Position numbers and translations under genes: made by a program. The notes under the pieces are model-generated. The model ran no database searches. It was not told the origin of the DNA and was given only the letters and a program-made list of their open reading frames with translations. Shown one piece after another: positions 1 through 64,000 of a stretch of DNA of 64,000 bases (positions within the stretch are counted from its first letter, which is position 1; every line of letters starts with the position of its first letter). The stretch is from Saccharopolyspora soli (GTDB lineage: Bacteria; Actinomycetota; Actinomycetes; Mycobacteriales; Pseudonocardiaceae), in NCBI RefSeq assembly GCF_022678645.1, contig NZ_JALBWV010000054.1, positions 1 to 64,000 on the forward strand, read 5' to 3'.

Positions 1-2
1 CA

Positions 3-77
3 CCCCGCGACATCTCCGACCACGCCTACGTGTACGGCACCTACACCATCACCCCCGCCCACCAACCACATCACTGA
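3..77 (+). CDS. C-terminal end of a gene entering from the left edge
   Basis: An open frame runs from the window edge to a TGA at 75-77 and encodes about 24 residues ending in a His-rich tail (...PAHQPHH). It has the codon bias of a GC-rich coding region and lies 17 bases before the next start, on the same strand, so it could be the upstream gene of the same transcript. Too little is visible to assign a family. Confidence 0.35.
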   Translation, partial: PRDISDHAYVYGTYTITPAHQPHH

Positions 78-94
78 CCGAAAAGAGCCACAGC

Positions 95-553
95 GTGGAC
101 CCCATCGACTCTCACCCGGCCACCTACCCAGAGAACCGGGCCAGAAACGGATCCGCCTCGACGTCACCAGGACGCACGATCCGTCTGATCTCCTTCGGCT
201 ACCGGCACGGCCCACCACCACGAGCAGACCGCACCGAAGACCTCCGAGAGCAGCTACGCGACCCCGCCGCAGCCGACGACATCCTCCACCTCACCGGCCG
301 CGAACCCCGCGTCCAACACATCGTGCTCAACACGCCCGGAGCAGTCGAACTGCTGGACAACCTCGTGGCCTACGCCAGACTGCCCGCGCCACACCCCCGC
401 GTCATCGCACTCGGCTGCGCCGGCGGCAAGCACCGCGCCCCCAGCCTCACCGAGGAACTGGCCCGCAGACTCCGGAAACACGGCCACGTCGTGGAAATCG
501 AACACCTCCATATCGACGAACCGATCGCTGACAACCTGGCAGGAACACCATGA
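95..553 (+). CDS. RapZ C-terminal domain-like protein
   Basis: A protein of 152 residues. After a polar N-terminus of about 27 residues it shows the pattern of the RapZ (YvcJ) C-terminal domain: LISFGYRHG near residue 31, a TGRDPRVQ-like segment (TGREPRVQ) near 68, and the signature GCAGGKHRAPSL near 109, which in RapZ is GCTGGKHRS. In full-length RapZ this domain binds RNA and metabolites and follows an NTPase domain. Here the NTPase domain is absent, so the protein is a stand-alone C-terminal module of unknown role. The start is GTG at 95. The stop overlaps the next start (ATGA at 550-553), so translation of the two is coupled. Confidence 0.78.
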   Translation: MDPIDSHPATYPENRARNGSASTSPGRTIRLISFGYRHGPPPRADRTEDLREQLRDPAAADDILHLTGREPRVQHIVLNTPGAVELLDNLVAYARLPAPHPRVIALGCAGGKHRAPSLTEELARRLRKHGHVVEIEHLHIDEPIADNLAGTP

Positions 554-1233
554 ACCCGCGTCCCCACACCGTGTGTGACGCGACCGGTCACCAATCGTCT
601 CGTCCACCGCGACGTGTGGACCGCCGTCTGCCTTGGCTATTGGTGGTGTGTCTGGTCGTCGCCGTGCTGTCGACCGCTGTTATCACGGCCAGCCAGATCG
701 CGCCCATGCTGCCGGGCAAGCCCGGCTACACGAGCGTGCCGAACGCATGCGAGTCCGTCAGCGACACGTCCCTGCAGCGGGCCTTCGGCGACCGCCTGCC
801 AACGGTGACCGAGCGGGATCACGACGCCAGCGAGCGGCAGCAGAATTCTCAGTGCGTCTGGCGAACCGAGGGCAGCATCAGTCAGATCGGCACCGGCAGA
901 TTCGGCCGACTCGACACCCATTTAACGACGATGTTCGACGAAGACGGCTACCCCAACGTCGCTACCGTCGACGACGCGCTGCGGCGTCTGGCCCACCAGC
1001 CACACGCAACGCACCGCGCCGTGCTCGGTGCACACGCCGTGGTGGCCCACGACGACCAGAAGGTTCGGCTCACCGCCTTCCGCGCCAACCTGATCGTCGC
1101 CGTCACCTACTCCGCCGTGCACGTAGACCTGGGCAACGTTCAGGAAACCCCACTGCCCGCCACGGAACTCGACGCCGTGGCCCATCAGATCGCGGCAGAC
1201 GTCCTCGCCACGGCAGGCCAGCCGCACGCGTGA
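550..1233 (+). CDS. Membrane-anchored extracytoplasmic protein of unknown function (DUF3558-like)
   Basis: A protein of 227 residues with a cytoplasmic basic N-terminus, one hydrophobic segment at about residues 29-50 (WLLVVCLVVAVLS...), then an exported domain with two cysteines (residues near 64 and 99) that could form a disulfide. The layout (single N-terminal helix or lipobox-like region followed by a small C..C domain around a conserved Trp) resembles actinobacterial DUF3558 lipoproteins, but no clear lipobox is visible, so I treat it as membrane-anchored. It overlaps the RapZ-like gene by four bases and is probably co-transcribed with it. Function unknown. Confidence 0.65.
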   Translation: MNPRPHTVCDATGHQSSRPPRRVDRRLPWLLVVCLVVAVLSTAVITASQIAPMLPGKPGYTSVPNACESVSDTSLQRAFGDRLPTVTERDHDASERQQNSQCVWRTEGSISQIGTGRFGRLDTHLTTMFDEDGYPNVATVDDALRRLAHQPHATHRAVLGAHAVVAHDDQKVRLTAFRANLIVAVTYSAVHVDLGNVQETPLPATELDAVAHQIAADVLATAGQPHA

Positions 1234-1479
1234 CCAGTCCCGCACCTGGGCATGGGCCGCAGCACCAACACGACCTCGCCGCGGTAGCGGACACCGCACC
1301 CGAACACGATCCCGACCCCGCTCCTCCCTCATCCACGTTCGTCCGCTCCCAGCCAGCCACCAACCCGAGTCCGACAGGGTCCTATGGGACGAACTCGCGG
1401 CCCTCCCTCGGCGACACTCCCGATTCCTGAGCTCCCCCTCTACGCCAAGGCGGCGCTTGTTCACCGAACGTCCGGTCCA

Positions 1480-1958
1480 ATGAATCAGAACACGATCATC
1501 ACGGTCATGAGTCACTACGTTCACTACGAGACGAAAGAACAGGGACGCTGGCCGGGCCTGGTCGACATCATCCGCGCTGTCGGCCCGGACGTGCTGCTCG
1601 TGCACGAGGTCGACTGGCTGGCCGACCCCGACGAACCTCCGCACGCCGAAACCCAACTGGACATGCACCTGGCCGTCACCCCATCGAAGCACCCCAACAC
1701 CGCCGCCGCGGGGAACCCCACCATCGTGTCTCTTGTGGACGGTGACACGAAGCATTCGCTTGATCTCCACCACGGCTACTGCGCCCCACACCACGAACCG
1801 TCGCCGCCGCGCTCGCGCTCCTCAACACAACGACCTGCCAATAGTCCGGTAAAAGCACCAGCCTCATCGAACGACTGGCGCTCGAACTCCGGGAACGAGA
1901 CCACACCGTCCACATCGAACACTGCCCCAGCGACAAACCGAGAGTGACAACCCCATGA
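1480..1958 (+). pseudogene. Decayed remnant, N-terminal part resembling an endonuclease/exonuclease/phosphatase-family protein
   Basis: From an ATG at 1480 the frame reads MNQNTIITVMSHYVHYETKEQ..., with DVLLVHEVDW and LDLHHGYCAPHHE further on. This looks like the start of an endonuclease/exonuclease/phosphatase fold protein. Near 1800 the sensible reading moves to the +1 frame (VAAALALLNTTTC), which meets a TAG at 1842. Directly after that stop the frame continues as GKSTSLIERLALELRERDH... to a TGA at 1956. That last segment resembles the end of the RapZ-like gene at 95-553 (SLTEELARRLRKHGH). The interval therefore looks like two broken gene pieces with at least one frameshift and one stop. 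The family names are tentative. Confidence 0.4.
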
Positions 1959-2033
1959 CCAACGACGCCGCCAGCGTCGGATCCGCAGAGCATGACCACG
2001 GCACCGCACCCGAGGCCACCCAACGACTACCAC

Positions 2034-2171
2034 GAACTCCTGCTGGAACTCGTCGAACCGGCGGATCCCGTAAAACGCCTCACGCAGCACCAGCGGCGCC
2101 CACCAGTCCCCCAGCAGATCCATGGTCCGCGCGATCGAACACGGCCACCGCGCGAAGGATGTCCTCTTCAT
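2034..2171 (-). pseudogene. Truncated HxlR-family transcriptional regulator
   Basis: Reading leftward from 2171 the first 46 codons match the conserved N-terminus of HxlR-type winged-helix regulators: PCSIARTMDLLGDWW, then LVLREAFYGIRRFDEFQ. These regulators are normally about 110-130 residues. After residue 46 the frame turns into low-complexity Val/Arg/Trp-rich sequence with no HTH continuation (no NTLTDRL-type recognition helix), so the gene is truncated or frameshifted and not functional. It sits next to the other decayed sequence at 1480-1958. Confidence 0.55.
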
Positions 2172-2353
2172 GGACCTATCGTAACCGAGTCTTACAACGA
2201 GACCCAGCAGGTTACAGCCTTGACTGCTCGCGTGGTCCCCGACGCTCGATCCGTGGGCAACTCAGGCGGCACTCGGCTGGTCATCCGGATGTGGTGGTCG
2301 GGGGTGTCGAACTGCCCCGACCACCACAGGTCGCAGGCCGAGCACCGATTTCA

Positions 2354-3865
2354 TCACCGGTTCGTACGGAGGAAATCGGCCGCCCGTTCGGCGATCGAAT
2401 AGACCGTCGCGTTGGTGTTGGCCGACGGGATGGAGGGCATGACGGAGGCGTCGGCCACACGCAGTCCCTCCACCCCGTGGACGCGCAGACGGGTGTCCAC
2501 GACTGCGGAGTCGTCGTCGCCGATCCGGCACGTGCCCACCGGGTGGAAGTAGGTCAGCAGACTGCGCCGGATGTAGTCGCGCGCTTCGTCCTCGGTGCTC
2601 ACATCGGGTCCAGGCAGCACTTCTTCGCCTCGCCATTCCTTGAAGGCGTTGGCCTGTCCCATTTCACGGGCAAACCGCAGCCCGGCGGCCATGACATCCA
2701 CGTCGTGCGAGTCCTCGTAGTACCGGGGATCGATCCGCGGGCGCGTAGCGGGATCACTCGACCGCAGCCGGAGTGTGCCTCGGCTACGTGGGCGCATCGC
2801 GGAGAACACGACGGCGTAGAGCCCGTCCGGTCCGGGCAGGGCCGGCCCGTACAGCGGGATGTCGGAGAACAGGAACTGGAGGTCGGGTCCGTCGAGTCCG
2901 GGCTCGCTGCGGAGCAGGCCGATCACGCCGCTGTGATTGTGCTCCATCGGCGGCATCGGTCGCGTCGGACGATAAGCGATCTGCGACAAGGAATGGTCCT
3001 GCAGATTCAACCCGACCCCGGGCAGATCGCGGACCGGGTCGATGCCCATTTCCCTCAGGTGTTCCTGTGGTCCCACACCTGACAGCAGGAGAAGCTGCGC
3101 GGATCCGACCGTGCCTGAACTCAGCACCACTTCATGTCGACACGAGGCAGTGAACGCATCACCGCCGATGCTGTACTCGACCCCGGTGGCGCGGCCGTTC
3201 CGGATGACGATCCGGTGCGCGAGCGCGCCGGTGATCACGGTGAGGTTGGGGCGGTCCATGGCGGGCAGGAGGTACGCGTCCGCCGCGCTCTGCCTCTTCC
3301 CGTCGACGATGTTGAGGTCGGAGCGTCCGAAGCCTTCTTCTGCCCCGCCGCTGATGTCGGTCGCCGCCCGGTGCCCAACCTCGACCGCGGCGGCCAGGCC
3401 GGCTTCCATGATCGGGTGCAGCGGATCGGCGGGCCCGGGAGTCAGCGGTCCGCCGATGCCCCGAAGGGAAGGGTTCCGGTCCGGCAGGTTTTCACTACGC
3501 TGGAAATACGGGAGCAGGTCGTCGAATCCCCATCCCTTCACTCCGGCCGAAGCCCAGGCGTCGTAGCTGGAGCGATGTCCTCGCAGGAAGAACATCGCGT
3601 TGATCGAGGAGGAACCGCCCAGGGTACGTCCGTGCGGGAAGGGCAGCGACATCCCGTTGGCGTGCTGGACCTCTGTGGTGTCGGCCCAGTCCGCTTCGGT
3701 GCCGAACAGCATCGGCCATGCAGGCGGGACCGCCGAGATTTCCGGAGTCTTCTGCTGACCCGCTTCCAGGAGAAGCACGTGCAGGCTCGGATCTTCCGAC
3801 AGCCGCGCGACCAGGACGCAGCCGGCCGTTCCCGCGCCCACAACAATGAAATCATATTCACTCAT
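2354..3865 (-). CDS. GMC-family FAD-dependent oxidoreductase
   Basis: A 503-residue glucose-methanol-choline oxidoreductase, the normal length for the family. The N-terminus carries the FAD-binding Rossmann motif VVGAGTAGC at residues 8-16. The GMC signature GRTLGGSSSINAM follows near 80. The C-terminus has the catalytic His in YFHPVGTCR and the conserved ANTNATVYSIAERAAD end. Such enzymes oxidise primary or secondary alcohols (choline, alkanols, aryl alcohols) with FAD. The substrate cannot be read from sequence. It ends close to the HxlR remnant and starts 44 bases after the exported hydrolase gene on the same strand, so the two may share a transcript. Confidence 0.9.
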   Translation of the reverse strand: MSEYDFIVVGAGTAGCVLVARLSEDPSLHVLLLEAGQQKTPEISAVPPAWPMLFGTEADWADTTEVQHANGMSLPFPHGRTLGGSSSINAMFFLRGHRSSYDAWASAGVKGWGFDDLLPYFQRSENLPDRNPSLRGIGGPLTPGPADPLHPIMEAGLAAAVEVGHRAATDISGGAEEGFGRSDLNIVDGKRQSAADAYLLPAMDRPNLTVITGALAHRIVIRNGRATGVEYSIGGDAFTASCRHEVVLSSGTVGSAQLLLLSGVGPQEHLREMGIDPVRDLPGVGLNLQDHSLSQIAYRPTRPMPPMEHNHSGVIGLLRSEPGLDGPDLQFLFSDIPLYGPALPGPDGLYAVVFSAMRPRSRGTLRLRSSDPATRPRIDPRYYEDSHDVDVMAAGLRFAREMGQANAFKEWRGEEVLPGPDVSTEDEARDYIRRSLLTYFHPVGTCRIGDDDSAVVDTRLRVHGVEGLRVADASVMPSIPSANTNATVYSIAERAADFLRTNR

Positions 3866-3909
3866 ACTGGTTTGTCCTTATCGGATGCTGGACGAGTCGT
3901 GGGCCGCGC

Positions 3910-4731
3910 TCAACGGGAGGTTCCCCTGTGGACGGCATCCAGGATGACTCGCGTGATGGTGTCGGGATGCGTGACGAGTGAGAGGTGTCCGGAGTTCACT
4001 TCCGTCGTTCGGGCCTTCATTCTGGCGGCGACGAAGCGTTGCAGCTCCGGTGACGTTGTGCGGTCGTCGGTGGTGATGACGTAGCTGCTTGGTTTGGTCT
4101 GCCAGGCGGCGACGGTGGTCCTGGTGGTGAAGAGGTCTTGTGCGACCCTCCCCTGGACGGCGTAGAGGACCCGAGCTCTGGCGGTGGACACACCGTTGGC
4201 GAAGTCGTTGAGGAACGCGGCTTCGGTCAGGCGACCGTAGCCCTCGTCATAGACCAGTCCCGCATTTGCGGGGGCGCTGGGGAACCGCGACGCGAGCGCC
4301 GGGTAGTCCTCGCCTGCCATCGGCGCTCGCGCGGAGAGGTAGACCAGCGAGTCGACGTTCGGGTGGTCGCCCGCCTGGCTGATCACTGACCCGCCATAGG
4401 AGTGTGCCACCAGGACGGTCGGCCCGGGTTGCCGGTCGAGCACGCGTCGAGTTGCGGCGACGTCGTCATCCAGCGAGGTCAACGGATTCTGCACCGAAGT
4501 GACGGCCACGCCGAGCGCCTGTAGCCGCAGGATGACATCCGACCAGCACGAGCCGTCGGCATAGGCGCCGTGCACAAGAACGACGGAACGGCCTGACGCC
4601 TTGCTTGCTGGAGCGGCCGTGGCAGGGTCGGTGGTAGCCAAGGTGAGTCCTGCCGCGCTCAGGACCGCGATGCCCGCGAAGGACCGGCGGCTCACCGTGC
4701 ACGGTGGTGTCGCCGTATGCGGGTGTGTCAT
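3910..4731 (-). CDS. Exported (Tat-type) alpha/beta-fold hydrolase
   Basis: A 273-residue serine hydrolase. The N-terminus has a twin-arginine signal (SRRSFAG near residue 14) followed by a hydrophobic stretch and an Ala-rich cleavage region near residue 40, so it is exported. The mature part begins with VVLVHGAYADGSCW (oxyanion region), has the nucleophile elbow AHSYGGS, and ends with a His in SGHLSLVTHP that completes the triad. It belongs to the same family as the hydrolase at 10212-11084, with the same order of motifs and a similar exported design. Likely an esterase or amidase of unknown substrate. It lies between the GMC oxidoreductase and the P450, all on the minus strand. Confidence 0.85.
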   Translation of the reverse strand: MTHPHTATPPCTVSRRSFAGIAVLSAAGLTLATTDPATAAPASKASGRSVVLVHGAYADGSCWSDVILRLQALGVAVTSVQNPLTSLDDDVAATRRVLDRQPGPTVLVAHSYGGSVISQAGDHPNVDSLVYLSARAPMAGEDYPALASRFPSAPANAGLVYDEGYGRLTEAAFLNDFANGVSTARARVLYAVQGRVAQDLFTTRTTVAAWQTKPSSYVITTDDRTTSPELQRFVAARMKARTTEVNSGHLSLVTHPDTITRVILDAVHRGTSR

Positions 4732-4747
4732 TGCCCAAGCTCCTTTG

Positions 4748-6088
4748 TCATGCGCCCATACCCGAGGTTCGCTCCGTCAAGTCCCACAGTGAGCGGCGGG
4801 CATGCGCATCCGTCGGATGTCCACTGCTGCGCGGGGCGGCATGCTCGAACGGACAGTCATTCGACAGTCCGGGAACTCGGCCTCGACTCACGTCTCGATC
4901 GGCCGAGTGGTGACCGGTAGCACTGCCAGTGCGTTGATGAGCAAGCCCGGCTCCGCCGCCGACTGCCAATCGGAGTTCCGGGAGCTGGGTGAGCAGGCTG
5001 GTCAGGGCGATGCGCGCCTCCAGCCGAGCCAGCGGCGCGCCGACACACAGATGGATGCCGTGGCCGAAGGCGAGATGCTTGTTGGGTGAGCGTGTGAGGT
5101 CGAGCGTGCCGGGCTCGGACCAGGACGTGGCGTCCCGGTTGGCGGCCAGCAGGCCAACCACCACCGTGTCGCCCGATTCGATGGTCACATCGCCGATGTC
5201 GAACGTCTCCACGGCGACGCGGAGCGTGGTGGTCTGTAGTGGACCGTTGATGCGCAACAGTTCCTCGACCGCGGTGGGCACCAGACCGGGGCCGGAACGC
5301 TGTTCCTGCCAGCGTTCGCGTTGGGTCAGCAGCTGGTGGATGCCGTTGCCGATGAGGTTCACCGTGGTCTCGTGACCGGCCACCAGGAGCAGGTAGACCA
5401 TCGAGGTGAGTTCGTCCTCGGTGAGCTGATCGTGGCCGTCGCGCGCCACGACGAGTGCCGAGATCAGGTCATCGCCCGGTTGTTCGCGCTTGACCGCGAT
5501 CAGTTCGCGAAGGTATTGGACGAACGCGGTGACGGCCTCGGCATAAGCCTTGGCTCCGATCAGGGAGGCATTGACGTCGGCCCAGGACCACTCGCGGAAT
5601 TTTGCCCGCCCGCCGCGGGGGACACCGAGCAGCTCGCAGATGACCGCGATCGGCAGCGGACAGGCGAACTCCGCGATGAGATCGAATCCCGGACCCTGCA
5701 CGCGCTGCACGAGTGGGGCGAGCAGTTCGTCGGTCAACTGCTGGATTCGTGGTGCGAGCGCCTCGACCCGTCTGCGGGTGAACGCGGCGGCCACCAGCCT
5801 GCGCAGCCGGCGGTGCTCGGGCCCGTCGACGTTGAGCAGGTGGTTGTTGACAGCGGAGTTCAGCACCGGGTCCAGTTGGTCGGCGAATGGCGGCCCGATC
5901 TCGGCCAGTCGCGGGTCGAGAAGAGCCGCGCGTGCTTCCTGGTAGCGGGTGACCAGCCATGCGGTTTCGCCGTGTGGCAGAACCACTCGGTGTACCGGCC
6001 CGGTCCGGCTCAGCTCGTCGTAACGGCGATGCCGCTCGGACACGTCGTTCGCCAGAAAGAATGGCGCCGGCACGCCACTACCAAACAC
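4748..6088 (-). CDS. Cytochrome P450 with a frameshifted C-terminal tail
   Basis: A bacterial CYP of class CYP107/105 type. Visible motifs are the I-helix AGHETTVN, the K-helix ELLR, and the heme-binding loop FGHGIHLCVGAPLAR with its cysteine ligand. I chose the GTG at 6088 because GGAGG lies seven bases before it. An upstream in-frame GTG at 6217 lacks a ribosome site and adds no family-like sequence. Near 4950 a one-base change shifts the frame. The other frame continues as LLINALAVLPVTTRP and ends at a TGA at 4888-4890, the normal P450 end, giving about 400 residues. As it stands, the protein ends in about 65 unrelated residues. The heme core is intact, so activity is possible. It is divergent to the LuxR gene. 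Confidence 0.8.
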   Translation of the reverse strand: MFGSGVPAPFFLANDVSERHRRYDELSRTGPVHRVVLPHGETAWLVTRYQEARAALLDPRLAEIGPPFADQLDPVLNSAVNNHLLNVDGPEHRRLRRLVAAAFTRRRVEALAPRIQQLTDELLAPLVQRVQGPGFDLIAEFACPLPIAVICELLGVPRGGRAKFREWSWADVNASLIGAKAYAEAVTAFVQYLRELIAVKREQPGDDLISALVVARDGHDQLTEDELTSMVYLLLVAGHETTVNLIGNGIHQLLTQRERWQEQRSGPGLVPTAVEELLRINGPLQTTTLRVAVETFDIGDVTIESGDTVVVGLLAANRDATSWSEPGTLDLTRSPNKHLAFGHGIHLCVGAPLARLEARIALTSLLTQLPELRLAVGGGAGLAHQRTGSATGHHSADRDVSRGRVPGLSNDCPFEHAAPRSSGHPTDAHARRSLWDLTERTSGMGA

Positions 6089-6269
6089 GTGGTCAACCTC
6101 CAGAAACACCTGGGCTCTCTGCGCCGAGGTGCCCACTATCCACATCGGACCCGGCCAGCGTGCCGCAGTCCGGCACCCGACGGCGTGGGCTTTCATCCAT
6201 TGAAAGAAATCCGGCACGGTACCGGCCGCGGAGATAGCGTGACGGCCCTGGTGATTGAGGGTTCAATGA

Positions 6270-9116
6270 ATGTGGGCGGAGCGTGAGCCGGTGGGCTACG
6301 GCGACCCTTTCGCATCCGGCACTGCCGGTGCTCTGGTGGGACGCGCCGCGCAGGTAACACGGATCTGCGACTTTCTGACCGCGACCGACCGGGGCGGGGC
6401 ACTCCTGCTCTCGGGGCAGGCCGGAGTGGGCAAGACGGTCCTGCTCGACGCCGTGGCGCAGGCCCTGTCCTCGACCGGAACACGAGTCCTGCGTGCGGCC
6501 GGCGTCGAGTTCGAAGCCGACGTGAGTTACTCCGGGCTGAACCAGTTGCTCTTCCCCCTCTCCGACGCGTTCGATGAACTGGACGGCGCGCACCGCGATG
6601 CCCTGCGGACCGCGCTCGGTTTCGACGGCGGACCACCGCCTGACCGGCTCGTGGTGTCCAGCGCGACGTTGACGCTGCTGCGCCGGGTCGCCACCGACGC
6701 CCCGCTGCTCCTCGTCATCGACGACCTGCCCTGGGTGGATCGGGCCAGTGCCACGGTGCTGGGCTTCGTGGCACGCAGGCTGGGCGGCGGTCGTGTCGGT
6801 TTCCTCGGTGCCCTGCGCTCGGGCAGCAACACCTTCTTCAACCACGGCGGGCTGCCCGAATACGAGGTGCCGTCGCTGGACAGTGAGTCGTCGCGGACAC
6901 TGCTCGACGGGCGCTTTCCCAACCTCGCCGAGCGGGTGCGTCAGCGGCTTCTCGCCGTGGCCGAGGGGAACCCGCTCGCGCTGCTCGAACTGCCGACGGC
7001 ACTGAGTCGGCAGCAGCGGGTGGCGCTGGAGAACCTTCCGGTGGTGCTGCCGCTCAGCCAGCGACTGCAAGCCCTGTTCGTCTCCCGGGTCGCCAGTCTG
7101 CCCGCCGCCACGCGCCGCCTGCTGCTGCTCGCGACGATGGACGGAACCGGTGACCTCTGCGTGCTGCAGGCGTCGGCGCGGCAAGCAGGCTACGACGCCG
7201 ATCTCGACGATCTCGCCCCTGCCGAGCAGGACCGGTTGGTCAGTGTCGACGAAGGTACCCGGCGGCTCGTCTTCCGCCATCCGCTGATCCGTTCGGCCGT
7301 TGTGGAGGCCTGCACCAGCGCCGAACGGCGCGCGGCCCATCGCGCGCTGGCTCAGGTCCTGGCGGACGAGCCCGAGCGCCGGGCCTGGCACCTGGGTGAA
7401 GCTTCCGTTGAGCCGGACGAGCAGGTGGCCGATCTGCTGGAGCAGGTCGCGCACCGTATCGCCGCGCGCGGAGACGCCATCGGAGCAGTGGCATCGCTGG
7501 TCCGAGCCGCCGATCTGAGCCCCCTCGGCACGGACCGGGCGCGGCGGCTGGCCGAGGCCGCGTACATCGGCGCCGACGCGACCGGCGAACTACGCGGGGC
7601 CTCCGCCCTACTGGACAGTGCTCGCCGGGCCGACCCCGAGCTGACCGGCTCCCTGCACTCGGCGGCGACCGCCGTCTACCTGATCATCAACGGTGACGGC
7701 GACATCGACACCGCCCACCGGCTGCTGGTGGACGCCATCGAGTCCGGCAACCACGGTTATGACGCCAGCGACAACAGCCTCATCGACGCGGTCCACCTGC
7801 TGCTGCTCCTGTGCTTCTTCGGCGGCAGGGCGGAGCTGTGGGCGCCGTTCTACACGACTGTTGGCCGCTTGCGACCGGAGCCGCCCACCCTGCTGGCCGT
7901 CGCCGGCAAAACCTTCTCCGATCCGGCCCGTACCGGAGTCTCCGCGCTGGAACAGTTGCAGTCCATCCTCGGCGAACTTCCCGACGAGACCGACCCCGGG
8001 CGGATCGTGCGGATCGGCACCGCGTCGCTCTACCCCGACCGGCTGGCTGACGTCCGGGGTCCCTCCTGGAAAGTGGTTCTCCAGGGACGGGACGGCGGCC
8101 CCGCCCGCAGACACATCGGCGCGCTCATGCACCTGTGCCTGGACGACTATCTGACCGGCAGGTGGGACGAGTGCGTCGAGCTGGCCGACGAAGGGCTCCA
8201 GCTGTGCGATGACTCCGGCTACGAGTTCTTCACCTGGTATTTCTGGTACTGCCGAGCTGTCGTCGCCGCGGCCCGTGGGGACGACGACACGGTCGAGCGC
8301 CGCACCGATCAGATCATCCGCTGGGCGACGCCCCGGGGAGTCGAGACAGCTCTGCACTACGCCCGGCAGGCACGCACCATCGCCGATCTCGGGCGGGGCG
8401 AATTCGACAGCGCCTACCAGCACGCGACGGCGATCAGCCCCGCCGGCGCGCTCGCCTCACACGTGCCGCATGCCCTGTGGGTGATGCTGGACCTCGTCGA
8501 AGCCGCGATCCGCACCAATCGCCACGCTGAGGCAGCCGCTCATGTGCGCGCCATCCAGGAGGCCGGCATCGCGGCGCTTTCCCCACGGCTCGCCCTGCTC
8601 GCCGGCGGCGCGGAGGCGCTGTGCGTCACCGACGACGAGGATGCGATACGACTGTTCGACACGACACTGGCGAAGCCGGGCCTTGAGCGGTGGCCCTTCG
8701 ACCTGGCCAGGGTGCGGCTGCTCCACGGCGAAAGGCTGCGCCGGGCAGGGGCGAATGCGGATTCCAGAGGGCCGCTGAGTCTGGCCTACGATGCGTTCAC
8801 CGTGCTCGACGCCCTTCCGTGGACGGAGCGCGCGTCCCGGGAGCTACGAGCCACCGGATGGACCCCGCCGAAGACCGCCGCTGCGGACGGCACGGTACTC
8901 ACAGCGCAGGAGCGGGAGATCGCGGAACTGGCCGGATCCGGCCTGACCAACAAACAGATCGCCGCGCGCCTCTATCTCTCGCACCGGACCGTCGGCGCGC
9001 ACCTGTACCAGATCTTTCCCAAGCTCGGAATCACCTCCCGGGCCGCGCTCCGCGACGCACTCGTGGCCTTGGACCAATCGCCGGTCACCCGTCCGCCGGC
9101 AAGCGGCCGAGGTTGA
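6270..9116 (+). CDS. Large LuxR-family (LAL-type) ATP-binding transcriptional regulator
   Basis: A 948-residue regulator of the LAL (MalT-like) class. It has an N-terminal ATPase with Walker A GQAGVGKT at residues 49-56 and a Walker B region (LLLVIDDLPW) near 150. A long helical, TPR-like middle follows, then a C-terminal LuxR helix-turn-helix in the last 65 residues (LTAQEREIAEL...GLTNKQIAARL...SHRTVGAHL). LAL proteins bind ATP and a ligand and activate nearby pathway genes, so the divergent P450 at 6088 and the following SDR are natural targets. ATG at 6270 is used; a GTG at 6291 with GGAG nine bases upstream is an alternative. Its 3' end overlaps the convergent SDR gene by 32 bases. Confidence 0.9.
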   Translation: MWAEREPVGYGDPFASGTAGALVGRAAQVTRICDFLTATDRGGALLLSGQAGVGKTVLLDAVAQALSSTGTRVLRAAGVEFEADVSYSGLNQLLFPLSDAFDELDGAHRDALRTALGFDGGPPPDRLVVSSATLTLLRRVATDAPLLLVIDDLPWVDRASATVLGFVARRLGGGRVGFLGALRSGSNTFFNHGGLPEYEVPSLDSESSRTLLDGRFPNLAERVRQRLLAVAEGNPLALLELPTALSRQQRVALENLPVVLPLSQRLQALFVSRVASLPAATRRLLLLATMDGTGDLCVLQASARQAGYDADLDDLAPAEQDRLVSVDEGTRRLVFRHPLIRSAVVEACTSAERRAAHRALAQVLADEPERRAWHLGEASVEPDEQVADLLEQVAHRIAARGDAIGAVASLVRAADLSPLGTDRARRLAEAAYIGADATGELRGASALLDSARRADPELTGSLHSAATAVYLIINGDGDIDTAHRLLVDAIESGNHGYDASDNSLIDAVHLLLLLCFFGGRAELWAPFYTTVGRLRPEPPTLLAVAGKTFSDPARTGVSALEQLQSILGELPDETDPGRIVRIGTASLYPDRLADVRGPSWKVVLQGRDGGPARRHIGALMHLCLDDYLTGRWDECVELADEGLQLCDDSGYEFFTWYFWYCRAVVAAARGDDDTVERRTDQIIRWATPRGVETALHYARQARTIADLGRGEFDSAYQHATAISPAGALASHVPHALWVMLDLVEAAIRTNRHAEAAAHVRAIQEAGIAALSPRLALLAGGAEALCVTDDEDAIRLFDTTLAKPGLERWPFDLARVRLLHGERLRRAGANADSRGPLSLAYDAFTVLDALPWTERASRELRATGWTPPKTAAADGTVLTAQEREIAELAGSGLTNKQIAARLYLSHRTVGAHLYQIFPKLGITSRAALRDALVALDQSPVTRPPASGRG

Positions 9117-9879
9117 CCCGCGGTGGGCGGCTACCTTTCGGGCTGTCCACCAGTTCCGCGATGACCCTGGCTGCCCTGGCGATCTCCGTGTCGGCGACGG
9201 CGCCCGCCGCGAGGGCCACGTCCACCCGGTCCGCCAGGCCGGGGTACCGCTTCTCGTAGGCGTGGGCAGTCTCCACGTCGTCGGGGCGAATCAACTGGGG
9301 GTGCTGACCGGAATCGTCCAGGAGCGAGCCGGAAACCACGATCGAGGTCTCGATTCCGAAGCCGGTCAACTCTTTCGCGTAGCTCGCCGCGAGATGGTCG
9401 ATCACCGTGACCGCTTCGGAGTGCAGGGCGAGATAGGGGCTCACCTCACCGTGCCGCCCCAAGGGCACGACCCAGACCAGGAGCCCGTCCTGGCGTGCGC
9501 GCATCAGCGGTAACACAGCTCGGTTCACCCGCTGGGCAGACAGCACGTGGGCGTCGTAGATCCGCGCCAACTGGTAGGGCGTGAAGGACTCGACAGGCCC
9601 CCTCGGCACCGATCCCACGGTGTGGATCACTACGTCGATCTGGCCCGCTTCCCTTGTGGCATCGCTTATCGCGGCGGAGACCGAGCGTTGATCGGCAACG
9701 TCGAGCGCGAGTGGACGCAGCCGTGCGTCCTCGCGTGCACGCCCATCCAGGATGCCGGAGGGCGGACCTGATGTTGACCCGAAGCCTGCGTAGGCGGTGT
9801 GCCCGGCGAGCGCCAGCGCCTGCGCGACGGCTGCCCCGAGGCGGCCAGCCGCGCTGGTGACGAGAACGGTCTTCGGCAT
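9085..9879 (-). CDS. Short-chain dehydrogenase/reductase (SDR) family oxidoreductase
   Basis: A protein of about 264 residues. It starts MPKTVLVTSAAGRLGAAVA, a TGxxxGxG-like nucleotide-binding motif in which the first Gly is replaced (SAAGRLG). It continues with LALDVAD and VVIHTVG, which correspond to the family DV and NNAG elements. The catalytic Tyr-x-x-x-Lys is not obvious: the position reads YLALHSEAV, so this may be an atypical or non-catalytic SDR. The second of two adjacent ATGs (9879) is preferred, since GAGGAG lies four bases before it. The 3' end overlaps the LuxR gene tail on the opposite strand. It is divergent to the exported hydrolase at 10212. Confidence 0.75.
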   Translation of the reverse strand: MPKTVLVTSAAGRLGAAVAQALALAGHTAYAGFGSTSGPPSGILDGRAREDARLRPLALDVADQRSVSAAISDATREAGQIDVVIHTVGSVPRGPVESFTPYQLARIYDAHVLSAQRVNRAVLPLMRARQDGLLVWVVPLGRHGEVSPYLALHSEAVTVIDHLAASYAKELTGFGIETSIVVSGSLLDDSGQHPQLIRPDDVETAHAYEKRYPGLADRVDVALAAGAVADTEIARAARVIAELVDSPKGSRPPRVNLGRLPADG

Positions 9880-9961
9880 CATGCTCCTCGGTGGATCTCC
9901 GACAGGCACGACCCGCGCCTGACCCAGTGCAGTGTCGGCGTTGAGCGGTCCTCTTGCCTGA

Positions 9962-10021
9962 GTCAAACGACTGGTTGTACGACTGCGGCGCACACTGTGG
10001 TGATGGACTGTCAAACGACTG
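9962..10021. promoter_or_regulatory. Pair of direct 12-base repeats in a divergent promoter region
   Basis: The 12-mer GTCAAACGACTG occurs twice, at 9962-9973 and 10010-10021, with start points 48 bases apart (close to an integral number of helical turns). A partial copy, GTACGACTG, lies between them at about 9977. They sit between the divergent SDR and hydrolase genes, so they could be operator copies for a regulator such as the nearby LuxR-LAL or IclR protein. Direct observation of the repeat; function inferred. Confidence 0.35.
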
Positions 10022-10211
10022 TCCTGTGTGGTCAGCCGACGCGGGTTTCCGATGGCCAATCGACCGATGCGGACGTGGCCGGTTCGAGGAGACGCTGGCG
10101 AAGCGCCGCGGGATGCGGCGAGATGTTCCTCCGCACGATCGCGAATCGCGCGTGCCCTACCCGAGTGGACATCCTGTCCGCCCGCGACAGCCAGTCTCCA
10201 GGGAGCAAACC

Positions 10212-11084
10212 ATGTTTCACCGCAGAACCTTACCGATAGCCATCACCGCGACCGCGGTCGTCCTCGCCGCCAGTGTGACCACACTCGCGTCGGCGACGCC
10301 CGCCCACCACACCACCCCGGCAACCACGGCCCCGACGACCTCAGCTCCCAAGCCGACGATCGTCCTCGTCAACGGAGCCTGGTCCGACTCGGCCAGTTGG
10401 AGCGGCGTCGTCAAACGCCTGCAGGACGCGGGGTATCCGGTCGCCGCCCCACCCACCGAACTGCGCAGCCTCTCCGGTGATTCGGCGTACCTCGCCTCCT
10501 ACCTCAGGACCATCCAGGGCCCCATCGTCCTGGTCGGCCAGTCATACGGCGGATCCGTCATCACCAACGCCGCCACGGGCAACGGCAGTGTCCGGGCCCT
10601 GGTCTACATTTCGGCCTTCGCACCGGACGTAGGGGAGAGTGCCGCCGCCCTCACCGCGAAGTTCCCCGGTACCCACATCACCGACGACCCCAACGCACCC
10701 GTCCCCACCGCGCTTTCCCCAGTGCCCTTCACCCAAGCCGACGGCAGCACCGGAATCGACCTGTACGCCAACGCAGACCAGTACCGGGACGTGTTCCTGA
10801 GCAATCGTCTGGACAACGCGGACTCCTCGGAACTCGCCGCCACCCAGAGCCCCGTCACAGCGGCTGCCCTCGGCGATCCATCCGGCCAGCCTGCCTGGAA
10901 AACCATCCCGTCGTGGTATCTCGTCTCCGACGACGACCACCTGATTCCGCCTGCGGCAGAGCGTTTCATGGCCACGCGCGCCCACGCCCGCACCATCGAC
11001 GCCGACACACCCCACGCCGCACAGGTGACCAATCCCGGGATCGTCACCAGTCTGATCGAACAAGCCGCCACAACGACCCGCTGA
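10212..11084 (+). CDS. Exported alpha/beta-fold hydrolase
   Basis: A 290-residue serine hydrolase with a Sec-type signal peptide (MFHRRTLPIAITATAVVLAA...) and a Thr/Pro-rich linker to about residue 47. The catalytic domain begins TIVLVNGAWSDSASW, carries the nucleophile elbow GQSYGGS, and ends with ADTPHAAQVTNP, whose His completes the triad. It is a paralogue of the Tat-exported hydrolase at 3910-4731. The ATG at 10212 is preceded by GGGAGC at a proper distance; the frame upstream is open but not family-like. The gene is followed by a strong hairpin at 11104-11143. Confidence 0.85.
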   Translation: MFHRRTLPIAITATAVVLAASVTTLASATPAHHTTPATTAPTTSAPKPTIVLVNGAWSDSASWSGVVKRLQDAGYPVAAPPTELRSLSGDSAYLASYLRTIQGPIVLVGQSYGGSVITNAATGNGSVRALVYISAFAPDVGESAAALTAKFPGTHITDDPNAPVPTALSPVPFTQADGSTGIDLYANADQYRDVFLSNRLDNADSSELAATQSPVTAAALGDPSGQPAWKTIPSWYLVSDDDHLIPPAAERFMATRAHARTIDADTPHAAQVTNPGIVTSLIEQAATTTR

Positions 11085-11103
11085 CAACGAATATCAAATC
11101 CCG

Positions 11104-11143
11104 CGCCGCCGGGCGTCCCGAGAACTCGGGACGCCCGGCGGCG
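11104..11143 (+). terminator. Strong stem-loop terminator after the exported hydrolase
   Basis: A 19-base-pair perfect stem (left arm 11104-11122, right arm 11125-11143) closes on a two-base AA loop. It lies 20 bases after the hydrolase stop and before the IclR promoter. There is no U-tract, as is usual for actinomycete terminators. Confidence 0.75.
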
Positions 11144-11207
11144 TCATCGGGCAGTGTAGAATTCAACTGTCGAATTCGTTGGGGCCCGAGGAGAAGGGGA
11201 AAAGGAT

Positions 11208-11954
11208 ATGCCTAACACGCCTGGCATGTCCGTTACCGGCAAGGTCCTTGCGTTGCTCGGTGCGTTCTCTCACGAAACCCGGGCACTGACGCTCACCGAA
11301 CTGTCGAGGCGGACGGGGCTGTCGTTGCCCACTGTTCACCGTCGTGCTGCCGAACTGGTTCAGTGGGGAGCACTGGAACGCGGACTCGACGGCCGCTACC
11401 GGATTGGCCTGCGGCTGTGGGAGGTTGCCTCTCTCGCGCCGCGCGGATCCACCCTGCGCGATGCCGCGCTGCCGGTGCTACAGGACCTCTATGACAGCAA
11501 GAAAGAACAACACATCCATCTCTCGGTGCGGGACCACCTGGAAATTGTCTTCCTGGAGCGGCTGAGCACACCCAACGCCCCGCAGGCCGAAACCCGGGCC
11601 GGTGGCCGGTTCGGCGCCTTCGCCACCGGAGCCGGATTGGTGCTGCTCGCTCATGCACCTGTTGAAGTGCAAGAGGAATATCTGAGTACGCGGCTATACC
11701 GGTATACCGCGAATACCGTCACCGACCCTGCCCGGATCCGCTCCGTTCTGACCGGGATCCGCAGGAACGGGTATTCCACCAGCGACAGAATGCTGAGGTC
11801 GGATATCCAGTGCGTCGGTGCGCCGGTCTACGGAGTGGACGGTTCGGTGGTGGCCGCTGTGTCCGTGTGTTTCCAGGCAGGCAGCCAGCCCTTCCGGGCG
11901 GCCGCTCGTTCTGTTCAAGCAGCCGCCCGGCGCGTTTCCCACGCGCTCCGCTGA
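11208..11954 (+). CDS. IclR-family transcriptional regulator
   Basis: A 248-residue regulator with an N-terminal winged helix-turn-helix at residues 8-65 (TLTELSRRTGLSLPTVHR, then GRYRIGLRLWE) and a C-terminal IclR effector-binding domain (RAGGRFGAFATGAG, a TDPARIRSVLTGIRRNGYS segment, then the closing VGAPVYGVDGSVVAAVSV). IclR proteins bind small, often aromatic or organic, acids. An AAGGGGAAAAGGAT ribosome site precedes the start. The upstream region has two GAATTC hexamers 13 bases apart at 11159-11177, which could be part of its own operator. It is convergent with the hydrolase at 11977-12816. Confidence 0.9.
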   Translation: MPNTPGMSVTGKVLALLGAFSHETRALTLTELSRRTGLSLPTVHRRAAELVQWGALERGLDGRYRIGLRLWEVASLAPRGSTLRDAALPVLQDLYDSKKEQHIHLSVRDHLEIVFLERLSTPNAPQAETRAGGRFGAFATGAGLVLLAHAPVEVQEEYLSTRLYRYTANTVTDPARIRSVLTGIRRNGYSTSDRMLRSDIQCVGAPVYGVDGSVVAAVSVCFQAGSQPFRAAARSVQAAARRVSHALR

Positions 11955-11976
11955 CGAAACCTTCGCGCCCGCTGGA

Positions 11977-12816
11977 TCAGGCGTTGAGGAATTCCAGCGC
12001 CTGCCGCACGAACAGTTCATGGTGGTGGAAGATGCCACCGTGGCCGGAGTCCGGGTAGATGCTCAGTCCGGCGTTGGGCAGCAGTCGTGCGAGGTGGAAC
12101 GAGCTGATCGTCGGCACCATGATGTCGTTGTCGCCGTTGACGACGAGAACGGGCTTGTCCACGTTTCCCAGACCGGCCGGCGAAGTACCCTGCTCCCATT
12201 TCGCGGCTGCGGCCAACTGGGCGCCGATAGTCTCGTTCGACACGGGCGTGTCCCGGTCCTGCGTGCGCTCGTCCAGGCGGGCGAGGAAGGCGGCCGCGGC
12301 GGCCTGGCCGGCAGGCGACGGTGAGAAGAACAGCGAATGCTTGGGATGCTTGCCTTCGGCTTCCGCCTTCGCGAAGGCGTCTTGCAGGACTGCGCCCCAC
12401 GCGGCGGCACCTTCGTCGCCTGCGGGAGCGGTGCCAGCCAGAATGCACCGGCGAACCACGTCGGGCCGCCGCTGCGCGATCACCTGGGCGACCATACCGC
12501 CCAGCGAGAAGCCCATCAGGTCGACCGTGCTCAGGCCCCGAGCGGCCAGGAAGGCGATCGCGTCGTCGGCCATGGCCTCGATACTGTCCGGGGTCGTGCC
12601 GCCGGAACTGCCGACCCCACGAAGATCCACCATGATGACCCGCCGCTCCGTCGCGAAGCCGTCGATCACGGCCGGGTCCCAGTCATCGAGCACCGCGGTG
12701 ATGTGGTTCAGCAACAGTATTGGAAGGCCGGTGGCCGGGCCCACTTCGCGGTAGGCGAAGGGAATCCCGTCCACCTGAACGGTCTTGGTGGTGGCTTCCT
12801 TGTTGGTAGCAGACAT
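11977..12816 (-). CDS. Alpha/beta-fold hydrolase (cytosolic)
   Basis: A 279-residue hydrolase with no signal peptide. It shows LLLNHITAVLDDWDP (oxyanion region), VMVDLRGVGSSGG-like strand and turn (IMVDLRGVGSSGG), the nucleophile elbow GFSLGGM and the C-terminal His in DSGHGGIFHHHE. The overall pattern resembles 3-oxoadipate enol-lactonase or haloperoxidase-like hydrolases. ATG at 12816 follows an AAGGG. Upstream the frame stays open into the FolD tail remnant at 12880-12990, which is not part of this protein. A shortened copy of its C-terminus appears at 28378-28518. Confidence 0.87.
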   Translation of the reverse strand: MSATNKEATTKTVQVDGIPFAYREVGPATGLPILLLNHITAVLDDWDPAVIDGFATERRVIMVDLRGVGSSGGTTPDSIEAMADDAIAFLAARGLSTVDLMGFSLGGMVAQVIAQRRPDVVRRCILAGTAPAGDEGAAAWGAVLQDAFAKAEAEGKHPKHSLFFSPSPAGQAAAAAFLARLDERTQDRDTPVSNETIGAQLAAAAKWEQGTSPAGLGNVDKPVLVVNGDNDIMVPTISSFHLARLLPNAGLSIYPDSGHGGIFHHHELFVRQALEFLNA

Positions 12817-12879
12817 TTTCTGCCCTTCTGTGACGGCGTCTGGTTTCAGCCAGTGTCGGGCGCATCGGGATCGGCCCGC

Positions 12880-12990
12880 ATCAGTCAAATGCCTGTGCGG
12901 GCGACTGGTCGATTCCCGAAACTGGGCTGCCTGGATCGTCTGCGCGATCAGGGTGGCGACGGTCATCGGGCCGACGCCACCAGGGACCGG
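12880..12990 (-). pseudogene. Remnant of the C-terminal end of FolD
   Basis: Reading leftward from 12990 the sequence gives VPGGVGPMTVATLIAQT and then IQAAQF. This is the hallmark PGGVGPMT motif and last helix of methylenetetrahydrofolate dehydrogenase/cyclohydrolase. Only about 35 residues remain, preceded by a stop at 12991-12993 and running in frame into the leader of the hydrolase gene. A complete folD lies at 36488-37402, whose own end reads VPGGVGPVTDVWL, so this piece comes from a different, more typical FolD. Confidence 0.6.
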
Positions 12991-13148
12991 TCATCCAGCC
13001 CTCTAGCCTCGTCTCGAATACTGCGGTGGCCTTGTCCAGACGCCGCACCTCGGACGCCCGCACCAGATGCGCGGCCCCCAGACCAACCCGTCAGCCGATC
13101 CGAACCTCGGGTTACGCCGGATACAACCTCGTTGCATGGTGGACTATT

Positions 13149-13463
13149 CGGACGGCTGGCTCCAGCGTAGTCGTCACCCTTCCACCGATAATCGTCCACT
13201 TTGACTGGTCGGCCGAAGTCCGGGGAACTGATCGTTTTTCCCGCACTGATACAGATCCCGACGTGGTGGATGTTGCCGGGTGTGCCGTAGAAAACGAGAT
13301 CACCGGGTGCCAACGGCCCGTCCTTCGGCACCCGCGGGCCGGCGTTGCACTGCTCTTGCACAGTTCTGGGGAGGTTCATCCCGGCTGCCTGGCAGGCGGC
13401 CATCGTCAGGCCTGAGGAGTCGAAGCCGCCGTGACCGTGGAGTGTTCCCGAGGGACGTGTCAT
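13149..13463 (-). pseudogene. C-terminal half of an NlpC/P60 (C40) peptidase, active-site Cys changed
   Basis: About 105 residues match the catalytic part of NlpC/P60 endopeptidases: HGHGGFDSSGLT, the GPLAPGDLVFYG segment and HHVGICI with the catalytic His. The family motif is FDCSGL; here the nucleophile Cys reads Ser (codon TCC), so the piece is inactive. The N-terminal part of the domain (LPYxWGG...) is missing. After residue 105 the frame runs on into unrelated sequence to 12963. A complementary N-terminal half ending at LGLPYS lies on the same strand at 38557-38913; together they would make one SLT-C40 hydrolase. Confidence 0.65.
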
Positions 13464-13484
13464 GGATGCTGTCGAGATGGTGGG

Positions 13485-14270
13485 TCAGGTGAGAATCGGG
13501 ACCTGCCAGGCGTCGTAGCCGTAGACGTCCTCGCTACTCAGACCGGAGCTCGTGCCGCGGAGGAAGTCGTTGGCGCGGGAGCCGCCCTGCACCGCGCTCG
13601 TACGAGGACGGCGCACCTCGCAGGAGACCCAGTAGTGCACAAGGTGCCGGTCGCCGCCCCACCACTTCGCCGACACCAGCGGGGTGTCGGCAACGCGGTC
13701 GCCTGGGACGATCCCGCGGTAGGCGACCAGACCGGAAAACACCGCCTCCCGTCGCCCGAAGAGGGTTTCCCGGACTGTCGAATGAATGCCGTCCGCACCA
13801 ACCACAACGTCTGCCGTGGCACTGCTGCCATCACCAAAGTGGACCTTCAGTCGGTCCCCGACCTGATCGAAGCCCACTGCGCGGTGCCCAAGATGGATGT
13901 CCCCGACAGCGCTGAGCAGCACATCGTGCAGGTCCCCACGATGTACATGCAGGTATGGCGCTCCGAACCTGTCCTCCACCTCGTCATCCAGCGGCAGACG
14001 GAGCGACATTTCGCCGTCCGTGGCGTCGAAGCTGCATCAGGACTCGGGACGACAAGCGATCGTCGAAATCTTCTCCAGCAGACCCAGCCCGCGCAGTGCC
14101 GCGGTCGCATTGGGCGCTAGTTGTAAGCCCGCGCCCACCCTGGCGAGTGCTGGAACCTCCTCGTGCACCTCGACCTGCGCACCGATCCCCCGGAACGCAA
14201 CAGCGGTGGCTAACCCCCCGATGCCGGCGCCTACCACCACGACGCGCATGGGAGCGTCCCTTCTGATCAT
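13485..14270 (-). pseudogene. FAD-dependent aromatic monooxygenase, interrupted by a stop and truncated
   Basis: The N-terminus MRVVVVGAGIGGLATAVA is a class A flavoprotein hydroxylase Rossmann motif, and ADVVVGADGIHSTVR is the GD/GADGxxS motif near the middle. A TGA at 14037-14039 interrupts the same reading frame between them, at codon 78 counted from 14270, with good family sequence on both sides. The C-terminus ends at VPILT, about 255 codons in all against about 390 for the family, so the second FAD motif (GDAAH) is also missing. The end at 13485 coincides with the island boundary. The start ATG at 14270 overlaps the patatin stop (ATGA) and has GGGAGG upstream. Original substrate probably a salicylate- or hydroxybenzoate-like acid. 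Confidence 0.7.
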
Positions 14271-15049
14271 GCGAACCTCCCAACCAGCGAGGCATGAGGA
14301 AACTCGGTCAGGGCTCGTTCTGCCTGTCGGCGACCAGCACGTGCAGCAGGCTCGATGAGATCCGCGTCGACAAGGGCGACTCCGCCGTTCTCGAAGACGC
14401 CACCCAGGTCGCCACGATCCGGCGTAATGACCCGGACCACGCAGCCCAGCCCCCTGAGGAGTTCGACCTCCCTGGTCAGGGCATCGGTGAAGAGCGGGGC
14501 GAGAACGAGAACCCCTGCCTCGTCGGTGCCGATCCGGCTGGCGGCAACATCCGCATTCGTCATTGAGCGAACGCCTCCATCGACGTAAAGCCGATGGGCT
14601 ATTTTCACGGGTGGGGCCACGCCCGGGGCTGCGGTCGATGCGGCGACCGCGGCCCCCAGCGGTATGCCGTCGTTGGCCGACCAGACAGCTATCCTGTTGC
14701 TTGGCAATGCGACAGCGGTAATTCGCAGCATTTTCGGCCAGCCACCAGACGGTAGCCAACGCGACCAGAGTTGGTCGGCGGCGTCGAGGTCAACGTGGTC
14801 GAAAGTCATTTTACGGCTATTTGCATGCCAGGCTGCTCGGTCCGCTAGAGCAGCGGTCGCCTCGTCAAGGCTTGCTCCTGCGCCGAGCCAGGCGCCAACG
14901 ACCGAGCCAGCTGAGGTTCCTACGATCTGTGGCACGTCCGTGAGCGAAAGGCCGTCAGCCATCAGGCCGGAAACTGCTCCGCCAAGCCACGCACCGCCAA
15001 CCGGACCTCCCGCGCCCAGGACCAGTGTGTGCACTGGAAATCCCTTCAC
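14267..15049 (-). CDS. Patatin-like phospholipase family protein (copy 1)
   Basis: A 260-residue patatin-fold protein. It has the glycine-rich oxyanion loop LGAGGPVGGAW at residues 11-21, the nucleophile elbow GTSAGSVVGAW near 45 and the catalytic Asp in DGGVRS near 158, so the Ser-Asp dyad is complete. It starts with GTG at 15049 in a GTGA overlap with a small upstream frame, and its stop overlaps the broken monooxygenase start. Two relatives occur in the island (19716-20555 and the dead copy at 24027-24565), always beside ring-processing genes. The reaction is unknown; ester or lactone hydrolysis of an aromatic-derived intermediate is a guess. Confidence 0.85.
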   Translation of the reverse strand: MKGFPVHTLVLGAGGPVGGAWLGGAVSGLMADGLSLTDVPQIVGTSAGSVVGAWLGAGASLDEATAALADRAAWHANSRKMTFDHVDLDAADQLWSRWLPSGGWPKMLRITAVALPSNRIAVWSANDGIPLGAAVAASTAAPGVAPPVKIAHRLYVDGGVRSMTNADVAASRIGTDEAGVLVLAPLFTDALTREVELLRGLGCVVRVITPDRGDLGGVFENGGVALVDADLIEPAARAGRRQAERALTEFPHASLVGRFA

Positions 15050-15240
15050 GTCGGCACCTCACCATTCAGTGCGTGGTGGTGAACGTCGAGCCGGCTGCCA
15101 TCGTTTGAGGAAGTATCATCGCTAACGATTTGCGCATCCGAAACGGTCGGCAAACCCAGCGGAGCCCTCGAATAACCCCGATCCCGCCTCGCCCCGGAGG
15201 TCGTGCACGGGATCGTGGACAACCATTGGTTTTCCTTCAT
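15046..15240 (-). CDS. Small frame of unknown status upstream of the patatin gene
   Basis: A 64-codon frame whose TGA overlaps the GTG start of the patatin gene (GTGA), as real coupled genes in this window do. Its translation shows no family resemblance and the shared interval may instead be the eroded end of a larger gene lost between the VOC gene and the patatin gene. In the parallel operon at 24-27 kb two maleylacetate reductase genes occupy this position. Confidence 0.2.
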   Translation of the reverse strand: MKENQWLSTIPCTTSGARRDRGYSRAPLGLPTVSDAQIVSDDTSSNDGSRLDVHHHALNGEVPT

Positions 15241-15322
15241 AGGTGATTTCTCTCTTCCGCCGGTATCTCGGCGCCCACCTGGTCAGCCCGGATTTGCGCC
15301 AGGCCCGTGACGCGGGCCGAAC

Positions 15323-15901
15323 TCAGTCGCGCGGCCCCTCGCCGCCGCGCCCATCCGGGTCGTAGTGCAGCTGGTAGCGGCCATATCGCTCCCGACCGAT
15401 CGCGGCCAGCGCCGCCGGCACCGGGTTCGGGTCCTGAAGGAAAGGCTCTTCCTCGTCGCACGGATGCTGCCAGGTGGCGAACCCGAGCGCGATCTGATTG
15501 ATAGGATCGTCGAAGTGGATCGAACGGCAGAAGCCGTGGTCCAAATCGAACTTGACCTCGACACCGTTGTCCTCCAAGAGCTCCTTGGCCTTCCGCAGCT
15601 CTGCCGTGGAAGGAACGGTGATCGCGAGATGATTGCCAGCGCCCAGCAACGAGTTATCGACCGGCACCTCCGCGTCCTTGAACTCGAAGAACGCGATGGT
15701 GTCCCGCTCGCCGATCCGGAAGAAGTAGTGACGACTGCCGCCGAGGTTGCCCGGCACGGCGCCCGGGAACGGGTCCGGGTTCGGCAGCTGAAGGGTCACA
15801 ACCACCGGGAACCCAAGAAGACCGTTATAAAACTTCACGGTCTCGTCCATGTTGTTCGTGACGAAAGCCATATGGTGGCAGCCGGTCGTTCGGACGCGCA
15901 T
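15323..15901 (-). CDS. VOC-family (glyoxalase/extradiol-dioxygenase fold) protein, copy 1
   Basis: A 192-residue vicinal-oxygen-chelate protein. HHMAFVTNNMDETVKFY at the N-terminus has the first metal-ligand His, AIFFEFKD-type strand (IAFFEFKD) the Glu region, and GNHLAITV a second His, in the usual paired beta-alpha-beta-beta-beta arrangement. It differs from the copy at 26717-27295 at only about 30 of 192 positions by eye. The start at 15901 follows GGGAGACGAC. It heads the minus-strand run VOC - small frame - patatin - monooxygenase. Role is probably metal-dependent handling of a ring-cleavage product or diol; the exact reaction is unknown. Confidence 0.85.
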   Translation of the reverse strand: MRVRTTGCHHMAFVTNNMDETVKFYNGLLGFPVVVTLQLPNPDPFPGAVPGNLGGSRHYFFRIGERDTIAFFEFKDAEVPVDNSLLGAGNHLAITVPSTAELRKAKELLEDNGVEVKFDLDHGFCRSIHFDDPINQIALGFATWQHPCDEEEPFLQDPNPVPAALAAIGRERYGRYQLHYDPDGRGGEGPRD

Positions 15902-16059
15902 GTCGTCTCCCGTTCATCATCTTCGATGACCCAGACGGTCGCCTCATGGCAACATGGTCACGCTAGTGCTATCTTATTTCTAAGTCAACAAGATTCGAGG
16001 GTCGCTCTACGTCCTGGATGCCAGCCCACTCGCGTGATCTTCTTTCGCACCACTGAGCC

Positions 16060-16429
16060 AAATGCGCGTGAGGTAACTGGGCCGCAGGTACTTTCGTCAC
16101 GCATAGGTCCGGGGGGTTGCCGTGCAGACCTTTGCCATCGCCGGTTTGACGATCGAGTCGGGCGACACGGTGGTGGTGGGCGCACTGGCGGCCAACCGGG
16201 ACGCCATGTCGTGGCCCCCAGCCAGAAACGCCCGACTTCACGCGGTCACCCAACAAACATCTCGCGTTGGGCCACGGTGTCCGTCTGTGTGTCGGTGCAC
16301 CGCTAGCTCTGCGCACCCGACTCCCGGAGCCGCGGTCGGCGGTGACGCCGGCGGAAATCGCGGCAGAGCCGGGTGCTCATCAATGCGTTGGCAGCGTTAC
16401 CAGTCACCACCCGGCCGATCTTGGCCTGA
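16060..16429 (+). pseudogene. Remnant of the C-terminal quarter of a cytochrome P450
   Basis: Pieces in shifting frames match the P450 at 4748-6088 in order: GVAVQTFAIAGLTIESGD and VVVGALAANRDAMSW, then LGHGVRLCVGAPLA (heme loop with Cys) in another frame, then VLINALAALPVTTRP followed by a TGA. At least two frameshifts and a deletion after the heme loop make it dead. It shows what the intact tail of the 4748-6088 gene would have looked like. Confidence 0.7.
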
Positions 16430-16430
16430 C

Positions 16431-17363
16431 TCAAGACCGAGTCGGAAAAGTCCCCTGCGCACGGAATTCGGTTGGTGTCTGCTTCGTGTGTTGGCGAAAG
16501 AACTTCGTGAACACCGTGGCCCCGGGGAAACCTACCCGCTGGCCGATCGATGCCGCGGTCAGATCGGTGTGAATGAGCAGGCGCTTGGCTTCCAGCAGCA
16601 CACGCTCGTCGATGAAGCGTTTGGCGCCACAACCCACTGCCGCCTGACTGGCCCTTGTCAGGGTCCGCACGCTGTACCCGAGCTGCGCGGCATAGTCCGC
16701 TACGCGGTGCGTATCGGCGAAGCCTTGCTCGACTGCGGCCTGAAAGCGCGCGAACGCATCTCCGCCGATCGGATCTTGATACATACCAGGGACGGCCGCC
16801 AGCTGCAGTACGAGAGCCGCCAGCAGGTGCCGCAGCAGCTCCACCTGCATGTCCGATGGTCTCACGGCCCACTGCACATAGGCACCTTCAAGCAGGTCCA
16901 ACGTCTGCCAGAGGGTGTGCCGTTCGGCGTCGGCCAGTACCGATGGCGGCTGCCAGACGCCTCGGTCGACTCCGGCGTTCTCTGCTGTGGTGCTGTCGAG
17001 AAAGCCGGGCAGGAACAGTACGACCCGGCCCTGGGCGGCGGAGAGGTCCGAGTCGTAGCGGTGCAGTTGTCCGGGCCGGGCCCACAGCCAGCTACCGGGG
17101 CCTAGTTCGCAATCCGTGAAGTCCAGCGAGCATCGCAGTGTGCCGGACCGTACCGCGATCAGTTTGTGAAACCCAGGACGCTGGAGCTCGTACGGGTCGA
17201 CGCCATGCCCGGCAGCTCTCGCCACCAGCCCAGGGAAATCGACCACCTCTACACCCGGTGGCGCTCCGACGCCGGCGCGATACGGCAGCTCGGTGATCTC
17301 ACGCTGTCCGTTTTTCACCACGTTGTGTCTCCAAAAGTCGAGTAGACACCCTTGGCGCATCAT
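16431..17363 (-). CDS. AraC-family transcriptional regulator
   Basis: A 310-residue regulator with an N-terminal cupin-like sensing domain (HKLIAVRSGTLRCSL, GPGSWLWARPGQLH) and a C-terminal AraC double helix-turn-helix (VADYAAQLGYSVRTLTRA ... TAASIGQRVGFPGATVFTKFF). It is divergent to vdcBCD with about 40 bases between the starts, so control of the decarboxylase genes in response to an aromatic acid is likely. ATG at 17363 is taken; GTG at 17321 with GGAG seven bases upstream is a good alternative. Its end abuts the P450 remnant. Confidence 0.88.
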   Translation of the reverse strand: MMRQGCLLDFWRHNVVKNGQREITELPYRAGVGAPPGVEVVDFPGLVARAAGHGVDPYELQRPGFHKLIAVRSGTLRCSLDFTDCELGPGSWLWARPGQLHRYDSDLSAAQGRVVLFLPGFLDSTTAENAGVDRGVWQPPSVLADAERHTLWQTLDLLEGAYVQWAVRPSDMQVELLRHLLAALVLQLAAVPGMYQDPIGGDAFARFQAAVEQGFADTHRVADYAAQLGYSVRTLTRASQAAVGCGAKRFIDERVLLEAKRLLIHTDLTAASIGQRVGFPGATVFTKFFRQHTKQTPTEFRAQGTFPTRS

Positions 17364-17404
17364 AGCCTCGACTTGTTTCGACCGAAAATGTCAAGGAGCC
17401 GACA

Positions 17405-17989
17405 ATGCGACTGATCGTGGCCATGACCGGGGCGACCGGCGCCGTGCTCGGCGTACGACTGCTGGAGCGCCTGCGTGCGATGCCGGACGTGGAGACGCAT
17501 CTGCTGATTTCTCGTTGGGCGCGCTCCACGATCGAATTCGAGACCGGCCTCAGTGTGCGTGAGGTCGGCGCTCTCGCCGATTTTGTGCATCCACCTGACG
17601 ACCAGGGTGCCGCGATCTCCTCCGGTTCCTTCCGGGTCGACGGCATGGTCGTTGTGCCGTGCTCGATGAAGACCCTGGCCGGTATCCGGGCCGGATACGC
17701 CGACTCCCTGATCGGCAGGGCCGCCGATGTCGTACTCAAGGAGCGTCGACAGCTGGTACTGGTGGCCAGGGAGTCACCGCTGAGCGAGATCCACCTGGAA
17801 AACATGCTCGCCCTGGCCCGAATGGGCGTGCAGATCGTGCCGCCAATGCCGGCCTTCTATCAGCGTCCCTCCTCCGTGGAGGACATCGTGGAGCACATCG
17901 CTGTCCGGGTTCTCGACCAGTTCGATCTGCCCGCGCCGGAGGCTAAGCGCTGGCAGGGCATGCACGCCGCAAGGACTTTGAGCGTCTGA
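17405..17989 (+). CDS. vdcB: UbiX-family flavin prenyltransferase (hydroxyarylic acid decarboxylase subunit B)
   Basis: A 194-residue UbiX-like protein: MRLIVAMTGATGAVLGVRLL at the N-terminus (FMN site), VVVPCSMKTLAGIRAGYAD in the middle, and LVLVARESPLSEIHLENM and MPAFYQRPSSVEDIV near the end, all diagnostic. UbiX enzymes make the prenylated FMN cofactor from FMN and dimethylallyl phosphate for the UbiD-type partner, here encoded 18 bases downstream. With vdcC and vdcD it forms the three-gene set known for non-oxidative vanillate or 4-hydroxybenzoate decarboxylases. First gene of the operon, divergent to the AraC gene. Confidence 0.92.
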   Translation: MRLIVAMTGATGAVLGVRLLERLRAMPDVETHLLISRWARSTIEFETGLSVREVGALADFVHPPDDQGAAISSGSFRVDGMVVVPCSMKTLAGIRAGYADSLIGRAADVVLKERRQLVLVARESPLSEIHLENMLALARMGVQIVPPMPAFYQRPSSVEDIVEHIAVRVLDQFDLPAPEAKRWQGMHAARTLSV

Positions 17990-18007
17990 CCCCCCAAGGA
18001 AATCGAT

Positions 18008-19432
18008 ATGCCTTATGACGACCTGCGCAGCTTTCTGCACGCCCTGAACGAAGAGGGTCAGCTCCTGCGTGTCACCGACGAGGTACGGCCCGAACCCGAC
18101 GTGGCCGCGGCGGCGAACGCCGCAGCCCGGATGGGGGATGCCGCACCTGCTCTGTACTTCGACAACATCACTGGATTCACCGATGCTCGCATCGCCATGA
18201 ACGTGCACGGCTCATGGGCCAACCACGCGCTGGCCCTCGGACTATCCAAACAGACCGGTGTCGAGGACCAGATCCGGGAATTCGTCCAGCGCTGGGATCA
18301 GTTTCCCGTGGCCCCGGAGTGGCGGGCCGATCCGCCGTGGGCGCACAACACCATGACCGGCGCCGATGTCAACCTCTTCGAGGTGCTGCCGTTGGTCCGT
18401 CTCAACGACGGCGACGCCGGTTTCTACATCGACAAAGCAGCCGTCGTTTCCAAAGACCCCGACGACCCGGACAACAGCGGCAAGCAAAACGTCGGCATTT
18501 ACCGGATCCAGGTCAAGGGGCGCGCGAGATTGGCACTGCAACCAGTACCAGTGCACGACATTGCGCTGCACCTGGGCAAGGCCGAGGAACGAGGGGAAGA
18601 CCTCCCGGTTGCCATCGCCATCGGCAACGAACCGGTGATCTCCATCGTGGCAGCCACGCCGATGCGTTACGACGAGAACGAATACGAACTGGCCGGCGCC
18701 CTGCGCGGCGGGCCGGCACCAATCGCCACCGCGCCATTAACCGGGCTTCCGGTCCCGTGGGGCAGCGAGGTCGTGATCGAAGGCGTGGTCGAAGGGCGCC
18801 AGCGCGAAATCGAGGGACCGTTCGGTGAATTCACCGGCCACTACTCGGGCGGCAGGCGGATGCCGATGATCCGGGTCGACCGGATCTCCTACCGCACCAA
18901 ACCGGTGTTCGAGCATCTCTACCTGGGCACGCCCCCGACCGAGATCGATTACCTCATCGCGGCCAACACCTGCGCTCCGCTCTATCGTCAACTCAAGGCC
19001 GATTTCCCGGAAGTGCGCGCGGTCAACGCGATGTACACCCACGGGTTGGTGGTGATCGTGTCGACGGCCAAGCGATACGGCGGCTTCGCCCGGTCGGTAG
19101 GCCTGCGGGTACTGACCACCCCGCACGGGCTTGGCTACGCGGCCACCGTGATCGTGGTGGACGAGGATGTGGATCCGTTCAATCTGCCGCAGGTGATGTG
19201 GGCGCTGTCGACGAAAATGAATCCCGCACACGACCTCGTCGTCGTCCCGCACTCGCCGGTGATGGAACTCGCGCCGCAGGCAGACATACCCGGTGTGGTG
19301 GACAAGTTGATCATCGATGCGACCACGCCGGTGTCTCCCGACAACCGGGGCAATTACGGCAACCAGGTGCACGACCTGCCCGAAGCGGCGGAGTGGCTGG
19401 CCAGGCTGCGGCAACTCGCCGCGCAATCGTGA
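18008..19432 (+). CDS. vdcC: UbiD-family decarboxylase (vanillate/4-hydroxybenzoate decarboxylase subunit C)
   Basis: A 474-residue UbiD-family enzyme of normal length. It opens with YDDLRSFLHALNEEGQLLRV, and carries the PMIRVDRISYRTKP and LGTPPTEID segments, the acidic PEVRAVN region and the C-terminal DATTPVSPDNRGNYG typical of hydroxyarylic acid decarboxylases. It uses prenylated FMN and a divalent metal to remove the carboxyl group from hydroxybenzoates (vanillate to guaiacol or 4-hydroxybenzoate to phenol). The true substrate is not readable from sequence. Confidence 0.93.
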   Translation: MPYDDLRSFLHALNEEGQLLRVTDEVRPEPDVAAAANAAARMGDAAPALYFDNITGFTDARIAMNVHGSWANHALALGLSKQTGVEDQIREFVQRWDQFPVAPEWRADPPWAHNTMTGADVNLFEVLPLVRLNDGDAGFYIDKAAVVSKDPDDPDNSGKQNVGIYRIQVKGRARLALQPVPVHDIALHLGKAEERGEDLPVAIAIGNEPVISIVAATPMRYDENEYELAGALRGGPAPIATAPLTGLPVPWGSEVVIEGVVEGRQREIEGPFGEFTGHYSGGRRMPMIRVDRISYRTKPVFEHLYLGTPPTEIDYLIAANTCAPLYRQLKADFPEVRAVNAMYTHGLVVIVSTAKRYGGFARSVGLRVLTTPHGLGYAATVIVVDEDVDPFNLPQVMWALSTKMNPAHDLVVVPHSPVMELAPQADIPGVVDKLIIDATTPVSPDNRGNYGNQVHDLPEAAEWLARLRQLAAQS

Positions 19433-19444
19433 GGAGATCATTCC

Positions 19445-19669
19445 ATGCAACGGAAGTGTCCGCGCTGCGCACACGATGTCATCGACCTGCTGTACACCTC
19501 ACCGGTCGCCGGATCCTGGGAAGTGCTGCAATGCCAACGATGTCTGTACGGCTGGCGCACCAGCGAGCCCGCACGCCGCACCGAGCCCGGCGCCTATCCG
19601 GACAGCTTCAAGATGTCGCCGGAGGCGATCCTCAGCGCACCCGAGATTCCGTCGATACCCGCGCTGTGA
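19445..19669 (+). CDS. vdcD: Non-oxidative hydroxyarylic acid decarboxylase subunit D
   Basis: A 74-residue protein with two CxxC pairs (CPRCAHDVIDLLYTS then CQRCLYGW), and the TEPGAYPDSFKMSPE stretch typical of VdcD/ShdD. The small zinc-ribbon-like subunit is found only with vdcB and vdcC homologues and is needed for full activity in described systems. It starts 12 bases after the vdcC stop, with GAGGAG at the right distance. Confidence 0.9.
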   Translation: MQRKCPRCAHDVIDLLYTSPVAGSWEVLQCQRCLYGWRTSEPARRTEPGAYPDSFKMSPEAILSAPEIPSIPAL

Positions 19670-19715
19670 TCGAGGCCATGAATCAACGCCCTTGTCCGAA
19701 GGAAGGACCAAGTCG

Positions 19716-20555
19716 ATGAACGCACTGGTATTGGGCGGCGGCGGTCCCGTCGGCGCCTCGTGGACGGCAGCCCTGCTGGATGGGCTGGGAGCCGCCGGAC
19801 TGCCACTGGGCGAGTCCGATGCAGTGGTGGGCACATCGGCCGGCGCGGTGGTGGGCGCCTGGCTGACGATCCAGCCGGACGGTCTGCCTGAACTACCCAA
19901 GCGGATGCGTGCGCGGGCAACCTGGCATGCCGACAACGCCCGATCCGGCCGGGGCGACAAGAGTCTTCTGCAACGGATGGCGGCAGGATCCGGGCGGGAC
20001 AGCGATTCCGCACGGAGCATCGCTCAGTCCGCGATAGCGGCGATACCGCCGGTGTCGGCGGATGAGGCGGAGGCGTTGTGGAAGGCGGCTCTGCCCGATG
20101 GAGCCTGGCCGCGCCAGCTGCGGGCGGTGGCGGTGAACGCCGACACCGGGCTCGCGCACGCGTGGTCGGCGCAGGACGGCATTTCGCTGGCTGTCGCCGT
20201 GTCGTGTTCGACAGCGGCGCCGGGTGCCGCGCCACCGGTCGCGGTAGCCGACTCGGTCTGGGTCGACGGCGGCGTGCGCTCCGGCACGAACGCCGATCTG
20301 CTCATCGACTTCGACGGCCACGAGTCCGGGCCGGACAAGGTACTCATCGTGGCGCCCATGCCCTCCGACGATCTCGCGCGCGAGCAGGCGATCCTCCACG
20401 AACGCGGATACCGCGTCCGCGTCGTCACCGCGGCCCCCTTCTACACGGCGCCTACCGACCTGCTCGATCCGCATTTCGTCGACGTGGCGGCAACGGCCGG
20501 AGCAAGCCAGGCACGCGACATCGCCGCCGACCTTCGGACGTGGTGGAGCGACTGA
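19716..20555 (+). CDS. Patatin-like phospholipase family protein (copy 2)
   Basis: A 279-residue patatin-fold protein: MNALVLGGGGPVGASW (oxyanion loop), VVGTSAGAVVGAW (Ser nucleophile) and VDGGVRSGTNADL (Asp). The dyad is complete. The ATG at 19716 follows GAAGGAAGGA. It lies 46 bases downstream of vdcD and is probably the fourth gene of that operon. It resembles copy 1 along its length, with an insertion after the nucleophile segment. Confidence 0.87.
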   Translation: MNALVLGGGGPVGASWTAALLDGLGAAGLPLGESDAVVGTSAGAVVGAWLTIQPDGLPELPKRMRARATWHADNARSGRGDKSLLQRMAAGSGRDSDSARSIAQSAIAAIPPVSADEAEALWKAALPDGAWPRQLRAVAVNADTGLAHAWSAQDGISLAVAVSCSTAAPGAAPPVAVADSVWVDGGVRSGTNADLLIDFDGHESGPDKVLIVAPMPSDDLAREQAILHERGYRVRVVTAAPFYTAPTDLLDPHFVDVAATAGASQARDIAADLRTWWSD

Positions 20556-21039
20556 CAGGCCGGTTGTCCCGACACACGTGATCTGGTGGCGGCACGCCGA
20601 GTGTGCTGCGCCCGGGGCCGAACGGGCCGCACCGGACGTCGACCTGATCGGCGTCGGTGGCAACGCGGCGCACGGGCACCGGTTACATGTTCACGGTTGA
20701 GCCTGCTGCTGTCGAAACGAGCCAAGGCCGAGGAACGCGACGCCGCACACCGCAGGTGAGTAGCGCCGAGGCCCGGCGAGCTGGTCCAGAAAGCTCGCCG
20801 GGAAGGCCAGCGCGGACAACGCAATCCAGGCCGTCGCCCCAAGGGAACCAGCGGTGATCGCGGACGGTTTCGCGGCGATGTCCTGGCGGGTAACGGCCGG
20901 CCCATTGTTGTCAGGGCCATGACGTGAGAACGCCCTCAGCTCTGGCACCCAGGACATCGGGCAGGCAAATCACGGAAATGCGGGCTCGCCGCGGTAATTG
21001 ACTCCATAGCGGTGGAATTGCCCGGTCGGTGTCCCGGTG
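20556..21039. other. Intergenic region between convergent genes, no confident gene
   Basis: About 480 bases between two genes that point at each other. A minus-strand open stretch at 20691-20957 encodes a hydrophobic segment (AWIALSALAFPASFLDQL) preceded by SWVPEL, faintly like the end of an MFS transporter, but too eroded to call. I saw no strong terminator hairpin. Confidence 0.3.
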
Positions 21040-21972
21040 CTATCGCCCAGCCGCCTCACGTCCGGTGCTGAAGGATACTTCGCCGCTCTCACCGGGGGCG
21101 AGGACGAAGTCGTGCCGGAGGTCCCAATAGGGTTCAGCACGGTCGGCGGCCGCCAGCCGGCGGGGATCGTCGATCCGCTCGTAATGCACCACGAGCGACG
21201 ATTTCACACCGAATACCGCGTCTGTCCACAGGTATTCGTCATCATCCGTGTAAAGCTCGGTAACGATCGTCCGGTATCCGTCGGCGGTGGCAATGACATG
21301 GAAATGCGCCGGCCGCATGTTGTGGCGGTTCGTAACCCTCAACAGGTCACCGACCGGCCCATCCGCAGGAATGGGATAGCTGACCGGCTTGACAGTCCAG
21401 AGGTCGTACGCTCCGGTTTCGTCCGTGCGGAACCGGCCTCGGAGGTTGTAGTCCGGCTGCAGGGGATCGACGTTCTCGTACAAGCCATTGGCGTTGGTGC
21501 CCCACACATCGAGCTCGGCGCCCGCAATCGGCTCGCCGCGCAAGTTGAGCACCTGGCCGTGGATGTGCGCGGGTTCACCGTCCTCAGAGCCGCCACGGGA
21601 AATGTTCGCCCCGTTGGGCTCCAACGGGGATCCGGCGCGGTAGAACGGGCCCAACACGCTGGTCTCGAGTGCACCATCAGGCACCTCGGCGGCGATCGTG
21701 TCGACGACCATGGTCATACCCAACACGTCGGACAGCAGGATCAGCTCGTGCCGAGCCTCGTCGCTGATCTCGCCGCATCGTCGCAGGAAGTCGGCTGCCC
21801 CGAGCAGTTCGTCCGGTTGCAGGCGGACTTCTCGAGCGAAATCGTGCGCGTGCCGGATGAGCGAGGTGAGCACGACCCTTGCACGGTCGGCGCCGGTGCC
21901 CTGGATCGCTGCGAGCACCTCCGCGGTGATCTGCTCGCTCGTCGTCGAGGTCCCGTGTTCATGGTCCGCCAT
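21040..21972 (-). CDS. Intradiol ring-cleavage dioxygenase (hydroxyquinol 1,2-dioxygenase type)
   Basis: A 310-residue non-heme iron(III) dioxygenase with the N-terminal helical dimerisation region (EVLAAIQGTGADRARVVL) and the catalytic beta-sandwich: SVLGPFYRAGSP, LDVWGTNANGLYENVDP, and RPAHFHVIA with the two His ligands; Tyr ligands lie in LYENVD and in GYRTIVTELY or just before it. The sequence order and length fit hydroxyquinol 1,2-dioxygenases, which convert benzene-1,2,4-triol to maleylacetate. The maleylacetate reductase and FAD monooxygenase genes upstream on the same strand agree. Last gene of the 27.3-21.0 kb operon. Confidence 0.9.
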   Translation of the reverse strand: MADHEHGTSTTSEQITAEVLAAIQGTGADRARVVLTSLIRHAHDFAREVRLQPDELLGAADFLRRCGEISDEARHELILLSDVLGMTMVVDTIAAEVPDGALETSVLGPFYRAGSPLEPNGANISRGGSEDGEPAHIHGQVLNLRGEPIAGAELDVWGTNANGLYENVDPLQPDYNLRGRFRTDETGAYDLWTVKPVSYPIPADGPVGDLLRVTNRHNMRPAHFHVIATADGYRTIVTELYTDDDEYLWTDAVFGVKSSLVVHYERIDDPRRLAAADRAEPYWDLRHDFVLAPGESGEVSFSTGREAAGR

Positions 21973-22368
21973 CGTCGTACTCCTTGTCTTTTCCAGCCAA
22001 TTGGTTCAGCACCGTGGGTGTAATCCACGACGACAAAGCGAATCGCACAACGCCGTAGCGATCCACGGGTTCAGCAGGCGTCCGACCGGAGGGAACCCCA
22101 TCTCCGCGAAGCCTCCGTGCGATACAGGGAGATCTTGCCCGGATCCCGGCTGCGGGGCGACAGCCGCAACCCCAACAAGTCGGACATACGGACATTGCCC
22201 AACGTCCCGCCACGGATATCTGTGAAATGGTTCCGCGACCGGAATTTCGGTTTACGCCCCCGAGAGACGTGCTCACCACCGAGCCGGATCCGCTCGCCGG
22301 CCCCGCTCGATATCCGGCCTCGCCGGCCAGGCCGACGCCGCGGTCAAACAACCATCGCCCACAGTCCC
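21973..22368. other. Intergenic region, nothing recognised
   Basis: Roughly 395 bases between the dioxygenase and the monooxygenase on the same strand. No family-like sequence in any frame and no clear hairpin. The dioxygenase may have its own promoter here. Confidence 0.3.
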
Positions 22369-23994
22369 TCAACGCACACCGGTTGGCACGCCCACCCGGG
22401 GCGTCAACCACTGACCAACCTGGCCTACTAGAGATTCGGCGTCCTCCAGTCGGGTGTGGCCACCGACGTACATGTCCGGCCGCACGAGGATCGCCCGGTT
22501 TTCACCACGACCGATCGCATACCGCTTCACGAGCTCCCCGAGCTGGTCCGGGATGGTGTGATCCTCATCGAAGGCCGCCGTCGTCGGCTCGTCAATGACC
22601 AGAATGGACGACACGCGGTCCCCAAAGGCGGCGCGCATGTGTTCGGCGACCCGCTCAGCGCGTTCGACGTCCTCAGCGACGCCCTTTCGCGGCACCAGCA
22701 CCAACGTGAACCCGCAGTGGCGGAACAGGTCGAAAAGTCGCTTCCGCGGCTCGATGACCAGCTGCGCATCCGGAGCGCGGTCACCGGCCTGTGGCCCCGC
22801 GACCGCGGGAACGTCCGGGGCGGGGACGACATCGCGGTAGTGGTGCGAAAGCCCCGAGATCAGCTCGACGGTCCGCTGCTGCCAGCCAGGTTCGCGAGTG
22901 AGCGCGATGCGGTCTTCAAGCCCTTGACCGAAGGCCATCACGATGTCGTGGGTGGACTTGGCACCCGCGGTGATTTGCTCGCCGATCGGCCGGCGCTCCG
23001 CCTCGTAGGAATCCAGCAGCGTCTCGGGCGCGGCCCCGTCAACGACGGCGGCCAGCTTCCAGCCGAGATTGAAAGCGTCCTGCATGCACCCGTTCATGCC
23101 CTGACCGCCCGCCGGGGAGTGCACGTGCGAGGAGTCGCCGCAGAGCAGGACCCGACCGGCGCGGTAGCTGCCGGCCACGCTGTTGAGGATCTCCCATTGG
23201 GTCGCCCACCGCGGTTCGCCGATCCGCATGCCGATCCCGATCTTGTCGGCCACCGCCTGGAACGACGCACGAGGGTCGTCCGCCCGGGTCATCGCGCCCG
23301 CGTCGCTGAGGTAAACCCGCCAGAGCTTGCCGGGCAGCTTGGTCACCAACATGAACAGTGATTCGCCGATGAAGTAGTTCACCCACGAATCGTCATGGGG
23401 GAAATCTTCCACCTCGACGTCCATCATCGCCATGACACCCACTTTGTCTCCGACGAAGTCGATGCCGGCCCGGTCCCGGACCCGGCTGTGCGCACCATCG
23501 CTGCCGATCACCCACGCGGACCGGTGCGGGGAGACCTCCCCTGATGCCTTGTCGAGTACCGAGAGCGTGACGCCGTCGGCATCCTGCTCCAGGTCGGTGA
23601 ACTCCTGGCCGTATTCCGGGCGAATCCCGTAATGGGCACACAAATGCTCGCGCAGGACCTGTTCGAAGTCGTTCTGGTTGATCTTGTAGTAGAAGGGGTA
23701 ACGTGTCGGGAGCCCGCGAAAATCCGTGCGGGGCTTCTCTTCGTCACTCATCCCGGGAAAGTGGTACACGTTGCCAGGGCACGGTAACGCGACTTCCTCG
23801 ATGCGGTGCGCAACGCCGATGTGCTCGAACATCTCCATAGTCCGGGCGTGCAATGTGAAAGCCCGGGTCGTATGCGAGGGACCAGGCCGTTTGTCGATTA
23901 GCCGCAGGGGTACGCTGCGCCTGGCCAGCTCGTGCGCGGCGATGAGCCCCACCGGGCCCGCTCCGACGATGGCCACACCATTGTGGTCCAGCAT
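22369..23994 (-). CDS. Class A FAD-dependent aromatic hydroxylase (MhpA-like)
   Basis: A flavoprotein monooxygenase of about 541 residues. VAIVGAGPVGLIAAHELAR is the first FAD/NADPH motif, VIGSDGAHSRVRDRAGI the second, and VLLCGDSSHVHSPAGGQGMN the third (GD motif), followed by a C-terminal thioredoxin-like domain of about 150 residues (LDAQLVIEP-like strand onwards). Length and motifs fit the MhpA/phenol 2-monooxygenase/resorcinol hydroxylase group. In this operon the expected job is ortho- or para-hydroxylation of a diol to hydroxyquinol. The ATG at 23994 follows GGAAAGGA; the frame upstream of it is open but not family-like. Confidence 0.92.
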   Translation of the reverse strand: MLDHNGVAIVGAGPVGLIAAHELARRSVPLRLIDKRPGPSHTTRAFTLHARTMEMFEHIGVAHRIEEVALPCPGNVYHFPGMSDEEKPRTDFRGLPTRYPFYYKINQNDFEQVLREHLCAHYGIRPEYGQEFTDLEQDADGVTLSVLDKASGEVSPHRSAWVIGSDGAHSRVRDRAGIDFVGDKVGVMAMMDVEVEDFPHDDSWVNYFIGESLFMLVTKLPGKLWRVYLSDAGAMTRADDPRASFQAVADKIGIGMRIGEPRWATQWEILNSVAGSYRAGRVLLCGDSSHVHSPAGGQGMNGCMQDAFNLGWKLAAVVDGAAPETLLDSYEAERRPIGEQITAGAKSTHDIVMAFGQGLEDRIALTREPGWQQRTVELISGLSHHYRDVVPAPDVPAVAGPQAGDRAPDAQLVIEPRKRLFDLFRHCGFTLVLVPRKGVAEDVERAERVAEHMRAAFGDRVSSILVIDEPTTAAFDEDHTIPDQLGELVKRYAIGRGENRAILVRPDMYVGGHTRLEDAESLVGQVGQWLTPRVGVPTGVR

Positions 23995-24026
23995 GGGATT
24001 CCTTTCCGAGTAGGAGATAACGACAC

Positions 24027-24565
24027 TCAGCCCGGTTCGGCCGCGAAGCCGGGCCGGGAGGCGATAAGACAACTGTTCGCGCGATTCCTGCCGAGCTGTG
24101 CGGCCATCTCGACCGCGCCGGGCGTGACGGTCGGGTCACGATCGACCTCGATCAGCTCGCCGAGCTCACCCGGGTCAGTTGTGACGACCTCGACCACGCA
24201 GCCGAGCTGGCGCAGTATCGCCATCTCGCGGCCGAGCGTCGACGGTACGGTGACCCAGTTGGAGCCGTGCCCGAACGCTGCGATGCGCACGGCCGGCGGC
24301 CAGACTCCTGCCGGAAACCAGGCGAACCGGGATCTCACCCGCACACCGCAGCAACGAGCAGCGTATTCAGCCATCAGGGCGGCAAAACCGTCGAGCCCGA
24401 CCTCCGTGCCCAGGCACGCGGCCAGGGCAGCACCGGCACCCGTCCCGACGGTCTGCCGAACTCCGGCCGGCCGAAATCCGCCGTCGAGAAGACCGCGCAC
24501 CAGACCGCCGAGCCAGACTCCGGCCACTGGCCCACCCCACCGAGGACCCGCGAGTGCACGTTCAC
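24027..24565 (-). pseudogene. Dead patatin-like gene (copy 3)
   Basis: The start at 24565 overlaps the reductase stop (ATGA) and reads MNVHSRVLGGVG, then the frame is lost. Adding one C near 24530 restores GPVAGVWLGGLVRGLLDGGF and the rest of the patatin pattern. The nucleophile elbow reads GTGAGAALAA, so the catalytic Ser (GTSAG in the other copies) is Gly. The segment with the catalytic Asp (DGG) is deleted, leaving about 180 codons against 260. The tail LGREMAILRQLGCVVEVVT still matches copy 1. Clearly non-functional. Confidence 0.75.
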
Positions 24566-25635
24566 TGGCCCACCGAGGGTGGAAGGTCGTCGAGAGAACG
24601 CCCGAGCAACGCCTCGACCGCAGCCGCCTCGACCGGGACCGGGTTGGGCGAGCCCGCGACCTGGCCGGCCACCTCATGCGCGTCTTCCTCTGTCGCTCCA
24701 AGTCTGGACAAGCTCGTGGACAGACCGGACCGCCTCGCCAGTTCCCACAGGCCCAGCGCCGGGTCGGAGCCCAGGAACGGCTCCAGGCGGGCGACCCATT
24801 CGGGACCCGCCGGGGCATTCAACGCCACCACGTGCGGGAGGATCACCGCGTGGGTTTCGGCGTGCGGCAAGTTCAGCTTCCCGCCGAGAAGGTGGCAGAT
24901 CCTGTGCTGCAGACCGGTACCGGTTCGTCCTAATGCCGTCCCGGCCAGGAACGCCGCGTACTGAAGCCCGGATCGCGCTTCGAGGTCGGCCGGGTCGCTC
25001 GCCAACTCCGGCAGACTGGTCGTGACAATGCGGACCGCGTCCGCCGCCAGCGCCGAGGTCAGCGGGTCGCCGTCGGGAGACCAGAGGGCGGCCAAGCAGT
25101 GCGCCAAGGCGTTGAACGCGCTCGGCCCGGTGAGCGCCGGTGGAAGCCCGACAGTCAGTTCGGGGTCGTAGATCACGACGCGCGGGCGTACCCGCTCGTC
25201 GACCCCCGTGCGTTTGTGGTGGGCGCTCGTCGTGCCGAACACCGGCGTCAGCTCCGACCCGGCGTAAGTCGTGGGAACAGCGACGATCGGCAGGCCGGTG
25301 TCCAGGGCGATCGCCTTGGCCAGGCCAGTAGCCGATCCTCCGCCCAAGCTCACCAGGCCGTCCACGCCATCGGCGGCTGCTCTCTTGCCGGCACGCTCGG
25401 CCAGCTCGAGCGGCACGTGCTGGGCCACCTCGTCCCAGCAGCTCGTCAGCCGGTCACCGAGCACGTCGACGAGTGTTCGCGCGCCCGGGGTGTTGCCGTC
25501 GGCGATCAGCATGACCTTCGAGAGACCGAGGCGATCGACCTCGTTACCCACTTCAGCCCGGCGCCCGGGGCCAAACACGACCCTGACCGGGCGCGCCTCA
25601 TACTCGAACGGGTGGCTGTGAGTCGATGAAGTCAT
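24562..25635 (-). CDS. Maleylacetate reductase (iron-containing alcohol dehydrogenase family)
   Basis: A 357-residue enzyme of normal length. GGGSATGLAKAIAL is the nucleotide-binding turn, PTTYAGSELTPVFG the family signature, and the metal-site histidines are present in ALAHCLAAL, QHRICHLLGG and LPHAETHAVILPH. It reduces maleylacetate to 3-oxoadipate with NAD(P)H, the step after hydroxyquinol cleavage by the dioxygenase at 21040-21972. Its ATG overlaps the stop of the paralogue upstream, and its stop overlaps the dead patatin start. Confidence 0.92.
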   Translation of the reverse strand: MTSSTHSHPFEYEARPVRVVFGPGRRAEVGNEVDRLGLSKVMLIADGNTPGARTLVDVLGDRLTSCWDEVAQHVPLELAERAGKRAAADGVDGLVSLGGGSATGLAKAIALDTGLPIVAVPTTYAGSELTPVFGTTSAHHKRTGVDERVRPRVVIYDPELTVGLPPALTGPSAFNALAHCLAALWSPDGDPLTSALAADAVRIVTTSLPELASDPADLEARSGLQYAAFLAGTALGRTGTGLQHRICHLLGGKLNLPHAETHAVILPHVVALNAPAGPEWVARLEPFLGSDPALGLWELARRSGLSTSLSRLGATEEDAHEVAGQVAGSPNPVPVEAAAVEALLGRSLDDLPPSVGQ

Positions 25636-26636
25636 TGCATGGCCTCCTTCAGCAACAAGCGCAAAGAGTCGACGGCCACGTGACCATCCAGGTCAGGCCT
25701 GCCGGCCAACCGCGCGACGAGGGCCTCAGCATCGAAGGGCGGACACACGGAGCCGAGGTCGACCGGCAGGCCGAGGGAGGCGGCGAACTCCCGGGTTGTT
25801 TCCGCCGCCGGGACCCGGCCCGCGAGATCGGTTCCGGCAGCCACATGTGGTGCCAGACAAGCGATCAGCGATCCATGGTCGATGCGGTGGGTCGCGCCGA
25901 GATCCTCGGCGACGAGCTGCGCCGGGCCGGGCCCGGCAGCCTCCAGCGCCGCCCCGGCGAGCGCGGCGCCTTCGAGCGCACGTTCACGCAACTCGCGATC
26001 GACGGGGTTACGCACCAACAGCGGCAGTGTTTCCCACAGCACGCGCAGTGCTGTGCTCGCTGCCTCCGCCGGAACCGACACTGTGCCGGCCAGGATCTCC
26101 AGGCATGCTCCCACGGCAGCCATGCCGCTGGACACGAGCACGCGCACGGGCGTCGCATCGAGCAGTTCCGGATCGCGGACCACCGCGCGCGCGGCACATC
26201 GCTGCGACTGCCCGCTCTCCTTGCCCCTTCCCGTCGTGACGAAGTAGCGCGAGGTCATCTCCGCGCCGGATAACGTCACCGGTAAGGCGATCCACGGCAG
26301 TCCCAGTGCCAGCGCGACGATCTTGGCGTACCCGGCGGCTGATCCACCGCCGATGGCGATCACCGAGTCGGCGTGCACTTCCTGAGCAGACGCGACCGCG
26401 AGGTTCACTTCCCACGACGGCACGTGGGCCACCGTGTCGGTGAAGCTGCCCGTCGATCGCCCGCCGAGCAGATTCCTCACTCGCTCGGCGGGCGCAGCGC
26501 ATCCTGGACCGACCACCAGCAGTGCCTTCTGCGCACCGAGGCGATCGACGATCTCCGGAAGCTGCTCCAGCGAATTGCCACCTGTCAAAAGGTGTGCGGA
26601 CGGGAGAGCTTGGTTCTCCTCCGTGGTTCCGCTCAT
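25632..26636 (-). CDS. Degenerate maleylacetate reductase-like protein
   Basis: A 334-residue protein of the same fold as its downstream neighbour: VIAIGGGSAAGYAKIVALA, PVTLSGAEMTSRYFVTTGRG and a closing HRIDHGSLIACLAPHV. The metal site is eroded: the position of ALAHC reads AVGACLEI and that of HRICHLLGG reads AQLVAEDLG, so two of three His ligands are gone, while the LPHAE-like His remains (IDHGS). It is likely inactive alone and might pair with the active reductase, with which it is translationally coupled (ATGA at 25632-25635). Confidence 0.8.
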   Translation of the reverse strand: MSGTTEENQALPSAHLLTGGNSLEQLPEIVDRLGAQKALLVVGPGCAAPAERVRNLLGGRSTGSFTDTVAHVPSWEVNLAVASAQEVHADSVIAIGGGSAAGYAKIVALALGLPWIALPVTLSGAEMTSRYFVTTGRGKESGQSQRCAARAVVRDPELLDATPVRVLVSSGMAAVGACLEILAGTVSVPAEAASTALRVLWETLPLLVRNPVDRELRERALEGAALAGAALEAAGPGPAQLVAEDLGATHRIDHGSLIACLAPHVAAGTDLAGRVPAAETTREFAASLGLPVDLGSVCPPFDAEALVARLAGRPDLDGHVAVDSLRLLLKEAMQ

Positions 26637-26716
26637 GCGGAGTTCCTCGCTTCCCCGGCACCGCGAGGCGCCGTGGTCGGTCCGGGCACGCCGGCGGGCT
26701 CGGTCAGTCCGGCGAG

Positions 26717-27295
26717 TCAGTCGCGCGGGCCTTCGCCGCCGTGACCGTCCGGGTTGTAGTGCAGCTGGTAACGGTCATAGCGCTCCTGACCGATGGCGGC
26801 CAGCGCCGCCGGGACCGGCTCCGGATCCTGCAGGAACGGCTCCTCCTCATCGCACGCGTGCTGCCACGTCGCGAACTCGAGCGCGATCTGGTTCACGGGG
26901 TCCTCGAAGTAGATCGAGTGACAGAACCCGTGGTCCAGCTCGCTCTTGATCTTCACGCCGTTGTCCTCGAGGTGCTGCTTCGCCTTTTGCAGCTCAGCCT
27001 CGGAGGGAACCGTGATCGCCAGGTGGTTGCCCGCACCCAGCAACGAGTTGTCCGCCGGCACCTCCACATCCTTGAACTCGAAGAACGCGATCGTGTCCTG
27101 CTCACTGATCCGGAAGAAATAGTGACGGCTCCCGCCGAGGTTGCCGGGCACCGCACCCGGGAACGGATCCGGGTCCGGCAGCGAGAGAGTTACCACCACC
27201 GGAAACCCGAGGAGGCCGTTATAAAACTTGACCGTTTCCTCCATGTTGTTCGTGACGAAAGCCATGTGATGACAGCCGGACGTCCGAATTCCCAT
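26717..27295 (-). CDS. VOC-family protein, copy 2
   Basis: A 192-residue near-duplicate of the protein at 15323-15901, with the same metal-site segments (HHMAFVTNNMEETVKFY, IAFFEFKD, GNHLAITV) and the same acidic Gly-rich end (GGEGPRD). ATG at 27295 is preferred because GGAGG lies seven bases upstream; an in-frame start at 27313 is possible. It is the first gene of the hydroxyquinol operon, 80 bases before the reductase-like gene. Confidence 0.87.
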   Translation of the reverse strand: MGIRTSGCHHMAFVTNNMEETVKFYNGLLGFPVVVTLSLPDPDPFPGAVPGNLGGSRHYFFRISEQDTIAFFEFKDVEVPADNSLLGAGNHLAITVPSEAELQKAKQHLEDNGVKIKSELDHGFCHSIYFEDPVNQIALEFATWQHACDEEEPFLQDPEPVPAALAAIGQERYDRYQLHYNPDGHGGEGPRD

Positions 27296-27522
27296 GTCAT
27301 ACCTCCTGATCAAGGGTGTCGGGCCAGCTCCAACGCTGACCTATGACGGGCTTCACACTACGGAGAAGATATTTCTGCGTCAATAAATCTGGATCAGGAG
27401 TCCCTGATGTTTCGATTCAGGCCTGCCGCACGGCCTGACACCTGAGTTCCGCCCGCGGTACGCCGCCTGCTGCGATGTGACGTAACCTCAAAATGACCGA
27501 GTTTCGTCACAAGGAGGTTCCC

Positions 27523-28212
27523 GTGCCGACGACGACCTGCCGCGTCTGCGACAAACCCATCGTCGCGCCCAACACGGGACGGCCGCCCCGATACTGCTCC
27601 GCCGCTTGCCGACAACACGCCTACCGGGTCCGGAAGCGTGCCCCCAGGCTTCAGCCCGAGCGTCAGCGGCCGGCGCCATGCGCGGCCGCCACCCCCCCGG
27701 ACATCGAGGAGAAGGACGTGCCGCATCTGACCCGGCGGGAACTGCTGGCGTGGCGCGGAGTGCTGGAAGTCCAGACGACGATCCTGCCGACACTGGAGCG
27801 AGAGCTGCGCGAGAACACGGGCCTTACCTTGAGCGAGTTCGATGTGCTCTACCAGCTTTGGCGGACGCCAGAGCGGCAGTGCCGCATGGTCGATCTGGCC
27901 CGCGCGGTCCTGGTCACGCCCGGCGGCGTCACCCGCATAGTCACCCGCCTCGAGGAGCGAGGGCTGGTCCGGCGACTCACGACCGCCGGCCGCCAAGCCG
28001 TGACGACTCAGCTCACCGCACAGGGTCAACGAGAGCTCGACGCGGCGATGGACGTTCATTTCCAAGGCGTGCGCCGCATGTTCGTGCAGCACCTCCAAAG
28101 AGAAGACATAGACCGGATGTTGCCGCTCTGGGCGCACATCCGCCAATCCACTCCGCCCTCGACGTGCGATGGCCCCGGGGGTCCGGATACGGCTACTGAA
28201 GCGGGCGCCTGA
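27523..28212 (+). CDS. MarR-family regulator with an N-terminal zinc-finger module
   Basis: A protein of about 229 residues from a GTG at 27523, which has a near-perfect AAGGAGG six bases upstream. Residues 1-35 form a small Cys cluster: CRVCDKPI, then PPRYCSAACRQHAYR, the four-Cys motif seen as a stand-alone finger in many actinobacterial proteins. After a linker, residues 70-205 are a MarR winged helix: LRENTGLTLSEFDVLYQL, MVDLARAVLVTPGGVTRIVTRL and RLTTAGRQAVTTQLTAQG. It is divergent to the VOC-headed hydroxyquinol operon (starts about 230 bases apart) and likely regulates it. The fusion of finger and MarR is unusual. Confidence 0.85.
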   Translation: MPTTTCRVCDKPIVAPNTGRPPRYCSAACRQHAYRVRKRAPRLQPERQRPAPCAAATPPDIEEKDVPHLTRRELLAWRGVLEVQTTILPTLERELRENTGLTLSEFDVLYQLWRTPERQCRMVDLARAVLVTPGGVTRIVTRLEERGLVRRLTTAGRQAVTTQLTAQGQRELDAAMDVHFQGVRRMFVQHLQREDIDRMLPLWAHIRQSTPPSTCDGPGGPDTATEAGA

Positions 28213-28377
28213 CGGTTTCACGGCGACGGATTCGGCGCCCATGGCGACCCCGCCGGCTCCCCCACCGCCGCGAAGGTTCTGCCCGCTCATCCGGAGGGTT
28301 CACTCGCCCGCCAGAACGTGGCTCCGCCGGATCGGGCGAGCGACACCGATCCGGCGAGTGGATCTCTCGTCAGGATC

Positions 28378-28518
28378 GGAGGAACTCCAGCGCCTGCACC
28401 ACAAAGAGGCCTCGGTGCTGGAAGCTCGGTCCGTGGCCGGAATCGGAATGGATGATCAACTGGCGAGCCGGAAGGAGTAGATCGTAGGTATTGTCGGGTC
28501 ATTGTCGCCGTCGACGCG
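28378..28518 (-). pseudogene. C-terminal remnant of an alpha/beta hydrolase
   Basis: The minus strand reads VDGDNDPTIPTIYSFRLAS, a stop, then in the next frame IIHSDSGHG and LFVVQALEFLRS. These match, in order, NGDNDIMVPTISSFHLA, DSGHGGIF and LFVRQALEFL of the hydrolase at 11977-12816. About seven codons are deleted between the two pieces. Its upstream end is spliced in frame to the alcohol dehydrogenase fragment. Confidence 0.7.
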
Positions 28519-29082
28519 CCGGACCTCTGCGGAGTTCACCGCCGCTCCCCAGCCCGTGCCCACCGCGCAACCAAGTAGGCAGACGCTTTGCAGCGGGACG
28601 TCGTCGGGCACTTTCACCGCGGAGTCCGCCGACACCGTCGTGGTCTCCACGAAGGTCGAGATCCCACACATTTGCCCGACCGGGCCGCCGCCATCAGACA
28701 GTGCGAGCCGGAAATCGGTTGGGTCGCCCCATCGGGACCCGGCGAGCAGGCCTGCGCCGAGATCGCAGAGGTTTTGCATCCCGGAGGCGCACCACCGGCA
28801 GTACCCACACGAGGGCAGGAAGGAGAACACGACGTGGTCGCCCTCGTTGATGCCCTTGTGGTTGCGCCCGGCCTTCGTGACGATGCCCGCGCCCTCGTGC
28901 CCGCCGGCGAACGGATACATCCCCACCGGCACGTCCCCGGTGGCCACATGATCATCCGAGTGGCAGAGACCCGACGCGACCATCCGGACCTGAATCTCAC
29001 CCTCGCGCGGGTCGTCGACCTCCAAGTCGACTGTCTCGTACTTGCCCGGCGACTTCATCAGAATGGAACCACGAGTATGCAC
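28456..29082 (-). pseudogene. Truncated zinc alcohol dehydrogenase fused to a hydrolase tail
   Basis: The first 185 or so residues are the catalytic domain of a medium-chain zinc alcohol dehydrogenase: GLCHSDDHVATGD (catalytic Cys), GGHEGAGIV, a structural-zinc loop with Cys residues (PSCGYCRWCASGMQNLC), and CAVGTGWGAAVNSAEVR. In the family this is followed by PGDTVIVxGxGGxG and the whole NAD-binding domain, which is absent. Instead the frame runs into VDGDNDPTIPTIYSF from an alpha/beta hydrolase and stops. Without the cofactor domain it cannot act as a dehydrogenase. It lies 17 bases downstream of the aldehyde dehydrogenase gene, so the intact form was probably the partner enzyme. Confidence 0.75.
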
Positions 29083-29099
29083 GATGTCCTCCTCGACGC

Positions 29100-30536
29100 T
29101 CAGCAGTAGATGGACTTGAGCTGCTGATACGGGGCCAGGCCCTCGGGTCCGAGCTCCCGCCCGATGCCGCTGGCCTTCACCCCGCCGAAGGGTGCAACCG
29201 GGTCCGGCAGGTACCGATTGACGCCGACGCTGCCTGTCTGCAGCCGGTCCGCCACCGCGATCCCGCGCTCGGGGTCGCTGGTCCAGACGGTGCCGGCGAG
29301 GCCGTAGTCGGACTCGTTGGCGATCCGGACGGCCTCGTCATCGTCCGAGTAAGGGATGACGGTGAGGACCGGCCCGAAGATTTCTTCCTGGCAGACCGTG
29401 GCGTTGTTGTCGAGGCCGGCGAACACCGTGGGCGCCACGAAGTAGCCCGGTCGGTCGAGCTGCTCGCCGCCGACGGTGACCCGGCCACCCTCTGCTTTGC
29501 CCTTGGCGATGTAGTCGGTGACTCGGTCGAACTGGGCCTGGTTGGACAGCGGGCCGATCTGGGTTTCCGGGGAGAGCGAGTCGCCAACGTTCATCGACCC
29601 GGCGAAGGTCGACATGAGGCCGACGATCTCGTCGTACCGGCTGCGGGGGGCGAGGATGCGGGTGGCGAGGAAACAGGTCTGGCCGTTGTTGGCCAAAGTG
29701 GACACGAACAGGTCCGCGCCGATCTTTGCGAGGTCGAGCTCCGCGTCGTCGAGGATGATCGTGGCGGACTTGCCACCCAGTTCCAGAGTGACCGGGCGCA
29801 GTAGCCGCCCGCAGGTCTCGGCGATCTGCCGGCCCGCTGCGGTGGAGCCGGTGAAGCTCACCTTGTCGACCCCGGGGTGCGCCACGAGGTGGGCACCCAC
29901 TTCGCGACCGCCCGGGATGATGTTGAGGACGCCGGTGGGCAGCCCGGCTTCCATCGCTGCCTCCGCGACCAGGGCGCTGTCGAGGACGGTCTGCGGCGAT
30001 GGCTTCGTCACCACCGTGCATCCCGCGGCCAACGCCGGCGCGATCTTGAACATGGACAGCGTCTGCGGGAAGTTCCAGGGCGCGATGGCCGCAACGACCC
30101 CGACCGGTGCTCGGCGGACGTCGATTTGTCCGCCCAGCATCCCCTGTCGCACGTCCGGACCGGCGTTCTCGACCAGGTCCGCGTAGTAGCGCAGCAGCAG
30201 CCCGGGGAACACAGCCTCGAGTTGCCCGGCGACGGCGATGGGCATGCCGTTCTGGGCGGACACGGTCTGCGCGATGGTGTCCTTGCGTGCCTCGATGGCG
30301 TCTGCGAACCGGCGGAGGACCTTCGCGCGCTCCGCCGCCGGTACCCGGCTCCAGCCTGCCGGACCGTCGAAGGCCTCGCGGGCGGCGGCGACGGCCTCGT
30401 CGATGTCAGCTTCCGTGCCGTCGGGCGTGGAGCCGACCGGCTCGCCGGTATTCGGTGAGATGACGGTGATGGTGCCGGTACCGGCCGGTGCGACCCACCG
30501 ACCGCCGATGAACAGCTGATCCTGCGTTTGGTTCAC
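29100..30536 (-). CDS. NAD(P)-dependent aldehyde dehydrogenase
   Basis: A protein of about 478 residues. APWNFPQTLSMFKIAPALAAG is the cofactor-binding region, VSFTGSTAAGR the turn, LELGGKSATIILDDAEL holds the general-base Glu, and NNGQTCFLATRI the catalytic Cys. All key residues are present. GTG at 30536 follows GAAGGGG at eight bases. In this cluster it could oxidise vanillin-type aromatic aldehydes or an aldehyde from side-chain breakdown. It is transcribed with the broken alcohol dehydrogenase and lies downstream of the GAF/Fis regulator on the same strand. Confidence 0.9.
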   Translation of the reverse strand: MNQTQDQLFIGGRWVAPAGTGTITVISPNTGEPVGSTPDGTEADIDEAVAAAREAFDGPAGWSRVPAAERAKVLRRFADAIEARKDTIAQTVSAQNGMPIAVAGQLEAVFPGLLLRYYADLVENAGPDVRQGMLGGQIDVRRAPVGVVAAIAPWNFPQTLSMFKIAPALAAGCTVVTKPSPQTVLDSALVAEAAMEAGLPTGVLNIIPGGREVGAHLVAHPGVDKVSFTGSTAAGRQIAETCGRLLRPVTLELGGKSATIILDDAELDLAKIGADLFVSTLANNGQTCFLATRILAPRSRYDEIVGLMSTFAGSMNVGDSLSPETQIGPLSNQAQFDRVTDYIAKGKAEGGRVTVGGEQLDRPGYFVAPTVFAGLDNNATVCQEEIFGPVLTVIPYSDDDEAVRIANESDYGLAGTVWTSDPERGIAVADRLQTGSVGVNRYLPDPVAPFGGVKASGIGRELGPEGLAPYQQLKSIYC

Positions 30537-30624
30537 GTGAGCGACCCCTTCGTCGAACGTGTCGACTACCGTCGCAGACGGGGCCGAACGCAACTGTGCG
30601 CGTCACGCACAGTCCGGGAGGGAC

Positions 30625-32247
30625 TCAGCGGGTGGGTTCGATCCGCAAAACGCGAAGTCGGCGGTAGAGCGCGGTGCGGCTGATGCCCAGCCGTTCGGCG
30701 GCATGCACCTTGTTGCCCGCGCAGTCCCGCAGCGCACGGACGATCGCGTCTCGTTCCGCCTGCCAGAGTGTCCCCTCGACCGGTCCGGACTCCGGGCGGC
30801 GCCGGCCCGGGGGCAGGTCGGCTTCCGTCACGTCACCGCTCCCGCGTCGGGCGGCGACGTAGTCGATCACTCCGTCCAGCTCGGCGAGGTTTCCGGGCCA
30901 TTCCGCCGCGGCGAGCACCCGCAGCGCGCCGAGGGTGAACCGCGCGCGCCCGCCGGTGGCCTCCCGGAGCCGCGCCTCCGCCAGCGCCGGGATGCGATAG
31001 CGCTCGGCGCGCAGTGGTGTCAGTGTGAGCCGGACCGGGCACAGCGCCCACAACGAAGCCCGTTCGAGATCCGCCGCGGGCCCGCAGGTCATGATCACCC
31101 GCGAGGTGCCCCGCAGCCGGGCTAGCCGCGGGACCAGCCGAACGGGCAGCATGTCCGCGTGCTCCAACAGCACAGTGCCGGGCGCTTCTGCGAACGCGGT
31201 GTCGAGCTCTGCCGGGGTGGCCTCGGCCCCGTCGATGAGGACGGCCCCACCGTTCCCCGCGAGCGCGGCGGCCACCGTGCTGCGTCCGGTACCCGCCTCG
31301 CCCGCGACCAGCACGGACGAGTCCCGGTACCGTTCCAGCTCGGGGCGCAGCGGCCGGTGCCAGTCCGCGGAGTCGGCCGGCACCGGTCGACGCGCTCGTG
31401 GGATCGGGGCAGGTCGCTCCGCTGGCTGCACAGCCAACAAGACGCCACCGTCGAGCCGGTCCATCCGCACGACGATCGAGCCGCCGGTCACCAGCTCCAC
31501 CGAGCGCTGTTCCGCGCGTCCAACCATGTCCTCGGACAATGCCCGCAGGGCCGCCTGGTCTGCCGGTCGGAGCAGGTCTGCAGCGGCACGGTTGGCCAGC
31601 GTGACCTCCGCACCGAAGGCGACCAGCGGCCCGGCGGAGCGACGATTCGTCGCCTCGAAGGCACGCAGCAGGCGGTGATTGGGGCCGTTCGCGTCGTCTC
31701 GCAGGCGCTCGTCGATGTCCCTGGCGAGTCGATCGACGTACGGTCGTAACAGGGAGCCCGCGTCCAGGATCGAGCAAGTCAGGTCCAAGACGCCGACGAT
31801 GCGGCCAGTGGTCGGGCTACGCAGCGGGGCGCCATAACAGGCGAAGTCACGAAAGGACGCCAGGTAGTGCTCTGCGCCTGCCACGGCGACCGGCCTGCCC
31901 TCTTCGAGTGTGGTGGCGATCGAGTTGGTTCCGGTGGTGTCCTCGCTGAAGGTCGCGCCCAGTACGGCCCCAAGGCGCTCCATGCGCCCGGCCAACGACG
32001 GAATGCCGAAACGCAGGTCGGTCAGCCGACCGCGGTGGTCGGCGAGGACGAGCGCGAAGGCGGTGTCGCGGAGCTTGTCGGCGGCGTCATCGAGTACCGG
32101 GGTGGCAGCCCGCAGCAGGGCGCCATCGGAATCGACGTCTACAGGCACGGGTTCCGCCGGCGCTGCCGGCGAGAGACCGACGGCCTGGACACGCTGCCAC
32201 GACCGGGCGATCTCAGGTCGCAGCGGTGCGACTCGCTCGATATTCAT
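30625..32247 (-). CDS. GAF/AAA/Fis-type transcriptional regulator (AcoR-like), AAA domain degenerate
   Basis: A 540-residue regulator. The N-terminal sensor (residues 1-200) has the GAF-like pattern FSEDTTGTNSIATTLEEG and the FACYGAPLRSPTTGRIVGVLDL segment seen in AcoR-type proteins. The middle keeps a Walker A-like GEAGTGRSTVAAAL and a Walker B-like VLLEHADML, but the sigma-54 contact loop GAFTGA is missing. The C-terminus is a Fis-type HTH (NKVHAAERLGISRTALYRRL). Proteins of this kind in actinobacteria, which lack sigma-54, act with ordinary sigma factors. It probably controls the aldehyde and alcohol dehydrogenase genes downstream. Confidence 0.85.
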   Translation of the reverse strand: MNIERVAPLRPEIARSWQRVQAVGLSPAAPAEPVPVDVDSDGALLRAATPVLDDAADKLRDTAFALVLADHRGRLTDLRFGIPSLAGRMERLGAVLGATFSEDTTGTNSIATTLEEGRPVAVAGAEHYLASFRDFACYGAPLRSPTTGRIVGVLDLTCSILDAGSLLRPYVDRLARDIDERLRDDANGPNHRLLRAFEATNRRSAGPLVAFGAEVTLANRAAADLLRPADQAALRALSEDMVGRAEQRSVELVTGGSIVVRMDRLDGGVLLAVQPAERPAPIPRARRPVPADSADWHRPLRPELERYRDSSVLVAGEAGTGRSTVAAALAGNGGAVLIDGAEATPAELDTAFAEAPGTVLLEHADMLPVRLVPRLARLRGTSRVIMTCGPAADLERASLWALCPVRLTLTPLRAERYRIPALAEARLREATGGRARFTLGALRVLAAAEWPGNLAELDGVIDYVAARRGSGDVTEADLPPGRRRPESGPVEGTLWQAERDAIVRALRDCAGNKVHAAERLGISRTALYRRLRVLRIEPTR

Positions 32248-32439
32248 AACGACCTCGCTCGTTACCTGTACAACGACTATCTAGTGACGATAGTGCTTCC
32301 GGCCGATTCGATCCCGACGAACACGAAAGCGTCCATCGCGACAAGAGCCTGAGGGGAAGGACGCGGACGAGGTCCAGGCGGCCGATACCCGGACGGACCG
32401 TCGTTCGCACCATCGAGGGCAACTGCCAGGTCGCGGGCC

Positions 32440-32712
32440 ATCAGGTCGCTCACCCACACGGACCCGGTTTCGCACCCCGGGAAAGGTCGTTGCGCAGCAG
32501 GTCGACGATCATCAGGTTCACAGAAAGGGCCGTCTGGTCCAGCGCCCGCGCAAGAATGTGATCGACAATGCCCGCCACCGAATCCGGTGATCATGCAAGA
32601 CGAGCGGCGACGGAACCACCACTGCGTCCACGGCTTCAGCGCCTCGGATGCCGGCGAGGGTCTTCTTCGCACCGCACGGCACCACAACCATCCCGTTGAC
32701 GGAAACTAGCCG
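32440..32712 (-). pseudogene. Mosaic of UbiX-like and chorismate-binding-enzyme remnants
   Basis: The minus strand reads VNGMVVVPCGAKKTLAGIRG (from 32700 down), the UbiX core motif, and after an eroded gap PDSVAGIVDHILARALDQ, the UbiX C-terminal helix (compare SSVEDIVEHIAVRVLDQ in vdcB). This passes into LMIVDLLRNDLSR and, after a frameshift, CETGSVWVSDLMA. That is the conserved MIVDLLRNDLxRVCxPGSV motif of anthranilate/aminodeoxychorismate synthase component I. Two unrelated decayed genes are thus joined in about 270 bases. The rest of the 32248-32820 gap shows nothing else. Confidence 0.6.
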
Positions 32713-32820
32713 GACGAAATGGCCGCACCCTGCTCGTGGCTTCGGTTGTCACTTGCATGTGCCGCAAGGTAGCGCGCAGCGCACACCGCTCGCCGACACA
32801 GCACGATCGATCGGGCCGAG

Positions 32821-33417
32821 TCAGGCACTGTCGGCACCGTCCACCGGAGTGTCGGCAAGCGGGCATCGGGGGCGCGGCGGGGGCGGCTCGTAATCTCCCA
32901 GCGCCAGTAGCACCTCGCGCAGCGCCGATGACGCCGATCGCGCCTGCGCCTCGGTGACGTCCCGGTAAAGCAGTTCCTGCTCGGCCACCCAGGCCCGCAT
33001 GGTGGCCTCAGCGGTTTCGATGCCGCTGGCTGTGAGCCGGACCCACAGACCGCGCCCGTCGCTCTCATCCCGACGGCGTTCCACCAGTCCGGCACGCAGT
33101 AACCGGCCCAGGACGTTGCTCACCCCTCCAGCGGTCAGCATCAGGCGTGCGTGCATATCGGAAGGCCGCAGTTCGTAGGGGCTGCCCGAGCCGCGCAGCA
33201 CGTTGAGCACGTTGAAGTCCGCCTGAGTGAGGTTCCAGGGTTCCAGGCAGCCGGCCAGGCGATCCTGCAGGATCACTCCGAGCCGCGCGGCTCGCCGAGT
33301 CAACTCCACGACTGCCAGGTCGACTTCCGGCATCTCCCGACGCCACCCGGTCGTCATCCCGTCGACGAGGTCCCGTCCCCTGTCGCGCCCTGCCGACTTC
33401 CGGCCTGTCCCTGCCAT
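32821..33417 (-). CDS. MarR-family transcriptional regulator
   Basis: A protein of about 198 residues with a winged-helix MarR core: WNLTQADFNVLNVLRGSG, the recognition region ARLMLTAGGVSNVLGRLL, and the wing ERRRDESDGRGLWVRLT. The C-terminus ends in a Pro/Arg-rich tail. ATG at 33417 gives a typical N-terminus; the frame is open further upstream to 33510. It is divergent to the metF-led demethylation operon with about 175 bases between starts, where a perfect inverted repeat lies (33468-33483), so it probably represses that operon and itself until an aromatic ligand binds. Confidence 0.87.
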   Translation of the reverse strand: MAGTGRKSAGRDRGRDLVDGMTTGWRREMPEVDLAVVELTRRAARLGVILQDRLAGCLEPWNLTQADFNVLNVLRGSGSPYELRPSDMHARLMLTAGGVSNVLGRLLRAGLVERRRDESDGRGLWVRLTASGIETAEATMRAWVAEQELLYRDVTEAQARSASSALREVLLALGDYEPPPPRPRCPLADTPVDGADSA

Positions 33418-33467
33418 GGCTCTCAGCCTAGCGCCATACATCGTCATCACCGTTCCAAGATAGTTGT

Positions 33468-33483
33468 CAGAAAAACTTTTCTG
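33468..33483. promoter_or_regulatory. Palindromic operator candidate between the MarR gene and the metF operon
   Basis: CAGAAAA and TTTTCTG form a perfect seven-base inverted repeat around a two-base centre. It is markedly AT-rich against the local GC content and lies in the divergent promoter region, as MarR operators usually do. Seen directly; the assignment to the neighbouring MarR protein is inferred. Confidence 0.5.
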
Positions 33484-33591
33484 TGAAACAGTATGAGGTA
33501 GCGACGGCACTCTCGCTAATGACCACTGCGCTCACGTGAGGCTCAAGTACGACGAGACGCCGCCGGCCACTCGAACCGCATGGAGGGGTCG

Positions 33592-34443
33592 ATGAGCCCA
33601 CGCGAAACAGTTGGCACCACAGCCGAGATCCGCACACTCGTCCGGGACGCCAAGATCGAGATCATCCCGATCAAGGGCTACGAAGCGAAATTCGCCGAGG
33701 TCCCGAAGGGCACCACCGTCACGATCACCTGCTCACCGAAGTTCGGCCTGGACCGGACGCTGGCGGCCACCGAGTACGCCGCGGCGGCGGGCTACACCGT
33801 GATCCCCCACCTCGCCGCGCGGCAGGTCACCGACGAGGCCGAACTCAAAGAGTTCGTCCGCCGGCTGGAGGCGGCCGCCGTAACCGACCTCTACGTCATC
33901 GCTGGAGATGCGGCCGAGACCGCAGGGATCTTCACCTCCTCGGCGGAACTCCTGGACTCGCTCGCCGGGTTCGACCACGGGCTGACCTCCATCGGCGTCG
34001 CCTGCTACCCCGAGGGCCACCCCGCAATCCCGGACGACGTGCTCGCAGACGCCTTACGCACCAAGCAGCCGACGGCGCACTACATGGTCAGCCAGCTCTG
34101 CTTCGACCCGAAGACCCTCACGCGCTGGCTGCGCGCCACTCGCGAAGGCGGGATCACGCTGCCCCTGCACATCGGCCTGGCCGCTCCCATGCAAGCCCGC
34201 AAACTCGCCGAGGTCTCGCTCAAGATCGGCGTCGGCTCCTCGCTGCGCTACCTGTCCAAGCAACACGGTCTCGTCGGAAACCTGTTGCGCGGCAAGGCCT
34301 ACCGCCCCGAACAGCTGCTGGCCGACATGGGGCCGGCTCTCACCGCGCCGGAAATGAACGTCGAGCGCTTGCACATGTTCTCGTTCAACCAGGTCGGCGC
34401 CACCGCGCAATGGCAGCAGCGCCTCGCCGGCCGCCAAGCCTGA
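33592..34443 (+). CDS. metF: Methylenetetrahydrofolate reductase-like protein
   Basis: A 283-residue TIM-barrel protein of the MetF family (EIIPIKGYEAKFAEVPKGT, VIPHLAARQVTD, the LYVIAGDAAETAG and GVACYPEGHP segments). In O-demethylation operons this enzyme runs in the oxidative direction and turns 5-methyl-tetrahydrofolate, formed by the LigM-like protein, into 5,10-methylene-tetrahydrofolate. ATG at 33592 is preceded by GGAGGGG; an upstream in-frame ATG at 33580 includes the ribosome site and is unlikely. First gene of a five-gene operon that ends at 38286. Confidence 0.88.
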   Translation: MSPRETVGTTAEIRTLVRDAKIEIIPIKGYEAKFAEVPKGTTVTITCSPKFGLDRTLAATEYAAAAGYTVIPHLAARQVTDEAELKEFVRRLEAAAVTDLYVIAGDAAETAGIFTSSAELLDSLAGFDHGLTSIGVACYPEGHPAIPDDVLADALRTKQPTAHYMVSQLCFDPKTLTRWLRATREGGITLPLHIGLAAPMQARKLAEVSLKIGVGSSLRYLSKQHGLVGNLLRGKAYRPEQLLADMGPALTAPEMNVERLHMFSFNQVGATAQWQQRLAGRQA

Positions 34444-34491
34444 TACAGGCACCCAACCCCCCAGGCAACGTCGCCGCTGAAAGGACCAACC

Positions 34492-35829
34492 ATGCCCGAG
34501 AGTCTCGAGCAGAAGATCCAGCGCATCGGAAACCCGGTCGCGATGATGCGCAACTCTCCCGCAGGACATTACGAATTCCCCATCCCCAACGAGTTCTCCA
34601 ACTGGGGAGACGAGCAGCGCGCGTGGAACAACACCGCAGTCCTGTTCGACCAGTCGTTCCACATGACAGACGTGTACTTCCGCGGCTCGCGGTTGAAGGA
34701 ATTCTTCGCCTCGATCGCGGTCAACAGCTTCGCCACATTCGGACCCAACAAGGCCAAGCAACTCGTCACGGTCAGCCCCGACGGATTCGTGATCGGCGAC
34801 GGCATCCTGTTCGGTCTGGGCGAGGAGGAGTTCAGCCTGGTCGGGCGGCCGTCGGCCCCGAACTACGCCGCATACCGCGCCGAGACCGGGGACTTCGACA
34901 TCGAGGTCACGCGGGACGTACGCAGCCTTGAGCGCAACGGTCAGCGGCTGATCTTTCGCTACCAGCTGCAGGGCCCGACCGCACTGGACGTGCTGGCCAA
35001 GGCGTACGGAAAGGCACTACCGAAAGTCAAGTTTTTCAACATCGGGCATTTCGAGATCGCCGGCGTACGGGTTCGTGCACTCAATCACACGATGTCCCGG
35101 CACACCGGCCTGGAGATCACCGGTCCGTCCGAGTTCTCCGCGCAGGTCAAGGAGGCGTTACTCATTGCCGGAGAGGAGTTCGGGCTTCGCGAGGGGGGTG
35201 CACTCTCGTACGCCACCACACCGACCGAGAGCGGCTGGATCCCCTCGCCCACCCCTGCGATCTACTCCGGGGACGCTCTGCGGCCGTACCGCGAGTACCT
35301 GCTCGGGACAAGCTGGGAAGGCATGGCCTCGCTCGGCGGCAGCTACGTCGCGGACTCCATCGAGGCCTATTACCAGACGCCGTGGGACCTGGGGTACGGC
35401 CGGCACGTCAAGTTCGACCACGACTTCACCGGCCGCGAAGCCCTCGAGAAACTGGCCGACCAGCCGCACCGGCAGAAGGTCTGGCTGCGCTGGAACGACG
35501 ACGACGTAGCCACTGCCATCGCCCGAAGCTACTTCGGCGGCGCAGACCGAACCAAGCGCTTGGGTGTGCCCTCCTCGGTGTACTCGACCTGCCCATTCGA
35601 CGTCGTACACGTCGACGGACGACAGGTCGGGCTGTCGACCTACAGCGGCTACACCACCAACGTGGGCAGCTGGTCCTCGCTGGCCATGATCGACGAGGCC
35701 GACGTACAGGACGGGCGTGAGGTCACCGTCGTCTGGGGTGAACCGGATGACACCGCCAAGCCGATCGTCGAGGCGCACCGGCAGATCGAGATCCGCGCGA
35801 CGGTCAGCACGACCTCGCTCGCCGAGTAG
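34492..35829 (+). CDS. Tetrahydrofolate-dependent aromatic O-demethylase (LigM/GcvT-like)
   Basis: A 445-residue protein of the aminomethyltransferase (GcvT) superfamily, longer than GcvT and close to LigM/DesA in length. The N-terminus SLEQKIQRIGNPVAMMRNS and the segments NNTAVLFDQSFHMTDVYFRG and YETPWDLGYGRHVKFDHDF-like (YQTPWDLGYGRHVKF) are the type seen in vanillate/syringate O-demethylases. It would transfer the aromatic methoxyl methyl to tetrahydrofolate. The rest of the operon supplies exactly the enzymes that recycle methyl-tetrahydrofolate, which supports the assignment. Which methoxy-arene it takes is open. Confidence 0.85.
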   Translation: MPESLEQKIQRIGNPVAMMRNSPAGHYEFPIPNEFSNWGDEQRAWNNTAVLFDQSFHMTDVYFRGSRLKEFFASIAVNSFATFGPNKAKQLVTVSPDGFVIGDGILFGLGEEEFSLVGRPSAPNYAAYRAETGDFDIEVTRDVRSLERNGQRLIFRYQLQGPTALDVLAKAYGKALPKVKFFNIGHFEIAGVRVRALNHTMSRHTGLEITGPSEFSAQVKEALLIAGEEFGLREGGALSYATTPTESGWIPSPTPAIYSGDALRPYREYLLGTSWEGMASLGGSYVADSIEAYYQTPWDLGYGRHVKFDHDFTGREALEKLADQPHRQKVWLRWNDDDVATAIARSYFGGADRTKRLGVPSSVYSTCPFDVVHVDGRQVGLSTYSGYTTNVGSWSSLAMIDEADVQDGREVTVVWGEPDDTAKPIVEAHRQIEIRATVSTTSLAE

Positions 35830-35843
35830 GAACGGAGTACGCG

Positions 35844-36491
35844 GTGACCGCTACCAGCGCCGACACCGAGCTCGCAAGCGAAACATTCCACGTAATCGCC
35901 GAGGCCGTGGCTTCGGATGCCCCGACCCCCGGCGGCGGCGCCGTCGCCGGGCTAGCGGCGGCACTGGCTGCGGGCCTCGCAGCGATGGTTGCTCGATATT
36001 CCGCTGCGGGCGGCCCTTTCGATCCGACCGCAGCAGCCGCCAGGGCGGACGACCTGCGCCGTGCCGCGCAGCGGCTCGCCGACGACGACGCCCACGCTTA
36101 CCAGCGCTACCTGGACGCCGCTGCGCTGCCCAAGCAGCCTGATACCGCAGGACGAAGGACGGCTATTAACGCCGCGCTCGATACCGCAGCCGACGTCCCC
36201 CTCGCCCTCGCCGAGATCGCCGCAGAGATTGCCGGCCTCGGCGAACAGCTCGCCGAGGCCGGCAATCTTCGGCTCCACTCTGACGCCCTCATCGCGGCAC
36301 AGCTCGGTGGCGCCGTCGCGACCTCCGCGGCCGCGCTGGTCGCGGAGAACCTCCGCTCTCGCCCCGACGACTCGCGAACGGCGCGGGGCGCCGAGCTGGC
36401 CGCCACCGCCCGCGCCGCCGCGGCGCGCGTAGCCGGCCTCCCAGAAATCACCAGCCCGGAATCCACACCATCTCGGAACGTGCACCTATGA
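35844..36491 (+). CDS. Formiminotransferase-cyclodeaminase-like protein (methenyl-THF cyclohydrolase)
   Basis: A 215-residue all-helical protein with the family start SDAPTPGGGAVAGLAAALAAGLAAMV and a mid-region AALDTAADVPLALAEIA. Stand-alone proteins of this fold (FchA-like) hydrolyse 5,10-methenyl-THF to 10-formyl-THF. Start is GTG at 35844, 14 bases after the demethylase, and the stop overlaps the folD start (ATGA at 36488-36491). Confidence 0.87.
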   Translation: MTATSADTELASETFHVIAEAVASDAPTPGGGAVAGLAAALAAGLAAMVARYSAAGGPFDPTAAAARADDLRRAAQRLADDDAHAYQRYLDAAALPKQPDTAGRRTAINAALDTAADVPLALAEIAAEIAGLGEQLAEAGNLRLHSDALIAAQLGGAVATSAAALVAENLRSRPDDSRTARGAELAATARAAAARVAGLPEITSPESTPSRNVHL

Positions 36492-37402
36492 CCGCTCAGA
36501 TCATCGACGGGCGCAAGATCGCGCATGCCCTCAAAACCGACGTGGCATCCGAAGTCGCCGCCCTGGCGGACTCCGGCGCCCAGTGCGGGCTCGCCACGGT
36601 CCTGGTCGGCGACGACTACGGCTCCGTCGCCTACGTGCGGCGGATCAGCCGGATCGCCAAGGAGCTCGGTGTGGCCTACAAGGAGGTGCTCCTGCCCAGT
36701 ACCACGCCCAAGGGCGAGTTGCTGGCCAGGATCGAGCAGCTTAACCGGGACCCCGCCGTCAGCGGTGTTCTTTTGCTGCGGCCGCTGCCCCCGCAGATCT
36801 CCGAGGTGGAGGTCTTCCGTGCGCTCGACCCGGAGAAGGACATCGAGTCGGTCCACCCGGAGAACGCCGGGCTGCTGGCGCTGGGCACACCCCGGTTCGT
36901 CCCATCTACCGCGGCGTCGGTGTTCCATCTGCTCGACACCTGGCTGGACGAGGTCGGCGAGGACCGGGCCAGCTTCTACCACCGCTCGTTGATCGTGGTC
37001 GTGGGCCGCTCGAACAACGTCGGCAAGCCCGCGATCTCGCTGGCCTACGACCGTGAAGCCGCCGTGATGTCGGTCGACGAATGGGCCAGCCGGGAGGGGC
37101 GGCTGGGTTGGCACACCCGGCAGGCGGATGTGCTCGTCGTCGCCGCCGGAGTGGCCGGGCTGATCCGCGCGGAACACGTCCGGCCTGGGTCGGTCGTGAT
37201 CGACGTCGGTATCAATCCGCGCGAAGACCCGGATACCGGACAGGTCCGGATGGTGGGCGACGTCGAGTTCGAGGAAGCCCGCGCCCGCGCTCGGGCGATC
37301 GCTCCAGTCCCGGGCGGAGTCGGACCCGTCACCGACGTCTGGCTCATCCGCAACACCGTCCTCGCAGCCACCCATCACGCTCGAAAGGCTTTCCTGACAT
37401 GA
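36488..37402 (+). CDS. folD: Methylenetetrahydrofolate dehydrogenase/cyclohydrolase
   Basis: A 304-residue FolD. Visible features are the catalytic Lys region in VAYVRRISRIAKELGV (YxxxK-type site), SGVLLLRPLP, VVVGRSNNVGKPAISLA (dinucleotide-binding), and the closing PVPGGVGPVTDVWL. It oxidises methylene-THF to methenyl-THF and on to formyl-THF. The end GPVTDVW differs from the usual GPMTVAML seen in the remnant at 12880-12990, so this is a divergent, operon-specific FolD. Overlaps both neighbours by ATGA. Confidence 0.92.
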   Translation: MTAQIIDGRKIAHALKTDVASEVAALADSGAQCGLATVLVGDDYGSVAYVRRISRIAKELGVAYKEVLLPSTTPKGELLARIEQLNRDPAVSGVLLLRPLPPQISEVEVFRALDPEKDIESVHPENAGLLALGTPRFVPSTAASVFHLLDTWLDEVGEDRASFYHRSLIVVVGRSNNVGKPAISLAYDREAAVMSVDEWASREGRLGWHTRQADVLVVAAGVAGLIRAEHVRPGSVVIDVGINPREDPDTGQVRMVGDVEFEEARARARAIAPVPGGVGPVTDVWLIRNTVLAATHHARKAFLT

Positions 37403-38286
37403 ACGCCCCCACCGCGACGGCTCCCGAGCGGCCTGACCACTTCGCCTTGACCCTGTCCTGCCCCGACCGCGCCGGCATCGTGTACGCGGTGTCACGCTTC
37501 TTGGTCGAGCACGACTGCAGCATCGCTGAGAGTCAGCAGTTCACCGACCGGGACGTGAACCGCTTCTTCATGCGAGTGGAGTTCGCGCCGGTCGGCGGCG
37601 GCGAGCTCGACCTGCAGGCGATGCGCACCGCGTTCGCGGAAACCGCCGCCGATTTGTCGCTGACCTGGCGAATGCACGCCACCAGCGAGCGGCCGCGCGT
37701 ACTGATCATGGTCAGCAAGTACGGGCACTGCCTCAACGACCTGCTGTTCCGCGCGAATTCTGGCGCCCTGGACATCGACATCCCCGCCATCGTGTCCAAC
37801 CATCCGGACCTGGCCGTCATGGCCGACCACTACCGGATCCCCTTCCATCACGTACCGGTCACCAAGGACACCAAACCGGAGGCCGAGCAAAAACTCCTGC
37901 AGCTGGTTGACGAGCTGGACATCGACCTTGTCGTGCTCGCGCGTTACATGCAGATCCTTTCGCCCGAGCTGTGCAAGGCGCTCGAGGGCCGGGCGATCAA
38001 CATCCACCACTCGATGTTGCCCAGTTTCAAGGGCGCCCGGCCGTACATCCAGGCCTACGAGCGCGGCGTGAAGTTCATCGGCGCCACGGCGCATTACGTC
38101 ACCTCGGACCTGGACGAGGGCCCGATCATCGAGCAGGCCGTGGCCCGCGTCGACCACACGATGGACGCGACCGCCGTGACCAAGCTGGGCCGCGACACCG
38201 AATGCCTGGCACTGTCGCGTGCAGTGCTGTGGCACACGCAGAACCGGGTGCTGCTCGACGGGCACAAGACGGTCGTATTTTCGTGA
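37399..38286 (+). CDS. purU: Formyltetrahydrofolate deformylase
   Basis: A 295-residue PurU with an N-terminal ACT domain (FALTLSCPDRAGIVYAVSRF) and a C-terminal formyl-transferase-type hydrolase domain. The catalytic elements are NIHHSMLPSFKGARPY and TSDLDEGPIIEQ. It releases formate from 10-formyl-THF and so regenerates free THF for the next demethylation. Last gene of the operon; an imperfect hairpin follows directly. Confidence 0.93.
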   Translation: MNAPTATAPERPDHFALTLSCPDRAGIVYAVSRFLVEHDCSIAESQQFTDRDVNRFFMRVEFAPVGGGELDLQAMRTAFAETAADLSLTWRMHATSERPRVLIMVSKYGHCLNDLLFRANSGALDIDIPAIVSNHPDLAVMADHYRIPFHHVPVTKDTKPEAEQKLLQLVDELDIDLVVLARYMQILSPELCKALEGRAINIHHSMLPSFKGARPYIQAYERGVKFIGATAHYVTSDLDEGPIIEQAVARVDHTMDATAVTKLGRDTECLALSRAVLWHTQNRVLLDGHKTVVFS

Positions 38287-38292
38287 CCGCCC

Positions 38293-38361
38293 TGGACGGT
38301 CCGTGCCTGTGTGCTCGACAGCCTCATCGGCTTCGAACACACAGGCCGGGCACCGTCCGTT
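38293..38361 (+). terminator. Long imperfect hairpin after purU
   Basis: The arm GCCTGTGTGCTCGA (38305-38318) pairs with TCGAACACACAGGC (38333-38346) at 13 of 14 positions over a 14-base loop. Outer segments (GGACGGT with ACCGTCC) extend the stem. It starts seven bases after the purU stop and likely ends the metF-purU transcript. Confidence 0.6.
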
Positions 38362-38556
38362 TCACACTGGCGGGTCGCACCTGGTGCACGACCGCGGAGC
38401 CCCGCCACCGCGTGCCGCACCTCACGGGACCAAAGGCAAAGGCACCGCCTCCACAATGTCGGAGTTTGCTGCGTCGCGCCGGCTGTCCACGCACTCAGAT
38501 CTTCTGTTGCCTCGACACTTCTGTTGTGGCAGATGCAACTTTGCAGCTTTTCCTCC

Positions 38557-38913
38557 TCAGCTGTAGGGCAGTCCGAGTTGTCCTTGGGCGTAGTTCACGG
38601 CTTGCTGCGCCTGCGACGAGGGCCGCGTGTCGCCTCCGGAGTTGGCTGCCGCCTGCTTGTATTGGGCTGCCTGGTTGAGTACTTGGCTGACGTACCAGTC
38701 GGCATGGTTGTAAGTGAGGATGGCGCCGTAGATGTCTCGACCATCGCGAGCGCCGGACTCGCACAGGTAGCCGGCGGCGGCATAGATGGCGTCGTGGGGG
38801 TTATACCGCGACGGCGGCGTGCTTCCCCCTGGCGGGATCGGGTGCTGGGCGATCACTGAGTCGAATGTGGACTGAAGGAATTGCATCGGCCCGCCAGTTA
38901 TCTCTAGGTGCAC
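38557..38913 (-). pseudogene. SLT plus N-terminal part of an NlpC/P60 hydrolase, truncated at both ends
   Basis: The frame encodes GGPMQFLQSTFDSVIAQHP, NPHDAIYAAAGYLCESGAR and ILTYNHADWYVSQVL, the C-terminal part of a lytic transglycosylase (SLT) domain. A linker and AVNYAQGQLGLPYS follow, the opening of a C40 peptidase domain. The sequence then hits a TGA. The beginning of the SLT domain with the catalytic Glu is missing. The next residues of such a protein (WGG..., FDCSGL) are found on the same strand at 13149-13463. Proteins of this type belong to conjugative or mobile elements and to cell-wall remodelling. Confidence 0.7.
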
Positions 38914-39425
38914 GCGAGAACGCCCGGTAGCGGGCTTGTCTCGGATTCAGGCACGTGAGCTACGGGGATGGGCTACTCCGCGATGGGGGCCGCGTGTCCG
39001 CTCGGGCAGGGGCTGGCGAACGGATCAGGGGCCTGAGCGTGGTCCGGGGTGTCACGGTTAGCCACCCTTCACTGAGAATCTTTCCGTACGACCTATGTGA
39101 GACATTGCGGGTCTTGGTCGTGGCGCACTGAGTCCCGTGGCAAGGCGTGTCCGTAAGGATTCCCCTATCGAGCCCGCGCTTGGTGGTCAGCCGTCGGGGC
39201 CGGGCAGGAGCTAATCGAGTCGGTGTTGATGCGCTCGAGGGGCATGCGCTGTTGGTGTGTTGGTGGCGGTGGTAGGTGAAAGGCTGGCGGCCAGGGGTGC
39301 GAGTAGGGGTCCGCCCAGCTGCTCGGCAACCTCGACCGGGCGGCCGTTTCCGCCAGCTCCCGCGAGGATGTGAAGGGACCCGTTAGGGAAGCACTAGTCT
39401 GGGCACCTCTGAGCAGAGAAGACTG
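38914..39425. other. Non-coding stretch, nothing recognised
   Basis: About 510 bases between the SLT remnant and the next gene. No frame shows family-like sequence, and the local base use is less GC-biased at third positions than in coding parts. It probably holds the promoter of the large gene that follows. Confidence 0.3.
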
Positions 39426-39536
39426 GTGAGTGCTGACGCGACCGATCCCCGAGCGTTGAACGCCGCTGCGACGTCCGAGTGGCAGGCCACGATCGAGGCG
39501 TCCACGTCGAGCACAGGTCGGTTCCGGGGAGGACAG

Positions 39537-41366
39537 ATGAACGGAGAATTGGTCACCCGAGGGTCCGACCTCTGGAGGCAGCTCGTCGAGCGAGGAGATC
39601 TCCGAGAGGAGGGCCAGGACCAAGAGCTCGTAACGGAGCTGGTGCAGCGGCTAAGGCTTCGCACAGACATCCCCATTCGCGAGGCCCTGGTGGACGTCTC
39701 AGCCGAACGCCTGGTCCGCGAGTTCTTCGCCGTCGCAGAGCCGTTCGCCGCCATGTGGGCAGATCTCCTGGCGCTGTTCGAGCGAGCTGCGGCGACCACC
39801 GGTGCGGAACAGCTCGACATCAGCTTCGACTTTTCCGGCGAGAACTCGAAGCTGACCTTCGACCTGCAACACTTCCGGCGCACAGTTGAGATCGTCCGTG
39901 AACTGATGTCGCCATTCGATCTCCGCCAGACGGGTGGGGTCGAGCTTTGGAACGTGCTGCACGCGTTCGGACGGTACCGCCCCGAGAACGACCGTTCGTC
40001 TCGGTGGCCGCAGGTCGCCGCCGCCGCGGAGGTAATGCGCGAGGAGCCGTTCCCGGACGAACTCCCGGAGCGCCCCAGTTCCGACGAGCCTCGGCTGGAC
40101 GCACTTCTCGAGGAGACGTGGCAGCTCACGACCACGGTGCTGCACGACGCCCGCACGGTCTTCGGCCGACGTGCGGCCATCTACGGGGATCGTGACCAGC
40201 TGCCTGCGGTGCCGAGCGGGTTTCCCTTGGACGATCTCCGCGTGGTCATCAGCGACAACTGGTTCTCCTCCCTGCTGCAGGCGATGGCCCGCGCCATGGA
40301 CGCCGACGTCGGACCGGAACTGGCGGATGTCCTCGAGGAAGCGCTGGCACCGCTGCGCAACGCCGACCCTGATCGCCGCAGCGCCCAGCGTCGTCTGGAG
40401 GAACTGCTATCCCTGCCTCTGTGGAAACACCGATATGACCTTTACTCAAACTGGGTGACCACCCGGCTGGTCGCGGCGCTCGAGGACGCAGGACCGGTGA
40501 TCCACTCGGCCCAGGGTCGGATCGAGTTCCTGTTCAGCGGCACCCACCTGGCTACCTTCGACGAGCTCCGTCCGCGCGCTCACCTCTGGTGCGAGTACCG
40601 GACCCCGCTCGCCGATCCCGTCGGAGAGCGCAAAGGGAACATCCAGCCCGACATCGCGCTGCGGCAGGACCCGATCACGGCGGACCTGGTTCCTCTAGTC
40701 GTCGAGTGCAAGCAATACGCCAAAGCCGACAGCAGGTCCTTCGCCGCTGCGTTGACCGACTACGCGCACGGGCATCCCGCGGCGCGCGTCGTCCTCGTGA
40801 ACTATGGGCCCGGAAGGGAGAAGACGATCGTCGACAAGGTGGCCGACGACGTCCAGGATCGGACGGCTTTCATCCCCTTCTTCCGGCCGGGGAGCTCCGA
40901 CGCGCTGCACCTCTTCTGCAGAGAGGTACGCACTGCCGTCGCTCTGCCCACGTTGACGGATGACCTGGCCGAAACCGAGCGCGATGGCGCGGGCACCGTC
41001 ACCCTCACGTGGAGTTCCGCGCCGAGCGACCTCGACCTCCATTTGCTGATCGGCAACCCGCCGCGCTGGACCATCGACTACCAAGACTTCGGCAGCCTGG
41101 ACGCCGAGCCTTTCGCACAACTGGAGGGCGACATCCAATCGCCGGGCAGTGGTGAGGTGATCCGCATCGGCAAGTGGTTGGAGACCGAGTACCTAGTGGA
41201 GGTCGTCAACTACTCCCGCGAGGACGTACTGGCCAATGCCATGCCCAATGTGGGGGTCACCGTGGATGGGCGACTGCACAGGTTCACCTGCCCACAGGAC
41301 GTGCCGCCCGACCGATGGCAGGTCTGTCGGATCGACGGCCGCACCGGTGAGGTCACTGGCCCCTGA
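39537..41366 (+). CDS. Large protein with a PD-(D/E)XK nuclease-like domain and a C-terminal beta-sandwich (DUF2135-like)
   Basis: About 609 residues from the ATG at 39537, which follows GGGGAGG; a GTG at 39426 would add 37 residues of weaker codon bias. The first 300 residues are helical and unrecognised. Numbering from the GTG, residues 387-431 carry WCEYRTP, NIQPDIAL and VVECKQY. This Glu...Asp...Glu-x-Lys order is that of restriction-endonuclease-fold nucleases (D409, E427, K429). Residues 522-615 (VTLTWSSAPSDLDLHL, GDIQSPGSGEVIRIG, YLVEVVNYS) look like the beta-sandwich of YfaP/DUF2135. A broken DUF2235 gene follows 25 bases later. A defence or toxin-like role is possible; not proven. 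Confidence 0.7.
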   Translation: MNGELVTRGSDLWRQLVERGDLREEGQDQELVTELVQRLRLRTDIPIREALVDVSAERLVREFFAVAEPFAAMWADLLALFERAAATTGAEQLDISFDFSGENSKLTFDLQHFRRTVEIVRELMSPFDLRQTGGVELWNVLHAFGRYRPENDRSSRWPQVAAAAEVMREEPFPDELPERPSSDEPRLDALLEETWQLTTTVLHDARTVFGRRAAIYGDRDQLPAVPSGFPLDDLRVVISDNWFSSLLQAMARAMDADVGPELADVLEEALAPLRNADPDRRSAQRRLEELLSLPLWKHRYDLYSNWVTTRLVAALEDAGPVIHSAQGRIEFLFSGTHLATFDELRPRAHLWCEYRTPLADPVGERKGNIQPDIALRQDPITADLVPLVVECKQYAKADSRSFAAALTDYAHGHPAARVVLVNYGPGREKTIVDKVADDVQDRTAFIPFFRPGSSDALHLFCREVRTAVALPTLTDDLAETERDGAGTVTLTWSSAPSDLDLHLLIGNPPRWTIDYQDFGSLDAEPFAQLEGDIQSPGSGEVIRIGKWLETEYLVEVVNYSREDVLANAMPNVGVTVDGRLHRFTCPQDVPPDRWQVCRIDGRTGEVTGP

Positions 41367-41390
41367 CGTCCAACGGAATGGGGAACGCTC

Positions 41391-41886
41391 GTGGGCAAGA
41401 ACGTCGTGATGTGCCTGGATGGGACGAACAACAAGATCCGGGCAGCGGGAAACACGAATGTCGTACGGCTCTTCGACCTCCTCGACCCGACCCGGCAGGT
41501 GGCCTATTACAACTCCGGTGTCGGGACGTTCAGCTCGCCTGCTGCCTGGACTCCGGTCGCACGCAGCGTGTTCCGGCTGGCCGGCCTGGCCTTCGGCGCG
41601 GGCCTCCGGCAAAGCCTCGCGGGGGCACGGCCTCATGGCGGACCGTGCCCTCGCCGGCCTGGGCCTGGGTGCGCTCATGCTGGGCTGGGCGGCCAAGACC
41701 GGCCGCAACCAGGGGTCCAAGGTCTGCCGGCTCGACGGTGCCGAGACCAACAGCGCACTGCGGTCCTTCTACCGGCAGCAGAGGTTTCGTGAGGTGGGTA
41801 GGCACTACTTCCAGGTGCTACTTCCAGGACTTGTTCAGCGTGACCCCGTTCGAGAACACGATCTGACGCGCTGGGATAGGGACTGA
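41391..41886 (+). pseudogene. Truncated, frameshifted DUF2235 protein
   Basis: From a GTG at 41391 the frame reads KNVVMCLDGTNNKIRAAGNT, NVVRLFDLLD and GVGTFSSPAAWTP, the diagnostic N-terminus of DUF2235 (alpha/beta hydrolase-like; Tle1 phospholipase effectors carry it). After GLAFGAGLRQ the frame is lost. A second frame continues as LMADRALAGLGLGALMLGW and ends at about 41886. The expected GFSRGA nucleophile segment is missing, so about 300 residues have been deleted. It lies directly downstream of the nuclease-like gene. Confidence 0.65.
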
Positions 41887-41988
41887 CGAGGTTCTGGTGG
41901 TTGTGGCTGTACACGGTGGGTACGTCACCGGGGCGCTGGTTACGGATCGAGAGTCTGTGGCCACCGGCAGGCCCGGAATCCAGGATGT

Positions 41989-43616
41989 TCATTGACATAG
42001 CGCGAGTCCCTGCTGCTGATAGAAGCTGGCAGGGTCGAGGGCTTGGCCTCCTCCTTCGACCTGGAAGTGCAGGTGCGAGCCTGTGGTTTCGCCGCGGTTG
42101 CCGACTTCCGCAATCGCCTGCCCTGGCTGCACGCGCTGTCCTGTGTGGACATTGTTGTGGTTGTTGTGGCCGTAGATGGGATAGGACGGGTCGGGGCGGT
42201 AAAACCCGCACCCTGCGCACTGGAACCGGATCGGGCACGCCTGCCCGCCGGCCTTGACGTTGGACGGTTCGATGCAGTTGCCGAATGGCACCGCCACCGT
42301 CTTCACCTCGTACGCCGATGCCGAATCCGCCGCCGGGGTGCGGGTGCCGGTGCGGTCGTGCACATAGCGGATCATGATCTTGATGGCGTCGCGTTTCCGT
42401 TCCGGGCTAACGGTGTAGTAGCCCTGCGTGACTTTCAGGTCTCTGTGATCCATAAGCTCTTTGAGGACCTCGACGGCCACTCCGGCATCGACGTGCCGTT
42501 GCGCGTAGGAATGCCGCAGCGAGTACGGGATGATCAGCGACCGGTCGAACGGCAGCGGGGTGCCGTCCGGGCCGGGCAGGTCACTGTGCAGCACCGGAAT
42601 CGCCTCGGCCCAGCCCTTGAACGCGCGCACCAGCCGGTTGGTGCTCAGATGCCCCGGCCCTGCGGTCTCACCCCAGGCGGGAAACAGCCACGGCTGAGTG
42701 GAGGCGGGGAGGTCCAGGCGTGCGCGGTAGTCCTGCCACCGCTGGATGACCCCGGCGGTGGGCGTGGTGATCGGCAGGCGTCGGCGGTGGCGTTTCTTCT
42801 TGTGGTTGTCGTAGATCAGGAAGTACTCGCCATCGAGGACTTCCAGGCAGTCCACGATCAGAGAAACAACCTCGCCTGGGCGGCGTCCGGTGTCGCGCAG
42901 GATCTCGTAGGCGGCACGGAACATGGTCTGCGTGGCCGCGGTGGACCAGGCACGGCCGTAGGTTCGGTCAGTGCCCAGAAGGTGCAGGTTCTGATCAAGT
43001 TGGGCGATCACCGTTTCCGGCAACGCCCTACCGATTTCGTCCTCGTTGGCCTCCTCCCGTCCGATCGTCTGCGAGGAATGCCTGCTGAACGCACTCGGCA
43101 GCTCGGCCAGCAGCGCGGTCTTGCGGCCGAGTTCGAGTACGGCGTGAAACCGCGCCCACAACCCGCGCCGGTAGCGGGCCTCATAAACCCGCCCGGTCCG
43201 CCGACGTGCGTTTTTGATCGCCTGGAACACCGTTTCCATGTCGGCGTACCGCAGCTCGCGTGGCTCGTGACCGCCGCCTGGTCGGTCGGCGGGCCAACGC
43301 CTGCGAGGCCACCGTGCAGGATTGCATCGTGCGAGAGAGCTCTCCCGGGTCAGTGGGGCGGAAGGTCCGTACCCACTCCTTGGCGGCTTCCCGCAGCCAG
43401 CGTTGGCTGATCGGGGTGAAATCAAGCGTGGCTGCGCTTGACGTAGGCGTCGTGCGCGTTCGCGGTCACGCGACCCGAGAAGAACGGCTGGCTGTCGAGG
43501 ATCTTCTCTCGGAAAAGATGAGCAGGAACCTTGGTCCCGACTATGAGCCGACCGAGCGGGGGGCGGGCGATCACGACGCTATTGGTGCGTTTCTGCTGCG
43601 CTGGCCGATCGAGCAC
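41989..43616 (-). pseudogene. Tyrosine recombinase with frameshifted N-terminus, fused at its C-terminus to an M23 peptidase tail
   Basis: The main frame (43425-41989) has a tyrosine-recombinase catalytic domain: Arg in DTGRRPGEVVSL, the HxxR-type box YSLRHSYAQ, His in LMDHRDL and Tyr in TQGYYTVS. A Cys cluster follows (CIEPSNVKAGGQAC, FQCAGCGFYRPDPSY). At that Tyr (about 42180) the protein switches to YGHNNHNNVHTGQRV, then GSHLHFQVEGGG, the end of an M23 metallopeptidase. Upstream, recombinase-like sequence continues in other frames (LDFTPISQRWLREAAKEW near 43420; QPFFSGRVTANAHDAY near 43480), so at least two frameshifts break the N-terminus. Confidence 0.75.
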
Positions 43617-43637
43617 GCGTAAGACCGGCGGGGTCGG

Positions 43638-44738
43638 TCACGCCGTTGGTGGCAGCGTGCGTTCTGTTCCTCGTGACCAGGTAAACCGTGTCGTCGTGGC
43701 GTGGATGATCTGTGTGGAGGCTGTGCCGTCGCCGTAGGGCGATGGCAGCTCAGCGAGCCGGGCGTGGACCACGGCGAGGTCGGTGAGCCACTTGTTGGTA
43801 ATGGTGCTGATTTCCGGGCCTGGTTGCAGGCGTGTGCCGAAGGTGCCTTCGATTTCGGGGCGTTCGTTGCTGCGGCGGATGACCATGATGGGACGTTTGA
43901 GGACGGTTGCTTCTTCTTGGATGCCACCGGAGTCGGAGATGACCACGGCCGCGTGTTGGATCAGGGTCAGCAGCGCGGTGTAGTCGAGGGGCCCGGTGAG
44001 CCGAAGGTCCCGAGCTAGATCACCGAGCCTGGCCTGCATGATCTGGCGCTGGGTTCGAGGATGCAGTGGGAGAACCACCGGCACAGGTAATGCGGCGAGT
44101 TCGCTCAGGATGGCTGCCAGTGCTGCCGGGTCGTCGGCGTTTTCGGGTCTGTGGACGGTTGCGAGCACGAACGGCTCGGCGCCGAGACCAAGTTGCTGGA
44201 GGAAGTCGACTTGGTTTTCGGTGCTGGGAAGGGCGCTGTGGACGGCTTCGACGATGGTGTTGCCGGTGACCGCGATACGATCGGGTGGGATTCGTTCGGC
44301 GTGAAGGTTGTTGTGTGCCAAGGGTGTGGGTGCGCAGCAGAGGTCGGCGAGGTGGTCGATGAGGACTCGGTTGTGTTCCTCGGGCATGGTGCGGTCGAAG
44401 CTGCGTAGTCCGGCTTCGACATGGACCAGCGGTGTGCCGGTGGCGTTGGCGGCGAGGGCTCCGGCAAGGGCCGAGGTGGTGTCGCCTTGCACGATAACCG
44501 CGTCGGGCTGGTGTTCGCGAAGTAACTGGTCCAGTGCACTGGTCATGGACCCGAGTTGATGGCCTCGTGCCGCATCGCGCTGGGTGTCGAGCACGAGGTG
44601 CGGGGCGAGGTGGCCGATCATGCCAGCGGTGTGGTGCTGTCCGGTGTGGATGACGAACGCGTCCGGGCCAAGCAGTTCGGCAACGGGCGCGAGCTTGATG
44701 GCTTCAGGGCGGGTGCCCACCACGATCGCAATACGCAT
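43638..44738 (-). CDS. wecB: UDP-N-acetylglucosamine 2-epimerase (non-hydrolysing type)
   Basis: A 366-residue GT-B fold epimerase: MRIAIVVGTRPEAIKLAPVA at the N-terminus, VIVQGDTTSALAGALAA, HVEAGLRSFDRTMPEEHNR and VISDSGGIQEEA, all family signatures with the catalytic Asp, Glu and His positions. It interconverts UDP-GlcNAc and UDP-ManNAc. Last gene of the seven-gene minus-strand operon, 18 bases after the NUDIX gene. The 3' end lies next to the recombinase remnant, so the operon may be cut short here. Confidence 0.92.
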   Translation of the reverse strand: MRIAIVVGTRPEAIKLAPVAELLGPDAFVIHTGQHHTAGMIGHLAPHLVLDTQRDAARGHQLGSMTSALDQLLREHQPDAVIVQGDTTSALAGALAANATGTPLVHVEAGLRSFDRTMPEEHNRVLIDHLADLCCAPTPLAHNNLHAERIPPDRIAVTGNTIVEAVHSALPSTENQVDFLQQLGLGAEPFVLATVHRPENADDPAALAAILSELAALPVPVVLPLHPRTQRQIMQARLGDLARDLRLTGPLDYTALLTLIQHAAVVISDSGGIQEEATVLKRPIMVIRRSNERPEIEGTFGTRLQPGPEISTITNKWLTDLAVVHARLAELPSPYGDGTASTQIIHATTTRFTWSRGTERTLPPTA

Positions 44739-44756
44739 GACATCTTCCCAGATGGG

Positions 44757-45407
44757 CTACCAGAACAGATGAGCGCGTTCGCCCGCGCAGTAGCGGCGGG
44801 CGGCGACGAACAGGCGTAGGTAGAGCTGGTCGAGGCCGAGGTAGTTGGGCACGAGCTCGCCACGGGACAGGGTGCCTTCGGTGTAGGTCAGGCCGTGGTC
44901 GCTGCGGGTGGCGAAGCGACTCGGGACAGATTCCACGCTGCCGTCGGCGAGAGCGATGGCGTCGTCGAGGTCGAGCTCGACAAGTCCGGAGACTTCGGCG
45001 TCCGAGAGCGGGATGGCGTCCAGGTCGACGTCGAGGGGCAGCAGGTGCCAGTGCTGGAATTCGCGTTCGATGTAATCCGGGGCGAGGGTGACGGCGGTCT
45101 GGCGCAGGCCGATGGGGTGTAGCTCGCTGTAGGCGACCGGAAGACCGAGTTCTTCGTGGACTTCACGGATCCCGTCGGGGACGGTTTCGCCTGCGTGATA
45201 GTGGCCACCGACGGTGATGTCGGCGTAGTCGGGACGATCGAAGGAATAGCGGCCCGGGGCCTTCTTCTGCAGCAGCACTCGACGGGCACTGGGATTGATG
45301 GCGAGCGCGGAGAAGGCGCGGTGCCAGAGCCCTCGGCGGTGGGCTTGTTTCTTGCTCTCGGTGCCGACGTGTTCATAGCGGTCGTTGAAGATGTCGATCA
45401 GTGTCAC
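44757..45407 (-). CDS. NUDIX hydrolase
   Basis: A 216-residue protein with a Nudix box from about residue 67: GGHYHAGETVPDGIREVHE, followed by ELG. The N-terminus (IDIFNDRYEHVGTESKKQAHRRGLWHRAF) and a FQHWHLLPLD segment resemble the isopentenyl-diphosphate isomerase/YfcD branch of the superfamily rather than MutT. GTG start at 45407 overlaps the upstream TAG by one base (TAGTG). Substrate unknown; within the operon a sugar-nucleotide or prenyl diphosphate is conceivable. Confidence 0.88.
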   Translation of the reverse strand: MTLIDIFNDRYEHVGTESKKQAHRRGLWHRAFSALAINPSARRVLLQKKAPGRYSFDRPDYADITVGGHYHAGETVPDGIREVHEELGLPVAYSELHPIGLRQTAVTLAPDYIEREFQHWHLLPLDVDLDAIPLSDAEVSGLVELDLDDAIALADGSVESVPSRFATRSDHGLTYTEGTLSRGELVPNYLGLDQLYLRLFVAARRYCAGERAHLFW

Positions 45408-46207
45408 TAGTGCAGGTCTCCTGTTGCGGCGGGTTCGGGGGTATTGAGATTCCAGTAGGCGTGCAGGGCGTCGAGGTAGCGGCGTGGGTCGCCGACGGTG
45501 ACCCAGTGTGCCGCGATCCGGTGCACGGCGACGCGGGCCTCGGCGGCGAGCTGGCCCACGGCGATGCCGAGGTCGACTTCCCCTCGGGCCAGCTCGGTAG
45601 GCCGGAGCAGATCGAGGATGGAGGGGCGCAGGATCAGACGAGAGACCACCCCGAGGGGTTCGTCCACCGTCTCAGGATCGGGCCGTTGGCGAATCGCGGT
45701 CACCCGCTGGCCCTGTTCGGGGTCGGTGTCGATGATGCCGAACGAACGGGTGTCGTTCGGATCGATGCGCTGAGCGGCGACGATCGCCTCCGTCTCGGGC
45801 CGCATCTGCTCGCGCATGGCCGCGAGGTTGCCACCGCGCGGCTGTTCACCGAGCAGAATGTCGTCGCCGAACGCGACGGCGAACGCCTCGCAGGTTGCGA
45901 GGCGATCTCGCAGCGTGAGCAGCGGCGTGGCATTGCCGTAGCCGTGGCTGAGATCTTCCTCGACAGTGTCGACCGGTAGCCCGTCGGCACGCAGGCCGCG
46001 AACGTGTGCCGGGATGATGCGGTCCCCAGGGCGGGTCACGACGATGACCTCCGAGGCGCCAGCGGCCAGGCACTCGACGATCACGTACTCGACCGCGGGT
46101 ATATGGCCCAGCGGCAGCATTTCCTTCGGCACGGTACTGGAGAACGGTTGGAAGCGGGTCGCCGCTCCAGCTGCGGTGACGATGGCCGGAAACGCCGTTG
46201 TGGTCAT
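45407..46207 (-). CDS. Sugar-1-phosphate nucleotidyltransferase (GalU-like)
   Basis: A 266-residue GT-A fold nucleotidyltransferase: AIVTAAGAATRFQPFSSTVPK is a G-x-G-x-R-x-x-P-x-T-x-x-x-P-K variant (first Gly pair replaced by Ala), then EMLPLGHIPAVEYVIVE, EDLSHGYGNATPLL and AFGDDILLG with the metal-binding Asp. It would join NTP and a sugar 1-phosphate. Slightly shorter than GalU (about 300). Starts in an ATGA overlap with the HprK-like gene (46204-46207). Confidence 0.88.
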   Translation of the reverse strand: MTTTAFPAIVTAAGAATRFQPFSSTVPKEMLPLGHIPAVEYVIVECLAAGASEVIVVTRPGDRIIPAHVRGLRADGLPVDTVEEDLSHGYGNATPLLTLRDRLATCEAFAVAFGDDILLGEQPRGGNLAAMREQMRPETEAIVAAQRIDPNDTRSFGIIDTDPEQGQRVTAIRQRPDPETVDEPLGVVSRLILRPSILDLLRPTELARGEVDLGIAVGQLAAEARVAVHRIAAHWVTVGDPRRYLDALHAYWNLNTPEPAATGDLH

Positions 46208-47325
46208 CGAGGATGCCTCTCGATGTCGAGGACGGTCTTGTCGAGTTCATCCAGCGGGTTGCGGATACCGAATCTGATTTCGAAGCACGGGATGTGGGCC
46301 GCGAGATGGTGCGTGAGCTGGTGTGCTCGGCGGTGGAGCTCGGGCTCGGGTCTGCCGCGTGGGACCAGCCAGGGTTGCTGCCAGAACTCGTCGTGCGGGG
46401 TGAAGCAGCTGGCGCGCAGCACCTGCTGGGTTTCACCTGGTGGCAGTGCGCGGATTCGCGGAGGCTCGGCGCTGTCGGACAGGCGAGGCACGAGGATGGT
46501 CCGCAACCACGAACCGGGCGCCAGGGAAGCGCCGAGGGCGGTGGCGTACTCGCGGGCACTGAACTCCGCCTTCTCCGTCGCACCAAATGTTCTGGGCAAC
46601 TCGCTGATGGTCCGTTGTGGACGAGACAACCCGGGTACCGCATTGGCGAGCTCGGGCACGGCATCGAGGGTGCCTCGGGCGATGGGCACAGGCAGCGGAA
46701 CCGCAACGAGGCGCCCGTGTCGGTCGAGGATGAGCCGATCATTGGACAGCAAGGCACCGCGGGTAGAGCGAAGCAGGCAGGTCAGCACAGTGGTCTTGCC
46801 CGCGGAGCGAGGGCCGCAGATCATCACGCCATGCCCGCCGAGGTCGGCCCCGGCCGCGTGGAAGACGATGCCGCCGTGGTCTTCGTAGGTGCGCAGCATG
46901 GCTTCGCGCATCAAGCGCAGCGGGTACCCATGCGGTTTGCGGACGCCGTGGTGCAGGTACAACTCGATGTGCCTCTCGTGCACGCGGACCGCGAATGCGC
47001 GGGCTTGATGTTCCACACCATCCGCGGCCACGGCGTAGCAGCGCATCCCGGAAGGCATGCGGGTCTCAAGTAGGACCACGCCGGGAATGGGCTCGATGCG
47101 CCTGGCGATCGGTGGATTGGTGACCTGCCAGACGACCTCGTGACACTGCGCGTCGTCGGGATACACGGCCAGGTGGAAGGTGCCTAAATCCCGGTCGCCG
47201 ACGCGACCAGGCAAGTACTGGGCCAAGTAGTCGCGCTGGTCCTCTGCCCATGCCGCGGGCGCGGTGATCGTGAACGCCAGGTCTCCGGCGTGGGAGGTCC
47301 ATATCTCGTAGGGCTGTGGCGTCAT
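46204..47325 (-). CDS. HprK-like (HPr kinase/phosphorylase-related) kinase
   Basis: A protein of about 373 residues. The C-terminal half carries GIVFHAAGADLGGHG, then MICGPRSAGKTTVL (Walker A) and SNDRLIL, the arrangement of HprK-related P-loop kinases. The N-terminal 130 residues are unrecognised. Such kinases occur outside sugar-PTS control next to radical SAM or peptide-modifying enzymes, where they phosphorylate unknown substrates. The ATG at 47325 shares its first base with the upstream stop (TGATG); GTG at 47331 is an alternative. Confidence 0.8.
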   Translation of the reverse strand: MTPQPYEIWTSHAGDLAFTITAPAAWAEDQRDYLAQYLPGRVGDRDLGTFHLAVYPDDAQCHEVVWQVTNPPIARRIEPIPGVVLLETRMPSGMRCYAVAADGVEHQARAFAVRVHERHIELYLHHGVRKPHGYPLRLMREAMLRTYEDHGGIVFHAAGADLGGHGVMICGPRSAGKTTVLTCLLRSTRGALLSNDRLILDRHGRLVAVPLPVPIARGTLDAVPELANAVPGLSRPQRTISELPRTFGATEKAEFSAREYATALGASLAPGSWLRTILVPRLSDSAEPPRIRALPPGETQQVLRASCFTPHDEFWQQPWLVPRGRPEPELHRRAHQLTHHLAAHIPCFEIRFGIRNPLDELDKTVLDIERHPR

Positions 47326-48116
47326 CACCACTCCCGGATGCGTCGTGCGACTTGGTCGATACGCAGTCGCCGCCCAGCCTCGTCAAGTTGCCGGAAGCCC
47401 AAGACCGAAGTGAGCGCGAAGAAGTCCTGCACCTCCTCGACAGCTGCCTCACCCATGGCTGCGCGCACCGCGAGGCCGCGTCGGGCACGGAACCACGCCG
47501 CGGGGAAGCCCTCGTCGGCGATGTTGGTCGGGAATTCGTACGAGAAGGGGAGAAGTTCTTGTGCGGCAGATGGATCCGCCGTGCGCAAGAGCGTCCGCAG
47601 GGCGTAGCCGACGAGGGCATCGAGAATGACCGGCGTGTCGAAGCACAGCGCGCCGAACAATTCGTCGAACAAGCTCTCCGGTGCGGGGCGCAGACTCGGG
47701 ATCAGCGGCGGTAACACGTCGACCAGGACCAGCTGGTCATCTTCCAGGCAGAAGTTCGCGAGGTTGGTGTCGATCCGAGCGTCGGTACCGTCGAGGTCAC
47801 GGACCCAGCGGCCGATCTGCGCGATGGCGGCAGCGAACGTGGCGGGATCGGTCTCGTTGGGGGCATCCAGCAGAGTCGGACCCGCCACCCAGCGGTGCCG
47901 GACGGTCAGCGGCTCGGCGGCGACCAGCCGCAGGCAGCTGGGCAGCCGCACGTGGGCGGACCGCAGGACATGGAGGTAGCACTGCATTCCTGCGGCGCCG
48001 GTTGTGGTCATGGCCGTGACGAATCTGTTCCCGGCGGGATGGCGTCCGTTCAGGCGCTTGGTGACGTGATCGCCGTCGCGGCGATGGGTGCTGAACTCGC
48101 CCAGGTGGTGGCTCAC
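47325..48116 (-). CDS. Kinase-fold-like protein of unknown function
   Basis: A 263-residue protein. In its centre, RIDTNLANFCLEDDQLVLVD resembles the catalytic and DFG-type loops of small-molecule kinases (D-x-x-x-x-N and a following acidic D-V-L), and an aromatic LPFSYEFPTNIADEGFP region follows. Similar proteins occur with MazG, nucleotidyltransferase and HprK-like genes in actinobacteria, but I know of no function. GTG start at 48116 overlaps the MazG-like stop (GTGA). Confidence 0.6.
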   Translation of the reverse strand: MSHHLGEFSTHRRDGDHVTKRLNGRHPAGNRFVTAMTTTGAAGMQCYLHVLRSAHVRLPSCLRLVAAEPLTVRHRWVAGPTLLDAPNETDPATFAAAIAQIGRWVRDLDGTDARIDTNLANFCLEDDQLVLVDVLPPLIPSLRPAPESLFDELFGALCFDTPVILDALVGYALRTLLRTADPSAAQELLPFSYEFPTNIADEGFPAAWFRARRGLAVRAAMGEAAVEEVQDFFALTSVLGFRQLDEAGRRLRIDQVARRIREW

Positions 48117-48673
48117 GAGGCGCCCCCTCGCTGGTCGAGGAAGGAGTCGGCGTCGGCGACCATCGACCGGAACTCACCGATGAGATCGAGCCCGAGTTGG
48201 TCCGCGAGCACGTCGCACGCGGCGATGACCGCAGCCGACGCCTCCGGCAGAGACGGTGGCCTGCCCTCGGGCCGATGCCGGTAGTGATGTTCCACCAACG
48301 CGGCCTCCGACAGGCTGCCCGCGGCCACCAGCAGCCGCAGAAACGCCTCCACCTCGTTACGCGCCTGCGGGTGCCCGGTTGCTTCTGCGGGCTCCGAATG
48401 TGCCAGGACATTGATACTCAAGGCAGCGAGGACGACGTCGGCCAGCTCGTCACCGACGTTGGTAATCGACCGTTGCGGATCTTCCCAGGCGGAGACGTCG
48501 GCCCCGTGCTGCCGGAGCAGACACAACGCCAAGTGTCCGACTTGGACAGACAGTTCGGCTGCCGCCGTGCTGGGGTCCCATTCTTGGAATGCGGTTGTGG
48601 CGAACCGCTGACGCAGGCGGCGGACGTCGGCAAGCACTTCGTGCAGGCGGTCGCTGAGCAGGGTGCGATTCAT
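48113..48673 (-). CDS. MazG-like nucleotide pyrophosphohydrolase-type protein
   Basis: A protein of about 186 residues, helical throughout. TAAAELSVQVGHLALCLL and the later DELADVVLAALSINVL match the paired E-x-x-E-like and E/D-x-x-D metal-binding helices of all-alpha NTP pyrophosphohydrolases (MazG family), though the first site is weakened (ELSVQ). The C-terminal half is extra helical sequence. The start at 48673 is set by the ATGA overlap with the radical SAM stop at 48670. Confidence 0.7.
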   Translation of the reverse strand: MNRTLLSDRLHEVLADVRRLRQRFATTAFQEWDPSTAAAELSVQVGHLALCLLRQHGADVSAWEDPQRSITNVGDELADVVLAALSINVLAHSEPAEATGHPQARNEVEAFLRLLVAAGSLSEAALVEHHYRHRPEGRPPSLPEASAAVIAACDVLADQLGLDLIGEFRSMVADADSFLDQRGGAS

Positions 48674-49845
48674 CCCACGATCACGGGCGTGGCCCCAGCG
48701 GTACCGCTGCTCCAATACGCGTCAGCGTCATCCCGCACCACACGCACCCGAACACCCAAGTCCTGCGTCAACGCAGCAGCGAGGTTCGTGTCGACCACTG
48801 CGTCAATGACCAGTTCGCGACCATCCTCGGCCAGCGTGAACGGCGCCTCGCCGAGAGCCCGCCGGGCCAAGGCCGCACGTACATCAGCCGCGGTGGGTGG
48901 AATGCGTTCGGCGTCGGCGACGGTGCATCGCTCACGTTGGGCAATCGGACAGTAATTCCGCATCCGGCACACCTGGCTGCCGAACACGCCGAAGAAATCG
49001 GGTCGTCCGAGGACATAGGCCAGGGCACAGGAGTTCGTATGAAACAGCGGATAGCCGGGATGCCGCTGCCACGTGCGGTGAATGAACTCCCAGAACCCAC
49101 GCGGATACACACCTTCCGCCTCGATCACCCCTGCCGTGGTTGCCAACTCGGGCCACACCTGCGCCAGGCGAGCGAGCGCGCCCTTCTCCACCTTCAAACC
49201 GGCTGCGACGGTGCAGCGGGCGTAGCGCGCCGCATGGCCGAGCACGATCCGCATCCTCTCCAGGTCAGCGGATTCCGGGAATGCGGGACGCCAGTAGTGC
49301 ACGATCGGAATCCCCGCCTCAGCCAACCGTGGGAAGTTCTCCGCGATTGCGTCGTGACGGATGCCCCGCTCGATATCCCGCCCTAGCCCCGAGTAGCTCA
49401 GGTACACCAACACAGTCACACCTCGATGCCGAGCGGCGTTAATGACCTCGATCGTCTCGTCCGGAACATGGCACTTCGTGATCAAGACAACCGGGTTGCG
49501 CACCTGCTGTCGAACCAGTTCCTCCAGCAGGTCGGCCAGGTGAGCACGTGAGGCGGGCAAGGCCATCACGTCCGTCCACGTGTACAAGGCCACCGGACGC
49601 AGCGGCCCGTAGAACGAGGAGTTCACCAGCAACTCCACCGACTCTTCGGCCGACACCAAATGCTTCGGCGGCACAGCGGCTTGGCCGCGCTCATTGAGAA
49701 AGCAATACGTGCACTTCTTCGGGCAACCCTGCACCGGATTGACCGCGATCCACGTCGCGTGCTGATCGACAACCGGAGTCCACATTCTTGGCTCAACAGC
49801 ACCAGAATCGGATGCTCGACGTCCGGACGATGCGTGGTCAGCCAT
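48670..49845 (-). CDS. Radical SAM protein
   Basis: A 391-residue radical SAM enzyme: NPVQGCPKKCTYCFLNERG contains the CxxxCxxC that binds the 4Fe-4S cluster (Cys 41, 45, 48), and the barrel continues with VLITKCHV, VLVYLSYSGLG and IVHYWRPAFP. A C-terminal Cys group (NSCAL, QVCRMRNYCPIAQRERC) could hold a second cluster. First gene of the seven-gene operon, about 100 bases after the XRE regulator. I cannot name the substrate. The context of nucleotidyltransferase, epimerase, kinases and MazG suggests a modified nucleotide or sugar nucleotide. Confidence 0.88.
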   Translation of the reverse strand: MADHASSGRRASDSGAVEPRMWTPVVDQHATWIAVNPVQGCPKKCTYCFLNERGQAAVPPKHLVSAEESVELLVNSSFYGPLRPVALYTWTDVMALPASRAHLADLLEELVRQQVRNPVVLITKCHVPDETIEVINAARHRGVTVLVYLSYSGLGRDIERGIRHDAIAENFPRLAEAGIPIVHYWRPAFPESADLERMRIVLGHAARYARCTVAAGLKVEKGALARLAQVWPELATTAGVIEAEGVYPRGFWEFIHRTWQRHPGYPLFHTNSCALAYVLGRPDFFGVFGSQVCRMRNYCPIAQRERCTVADAERIPPTAADVRAALARRALGEAPFTLAEDGRELVIDAVVDTNLAAALTQDLGVRVRVVRDDADAYWSSGTAGATPVIVG

Positions 49846-49942
49846 CGCTTGTCCCCTCCCACGTTGGCCGTGCGGAGGAAAGCTACGAGCCCTACTAGCG
49901 AGTAACTCGAGCTGTCAGTCCGGGTGGCCCAGCAGGCAGGAA

Positions 49943-51139
49943 TCAGCTCACAGGTACCGACAGCTTCTCGGCTAAGCGAGCTGCTTCCTTGGCGGTGGTG
50001 CGACCGGCTCGCTGGACAACCTCGCGCAGGATGCTGTGCGCCAGGGGCCGGTAGGCGACGTCCTCGGGTGCCTCACGCTCGGCGCTGTTCAGGAGAACCA
50101 ACGCACTGCCATAATCCTTGCGCTGCTGATAGGACCGCGCCTGTTCAAGCAGGAACGCGACGCGGCGCTCGATCGACGGAGATCGCTCATGCTCGATCTC
50201 TTCCGCCAGGTGGCACGCTTGGCTGGTCTCGCCCGCTTCGACCTCGATGCTCACCGCGTGCATCGCGACGTTGGTCGGGCCGAACGCGGTCCACAAGGTG
50301 TTGCACTCACCGGTCTTCCACGCCACCGGCATCACCGAGCGGACGCGATCCCGAGCTGTCCACATGTCCCGCCGACGCGCGGCAGCGACGCCTGCGACAA
50401 GAATCAGCGAGCCGTACACGGCGGCAGCATCTGGGCCGGAATGATCCCGTAGCTCGTGCGCCGCGTTCATCGCGATATCTTCGGCCACCTCATGGTGGCG
50501 CTCCGCCAACGCAACGTGGGCCAGGTTCCACCGCGCCGCACCAACCCGCAAGGAATCATCGCTTACCTCGGCCGCCCGCAACCCCCGGTCCGCGGCGAGA
50601 AGCGCCAGGTCCACGCGGCCCGTGCGCTTCGCGACAGTGCGCGTGAGCCCGTAGAGATCGGCCGCCGCCCGGTGTGCCTCGCATCCGGTGCCAGTGGCGT
50701 CCGCGGTGTGCAGGGAACGCTCGACTTCCACGATGAGATTCCCGAGGAGGCCGCTGACCTGGCTATATCGGGTCGGAGAAGACTGCCACAACCGCCACGC
50801 TTCGTTGATTTGATTGCGAAGATCGGCCAACGGCAGCGGTTCTCCCTCAGCCGCTGGCCGTAGCGTCATCGCCCGGTGCAACTCCTCGCCCGCAGCACGA
50901 CTCTGTCGCGGCACAACCTCCTGCGATTGCGTATTGATCAGGGATGCGGGCGGGACATCGAGTGCATCAGCGATGGCGACCAGGACCGGCACGGTGGGCA
51001 GCTTCTTGCCGCGCTCGATCTGGTACAGGTAATCGGTGGTGATTCCAGCGAGGCCAGCGACCACGTTCTGGGTTTTCTTCGCCGCGAGCCGGTGAAACCG
51101 GACCCGCTCACCCACGTCCAGCGCCAGTTGATCAACCAT
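49943..51139 (-). CDS. XRE-family transcriptional regulator with TPR-like C-terminal domain
   Basis: A protein of about 398 residues. The N-terminal helix-turn-helix spans residues 8-65 (VRFHRLAAKKTQNVVAGLA, TTDYLYQIERGKKLPTVPVL). The remaining 330 residues are Ala-rich helical hairpins of the TPR type (AADLYGLTRTVAKRTG, ARWNLAHVALAERHHEVA). Such regulators are common in actinobacteria beside secondary-metabolite or signalling genes. ATG at 51139 is preferred over an upstream open extension. It is upstream of and on the same strand as the radical SAM operon, and divergent to the HAD gene, so it likely controls one or both. Confidence 0.87.
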   Translation of the reverse strand: MVDQLALDVGERVRFHRLAAKKTQNVVAGLAGITTDYLYQIERGKKLPTVPVLVAIADALDVPPASLINTQSQEVVPRQSRAAGEELHRAMTLRPAAEGEPLPLADLRNQINEAWRLWQSSPTRYSQVSGLLGNLIVEVERSLHTADATGTGCEAHRAAADLYGLTRTVAKRTGRVDLALLAADRGLRAAEVSDDSLRVGAARWNLAHVALAERHHEVAEDIAMNAAHELRDHSGPDAAAVYGSLILVAGVAAARRRDMWTARDRVRSVMPVAWKTGECNTLWTAFGPTNVAMHAVSIEVEAGETSQACHLAEEIEHERSPSIERRVAFLLEQARSYQQRKDYGSALVLLNSAEREAPEDVAYRPLAHSILREVVQRAGRTTAKEAARLAEKLSVPVS

Positions 51140-51212
51140 CGCTCGCCGCCCCAGCCAGAATGGGTCTGCGGGGTTGATGCTACGGCATCGATCACCTGCG
51201 ACACTGGCATTT

Positions 51213-51917
51213 ATGGCAGCCGACCGCCAGACGCGCTTGGTGCTCTGGGACATCGACCACACCCTGATCGAAACACGCGGAGTGGGACGCGAGATCTACG
51301 AACGCGTGTTTCCCAAGGTGACCGGCCAACCCCTGCGCGAACTCGCCGCCGTGCACGGCCGCACCGAGCTCGACATCATCCACAACACGCTGCAACTACA
51401 CGACCTCGAACCCACCGAGCGGACCGTCAACCAGCTCGCCGCCGCGCTCGCCGACGGCTACCGCGACGCGCTCAACGAACTCACGACACGAGGCCAAGTG
51501 TTGCCGGGCGTGTGGGAAGCACTCGATGCCCTCGCAGGCGAGTCTGGGATTCACCAGAGCGTGCTGACCGGCAACACGAGGGACGTTGCCCGCATCAAAG
51601 TCGAAGCCTTCGGACTCGACCGCTACCTCGACCTGTCCATCGGCGCGTACGGCGACGACCACCGCGACCGGTCCGAACTCGTCGGTATCGCCCGCAAACG
51701 CGCAGCACAGCAACTCGGCAGAACGATCCCGGCAGCACAAGTGGTCCTCATCGGAGACACGCCCAGCGACGTAGAGGCCGCACTCATCGCGGGCAGCCAG
51801 ATCATCGCCGTCGCCACCGGCAAGTACACCGTCGACGACCTACGCGCCGCCGGCGCGGCAACGACCTTCGACCGCCCCACCGACGTTCAGCAACTGTGGC
51901 GAGCCATAACACGCTGA
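51213..51917 (+). CDS. HAD-superfamily phosphatase
   Basis: A 234-residue haloacid-dehalogenase-type hydrolase: motif I VLWDIDHTLIE (nucleophile Asp), motif II VLTGNTRD, and motif III/IV VVLIGDTPSDVEAAL. The helical cap lies between motifs I and II as in phosphoglycolate phosphatase-like (Gph) enzymes. It is divergent to the XRE gene with about 70 bases between starts and may work with the operon on that side. Substrate unknown. Confidence 0.88.
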   Translation: MAADRQTRLVLWDIDHTLIETRGVGREIYERVFPKVTGQPLRELAAVHGRTELDIIHNTLQLHDLEPTERTVNQLAAALADGYRDALNELTTRGQVLPGVWEALDALAGESGIHQSVLTGNTRDVARIKVEAFGLDRYLDLSIGAYGDDHRDRSELVGIARKRAAQQLGRTIPAAQVVLIGDTPSDVEAALIAGSQIIAVATGKYTVDDLRAAGAATTFDRPTDVQQLWRAITR

Positions 51918-52011
51918 CAACCGTCCGACTGAGTCGAGGAGGTAGGCAGGCGCCGTAGCGCGACGGGCGCAGCAGGTCCTCAACCCGTTCGGCGCGGGCG
52001 TAGCGCTTGAC

Positions 52012-52752
52012 GTGTTCAGCGCCCAGCCCAGCCACCGCGCGCTGCAGCAGCCCTACCCTTGGTCGAGGAGCTCGTGGACAGCGGCGAACTGCTCGGCCGA
52101 ACTGCTCGAGCGCGCGGCCAGCGCCGAGTCTGTCGGGCGAGGCATGGTGTTCCAGCAGGCAGCGTGGGCGACGACGCACTTCTCCGCTGCTGCGGCCAGG
52201 TTGTGCCAACACTACACACCCGACCAGGTCCTGCTGGCCTACCGTGATCCTCACAGCCGCTACGTGCTGGTCGTGCACATGAGTTTCGACGACGAGTGGA
52301 GCGTGGCGGAATGGCCCGCTTCCCTGCAGGTCACCGACACCTGGACCGACAAAACCGTCATCGCCGGCGACCACGACGGCGGCACCACCACAACCCTGCT
52401 CGCCCTCACCCCCACCGACGACGGCCGGATGCAGGTCGACCCCGTCCCGCTCCCGGCCCGCAGCGACGCCCGCGACGCCTTCGCCTACGGCTACGGCGGC
52501 GGCACCCCCGGCACCACCTACCAGGCGCTGTTGCGAACCACCCCCGGCAACGACAGCAACCCCGCCCGCGTCGCCAGCCTGGCCCGCGAACGCGACACCG
52601 ACGGCAACCCCGTCAGCCAACTCTGGGCCGCCCTGTCCACCACCAAGGGACCGCTGCGCTTGTCCTGGCCCCAACTACAGCTGTGGGCCAAGTCCGGCAG
52701 AATACACATGGCGGCAAACGCGCACCCCGCTGAGACCCCGAACAGGCCCTGA
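52012..52752 (+). CDS. Hypothetical protein
   Basis: The convincing part runs from about residue 45 (MVFQQAAWATTHFSAAAARL) to the end: VLVVHMSFDDEWSVAEWP, TTTTLLALTPTDDGRMQ and a C-terminal SWPQLQLWAKSG. There are no membrane segments, metal motifs or repeats. The first 44 codons have poor codon bias, so the start may be the ATG at 52144. It lies between the HAD gene and the CRISPR array, and a strong terminator follows. I do not recognise the family. Confidence 0.5.
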   Translation: MFSAQPSHRALQQPYPWSRSSWTAANCSAELLERAASAESVGRGMVFQQAAWATTHFSAAAARLCQHYTPDQVLLAYRDPHSRYVLVVHMSFDDEWSVAEWPASLQVTDTWTDKTVIAGDHDGGTTTTLLALTPTDDGRMQVDPVPLPARSDARDAFAYGYGGGTPGTTYQALLRTTPGNDSNPARVASLARERDTDGNPVSQLWAALSTTKGPLRLSWPQLQLWAKSGRIHMAANAHPAETPNRP

Positions 52753-52756
52753 CTTC

Positions 52757-52803
52757 ACGACGCGCAGGCCCGCGCCTCGGCGACGCGCGGGCCTGCGCGT
52801 CGT
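52757..52803 (+). terminator. Strong stem-loop terminator
   Basis: A perfect 19-base-pair stem (left arm 52757-52775, right arm 52785-52803) with a nine-base loop, five bases after the hypothetical gene stop. No U-tract. Confidence 0.75.
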
Positions 52804-53032
52804 TGATCGAGTGTGTGCCCGTCGCACGGGAAGGGCGATGCTGCGGTGTATCTCGCTGTGCTCTACCAGCGCCAGCACCGCGACGACCTCGCAGCGGCTG
52901 GTGGACGATCGCCAAGGACGAGGGGGTCAGCGAGCGACCTGTTCGAGGTGGACCGGCTCGGACGACGGAACAGTCCCCTCGCTGACCTGCGGATCTTGGC
53001 TTGGCGCCAACGGCTGTACCGCTGCTCACCCC

Positions 53033-53244
53033 GGAACCATCCCCGCATGCGCGGGGCCGACCCCTCCTGCTCCTCGGTCGCCGCCAGCAGGGCGGAAACA
53101 TCCCCGCATGCGCGGGGCCGACCTGATGATCGGACGGCAGCCTCGGCTTGCCTCGGAAACATCCCCGCATGCGCGGGGCCGACCGTACCGCCGTCCTGGC
53201 CGGGAGCCTTCTTCAGGAAACATCCCCGCATGCGCGGGGCCGAC
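53033..53244 (-). CRISPR. Type I-E CRISPR array 1 (4 repeats, 3 spacers)
   Basis: Four 29-base repeats start at 53033, 53094, 53155 and 53216, a constant 61-base period, with three 32-base spacers (53062-53093, 53123-53154, 53184-53215). In the minus orientation each repeat begins GTCGGCCCC, has an inner GC-rich palindrome and ends in GGGGATGTTTCC. The repeat at 53033 is the variant one (GGTTCC end) and is therefore the leader-distal, terminal repeat. The leader end faces cas2, whose stop is only 18 bases away. Transcription would run leftward with the cas operon. Confidence 0.95.
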
Positions 53245-53262
53245 GCTTGTTGACCTGGGGTG

Positions 53263-53541
53263 TTATTGGCGTGGGCGGGCTGAGAGGATTAGTCCGTCGT
53301 AGTCGACTGGGCGCCATCGGTCGCGTCCTGCGGTGCGGACTGCCCAGCCTTGTTCGTTGTTGGCGGGTTCGACGAGTACTGCTTGGCCGTCGCCGATCCG
53401 GCTGGACAGGAGCTCCCAGAGGCGGTCTCGTACGCGTCGGTTGGGGTTGCCGACGAATACTCCGGCGTTGACTTCGACCATCCAGCGGGTGAGGTGGCCG
53501 CGGAGTCCTTCGGGTGCGGCGATGAGGACGATGACGGTCAT
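53263..53541 (-). CDS. cas2e: CRISPR-associated endoribonuclease/integration protein Cas2e
   Basis: A 92-residue Cas2e: MTVIVLIAAPEGLRGHLTRW, then EVNAGVFVGNPNRRVRDRLW and a conserved GLILS end. It partners with Cas1 to form the spacer integrase. Its start overlaps the cas1 stop by four bases. The 3' end lies 18 bases from the first repeat of array 1. Confidence 0.93.
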   Translation of the reverse strand: MTVIVLIAAPEGLRGHLTRWMVEVNAGVFVGNPNRRVRDRLWELLSSRIGDGQAVLVEPANNEQGWAVRTAGRDRWRPVDYDGLILSARPRQ

Positions 53542-54581
53542 TCCGGCTCCGAAATTGGGTTGTCGAATTCCGGGCCGATGATTGAGATGTGTTGTTCTCC
53601 CGTGTCTGGTTGTGTGGCTGGGTATTGGGGTTCGTCGGTGGGGTCGGCGTAGACGGCGTAGTTCACGCCGCCCGGTACCGCATCGTGCCGTTCGTCCCAG
53701 AGATCGTTGGCTTCTGTCTCACCGTCACCGCCGGATTCGCCGGCCTCGAGGAGTGCTTTGACATCGCGGACAATCCGGGCGAGTAGGCGGTCCTCGGTGA
53801 TGCGTTCGCGCAGGCCTATTCGCGCGTCTCGTTCGTCGTTGAGTCCTGCTGCGGCGAGGTCGAAGGCGAGCGGGATGGTGTACTCGGCTTTGTACAGGTC
53901 GGCGATGTCCATGACGAACGACGTGGCTGCGCCGGTGTGGACGAAGCCGAGCCCTGGGCTGGCTCCGAGCCCGGCGATAACGGCATGGCAGATTCCGTAG
54001 AGGGCGGCGTTTGCGGCCGAGAGCAGTCGGTTGAGGTCGTCGCCGGCGGCGAAGGCGTCGCCGGGGCGATATTCGCGGCCGTTCCATGTGATGCCGGTGC
54101 GGCGGGAGTGCTCGTGGTAGAGCTGGCGGATGCGGGCGCCTTCACGGCCGCGGAGTTGTTGCATGGTCAGGCCCGAGACGTCTTCGCCGGGAAAACGCAT
54201 GCCATACATGGCTCGTGCCACGGCCAGGCGTTCCTTGGTGCGGCTGACCAGCCAGGCTTGTCGTTGCAGGAGCGCTGTTCCGCGACTGGGGCCGACGCCG
54301 GCGGCGTACATGCGGACGCCGTGATCACCGACCCAGCAGACCGCGGTGCCGGAGTCGGCGAGCAGGCGAATCGCTGCGTGCGTCACGCGGGTGCCGGGGC
54401 CGAGCAGCATGACCGTGATCATTGCTGCGGGGACCCGGACCGTCTCGCGCTTGTTGATGACGACGACGGCGTTGTCGTTGCGGTCGAGGTGGCTGCGTTC
54501 GACGTAGATGCTGGAGACGCGGTCCACCAGCCGGTGCAGGTCGTGCGGGTCGGCTTTCCACCAGGGCGTGGTCATGGTCAT
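53538..54581 (-). CDS. cas1e: CRISPR-associated integrase Cas1e
   Basis: A 347-residue Cas1: REGARIRQLYHEHSRRTGI carries the first metal-ligand Glu, GLGFVHTGAATSFVMDIADL the His and Asp ligands. It is about 30-40 residues longer than E. coli Cas1 because of an acidic C-terminal tail. Together with Cas2 it integrates new spacers. Start overlaps the cas6e stop (ATGA at 54578-54581). Confidence 0.94.
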   Translation of the reverse strand: MTMTTPWWKADPHDLHRLVDRVSSIYVERSHLDRNDNAVVVINKRETVRVPAAMITVMLLGPGTRVTHAAIRLLADSGTAVCWVGDHGVRMYAAGVGPSRGTALLQRQAWLVSRTKERLAVARAMYGMRFPGEDVSGLTMQQLRGREGARIRQLYHEHSRRTGITWNGREYRPGDAFAAGDDLNRLLSAANAALYGICHAVIAGLGASPGLGFVHTGAATSFVMDIADLYKAEYTIPLAFDLAAAGLNDERDARIGLRERITEDRLLARIVRDVKALLEAGESGGDGETEANDLWDERHDAVPGGVNYAVYADPTDEPQYPATQPDTGEQHISIIGPEFDNPISEPE

Positions 54582-55375
54582 CGACCGCCCGGATCGGGGT
54601 GTTCTCCGGGCAGTGGTGCCAGGGTGAGCAGGCCGCAGCCATATGCCTTGGAAGGGCCGATTCCGGCGGTGAGTTGGTGAGTCAGCTGCTGGGGGTCTGT
54701 GACACGGAGTCGGCCTTCGAAGGTGGCGGTGTGCAGCACCACGGGTGGTTTGTTGCGGTTCTTGCTGAAGGAGTGTCGGTTTCGGGCTGTGATCCGGACT
54801 TCGTGCGCGGGCCCCGGTTCCTGCCGTTCGCCTATCGCATTGATGGTTACTGGGGTGATCCCCGGGGCGGCGGTGTCGGTGCGAGATTCAGGGATGTCGA
54901 AGCCCCAGCGGGCGGTTCGTTCGAGGAACCACTTGAGTTGCGCGGCGGCGGTGCGGTGCCCGATGCGGTGGGAACGGGTGTCACCGCGGGCGGTGCGCGC
55001 GGCCTGGTTCGGGGTGGGTTTGTCGGGTGTGGAGGTGTTCTGGACCGGGCTGGCGGTGAGCCGGAATGCGAATTCCCGGCCGTGGGCGATCTGGGCGAGC
55101 AGTGGGGTGTAGTCGCGGACGGCGGCGTGTTCGCCGTCGGCGTCGGGCCAGCCCGCTTGCTCGATGATGTGCGTCCAGTCGGGTTTGGAACGGGTGAGGA
55201 CGAACAGCACGGGCCGTCGGGGATTGTCGGAATCCAGGCGCCACAGAATGCGTTCGTCGGTGGGCTTCTCGGCGATTCCGCCGAGGACGGCACCGTGCAG
55301 TTTCCGCGGGTTGGCCAGCAGCGATCGGCTGGCGGCACGCAGCGGATTAATGCGGATGCGGGACAAATACGTCAC
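54578..55375 (-). CDS. cas6e: CRISPR RNA endoribonuclease Cas6e (CasE)
   Basis: A 265-residue RAMP protein. MTYLSRIRINPLRAASRSLLA is the typical Cas6e start, with a HGAVLGGI-like active-site helix (KLHGAVLGGI, His nearby) and the glycine-rich closing loop AGIGPSKAYGCGLLTL. It cuts the repeat RNA to give mature crRNA and stays in Cascade. GTG start at 55375, seven bases after the cas5e stop. Confidence 0.93.
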   Translation of the reverse strand: MTYLSRIRINPLRAASRSLLANPRKLHGAVLGGIAEKPTDERILWRLDSDNPRRPVLFVLTRSKPDWTHIIEQAGWPDADGEHAAVRDYTPLLAQIAHGREFAFRLTASPVQNTSTPDKPTPNQAARTARGDTRSHRIGHRTAAAQLKWFLERTARWGFDIPESRTDTAAPGITPVTINAIGERQEPGPAHEVRITARNRHSFSKNRNKPPVVLHTATFEGRLRVTDPQQLTHQLTAGIGPSKAYGCGLLTLAPLPGEHPDPGGR

Positions 55376-55381
55376 GGGAAA

Positions 55382-56200
55382 TCACCAGCCCAGTAGGGCG
55401 AAGGGGTCGTGGCCGCTGTCGTCGGCGTCGTGTCGGTTGCGGTCAGCGGTGTCGGGGTCAGGGGCGGGAAGTCCGGTGGGCACGGTCACCCAGGTGTGGC
55501 GGATCCGGCGGCCGATGAAAGTGCGCCGGTGTGGGTCGAAGGATTGTGGGACGTCGTTGAGGATGTCGTCTCCGTGGTCGGGGTCTTCCAGCGTGGCCGA
55601 CAGGTCGATCCGGTGACTGGTGCTGCAGCGGCGGTCGTAGGCGCGCCGCGTGGTGTCGGTTGCCCGCCAGGGTTCGGCGGCGAGGACGTCGTGGAGTGTG
55701 CCCTCGCGCAGGCCCAGACAAATCGGCTGTGTGGGCACGCAGGAGCGTCGGCCCAGCGCTAGGGGGAAGGCGGGGTGGCGTACCGCGTCGTCGAGGGTTT
55801 CCAGCAGGGCCTGGGGGCCGGCGGCGGCGGCGAGGAACACGGCGTCCTGCAGGTAGAAGCGGGTGGTGACGTGGGTGTGTTTGGGTGGGGAGGTCAGCTT
55901 CTGCACTCCCTTGCTGGACACCCCGGCCTGCGGCAACGCGCGCCCGCGGTAGTCGCTGACGGTGTGATAGTCGCGCAGCAGCGTGCCGGGCTGGTCGACC
56001 CGAACGCCCAACTGCAGTTCCGCTAGGTCGTCGACAGGGTCTTCACGGGCACGGCCGCTGGCGGCGGCCAGCAGCCCGATGACCCCGGACTTGGTGGGCT
56101 CGGGCCGGGTATCGCGGCGGTTGAAGGAACTGCGATCGCCCCAGGACTGCAACGGCCCGGCCAGGCGAAGTAGCAGGACAGCATCCTCGGGATGGGCCAT
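55382..56200 (-). CDS. cas5e: Cascade subunit Cas5e (CasD)
   Basis: A 272-residue Cas5e: LLLRLAGPLQSWGDRSSFNRR, then PTKSGVIGLLAAASGR and a YHTVSDYRGRALPQ region. It holds the 5' handle of the crRNA in Cascade. Start shares one base with the cas7e stop (TGATG). The C-terminal tail (about 30 residues of Asp/His) is longer than usual. Confidence 0.93.
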   Translation of the reverse strand: MAHPEDAVLLLRLAGPLQSWGDRSSFNRRDTRPEPTKSGVIGLLAAASGRAREDPVDDLAELQLGVRVDQPGTLLRDYHTVSDYRGRALPQAGVSSKGVQKLTSPPKHTHVTTRFYLQDAVFLAAAAGPQALLETLDDAVRHPAFPLALGRRSCVPTQPICLGLREGTLHDVLAAEPWRATDTTRRAYDRRCSTSHRIDLSATLEDPDHGDDILNDVPQSFDPHRRTFIGRRIRHTWVTVPTGLPAPDPDTADRNRHDADDSGHDPFALLGW

Positions 56201-57363
56201 CAGTTGTTCTCCCCAGTGCCGACAAGGTGCTCACGCAAGTCTGCGACGAGCTGGGGGAAGGAGCGGGTCTGTCCGAAGGCGCCGGTCAGCGCGGAGGTCG
56301 TGGCCTCATCGTCGGCGTCAAGGGTGCAGCACAGGCCGGTGAAGGCGGGCGCATCGCCCCAGACGGCGATCGCGGTGGTCTGCTCCCGGGCCAGCCTGCG
56401 TGCGGAGGTCGCGGCGATGCCGCTGTCCGCGCGGCTACCGGTGCCTGCGGTAACGGGGTTTTCGAAGGCGGACACGAGGTTGACGGGCTGGTCGTCGCGG
56501 ACCACGACCGCCACCAGGTGCGGAAGGGTGCGGTGCGCGAAGGAGTTGGTGTAGCCCGAGGGCATCGAGCGGGCGAAGCAGGAAAGGAACAACTCCACAG
56601 CCTGCAGCGCGGTGTTACGGTCCCCGCCGAGGTTGTCCTGCAGTTGGTGCAGGCCGATGGTGGCGAACCGGTAGAGCGTTGCGGAGTTGAATCCGATGGT
56701 GCCGATCATGCCGGCACCGGTTTTCCCCTCGGGGTTCTCGTCGTCGACGGCGGTGTAGTAGTCGAATTCCAATTCCGTGGCGTGGGTCGACACCGCGTGG
56801 GCGACCTGGGTGGCGGCATCGACCTTGAGGGTGGGGATCTCGGCGACCATGCGCCCGAACAACGCCACGTCCACCGGGTGCCCAGTGTCGAAGGCATCCT
56901 TAACCGGCAAATCCTTGACCGCCTCGGCCAGTGCCGTGTCGTCGAGGGCGATGAGTTCCTCGGCTCGCTCTTGGACCAGCTCGGCGACGGCGGCGAGCTG
57001 GCGGCGCCCGTAGAACAGTAGATACGCGGTGTCGCCGGCTTTTTTGCCCGCCTTGATGTCCAGCACCTTGAGAACTGCATCGGCCAGGCGTGCCGCCGCC
57101 TCGCCGTCGAGCGTGGTCCGTTCCCGCAGCAGATCCGTGAGACCGGCGGCGATCCTTTTCGTGCGGGTGCCCAAGTCCTGCTCGTCGATGTCCTGCTTGG
57201 CGAACGCCAGCCGGGTCGCCCGCTTCCACGCCTGCGACGACACGCGCGAACGCCGGACACCACCGAAATAGGCTTCCTTCGGGTTCCCCTGGTCGTCGCG
57301 GTTCAGATTGGCCGGGGGCACGGTCTGCAGGATGTGCACGTCGATATAGCGGCGCTGGGACAT
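56200..57363 (-). CDS. cas7e: Cascade backbone subunit Cas7e (CasC)
   Basis: A protein of about 387 residues: YIDVHILQTVPPANLNRDDQ, YFGGVRRSRVSSQAWKRATR and NSFAHRTLPHLVAVVVRDD, all diagnostic of Cas7e, which coats the spacer part of the crRNA. ATG at 57363 gives the family start MSQRRYIDVH; the frame is open for 17 codons further up but these are not family-like. Confidence 0.94.
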   Translation of the reverse strand: MSQRRYIDVHILQTVPPANLNRDDQGNPKEAYFGGVRRSRVSSQAWKRATRLAFAKQDIDEQDLGTRTKRIAAGLTDLLRERTTLDGEAAARLADAVLKVLDIKAGKKAGDTAYLLFYGRRQLAAVAELVQERAEELIALDDTALAEAVKDLPVKDAFDTGHPVDVALFGRMVAEIPTLKVDAATQVAHAVSTHATELEFDYYTAVDDENPEGKTGAGMIGTIGFNSATLYRFATIGLHQLQDNLGGDRNTALQAVELFLSCFARSMPSGYTNSFAHRTLPHLVAVVVRDDQPVNLVSAFENPVTAGTGSRADSGIAATSARRLAREQTTAIAVWGDAPAFTGLCCTLDADDEATTSALTGAFGQTRSFPQLVADLREHLVGTGENN

Positions 57364-57446
57364 CAGTGATCTCCGTGATTCGGTTCGGCGGCAGCAGGCT
57401 GCCGCTTGGGTCAACTCGTCGTTGTCGTGCGAGAAAAGCCGTGGTT

Positions 57447-58070
57447 TCAGGACTTCTGGGCGCCGGGCTCGTCGCTTTCAGAGACGTGCTGGGGTTTCCA
57501 CACGTAATAGCCCAGACCCCACCGGCTGCGAACCCGCCGCCGGGCATCGGGGTAGTGCCAGTCGTGGATGTCGGCCATCAAGCGGTCGTAGTCCACCGGC
57601 TGGTGCACCGCGCGCAGCTGCTCGATCAAGCCACGCAGCCGGTGCAGCATCGCCACCACGCTGGTGGCCGTCGCCGCGGCCGCCACCTTCACGTCCAGCG
57701 CCGTTGCACTGAATTTCCCGTCGTCGCGCAACGCATTCAGCGCCTGCCCGAAGGTCGTGTCGCGGCGGTGCATGGGGTCGGATTGGGCCTGTTGGTGCAA
57801 GCCGAACAGGGCCAAGGTGGCGTGTTCGGCGGCTTGCTCGGCCGAGACCTCGCCGCGCAGCGCGGCTTGATCGTCGACCGGGCAGGTGTAGAAAGGCCAC
57901 AGCGCGGGCACCGACCCGGCGGGGCGGCCCAGGCCCGCCCGCATCGCCGCCAGGTCTTCCCCCGGTGGGATCAGCGGCTGGTCCGTGAGGGGGTCACGTC
58001 GCCAGGTGCCCTTGGCGCTCACCCGCCGGTTCCAGTACCGCTGCTGGTGTGTGGTGTTCATCGACGTCAT
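57447..58070 (-). CDS. casB: Cascade small subunit Cse2 (CasB)
   Basis: A 207-residue, mostly helical protein: RAGLGRPAGSVPALWPFYTC, AEHATLALFGLHQQ and a C-terminal DYDRLMADIHDWHYPDARR-like segment, the pattern of Cse2. Two copies stabilise the target strand in Cascade. It lies between casA and cas7e with short gaps and no overlaps. Confidence 0.9.
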   Translation of the reverse strand: MTSMNTTHQQRYWNRRVSAKGTWRRDPLTDQPLIPPGEDLAAMRAGLGRPAGSVPALWPFYTCPVDDQAALRGEVSAEQAAEHATLALFGLHQQAQSDPMHRRDTTFGQALNALRDDGKFSATALDVKVAAAATATSVVAMLHRLRGLIEQLRAVHQPVDYDRLMADIHDWHYPDARRRVRSRWGLGYYVWKPQHVSESDEPGAQKS

Positions 58071-58114
58071 AACCAGTGTCGGTCCTTATTTTGATCCAAG
58101 AAGGGTCGCCGAGC

Positions 58115-59785
58115 TCACGCCTGCCGCGTGTGGGCGCGGGTGAGGATCTGCCGGAGTCTGCGGCGGAAGTCGCCTTCGGCGGTGCTTTGCCGGTAGGTAC
58201 GTTCCCGCTCGCCTTGCGTGATCGTGCGCCCGGTGAAGGTGGTGGGTGCGGCGGTGGCGATCACGCGTTCGCTCACCCGCACGGTGATCTGTTTCGCGGT
58301 CTGCTCCCACGCCTGCACACCCCGTTCGAGCAGATCGAAGTCGTCTCCCACGGACCGAAGCCCGACCAGCACGCGCCGCATCACCGGGTCCAGGGCGTGC
58401 AGAACGAGTTCGCCGGGGCGGTGTCCCTTGTCCCAGGGGATCGGCTCCGCCCCTGCCGCGCGACGCAGGTCGGCGGAGAGATTGTTGACGGCCTGCGCGA
58501 GATCCTCGGCTTGCGAGGCGATGCCCAGCAGCGCACCCGGCACCAGCGAGTCAGCATCCAATGCGGTCAACGGAAGCGGGATGAAGTCGAAGTAGACGTC
58601 TTCGAAGGTGGCTGACTGGGTGCCGTAGAACATGCCGAGCAACTCGATCTGCACGGGGTAGTTCGAGGCGATCAGCTCCCGGCGCGCCCGCAGTTCGTTG
58701 ATCAGCACGCTGGTGGCGAAACTCGCTCGGGTGTCGCGTGCGGCCCGGTCTTGACGGTCGGTGGCCAGCAAAGCATCCAGACCTCGCCAGGCGGCTTTGC
58801 CTTGCTGGTGGCGACGCGGCCTCCGAGGCAGGGCGGGGCCGCTTTTCCCGCCGGGTTTACCCGCAGAGGTGAGAGTCCACGCGGTGTGGGGCTCGACATC
58901 CGGGATCGCGGTGAGCCGGTCGCCGGCGGCCAGCACGACCCGCGTCACCAGCGGCCCACCCTCGGCGGGCTCTGGAATCAGCCGGATCCGCCGTGATTGC
59001 CACGTCCACACATCCAGCAGCCCCGTGGCTTCCCTGGTCCGCCACGACGGGCCCGCCACGGACAACGCCTCGCTGGTCTCAGGCGTGCGGCGTTCCCACT
59101 GCGGCAGGTCATCGGACCGCAACGGTGGCCCCGAGGGCACGTTGAGCAGCAGCGTGTCGAACAGCGTGCGTCCCATCGGGACGATCACTCCGCACTGCCC
59201 CAACGCGCCCGTGGGGTTGCCGGTGGTTTTTCCCGCTTTCACGTTCGGGTCTCCCACCACGCCGGTCTTAATGGCCGCGGTGTCCCAGCAGTGCGCGTGC
59301 AGCAACCACCGCGCCGCCTGCGCTGGGGTCAGCTCCAGCGGGTCAGCGTCGCTGCGGGAGGCGAACAACGGCACGTTGTTGCCTGTGGCGGCCGTGGCCA
59401 CCAGCACGGCGGATCCCTTCGTTTCGTCCTTGGCCGTGCGCAGCCCAGCCACCTGCCCGAACGGATCGTGCGGGTGGAACAGGTCGAACCGCTCATGCTG
59501 AGCGTCGAGGTAACGGTTGAGGTCGTCGCGCTGCGTGGGCGTGAATTGCCCGGCCTGAAACCACTGCGCCCATGCTCGGGTGTTCTCCGGGCGGCCCAGT
59601 GCGCGCAGCACGACCGGCAGCAGCACCTGCCGCAGCAGCGCCGGTTTCTGCGTTGGTAGATCCACGACAAGATCGTCGAACAGGTGCGCCTCACACAGCG
59701 CCTGCCGAAGCGACACGTCCACCGGTGTCCCACCACCCACGGGACGCACGACCAGCCACGGCTGGTCAATCAGATTGAACGACAC
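58115..59785 (-). CDS. casA: Cascade large subunit Cse1/Cas8e (CasA)
   Basis: A protein of about 556 residues. FNLIDQPWLVVRP is the classic Cse1 start; ALCEAHLFDDLVVDLPTQKP, HERFDLFHPHDPFGQV and NVPLFASRSD with LTPAQAARWLLHAHC follow. It recognises the PAM and recruits Cas3. GTG at 59785 (MSFNLIDQPWL) is chosen because homology begins there; the open frame extends over 70 codons upstream without family-like sequence. No canonical ribosome site is visible other than GGGGG just before. Confidence 0.92.
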   Translation of the reverse strand: MSFNLIDQPWLVVRPVGGGTPVDVSLRQALCEAHLFDDLVVDLPTQKPALLRQVLLPVVLRALGRPENTRAWAQWFQAGQFTPTQRDDLNRYLDAQHERFDLFHPHDPFGQVAGLRTAKDETKGSAVLVATAATGNNVPLFASRSDADPLELTPAQAARWLLHAHCWDTAAIKTGVVGDPNVKAGKTTGNPTGALGQCGVIVPMGRTLFDTLLLNVPSGPPLRSDDLPQWERRTPETSEALSVAGPSWRTREATGLLDVWTWQSRRIRLIPEPAEGGPLVTRVVLAAGDRLTAIPDVEPHTAWTLTSAGKPGGKSGPALPRRPRRHQQGKAAWRGLDALLATDRQDRAARDTRASFATSVLINELRARRELIASNYPVQIELLGMFYGTQSATFEDVYFDFIPLPLTALDADSLVPGALLGIASQAEDLAQAVNNLSADLRRAAGAEPIPWDKGHRPGELVLHALDPVMRRVLVGLRSVGDDFDLLERGVQAWEQTAKQITVRVSERVIATAAPTTFTGRTITQGERERTYRQSTAEGDFRRRLRQILTRAHTRQA

Positions 59786-59861
59786 CAGCACCCCCAGACA
59801 CCGCCACGGTCTCCTTCCTGCGTCCTTCCTTGTCAACGGTGGTCGACATAGGTTTCCTGTG

Positions 59862-62756
59862 CTATCCCTGGTTTTCTTCCACCAGGCCGAGCTCGGTGTC
59901 ATAGCGCACCACAGCATCGCCCAGCCTCGTTGTGCGCTGCCGGTCCAGCTCCAGTGCGAGGCTGTAGCGCAGCCATGGATGCCCGTGCCAACCCGGCAGC
60001 ACACGGCATTCCCGCACCGCCGCCGGCGAAAGCTTCACCGGGAGGCGGACGGTGGCGCCCAGCACCTCGTCCACCAATGCCTCCGGCACCTCCCCGTTCG
60101 GGCCCAACGCCCGGCCCGCCAACGTGCGGTACCGGTCGCCGTCGGCGACGACGAGGATCACCTCGACGCCACGATCACCGTCGCGGACGACCGCTTCCAT
60201 CAACGACTCGCTGTCCCCACCGGACGCGCCGTCGGCATGCAGACCCGCCAGCGTGGGGACTTCGTGTTCCCCGCGCCGTGTCAAGAGAAACGGCGCCGCG
60301 GCCGCCGCCCGAGCCGTCTGTTCCTGTTCCCAGCCAGCGCGGGCTTTCGCCTCGGCCTCCGCCCAACCGGCTGGCACCGCCGCCTGGCTGGAATACACCC
60401 GGTCCACCAACTCGGGAACCACGCTGGGAATACGCCAACCCGCCTCGCGGGCGCGCGCGACCTCCGCCGCGGTCCGCAGCAGCACACAGCGGCCGTAAAT
60501 CTTCTCGCTGGCATACAACAACCGGGGTGGCTGGTCGCCGGTGTCGTCGAACCCGGTCACTACCACACACGGGGACTCCACTAAGGACGGACGTCGGGTG
60601 CCGACGTGGCGGTGCAACCGGCCGATCCGCTGCAGCAGCAGGTCGATCGGAGCCAGGTCGGTGACTAGAAGGTCGGCGTCCACATCGAAGGACTGCTCGG
60701 CCAACTGGGTGGCCACCAGAATCAACCGGGACGGACGCGGCGGCGGCGTGACCTCGCCGACGCTCGGTGGCGGCCCCAACAACGTAAGGCAGTTCTCCGT
60801 GCGATCGGCGCGCTCCTGCACGGTCAACCGCCCGTGCAACAACCGCACGTCCTTACCGAAACGGCTCCGCAACTGCTCGAACGTGGATTGCGCACGGGCC
60901 ACGGTGTTGCGGATCACCAACGCGCACCCACCATCGACAAGCCGTCGCTCCAGCAACTCGGCGACCGCGCGATCACCGGCGTCCTGCGCCGCGCGCCGCT
61001 GCTCGTCACTGGAGCGTGCACCGGGCATCGGCTCGGCCACCACCTCCACCCGCACCCGCACATCCGGCCGCCACGCCGCCGATTCCCCCGTGGCGAACCG
61101 TGGTGTAGTGCCGTCGGCCGCCATCCACGCGGCGGTGACCCGCGGATAGCCGGCAGGTTCAGGAGGAGTAGGAAACTCGGCTTCCTCTTTCGACGCGGCC
61201 CCCAGCAGGTAGGCATCAATGAATTCGCGGCGCTGTGCGGGCGGCAACGTCGCCGACAGCAGCACCACCGGCACCCGCGCCTGGCCCAGCCACCGCAGTC
61301 CTTCACACAGGAACTGCGACATGTAGACGTCGGCGGCATGGACCTCATCGAGGATGACGACCTTGCCCGCTAGCCCCGCCATCCGCAGCATCACATGCTT
61401 GGTACGGGTCGCGGCAAACAACAACTGGTCGATCGTGCCGACCACGAACGGACACAGCAAACCCCGCTTCGAACCCAAAAACCACTGCGCCGGGGCGTGC
61501 CGCTCCGACACCGTGTCCACCGGAGCCTGTGACACCGCCACAAGACCGTCGTCATCGTCCCCGCCGCACATGCCGTACTCGTCCACCCCACCGAACCGGC
61601 GATCCAACACCCCATCTGCACCCAGCAACGACGTCCACTCCTTGTTGAACATCCGCTTGCCGTGCAACAACGCCACCCGCGACGCCAGCCCCGCATCGAT
61701 ACCGTCTGCCCAGGCCCGCACCTGGCTGAACATCGGATCACTGGTCGCCTGCGTGGGCATCCCGACGAACACCCCATCCGCGCCGAAACGGGCCGCCAGC
61801 ACCTCCGCGGCCACCAACGCCGCATTCGTCTTGCCCTCCCCCATCGGAGCCTCGACCACCAGCAGCCCCGGCTCGTCCATCTCCCGCGCCGCATCCATCA
61901 CCATCACCTGCGACGCCCGCGGCGGACGCCCGAACCTGGCCTCGAACACATCCCGCTGAGGGTCGGCCAACGTTCCCCACCCGCCACGCAACCCCAACTC
62001 GGCCCACGCCCGCCCAGCCCGCCCCCGGGCCGCCTCCATGCTGACCTTCCCCAGATCATCCACCCCGACGAAGTGCTCTTCGTCGCTGGCGATCCAGTCC
62101 GCCATCACCACCAATCCGCTCAGATGCAACTGCGCTGCCCGCGACGGTGCTGAAACCGGTTCCACCGCCCGCAGATCAGCGAACCCCAGTGCCTGGGTAA
62201 ACCAGCGGATCACCTCCCGCTGCGCCTGCGGCCACTGGTCCGTCCCCCGCAGCTGCCGCTGCGCGCGCTGGGGCTCAGCCAACTGCCCCTCGGCCGGAAA
62301 CAGCCCGTGATGCCCCGCCACCAGCGGCCATACCCAGTCCACTTGCTCCGGCCGCCAACCCGCCTCGGCCAGCACCGACCGCAGCAGAAACCCACCCGCT
62401 CGGTCATGCCGCCACCGGTACTTCGCAGCCGTCACCTCGTGCCAGGGCAGCCCCGCGTCCCGAACAGCACGCGCGCCTTCCGGCCACAAACGTTGATGAG
62501 CCGGGGTCGCCTTGCCGCAGTCATGCACACCGCACAACCACGCGAACAGCGCCCGACCCCGCCCCGGACCACCGGCCACCTCGTCCAGCCAACTCCGCGT
62601 CGACGGCGCCAGAAAGTGATCCCACAACAGCTCGGCCACCGCCGCCGTATCCAGCAAATGCGACACCAACAGATTCGTACAACCCCCGGCCTTCTCCTTC
62701 GACTTCCCCCACAACACCCCCAACCATCGGAGAACGTCCAGATCAAAACCCTTCAC
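59862..62756 (-). CDS. cas3: CRISPR-associated helicase/nuclease Cas3
   Basis: A protein of about 964 residues from a GTG at 62756 (GGGGG four bases upstream). The N-terminal HD nuclease has His in LVSHLLDT (residue 33) and the HD pair in CGVHDCGK (78-79), with a later GHHG. The SF2 helicase has Walker A APMGEGKT (303-310), the DEVH box in VILDEVHA (470-473) and motif III LLSATLPPAQ, and the C-terminal helicase half has QRIGRLHRH. It degrades DNA bound by Cascade. First gene of the cas operon; an IS3-like OrfA fragment lies 100 bases upstream. Confidence 0.94.
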   Translation of the reverse strand: MKGFDLDVLRWLGVLWGKSKEKAGGCTNLLVSHLLDTAAVAELLWDHFLAPSTRSWLDEVAGGPGRGRALFAWLCGVHDCGKATPAHQRLWPEGARAVRDAGLPWHEVTAAKYRWRHDRAGGFLLRSVLAEAGWRPEQVDWVWPLVAGHHGLFPAEGQLAEPQRAQRQLRGTDQWPQAQREVIRWFTQALGFADLRAVEPVSAPSRAAQLHLSGLVVMADWIASDEEHFVGVDDLGKVSMEAARGRAGRAWAELGLRGGWGTLADPQRDVFEARFGRPPRASQVMVMDAAREMDEPGLLVVEAPMGEGKTNAALVAAEVLAARFGADGVFVGMPTQATSDPMFSQVRAWADGIDAGLASRVALLHGKRMFNKEWTSLLGADGVLDRRFGGVDEYGMCGGDDDDGLVAVSQAPVDTVSERHAPAQWFLGSKRGLLCPFVVGTIDQLLFAATRTKHVMLRMAGLAGKVVILDEVHAADVYMSQFLCEGLRWLGQARVPVVLLSATLPPAQRREFIDAYLLGAASKEEAEFPTPPEPAGYPRVTAAWMAADGTTPRFATGESAAWRPDVRVRVEVVAEPMPGARSSDEQRRAAQDAGDRAVAELLERRLVDGGCALVIRNTVARAQSTFEQLRSRFGKDVRLLHGRLTVQERADRTENCLTLLGPPPSVGEVTPPPRPSRLILVATQLAEQSFDVDADLLVTDLAPIDLLLQRIGRLHRHVGTRRPSLVESPCVVVTGFDDTGDQPPRLLYASEKIYGRCVLLRTAAEVARAREAGWRIPSVVPELVDRVYSSQAAVPAGWAEAEAKARAGWEQEQTARAAAAAPFLLTRRGEHEVPTLAGLHADGASGGDSESLMEAVVRDGDRGVEVILVVADGDRYRTLAGRALGPNGEVPEALVDEVLGATVRLPVKLSPAAVRECRVLPGWHGHPWLRYSLALELDRQRTTRLGDAVVRYDTELGLVEENQG

Positions 62757-62857
62757 ACACCCCCCTCGACGGCATCCGTCACCAACAAGGCACGAACCGT
62801 AGCGGTCCCCGCCGACAACACCGCCGAAGCACACGGACAGGGCGCCGCTACCCGAGA

Positions 62858-63157
62858 TCAGCCCGCTGACGCGCGGACTGTCAGCGCTCCCCCCGCACAC
62901 AGCGTGAGCGCCCGCGCAAGAGCATCACGATCCGACACAAGCTGGTCCCGCTCCCGCCGCAAACGCACCAACTCTGCCCGCTCGCCAGGATTCAACCCCC
63001 CGGACCGCACCGACCCACGATCCCGAACCACCCAGTTCGCCAACGTCCGCTCGGACACATCAAGATCCCTCGCGACCTGCACACGAGCAGCGCGCTCCAA
63101 CTCACGAACCATCCGCACCGAACGGACACGAATCTCCGCGTCGTAACGCCTCGCCAT
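62858..63157 (-). CDS. IS3-type transposase OrfA-like protein, stand-alone
   Basis: A 99-residue protein beginning MARRYDAEIRVRSVRMVREL, with an HTH (VQVARDLDVSERTLANWVV) and a coiled C-terminus (ERAELVRLRRERDQL). This is the OrfA pattern of IS3-family elements. No OrfB (DDE transposase) follows; cas3 begins instead, and no terminal inverted repeats are apparent. It is either an IS relic or a small regulator that has been kept next to cas3. Confidence 0.65.
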   Translation of the reverse strand: MARRYDAEIRVRSVRMVRELERAARVQVARDLDVSERTLANWVVRDRGSVRSGGLNPGERAELVRLRRERDQLVSDRDALARALTLCAGGALTVRASAG

Positions 63158-63588
63158 CCCCAGACCCTTTCTCTTGATCAGCTTCGAGGCGCGCACGTAC
63201 GCGACACACCAACACCCGTCAAGCATTTCGCGAACTTGCTTTGTCTTGACATAACTAGTTTCTCGACGCGATGGACGCAATGCTTGAATGCAGCAGGTTG
63301 GCCCCGCTGAACACCAACACGGCGGGGATGGCTCCTAGCTGTGTCTAGCCAACAGCCATAACCTGAACATCGGCCCCGCACCGCGGGGAAGGCCCGCAGG
63401 GCTAACACCCTGCGGGCCGTTTCACCCACCTACACAACCGCACGCAACAGACTGACGCTTGCCCCACACCATCCTCGACAACTCAACACACTCCAAAACC
63501 GCCAATGCCCTGCCAACAAACCCTCCGACCACGTCACCAACCAAACGAAAACCACACCCACCACAGCTAAAATCGCTCGTCAACAAGC
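63158..63588. other. Region between the OrfA-like gene and array 2, with CRISPR repeat-like relics
   Basis: No gene is visible in about 430 bases. At 63296-63335 a GGTTGGCCCCGC...GCGGGGATGGCTCC arrangement has the two arms of the CRISPR repeat around an enlarged centre. At 63370-63391 a TCGGCCCCGC...GCGGGGAAGG unit has them around a short centre. Both look like decayed repeats. The last 90 bases before array 2 are AT-richer (poly-A/C tracts, CTAAAATCGCTCG) and should be its leader. Confidence 0.45.
63391..63418. terminator. Bidirectional-type hairpin upstream of array 2
   Basis: GGCCCGCAGGG (63391-63401) and CCCTGCGGGCC (63408-63418) form a perfect 11-base-pair stem over a six-base loop, followed by GTTTC on the plus strand and preceded by GGGGAA. 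It lies just after a repeat-like relic, 170 bases before array 2, and could shield the array leader from incoming transcription. Confidence 0.55.
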
Positions 63589-63861
63589 GTCGGCCCCGCG
63601 CACGCGGGGATGGTTCCAGGGCATCCATGCCTGCATTGCGTTTGCGTTCGGTCGGCCCCGCGCAGGCGGGGATGGTGGCCGCAGCGGATCGCCCTCGACC
63701 TGCACGGCCTCTTCGGCCCCGCGCAGGCAGGGATGGTTCGGAACAGGATCAACAGGCTGCGTGGGAGCGGTAGTCGGCCTCGCGCTCGCGGGGATAGTTC
63801 CTCGGCCAGGGTCTCGACCGGGATCGACACGACGTCGGCCCCGTGCAGCGGGGATGGTTCC
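63589..63861 (+). CRISPR. Type I-E CRISPR array 2 (5 repeats, 4 spacers), decaying away from the leader
   Basis: Repeats start at 63589, 63651, 63712, 63773 and 63834 (periods 62, 61, 61, 61), each about 29 bases beginning GTCGGCC and ending GGGGATGGTTCC in the first copy. Later copies carry substitutions (GGTGGC end, TTCGG start, GTCGGCCTCG, one deleted base in the last). The first repeat is intact, so the leader is on the left. The ten bases before the first repeat (GTCAACAAGC) are identical to those before the first repeat of array 1 on the other strand, so both arrays use the same integration site. Array 2 points away from the cas operon. Confidence 0.92.
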
Positions 63862-64000
63862 GCCATGGCCATGATCTCGTCGTTGGTATGCCCATCGCCT
63901 CGGTCTCCGCCGACGAAGTGGTTCATTCGGATGGCCTATCAAGGCGGGGAAGCCTTCAATCGAATGAACAACGAACGGTAGAGAACGCGGGGCTGCCGCA

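What the first reader, a model, noticed from the sequence alone, without database searches (positions are those of the whole stretch)
43638..51917. Seven-gene coupled operon (radical SAM, MazG-like, two kinase-like proteins, nucleotidyltransferase, NUDIX, 2-epimerase) with XRE and HAD partners: candidate undescribed pathway
Seen: seven minus-strand genes from 49845 to 43638, five of the six junctions overlapping (ATGA, GTGA, TGATG, ATGA, TAGTG), preceded by an XRE/TPR regulator and a divergent HAD phosphatase. Known: each family acts on nucleotides, sugar phosphates or phospho-transfer. Inference: together they could build or recycle a modified sugar nucleotide. A phospho-sugar would be made by the HprK-like or kinase-fold protein, charged by the GalU-like enzyme, epimerised by WecB and altered by the radical SAM enzyme, with MazG, NUDIX and HAD proteins removing by-products. 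I know of no named pathway with this set.
Basis: partly seen in the sequence, partly recalled or inferred. Interest (0 to 1): 0.8.

Follow-up and report, generated by a model that had tools for sequence, protein, structure and literature searches.

The report
Conserved six-gene radical-SAM kinase operon
A few actinobacteria carry a block of six tightly packed genes, always in the same order, that looks like an undescribed pathway for building an unusual nucleotide or nucleotide-linked sugar, but the product is unknown.

Summary
The operon is real and conserved as a unit. Six genes (radical SAM, MazG-like, protein-kinase-fold, HprK-like, GalU-like nucleotidyltransferase, NUDIX) occur in the same order and strand in 10 of 10 loci found, from at least two actinobacterial orders. 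Their divergences correlate (r 0.74-0.90). A WecB-type epimerase follows in 6 of 10; the close XRE regulator plus divergent HAD occur in 2 of 10. So the unit is six genes plus an optional epimerase.

'MazG' is not supported. The 'kinase fold' is. The radical SAM protein has CxxxCxxC plus four further invariant cysteines. Of its sister relatives, 6 of 12 were viewed: they sit beside MurA-like or GalU-like genes. Of 23 more distant loci viewed, 21 have a 3'-5' exonuclease gene beside it, 15 a dNMP kinase and 7 thymidylate synthase plus NDK. Nearly all contexts handle nucleotides, so I favour a modified nucleotide-sugar or nucleoside-type product. The closest analogue, by gene set only, is the 4'-thiothymidine cluster. 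Substrate, chemistry and product are inferred. My searches found no paper on this set.

The parts
48670..49845 (-). Radical SAM protein (P0001, 391 aa); CxxxCxxC at C41/C45/C48 plus invariant C273, C293, C299, C307
   Evidence: Pfam Radical_SAM 30.9 bits, cut-off 29.5; CxxxCxxC, SCAL-type and CPxxQxxxC motifs in 10 of 10 operon loci; C273, C293, C299, C307 invariant in an alignment of 12 relatives
48113..48673 (-). Small protein called MazG-like (P0002, 186 aa); GDELAD motif in 10 of 10 loci, MazG homology unproven
   Evidence: Pfam MazG-like 13.6 bits vs cut-off 27, 1 of 7 members; hhalign probability 5% and 1% against two annotated MazG proteins; motif count
47325..48116 (-). Protein-kinase-fold phosphotransferase (P0003, 263 aa): K20, D116-N121 catalytic loop, D133 metal site (roles recalled)
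46204..47331 (-). HprK-like P-loop kinase (P0004); the ATG at 47325 is the likelier start
   Evidence: GKT of Walker A in 9 of 9 aligned copies and (N/G)DR after it (the split L053 copy was left out); weak HprK profile hits; HPrK in the PDB E 0.028, behind RuvB-like proteins at 4e-4 over another region
45407..46207 (-). GalU-like nucleotidyltransferase (P0005, 266 aa)
   Evidence: NTP_transferase 54.4 bits vs 21.2; GalU 98.1 bits vs equivalog cut-off 326.8; PDB GalU profile hits down to 3.4e-29
44757..45407 (-). NUDIX hydrolase of the YfcD/IDI-like type (P0006, 216 aa), the most conserved gene of the core
   Evidence: NUDIX 37.9 bits vs 21.1; 58-80% identity to the window copy; Nudix box in 9 of 10 loci by regex, L056 lacks one residue
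43638..44738 (-). Non-hydrolysing UDP-GlcNAc 2-epimerase, WecB (P0007, 366 aa); optional, 6 of 10 loci
   Evidence: TIGR00236 274 bits vs 210; distribution
49943..51139 (-). XRE-type HTH/TPR regulator (P0008 from its ATG at 51139)
   Evidence: HTH_31 44.1 bits vs 27; 67-68% homologue in the same place in L107
51213..51917 (+). Divergent HAD-family hydrolase (P0009)
   Evidence: HAD 55.2 bits vs 27; 69% homologue in the same place in L107

Best explanation
A small biosynthetic operon, inherited as a unit, that makes a modified nucleotide-linked metabolite, most likely an unusual nucleotide-sugar or a nucleoside-type compound. Shown: the conserved gene order, co-divergence, a predicted kinase fold, intact catalytic motifs, and the mostly nucleotide-handling neighbours of the radical SAM family. 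Inferred: the two kinases (protein-kinase fold and HprK-like P-loop) phosphorylate a sugar or nucleoside precursor. The GalU-like enzyme couples the sugar-1-phosphate to a nucleotide. The radical SAM enzyme, using the SAM cluster and probably a second Fe-S cluster held by C273/C293/C299/C307, alters the sugar or base. Where present, the WecB-type enzyme epimerises a UDP-HexNAc. The NUDIX enzyme cleaves a diphosphate, either to release the product or to protect the host. The close XRE regulator and HAD hydrolase are local accessories in two loci, not core parts.
For: Same six genes, order and strand in 10 of 10 loci; divergence of all 15 gene pairs correlates, 0 or 1 of 2000 permutations reach it. 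The radical SAM operon clade is monophyletic (0.964) and groups (1.0) with radical SAMs next to MurA-like plus aldolase genes (4 loci) or GalU-like plus glycosyltransferase plus HAD genes (2 loci). In a distant clade 21 of 23 viewed loci have a 3'-5' exonuclease gene beside it, 15 a dNMP-kinase-like gene and 7 thymidylate-synthase-like plus NDK genes. HprK-like relatives sit in clusters annotated with 7-deazaguanine and deoxyribosyltransferase genes. GalU, NUDIX and WecB profile matches. Kinase fold with conserved residues. A characterised radical SAM + nucleoside kinase + NTPase cluster makes 4'-thiothymidine (PMC12691670; outline, passages and section 7 seen).
Against: No glycosyltransferase or exporter is in the core, so the end use of the product is unexplained. 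The MazG label fails, which removes one nucleotide argument. GalU equivalog and HprK cut-offs are not met, so substrates are open. The radical SAM model has low confidence around the cluster (pLDDT under 50 at 37-62) and its structural neighbours are radical SAM folds in general. Exonuclease-clade relatives share only 23-25% identity with P0001, and the one tested with Pfam (L111) reached no family at E 0.001. The Roseibium relative has none of the nucleotide genes nearby and the Nostoc one only the kinase. Support for the MurA+GalU grouping (0.675) and the exonuclease clade (0.515) is weak. The close XRE/HAD pair recurs with the operon in only one other locus.
Confidence: 0.5

Rival explanations
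1. Anti-phage defence through a modified nucleotide (viperin-like logic): the radical SAM enzyme and kinases make a chain-terminating or toxic nucleotide, and NUDIX protects the host.
For: Rare, patchy distribution; the window operon lies beside CRISPR-like repeats and cas-like genes (cas names recalled); distant radical SAM relatives on plasmids pair with 3'-5' exonuclease and dNMP kinase.
Against: No PADLOC family for the core proteins except a weak PDC-S01 hit for P0004, E 0.037; the XRE protein has generic HTH hits. No relative of P0001 in the phage records, none confirmed in viral contigs. GalU-like and WecB genes fit sugar nucleotides better. No test of defence-gene enrichment in the flanks was made.
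Confidence: 0.15
2. A peptide (RiPP) or protein modification system: HprK-like and protein-kinase-fold proteins phosphorylate a peptide, the NTase adds a nucleotide or sugar, and the radical SAM enzyme modifies side chains.
For: Weak hits of P0004 to HprK-related and ScmC models (their RiPP-type context is recalled); the radical SAM model aligns with peptide maturases such as SuiB among others; kinase plus nucleotidyltransferase pairs act on lasso peptides (recalled).
Against: The genes overlap tightly, leaving no room for a precursor between five of the six pairs; no PqqD-type or transporter family in the core by Pfam; the NTase is GalU-type, not the NTP_transf_5 type. A systematic small-ORF search was not made.
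Confidence: 0.12
3. House-cleaning or repair of damaged nucleotides: an SPL-like radical SAM with NUDIX and a pyrophosphatase-like protein sanitises nucleotides.
Against: GalU-like NTase, two kinases and an optional epimerase are not needed for repair; MazG label unsupported; the rare distribution is odd for a housekeeping function.
Confidence: 0.08
4. A regulatory or signalling module in which the kinases act on proteins and the sugar enzymes are passengers.
For: Protein-kinase fold of P0003, with Bud32/PRPK and RIO kinases among the nearest.
Against: All six genes co-diverge and are together in the 10 loci found.
Confidence: 0.05

Closest known systems
4'-thiothymidine cluster thmABC of Photorhabdus (PMC12691670)
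   Same: Compact operon of radical SAM enzyme, kinase and a nucleotide hydrolase; genes co-cluster wherever present (section 7).
   Different: Only three genes; no GalU-like NTase, HprK-like protein or epimerase is described. Homology of ThmA to P0001 was not tested (sequence not in hand).
Nikkomycin/polyoxin-type enolpyruvyl transferase plus radical SAM (NikO/NikJ, PolA/PolH; recalled)
   Same: In 4 of the 6 sister loci viewed, the radical SAM gene lies directly behind a MurA-like gene on Streptomyces plasmids.
   Different: No MurA-like gene in the window operon; homology to NikJ/PolH not tested.
HPr kinase-related proteins (NCBIfam HprK_rel_A/B, ScmC)
   Same: P-loop with GKT and a downstream (N/G)DR motif; weak profile similarity.
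   Different: Far below the family cut-offs (HprK_rel_B 20.7 vs 200, HprK_rel_A 12.9 vs 200, ScmC 16.2 vs 125 bits); different operon partners.
Non-hydrolysing UDP-GlcNAc 2-epimerase (WecB/MnaA)
   Same: Equivalog cut-off passed (274 vs 210 bits).
   Different: Optional last gene of an otherwise unrelated operon, 6 of 10 loci.
Spore photoproduct lyase and PA0069/Rv2578c radical SAMs
   Same: Similar cluster motif and fold.
   Different: 26.3 vs 360 (PA0069), 19.1 vs 430 (Rv2578c) and 11.8 vs 437.6 bits (SPL family); extra C-terminal four-cysteine set.

Membership tests
Radical SAM superfamily | CxxxCxxC cluster motif and Pfam PF04055 over cut-off | tested here: met
   P0001 30.9 vs 29.5 bits; motif in 10 of 10 loci
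Spore photoproduct lyase family | TIGR03886 equivalog score | tested here: not met
   11.8 vs 437.55 bits
Viperin-type antiviral radical SAM | Match to a defence-library model | tested here: inconclusive
Protein-kinase-like fold | Kinase fold with beta3 Lys, catalytic Asp-x4-Asn and metal Asp | tested here: met
HPr kinase/phosphorylase and HprK-related kinases | Family profile over cut-off | tested here: not met
   HprK_rel_B 20.7 vs 200, HprK_rel_A 12.9 vs 200; HPrK in PDB E 0.028
HPr kinase/phosphorylase and HprK-related kinases | Walker A P-loop and downstream acidic motif | tested here: met
   GKT in 9 of 9 and (N/G)DR in 9 of 9 aligned copies, L053 left out
GalU UTP-glucose-1-phosphate uridylyltransferase | TIGR01099 equivalog cut-off | tested here: not met
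   98.1 vs 326.8 bits, although the family-level NTP_transferase cut-off is met
MazG nucleotide pyrophosphohydrolase | Profile homology to MazG | tested here: not met
   13.6 vs 27 bits, 1 of 7 members; hhalign probability 5.1% and 1.1%
NUDIX hydrolase | Nudix box and Pfam cut-off | tested here: met
   37.9 vs 21.1 bits; box in 9 of 10 loci, the tenth has a one-residue gap
Isopentenyl-diphosphate isomerase | NF002995 equivalog cut-off | tested here: not met
   38 vs 127 bits
WecB 2-epimerase | TIGR00236 equivalog cut-off | tested here: met
   274.1 vs 210.15 bits
4'-thionucleoside clusters | Radical SAM homologous to ThmA or AbmM | not tested
RiPP cluster | Precursor peptide gene | not tested
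   No systematic small-ORF comparison was made

The most novel reading that the evidence does not exclude
The operon makes an undescribed class of nucleotide-derived small molecule. Its radical SAM enzyme belongs to a broad family, with members in actinobacteria, a cyanobacterium and alphaproteobacteria, that uses a second Fe-S cluster (C273/C293/C299/C307) to rebuild nucleotides or nucleotide sugars, possibly by inserting sulfur as reported for AbmM. The various operons (six-gene, MurA-type, GalU-type, exonuclease/dNMP-kinase-type) would be different products of one enzyme family.
Probability: 0.2. Interest if true: 0.8.

Novelty: new variant of a known kind. Interest (0 to 1): 0.6.

Why it matters
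A fixed six-gene set that kept all members in the ten loci found, with an unassigned radical SAM enzyme, an unassigned protein-kinase-fold phosphotransferase and an unassigned HprK-like kinase, is a well-bounded target for finding new nucleotide chemistry. The wider radical SAM family next to exonuclease, dNMP kinase and thymidylate synthase genes suggests an overlooked group of nucleotide-modifying systems that could be antibiotics, defence agents or altered DNA precursors; each is testable by heterologous expression.

Tried and rejected

The HprK-like relatives in FAD-oxidoreductase/GT4/NUDIX/phosphotransferase clusters and in 7-deazaguanine clusters show no homologue of the other five core families at E 0.5, so they are context, not members. 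Literature searches: in an open-licence library only. PMC12691670 was seen as outline, passages and section 7; other papers only as listings and abstract starts.

L053 is left out of the HprK-like and NTase divergence tables: its HprK-like gene is split. Close plasmid relatives of P0001: 6 of 12 viewed (H2, H4, H5, H7, H10, H11). Distant relatives: 23 viewed, namely 6 of 25 plasmid records, 8 of 8 places and 9 of 14. In the tree 18 of these 23 were used; L043, L074, L077, L084 and L085 were left out. The gene profiles were built from some of the same loci. The P0003 scan relied on two short peptide patterns (525 stretches, 5 confirmed), so operons without them are missed. Gene boundaries in unannotated loci come from a home-made caller or longest ORFs.
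Full report
OBSERVATION. The window is nearly all of a 65,052-base contig of a 9.35-Mb actinobacterial genome. Seven minus-strand genes run from 49845 to 43638, with five overlapping junctions and one 18-nt gap; an XRE/TPR gene and a divergent HAD gene lie upstream.

CONSERVATION. P0003 is rare: 2 of 394 genomes sampled from the class, own genome included. It led to one further operon (L051, a different order). A pattern scan of a collection of 84,980 species genomes gave five more: Actinokineospora inagensis, Gandjariella thermophila, an Actinophytocola MAG, Streptomyces sp. AV19 and Amycolatopsis iheyensis. A radical SAM profile in 397 genomes of the order gave 16 genomes at E 1e-15 or better. 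Five had very strong matches (640-740 bits: own, G691, G695, G738, G719) and eleven only weak ones (best 63-108 bits). G691 is the same locus as Actinokineospora inagensis. All ten distinct loci have the six genes in the same order and strand, with the HprK-like gene of L053 split over frames. WecB follows in six: the window, L053, L054, L106, L107 and L108. It is not found by tblastn at E 1e-5 in the fetched stretches of L051, L052, L055 and L056. Only L107 repeats the close XRE (67-68%) and divergent HAD (69%) layout; L054 and L108 have distant XRE relatives (28%, 31%). The scan by P0003 is biased towards complete operons; the radical SAM profile was built from operon members, but its 5 strong matches were found without regard to neighbours and all 5 carry the full core.

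CO-DIVERGENCE. Pairwise identities of the six genes correlate (r 0.74-0.90 over all 15 gene pairs; 0 or 1 of 2000 label permutations reach the value), as expected if the set is inherited and transferred as a unit. NUDIX and radical SAM are the most conserved (median pairwise identity 73% and 60%), HprK-like the least (43%).

THE RADICAL SAM FAMILY. tblastn of P0001 finds 37 plasmid records: 12, all Streptomyces, at 40-52% identity and 25 weaker. I viewed 6 of the 12. Four have a MurA-like gene directly upstream and a class II aldolase gene before it, three of them also a GT4 gene; a neighbouring protein of L039 is of hexapeptide type. Two have a GalU-like NTase upstream and a glycosyltransferase and HAD gene downstream, with deaminase genes nearby (annotated in L042, by resemblance in L082). 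In a midpoint-rooted tree the operon clade is monophyletic (10 sequences, support 0.964); operon, MurA and GalU types together form one clade (16, 1.0); the MurA+GalU grouping (0.675) and the exonuclease clade (18, 0.515) are weakly supported. Of 23 distant loci viewed, 21 have a 3'-5' exonuclease gene next to the radical SAM gene, 15 a dNMP-kinase-like gene and 7 thymidylate-synthase-like plus NDK genes. Most are actinobacterial; Mesorhizobium has exonuclease and kinase, Nostoc only the kinase, Roseibium neither. Two MurA-type plasmids (L039, L041) also have exonuclease and kinase genes downstream. Across 12 diverse members C273, C293, C299 and C307 are invariant, which suggests a second Fe-S cluster. 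One distant member tested with Pfam (L111) reached no family at E 0.001, so its class rests on the profile match and the motif. The radical SAM model of P0001 is only moderate (pLDDT 70.5, pTM 0.76, low around the cluster loop); its VIA neighbours are mostly radical SAM enzymes of many kinds, with lipoyl synthase first, while Foldseek alone ranks other TIM-barrel proteins among them.

INTERPRETATION. The common denominator of nearly all these neighbourhoods is nucleotide and nucleotide-sugar chemistry. Together with the GalU-like, NUDIX and optional WecB genes this favours a modified nucleotide-sugar or nucleoside-type product. The order of steps is inference. A three-gene cluster of radical SAM enzyme, kinase and nucleoside triphosphatase makes 4'-thiothymidine in Photorhabdus, and its triphosphatase gives self-resistance (PMC12691670, passages and section 7). 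That is a precedent for the logic, not evidence of homology, which I could not test. That paper also cites work in which AbmM swaps sulfur for oxygen with its Fe-S cluster as donor; I saw only that statement.

RIVALS AND LIMITS. Defence, RiPP, repair and signalling readings are listed with their tests. Against my reading: no glycosyltransferase or exporter in the core, MazG unsupported, substrate unknown, and the distant clade shares only 23-25% of residues with P0001.

NOVELTY. I found no paper describing this set in full-text searches of an open-licence library; subscription papers are mostly not covered. I rate it a new variant of a known kind (radical SAM-containing nucleotide or sugar pathway), with a bolder reading kept in the novel case.

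Noticed in passing
L111 4257-7697, L115 8271-12254, L114 8759-11110, L086 7737-9888 and others: A distant radical SAM clade forms a recurrent module with a 3'-5' exonuclease (21 of 23 loci viewed), a dNMP-kinase-like gene (15 of 23), sometimes thymidylate-synthase-like and NDK genes (7 of 23) and an aldo/keto reductase; it reaches Mesorhizobium. It may be a separate undescribed nucleotide-modifying system.
   Followed up: partly
L069 1873-12851; L070 1891-13793: Plasmid clusters in Streptosporangium and Amycolatopsis sp. AA4 combine genes annotated for 7-deazaguanine synthesis, nucleoside 2-deoxyribosyltransferase, isomerases and HAD with an HprK-like protein and an adjacent nucleotidyltransferase (NTP_transf_5 in L069).
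   Followed up: partly
L067 2765-9726; L068 7229-14175; L073 7226-15285: Three Streptomyces plasmids share the order FAD-dependent oxidoreductase, HprK-like, small protein, glycosyltransferase, hypothetical, NUDIX, phosphotransferase.
   Followed up: no
L039 5883-11119; L041 5883-11119; L072 7891-13119: GT4, hypothetical (hexapeptide type in L039), class II aldolase, MurA-like and radical SAM genes in one row on Streptomyces plasmids; resembles enolpyruvyl-nucleoside chemistry (recalled).
   Followed up: partly
window 53019-63853: Two arrays of repeats spaced about 61 nt (53019-53245 and 63589-63853) flank genes that look like a type I-E CRISPR-Cas set (gene names recalled, not tested).
   Followed up: no
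window 41989-43425: Tyrosine-recombinase-like ORF whose C-terminal tail reads in frame as a peptidase-M23-like fragment; looks like a recombination junction just behind the epimerase gene (by eye, not tested).
   Followed up: no
L053 10837-11902: The HprK-like gene of Gandjariella thermophila is split over two frames in this draft assembly; left as found.
   Followed up: no
L119 2516-4450 (also L115 17516-19000): An XRE-TPR (53%) and divergent HAD (60%) pair like that of the window occurs without the operon, about 7 kb from a distant radical SAM module, so the pair may be a portable regulatory cassette.
   Followed up: partly
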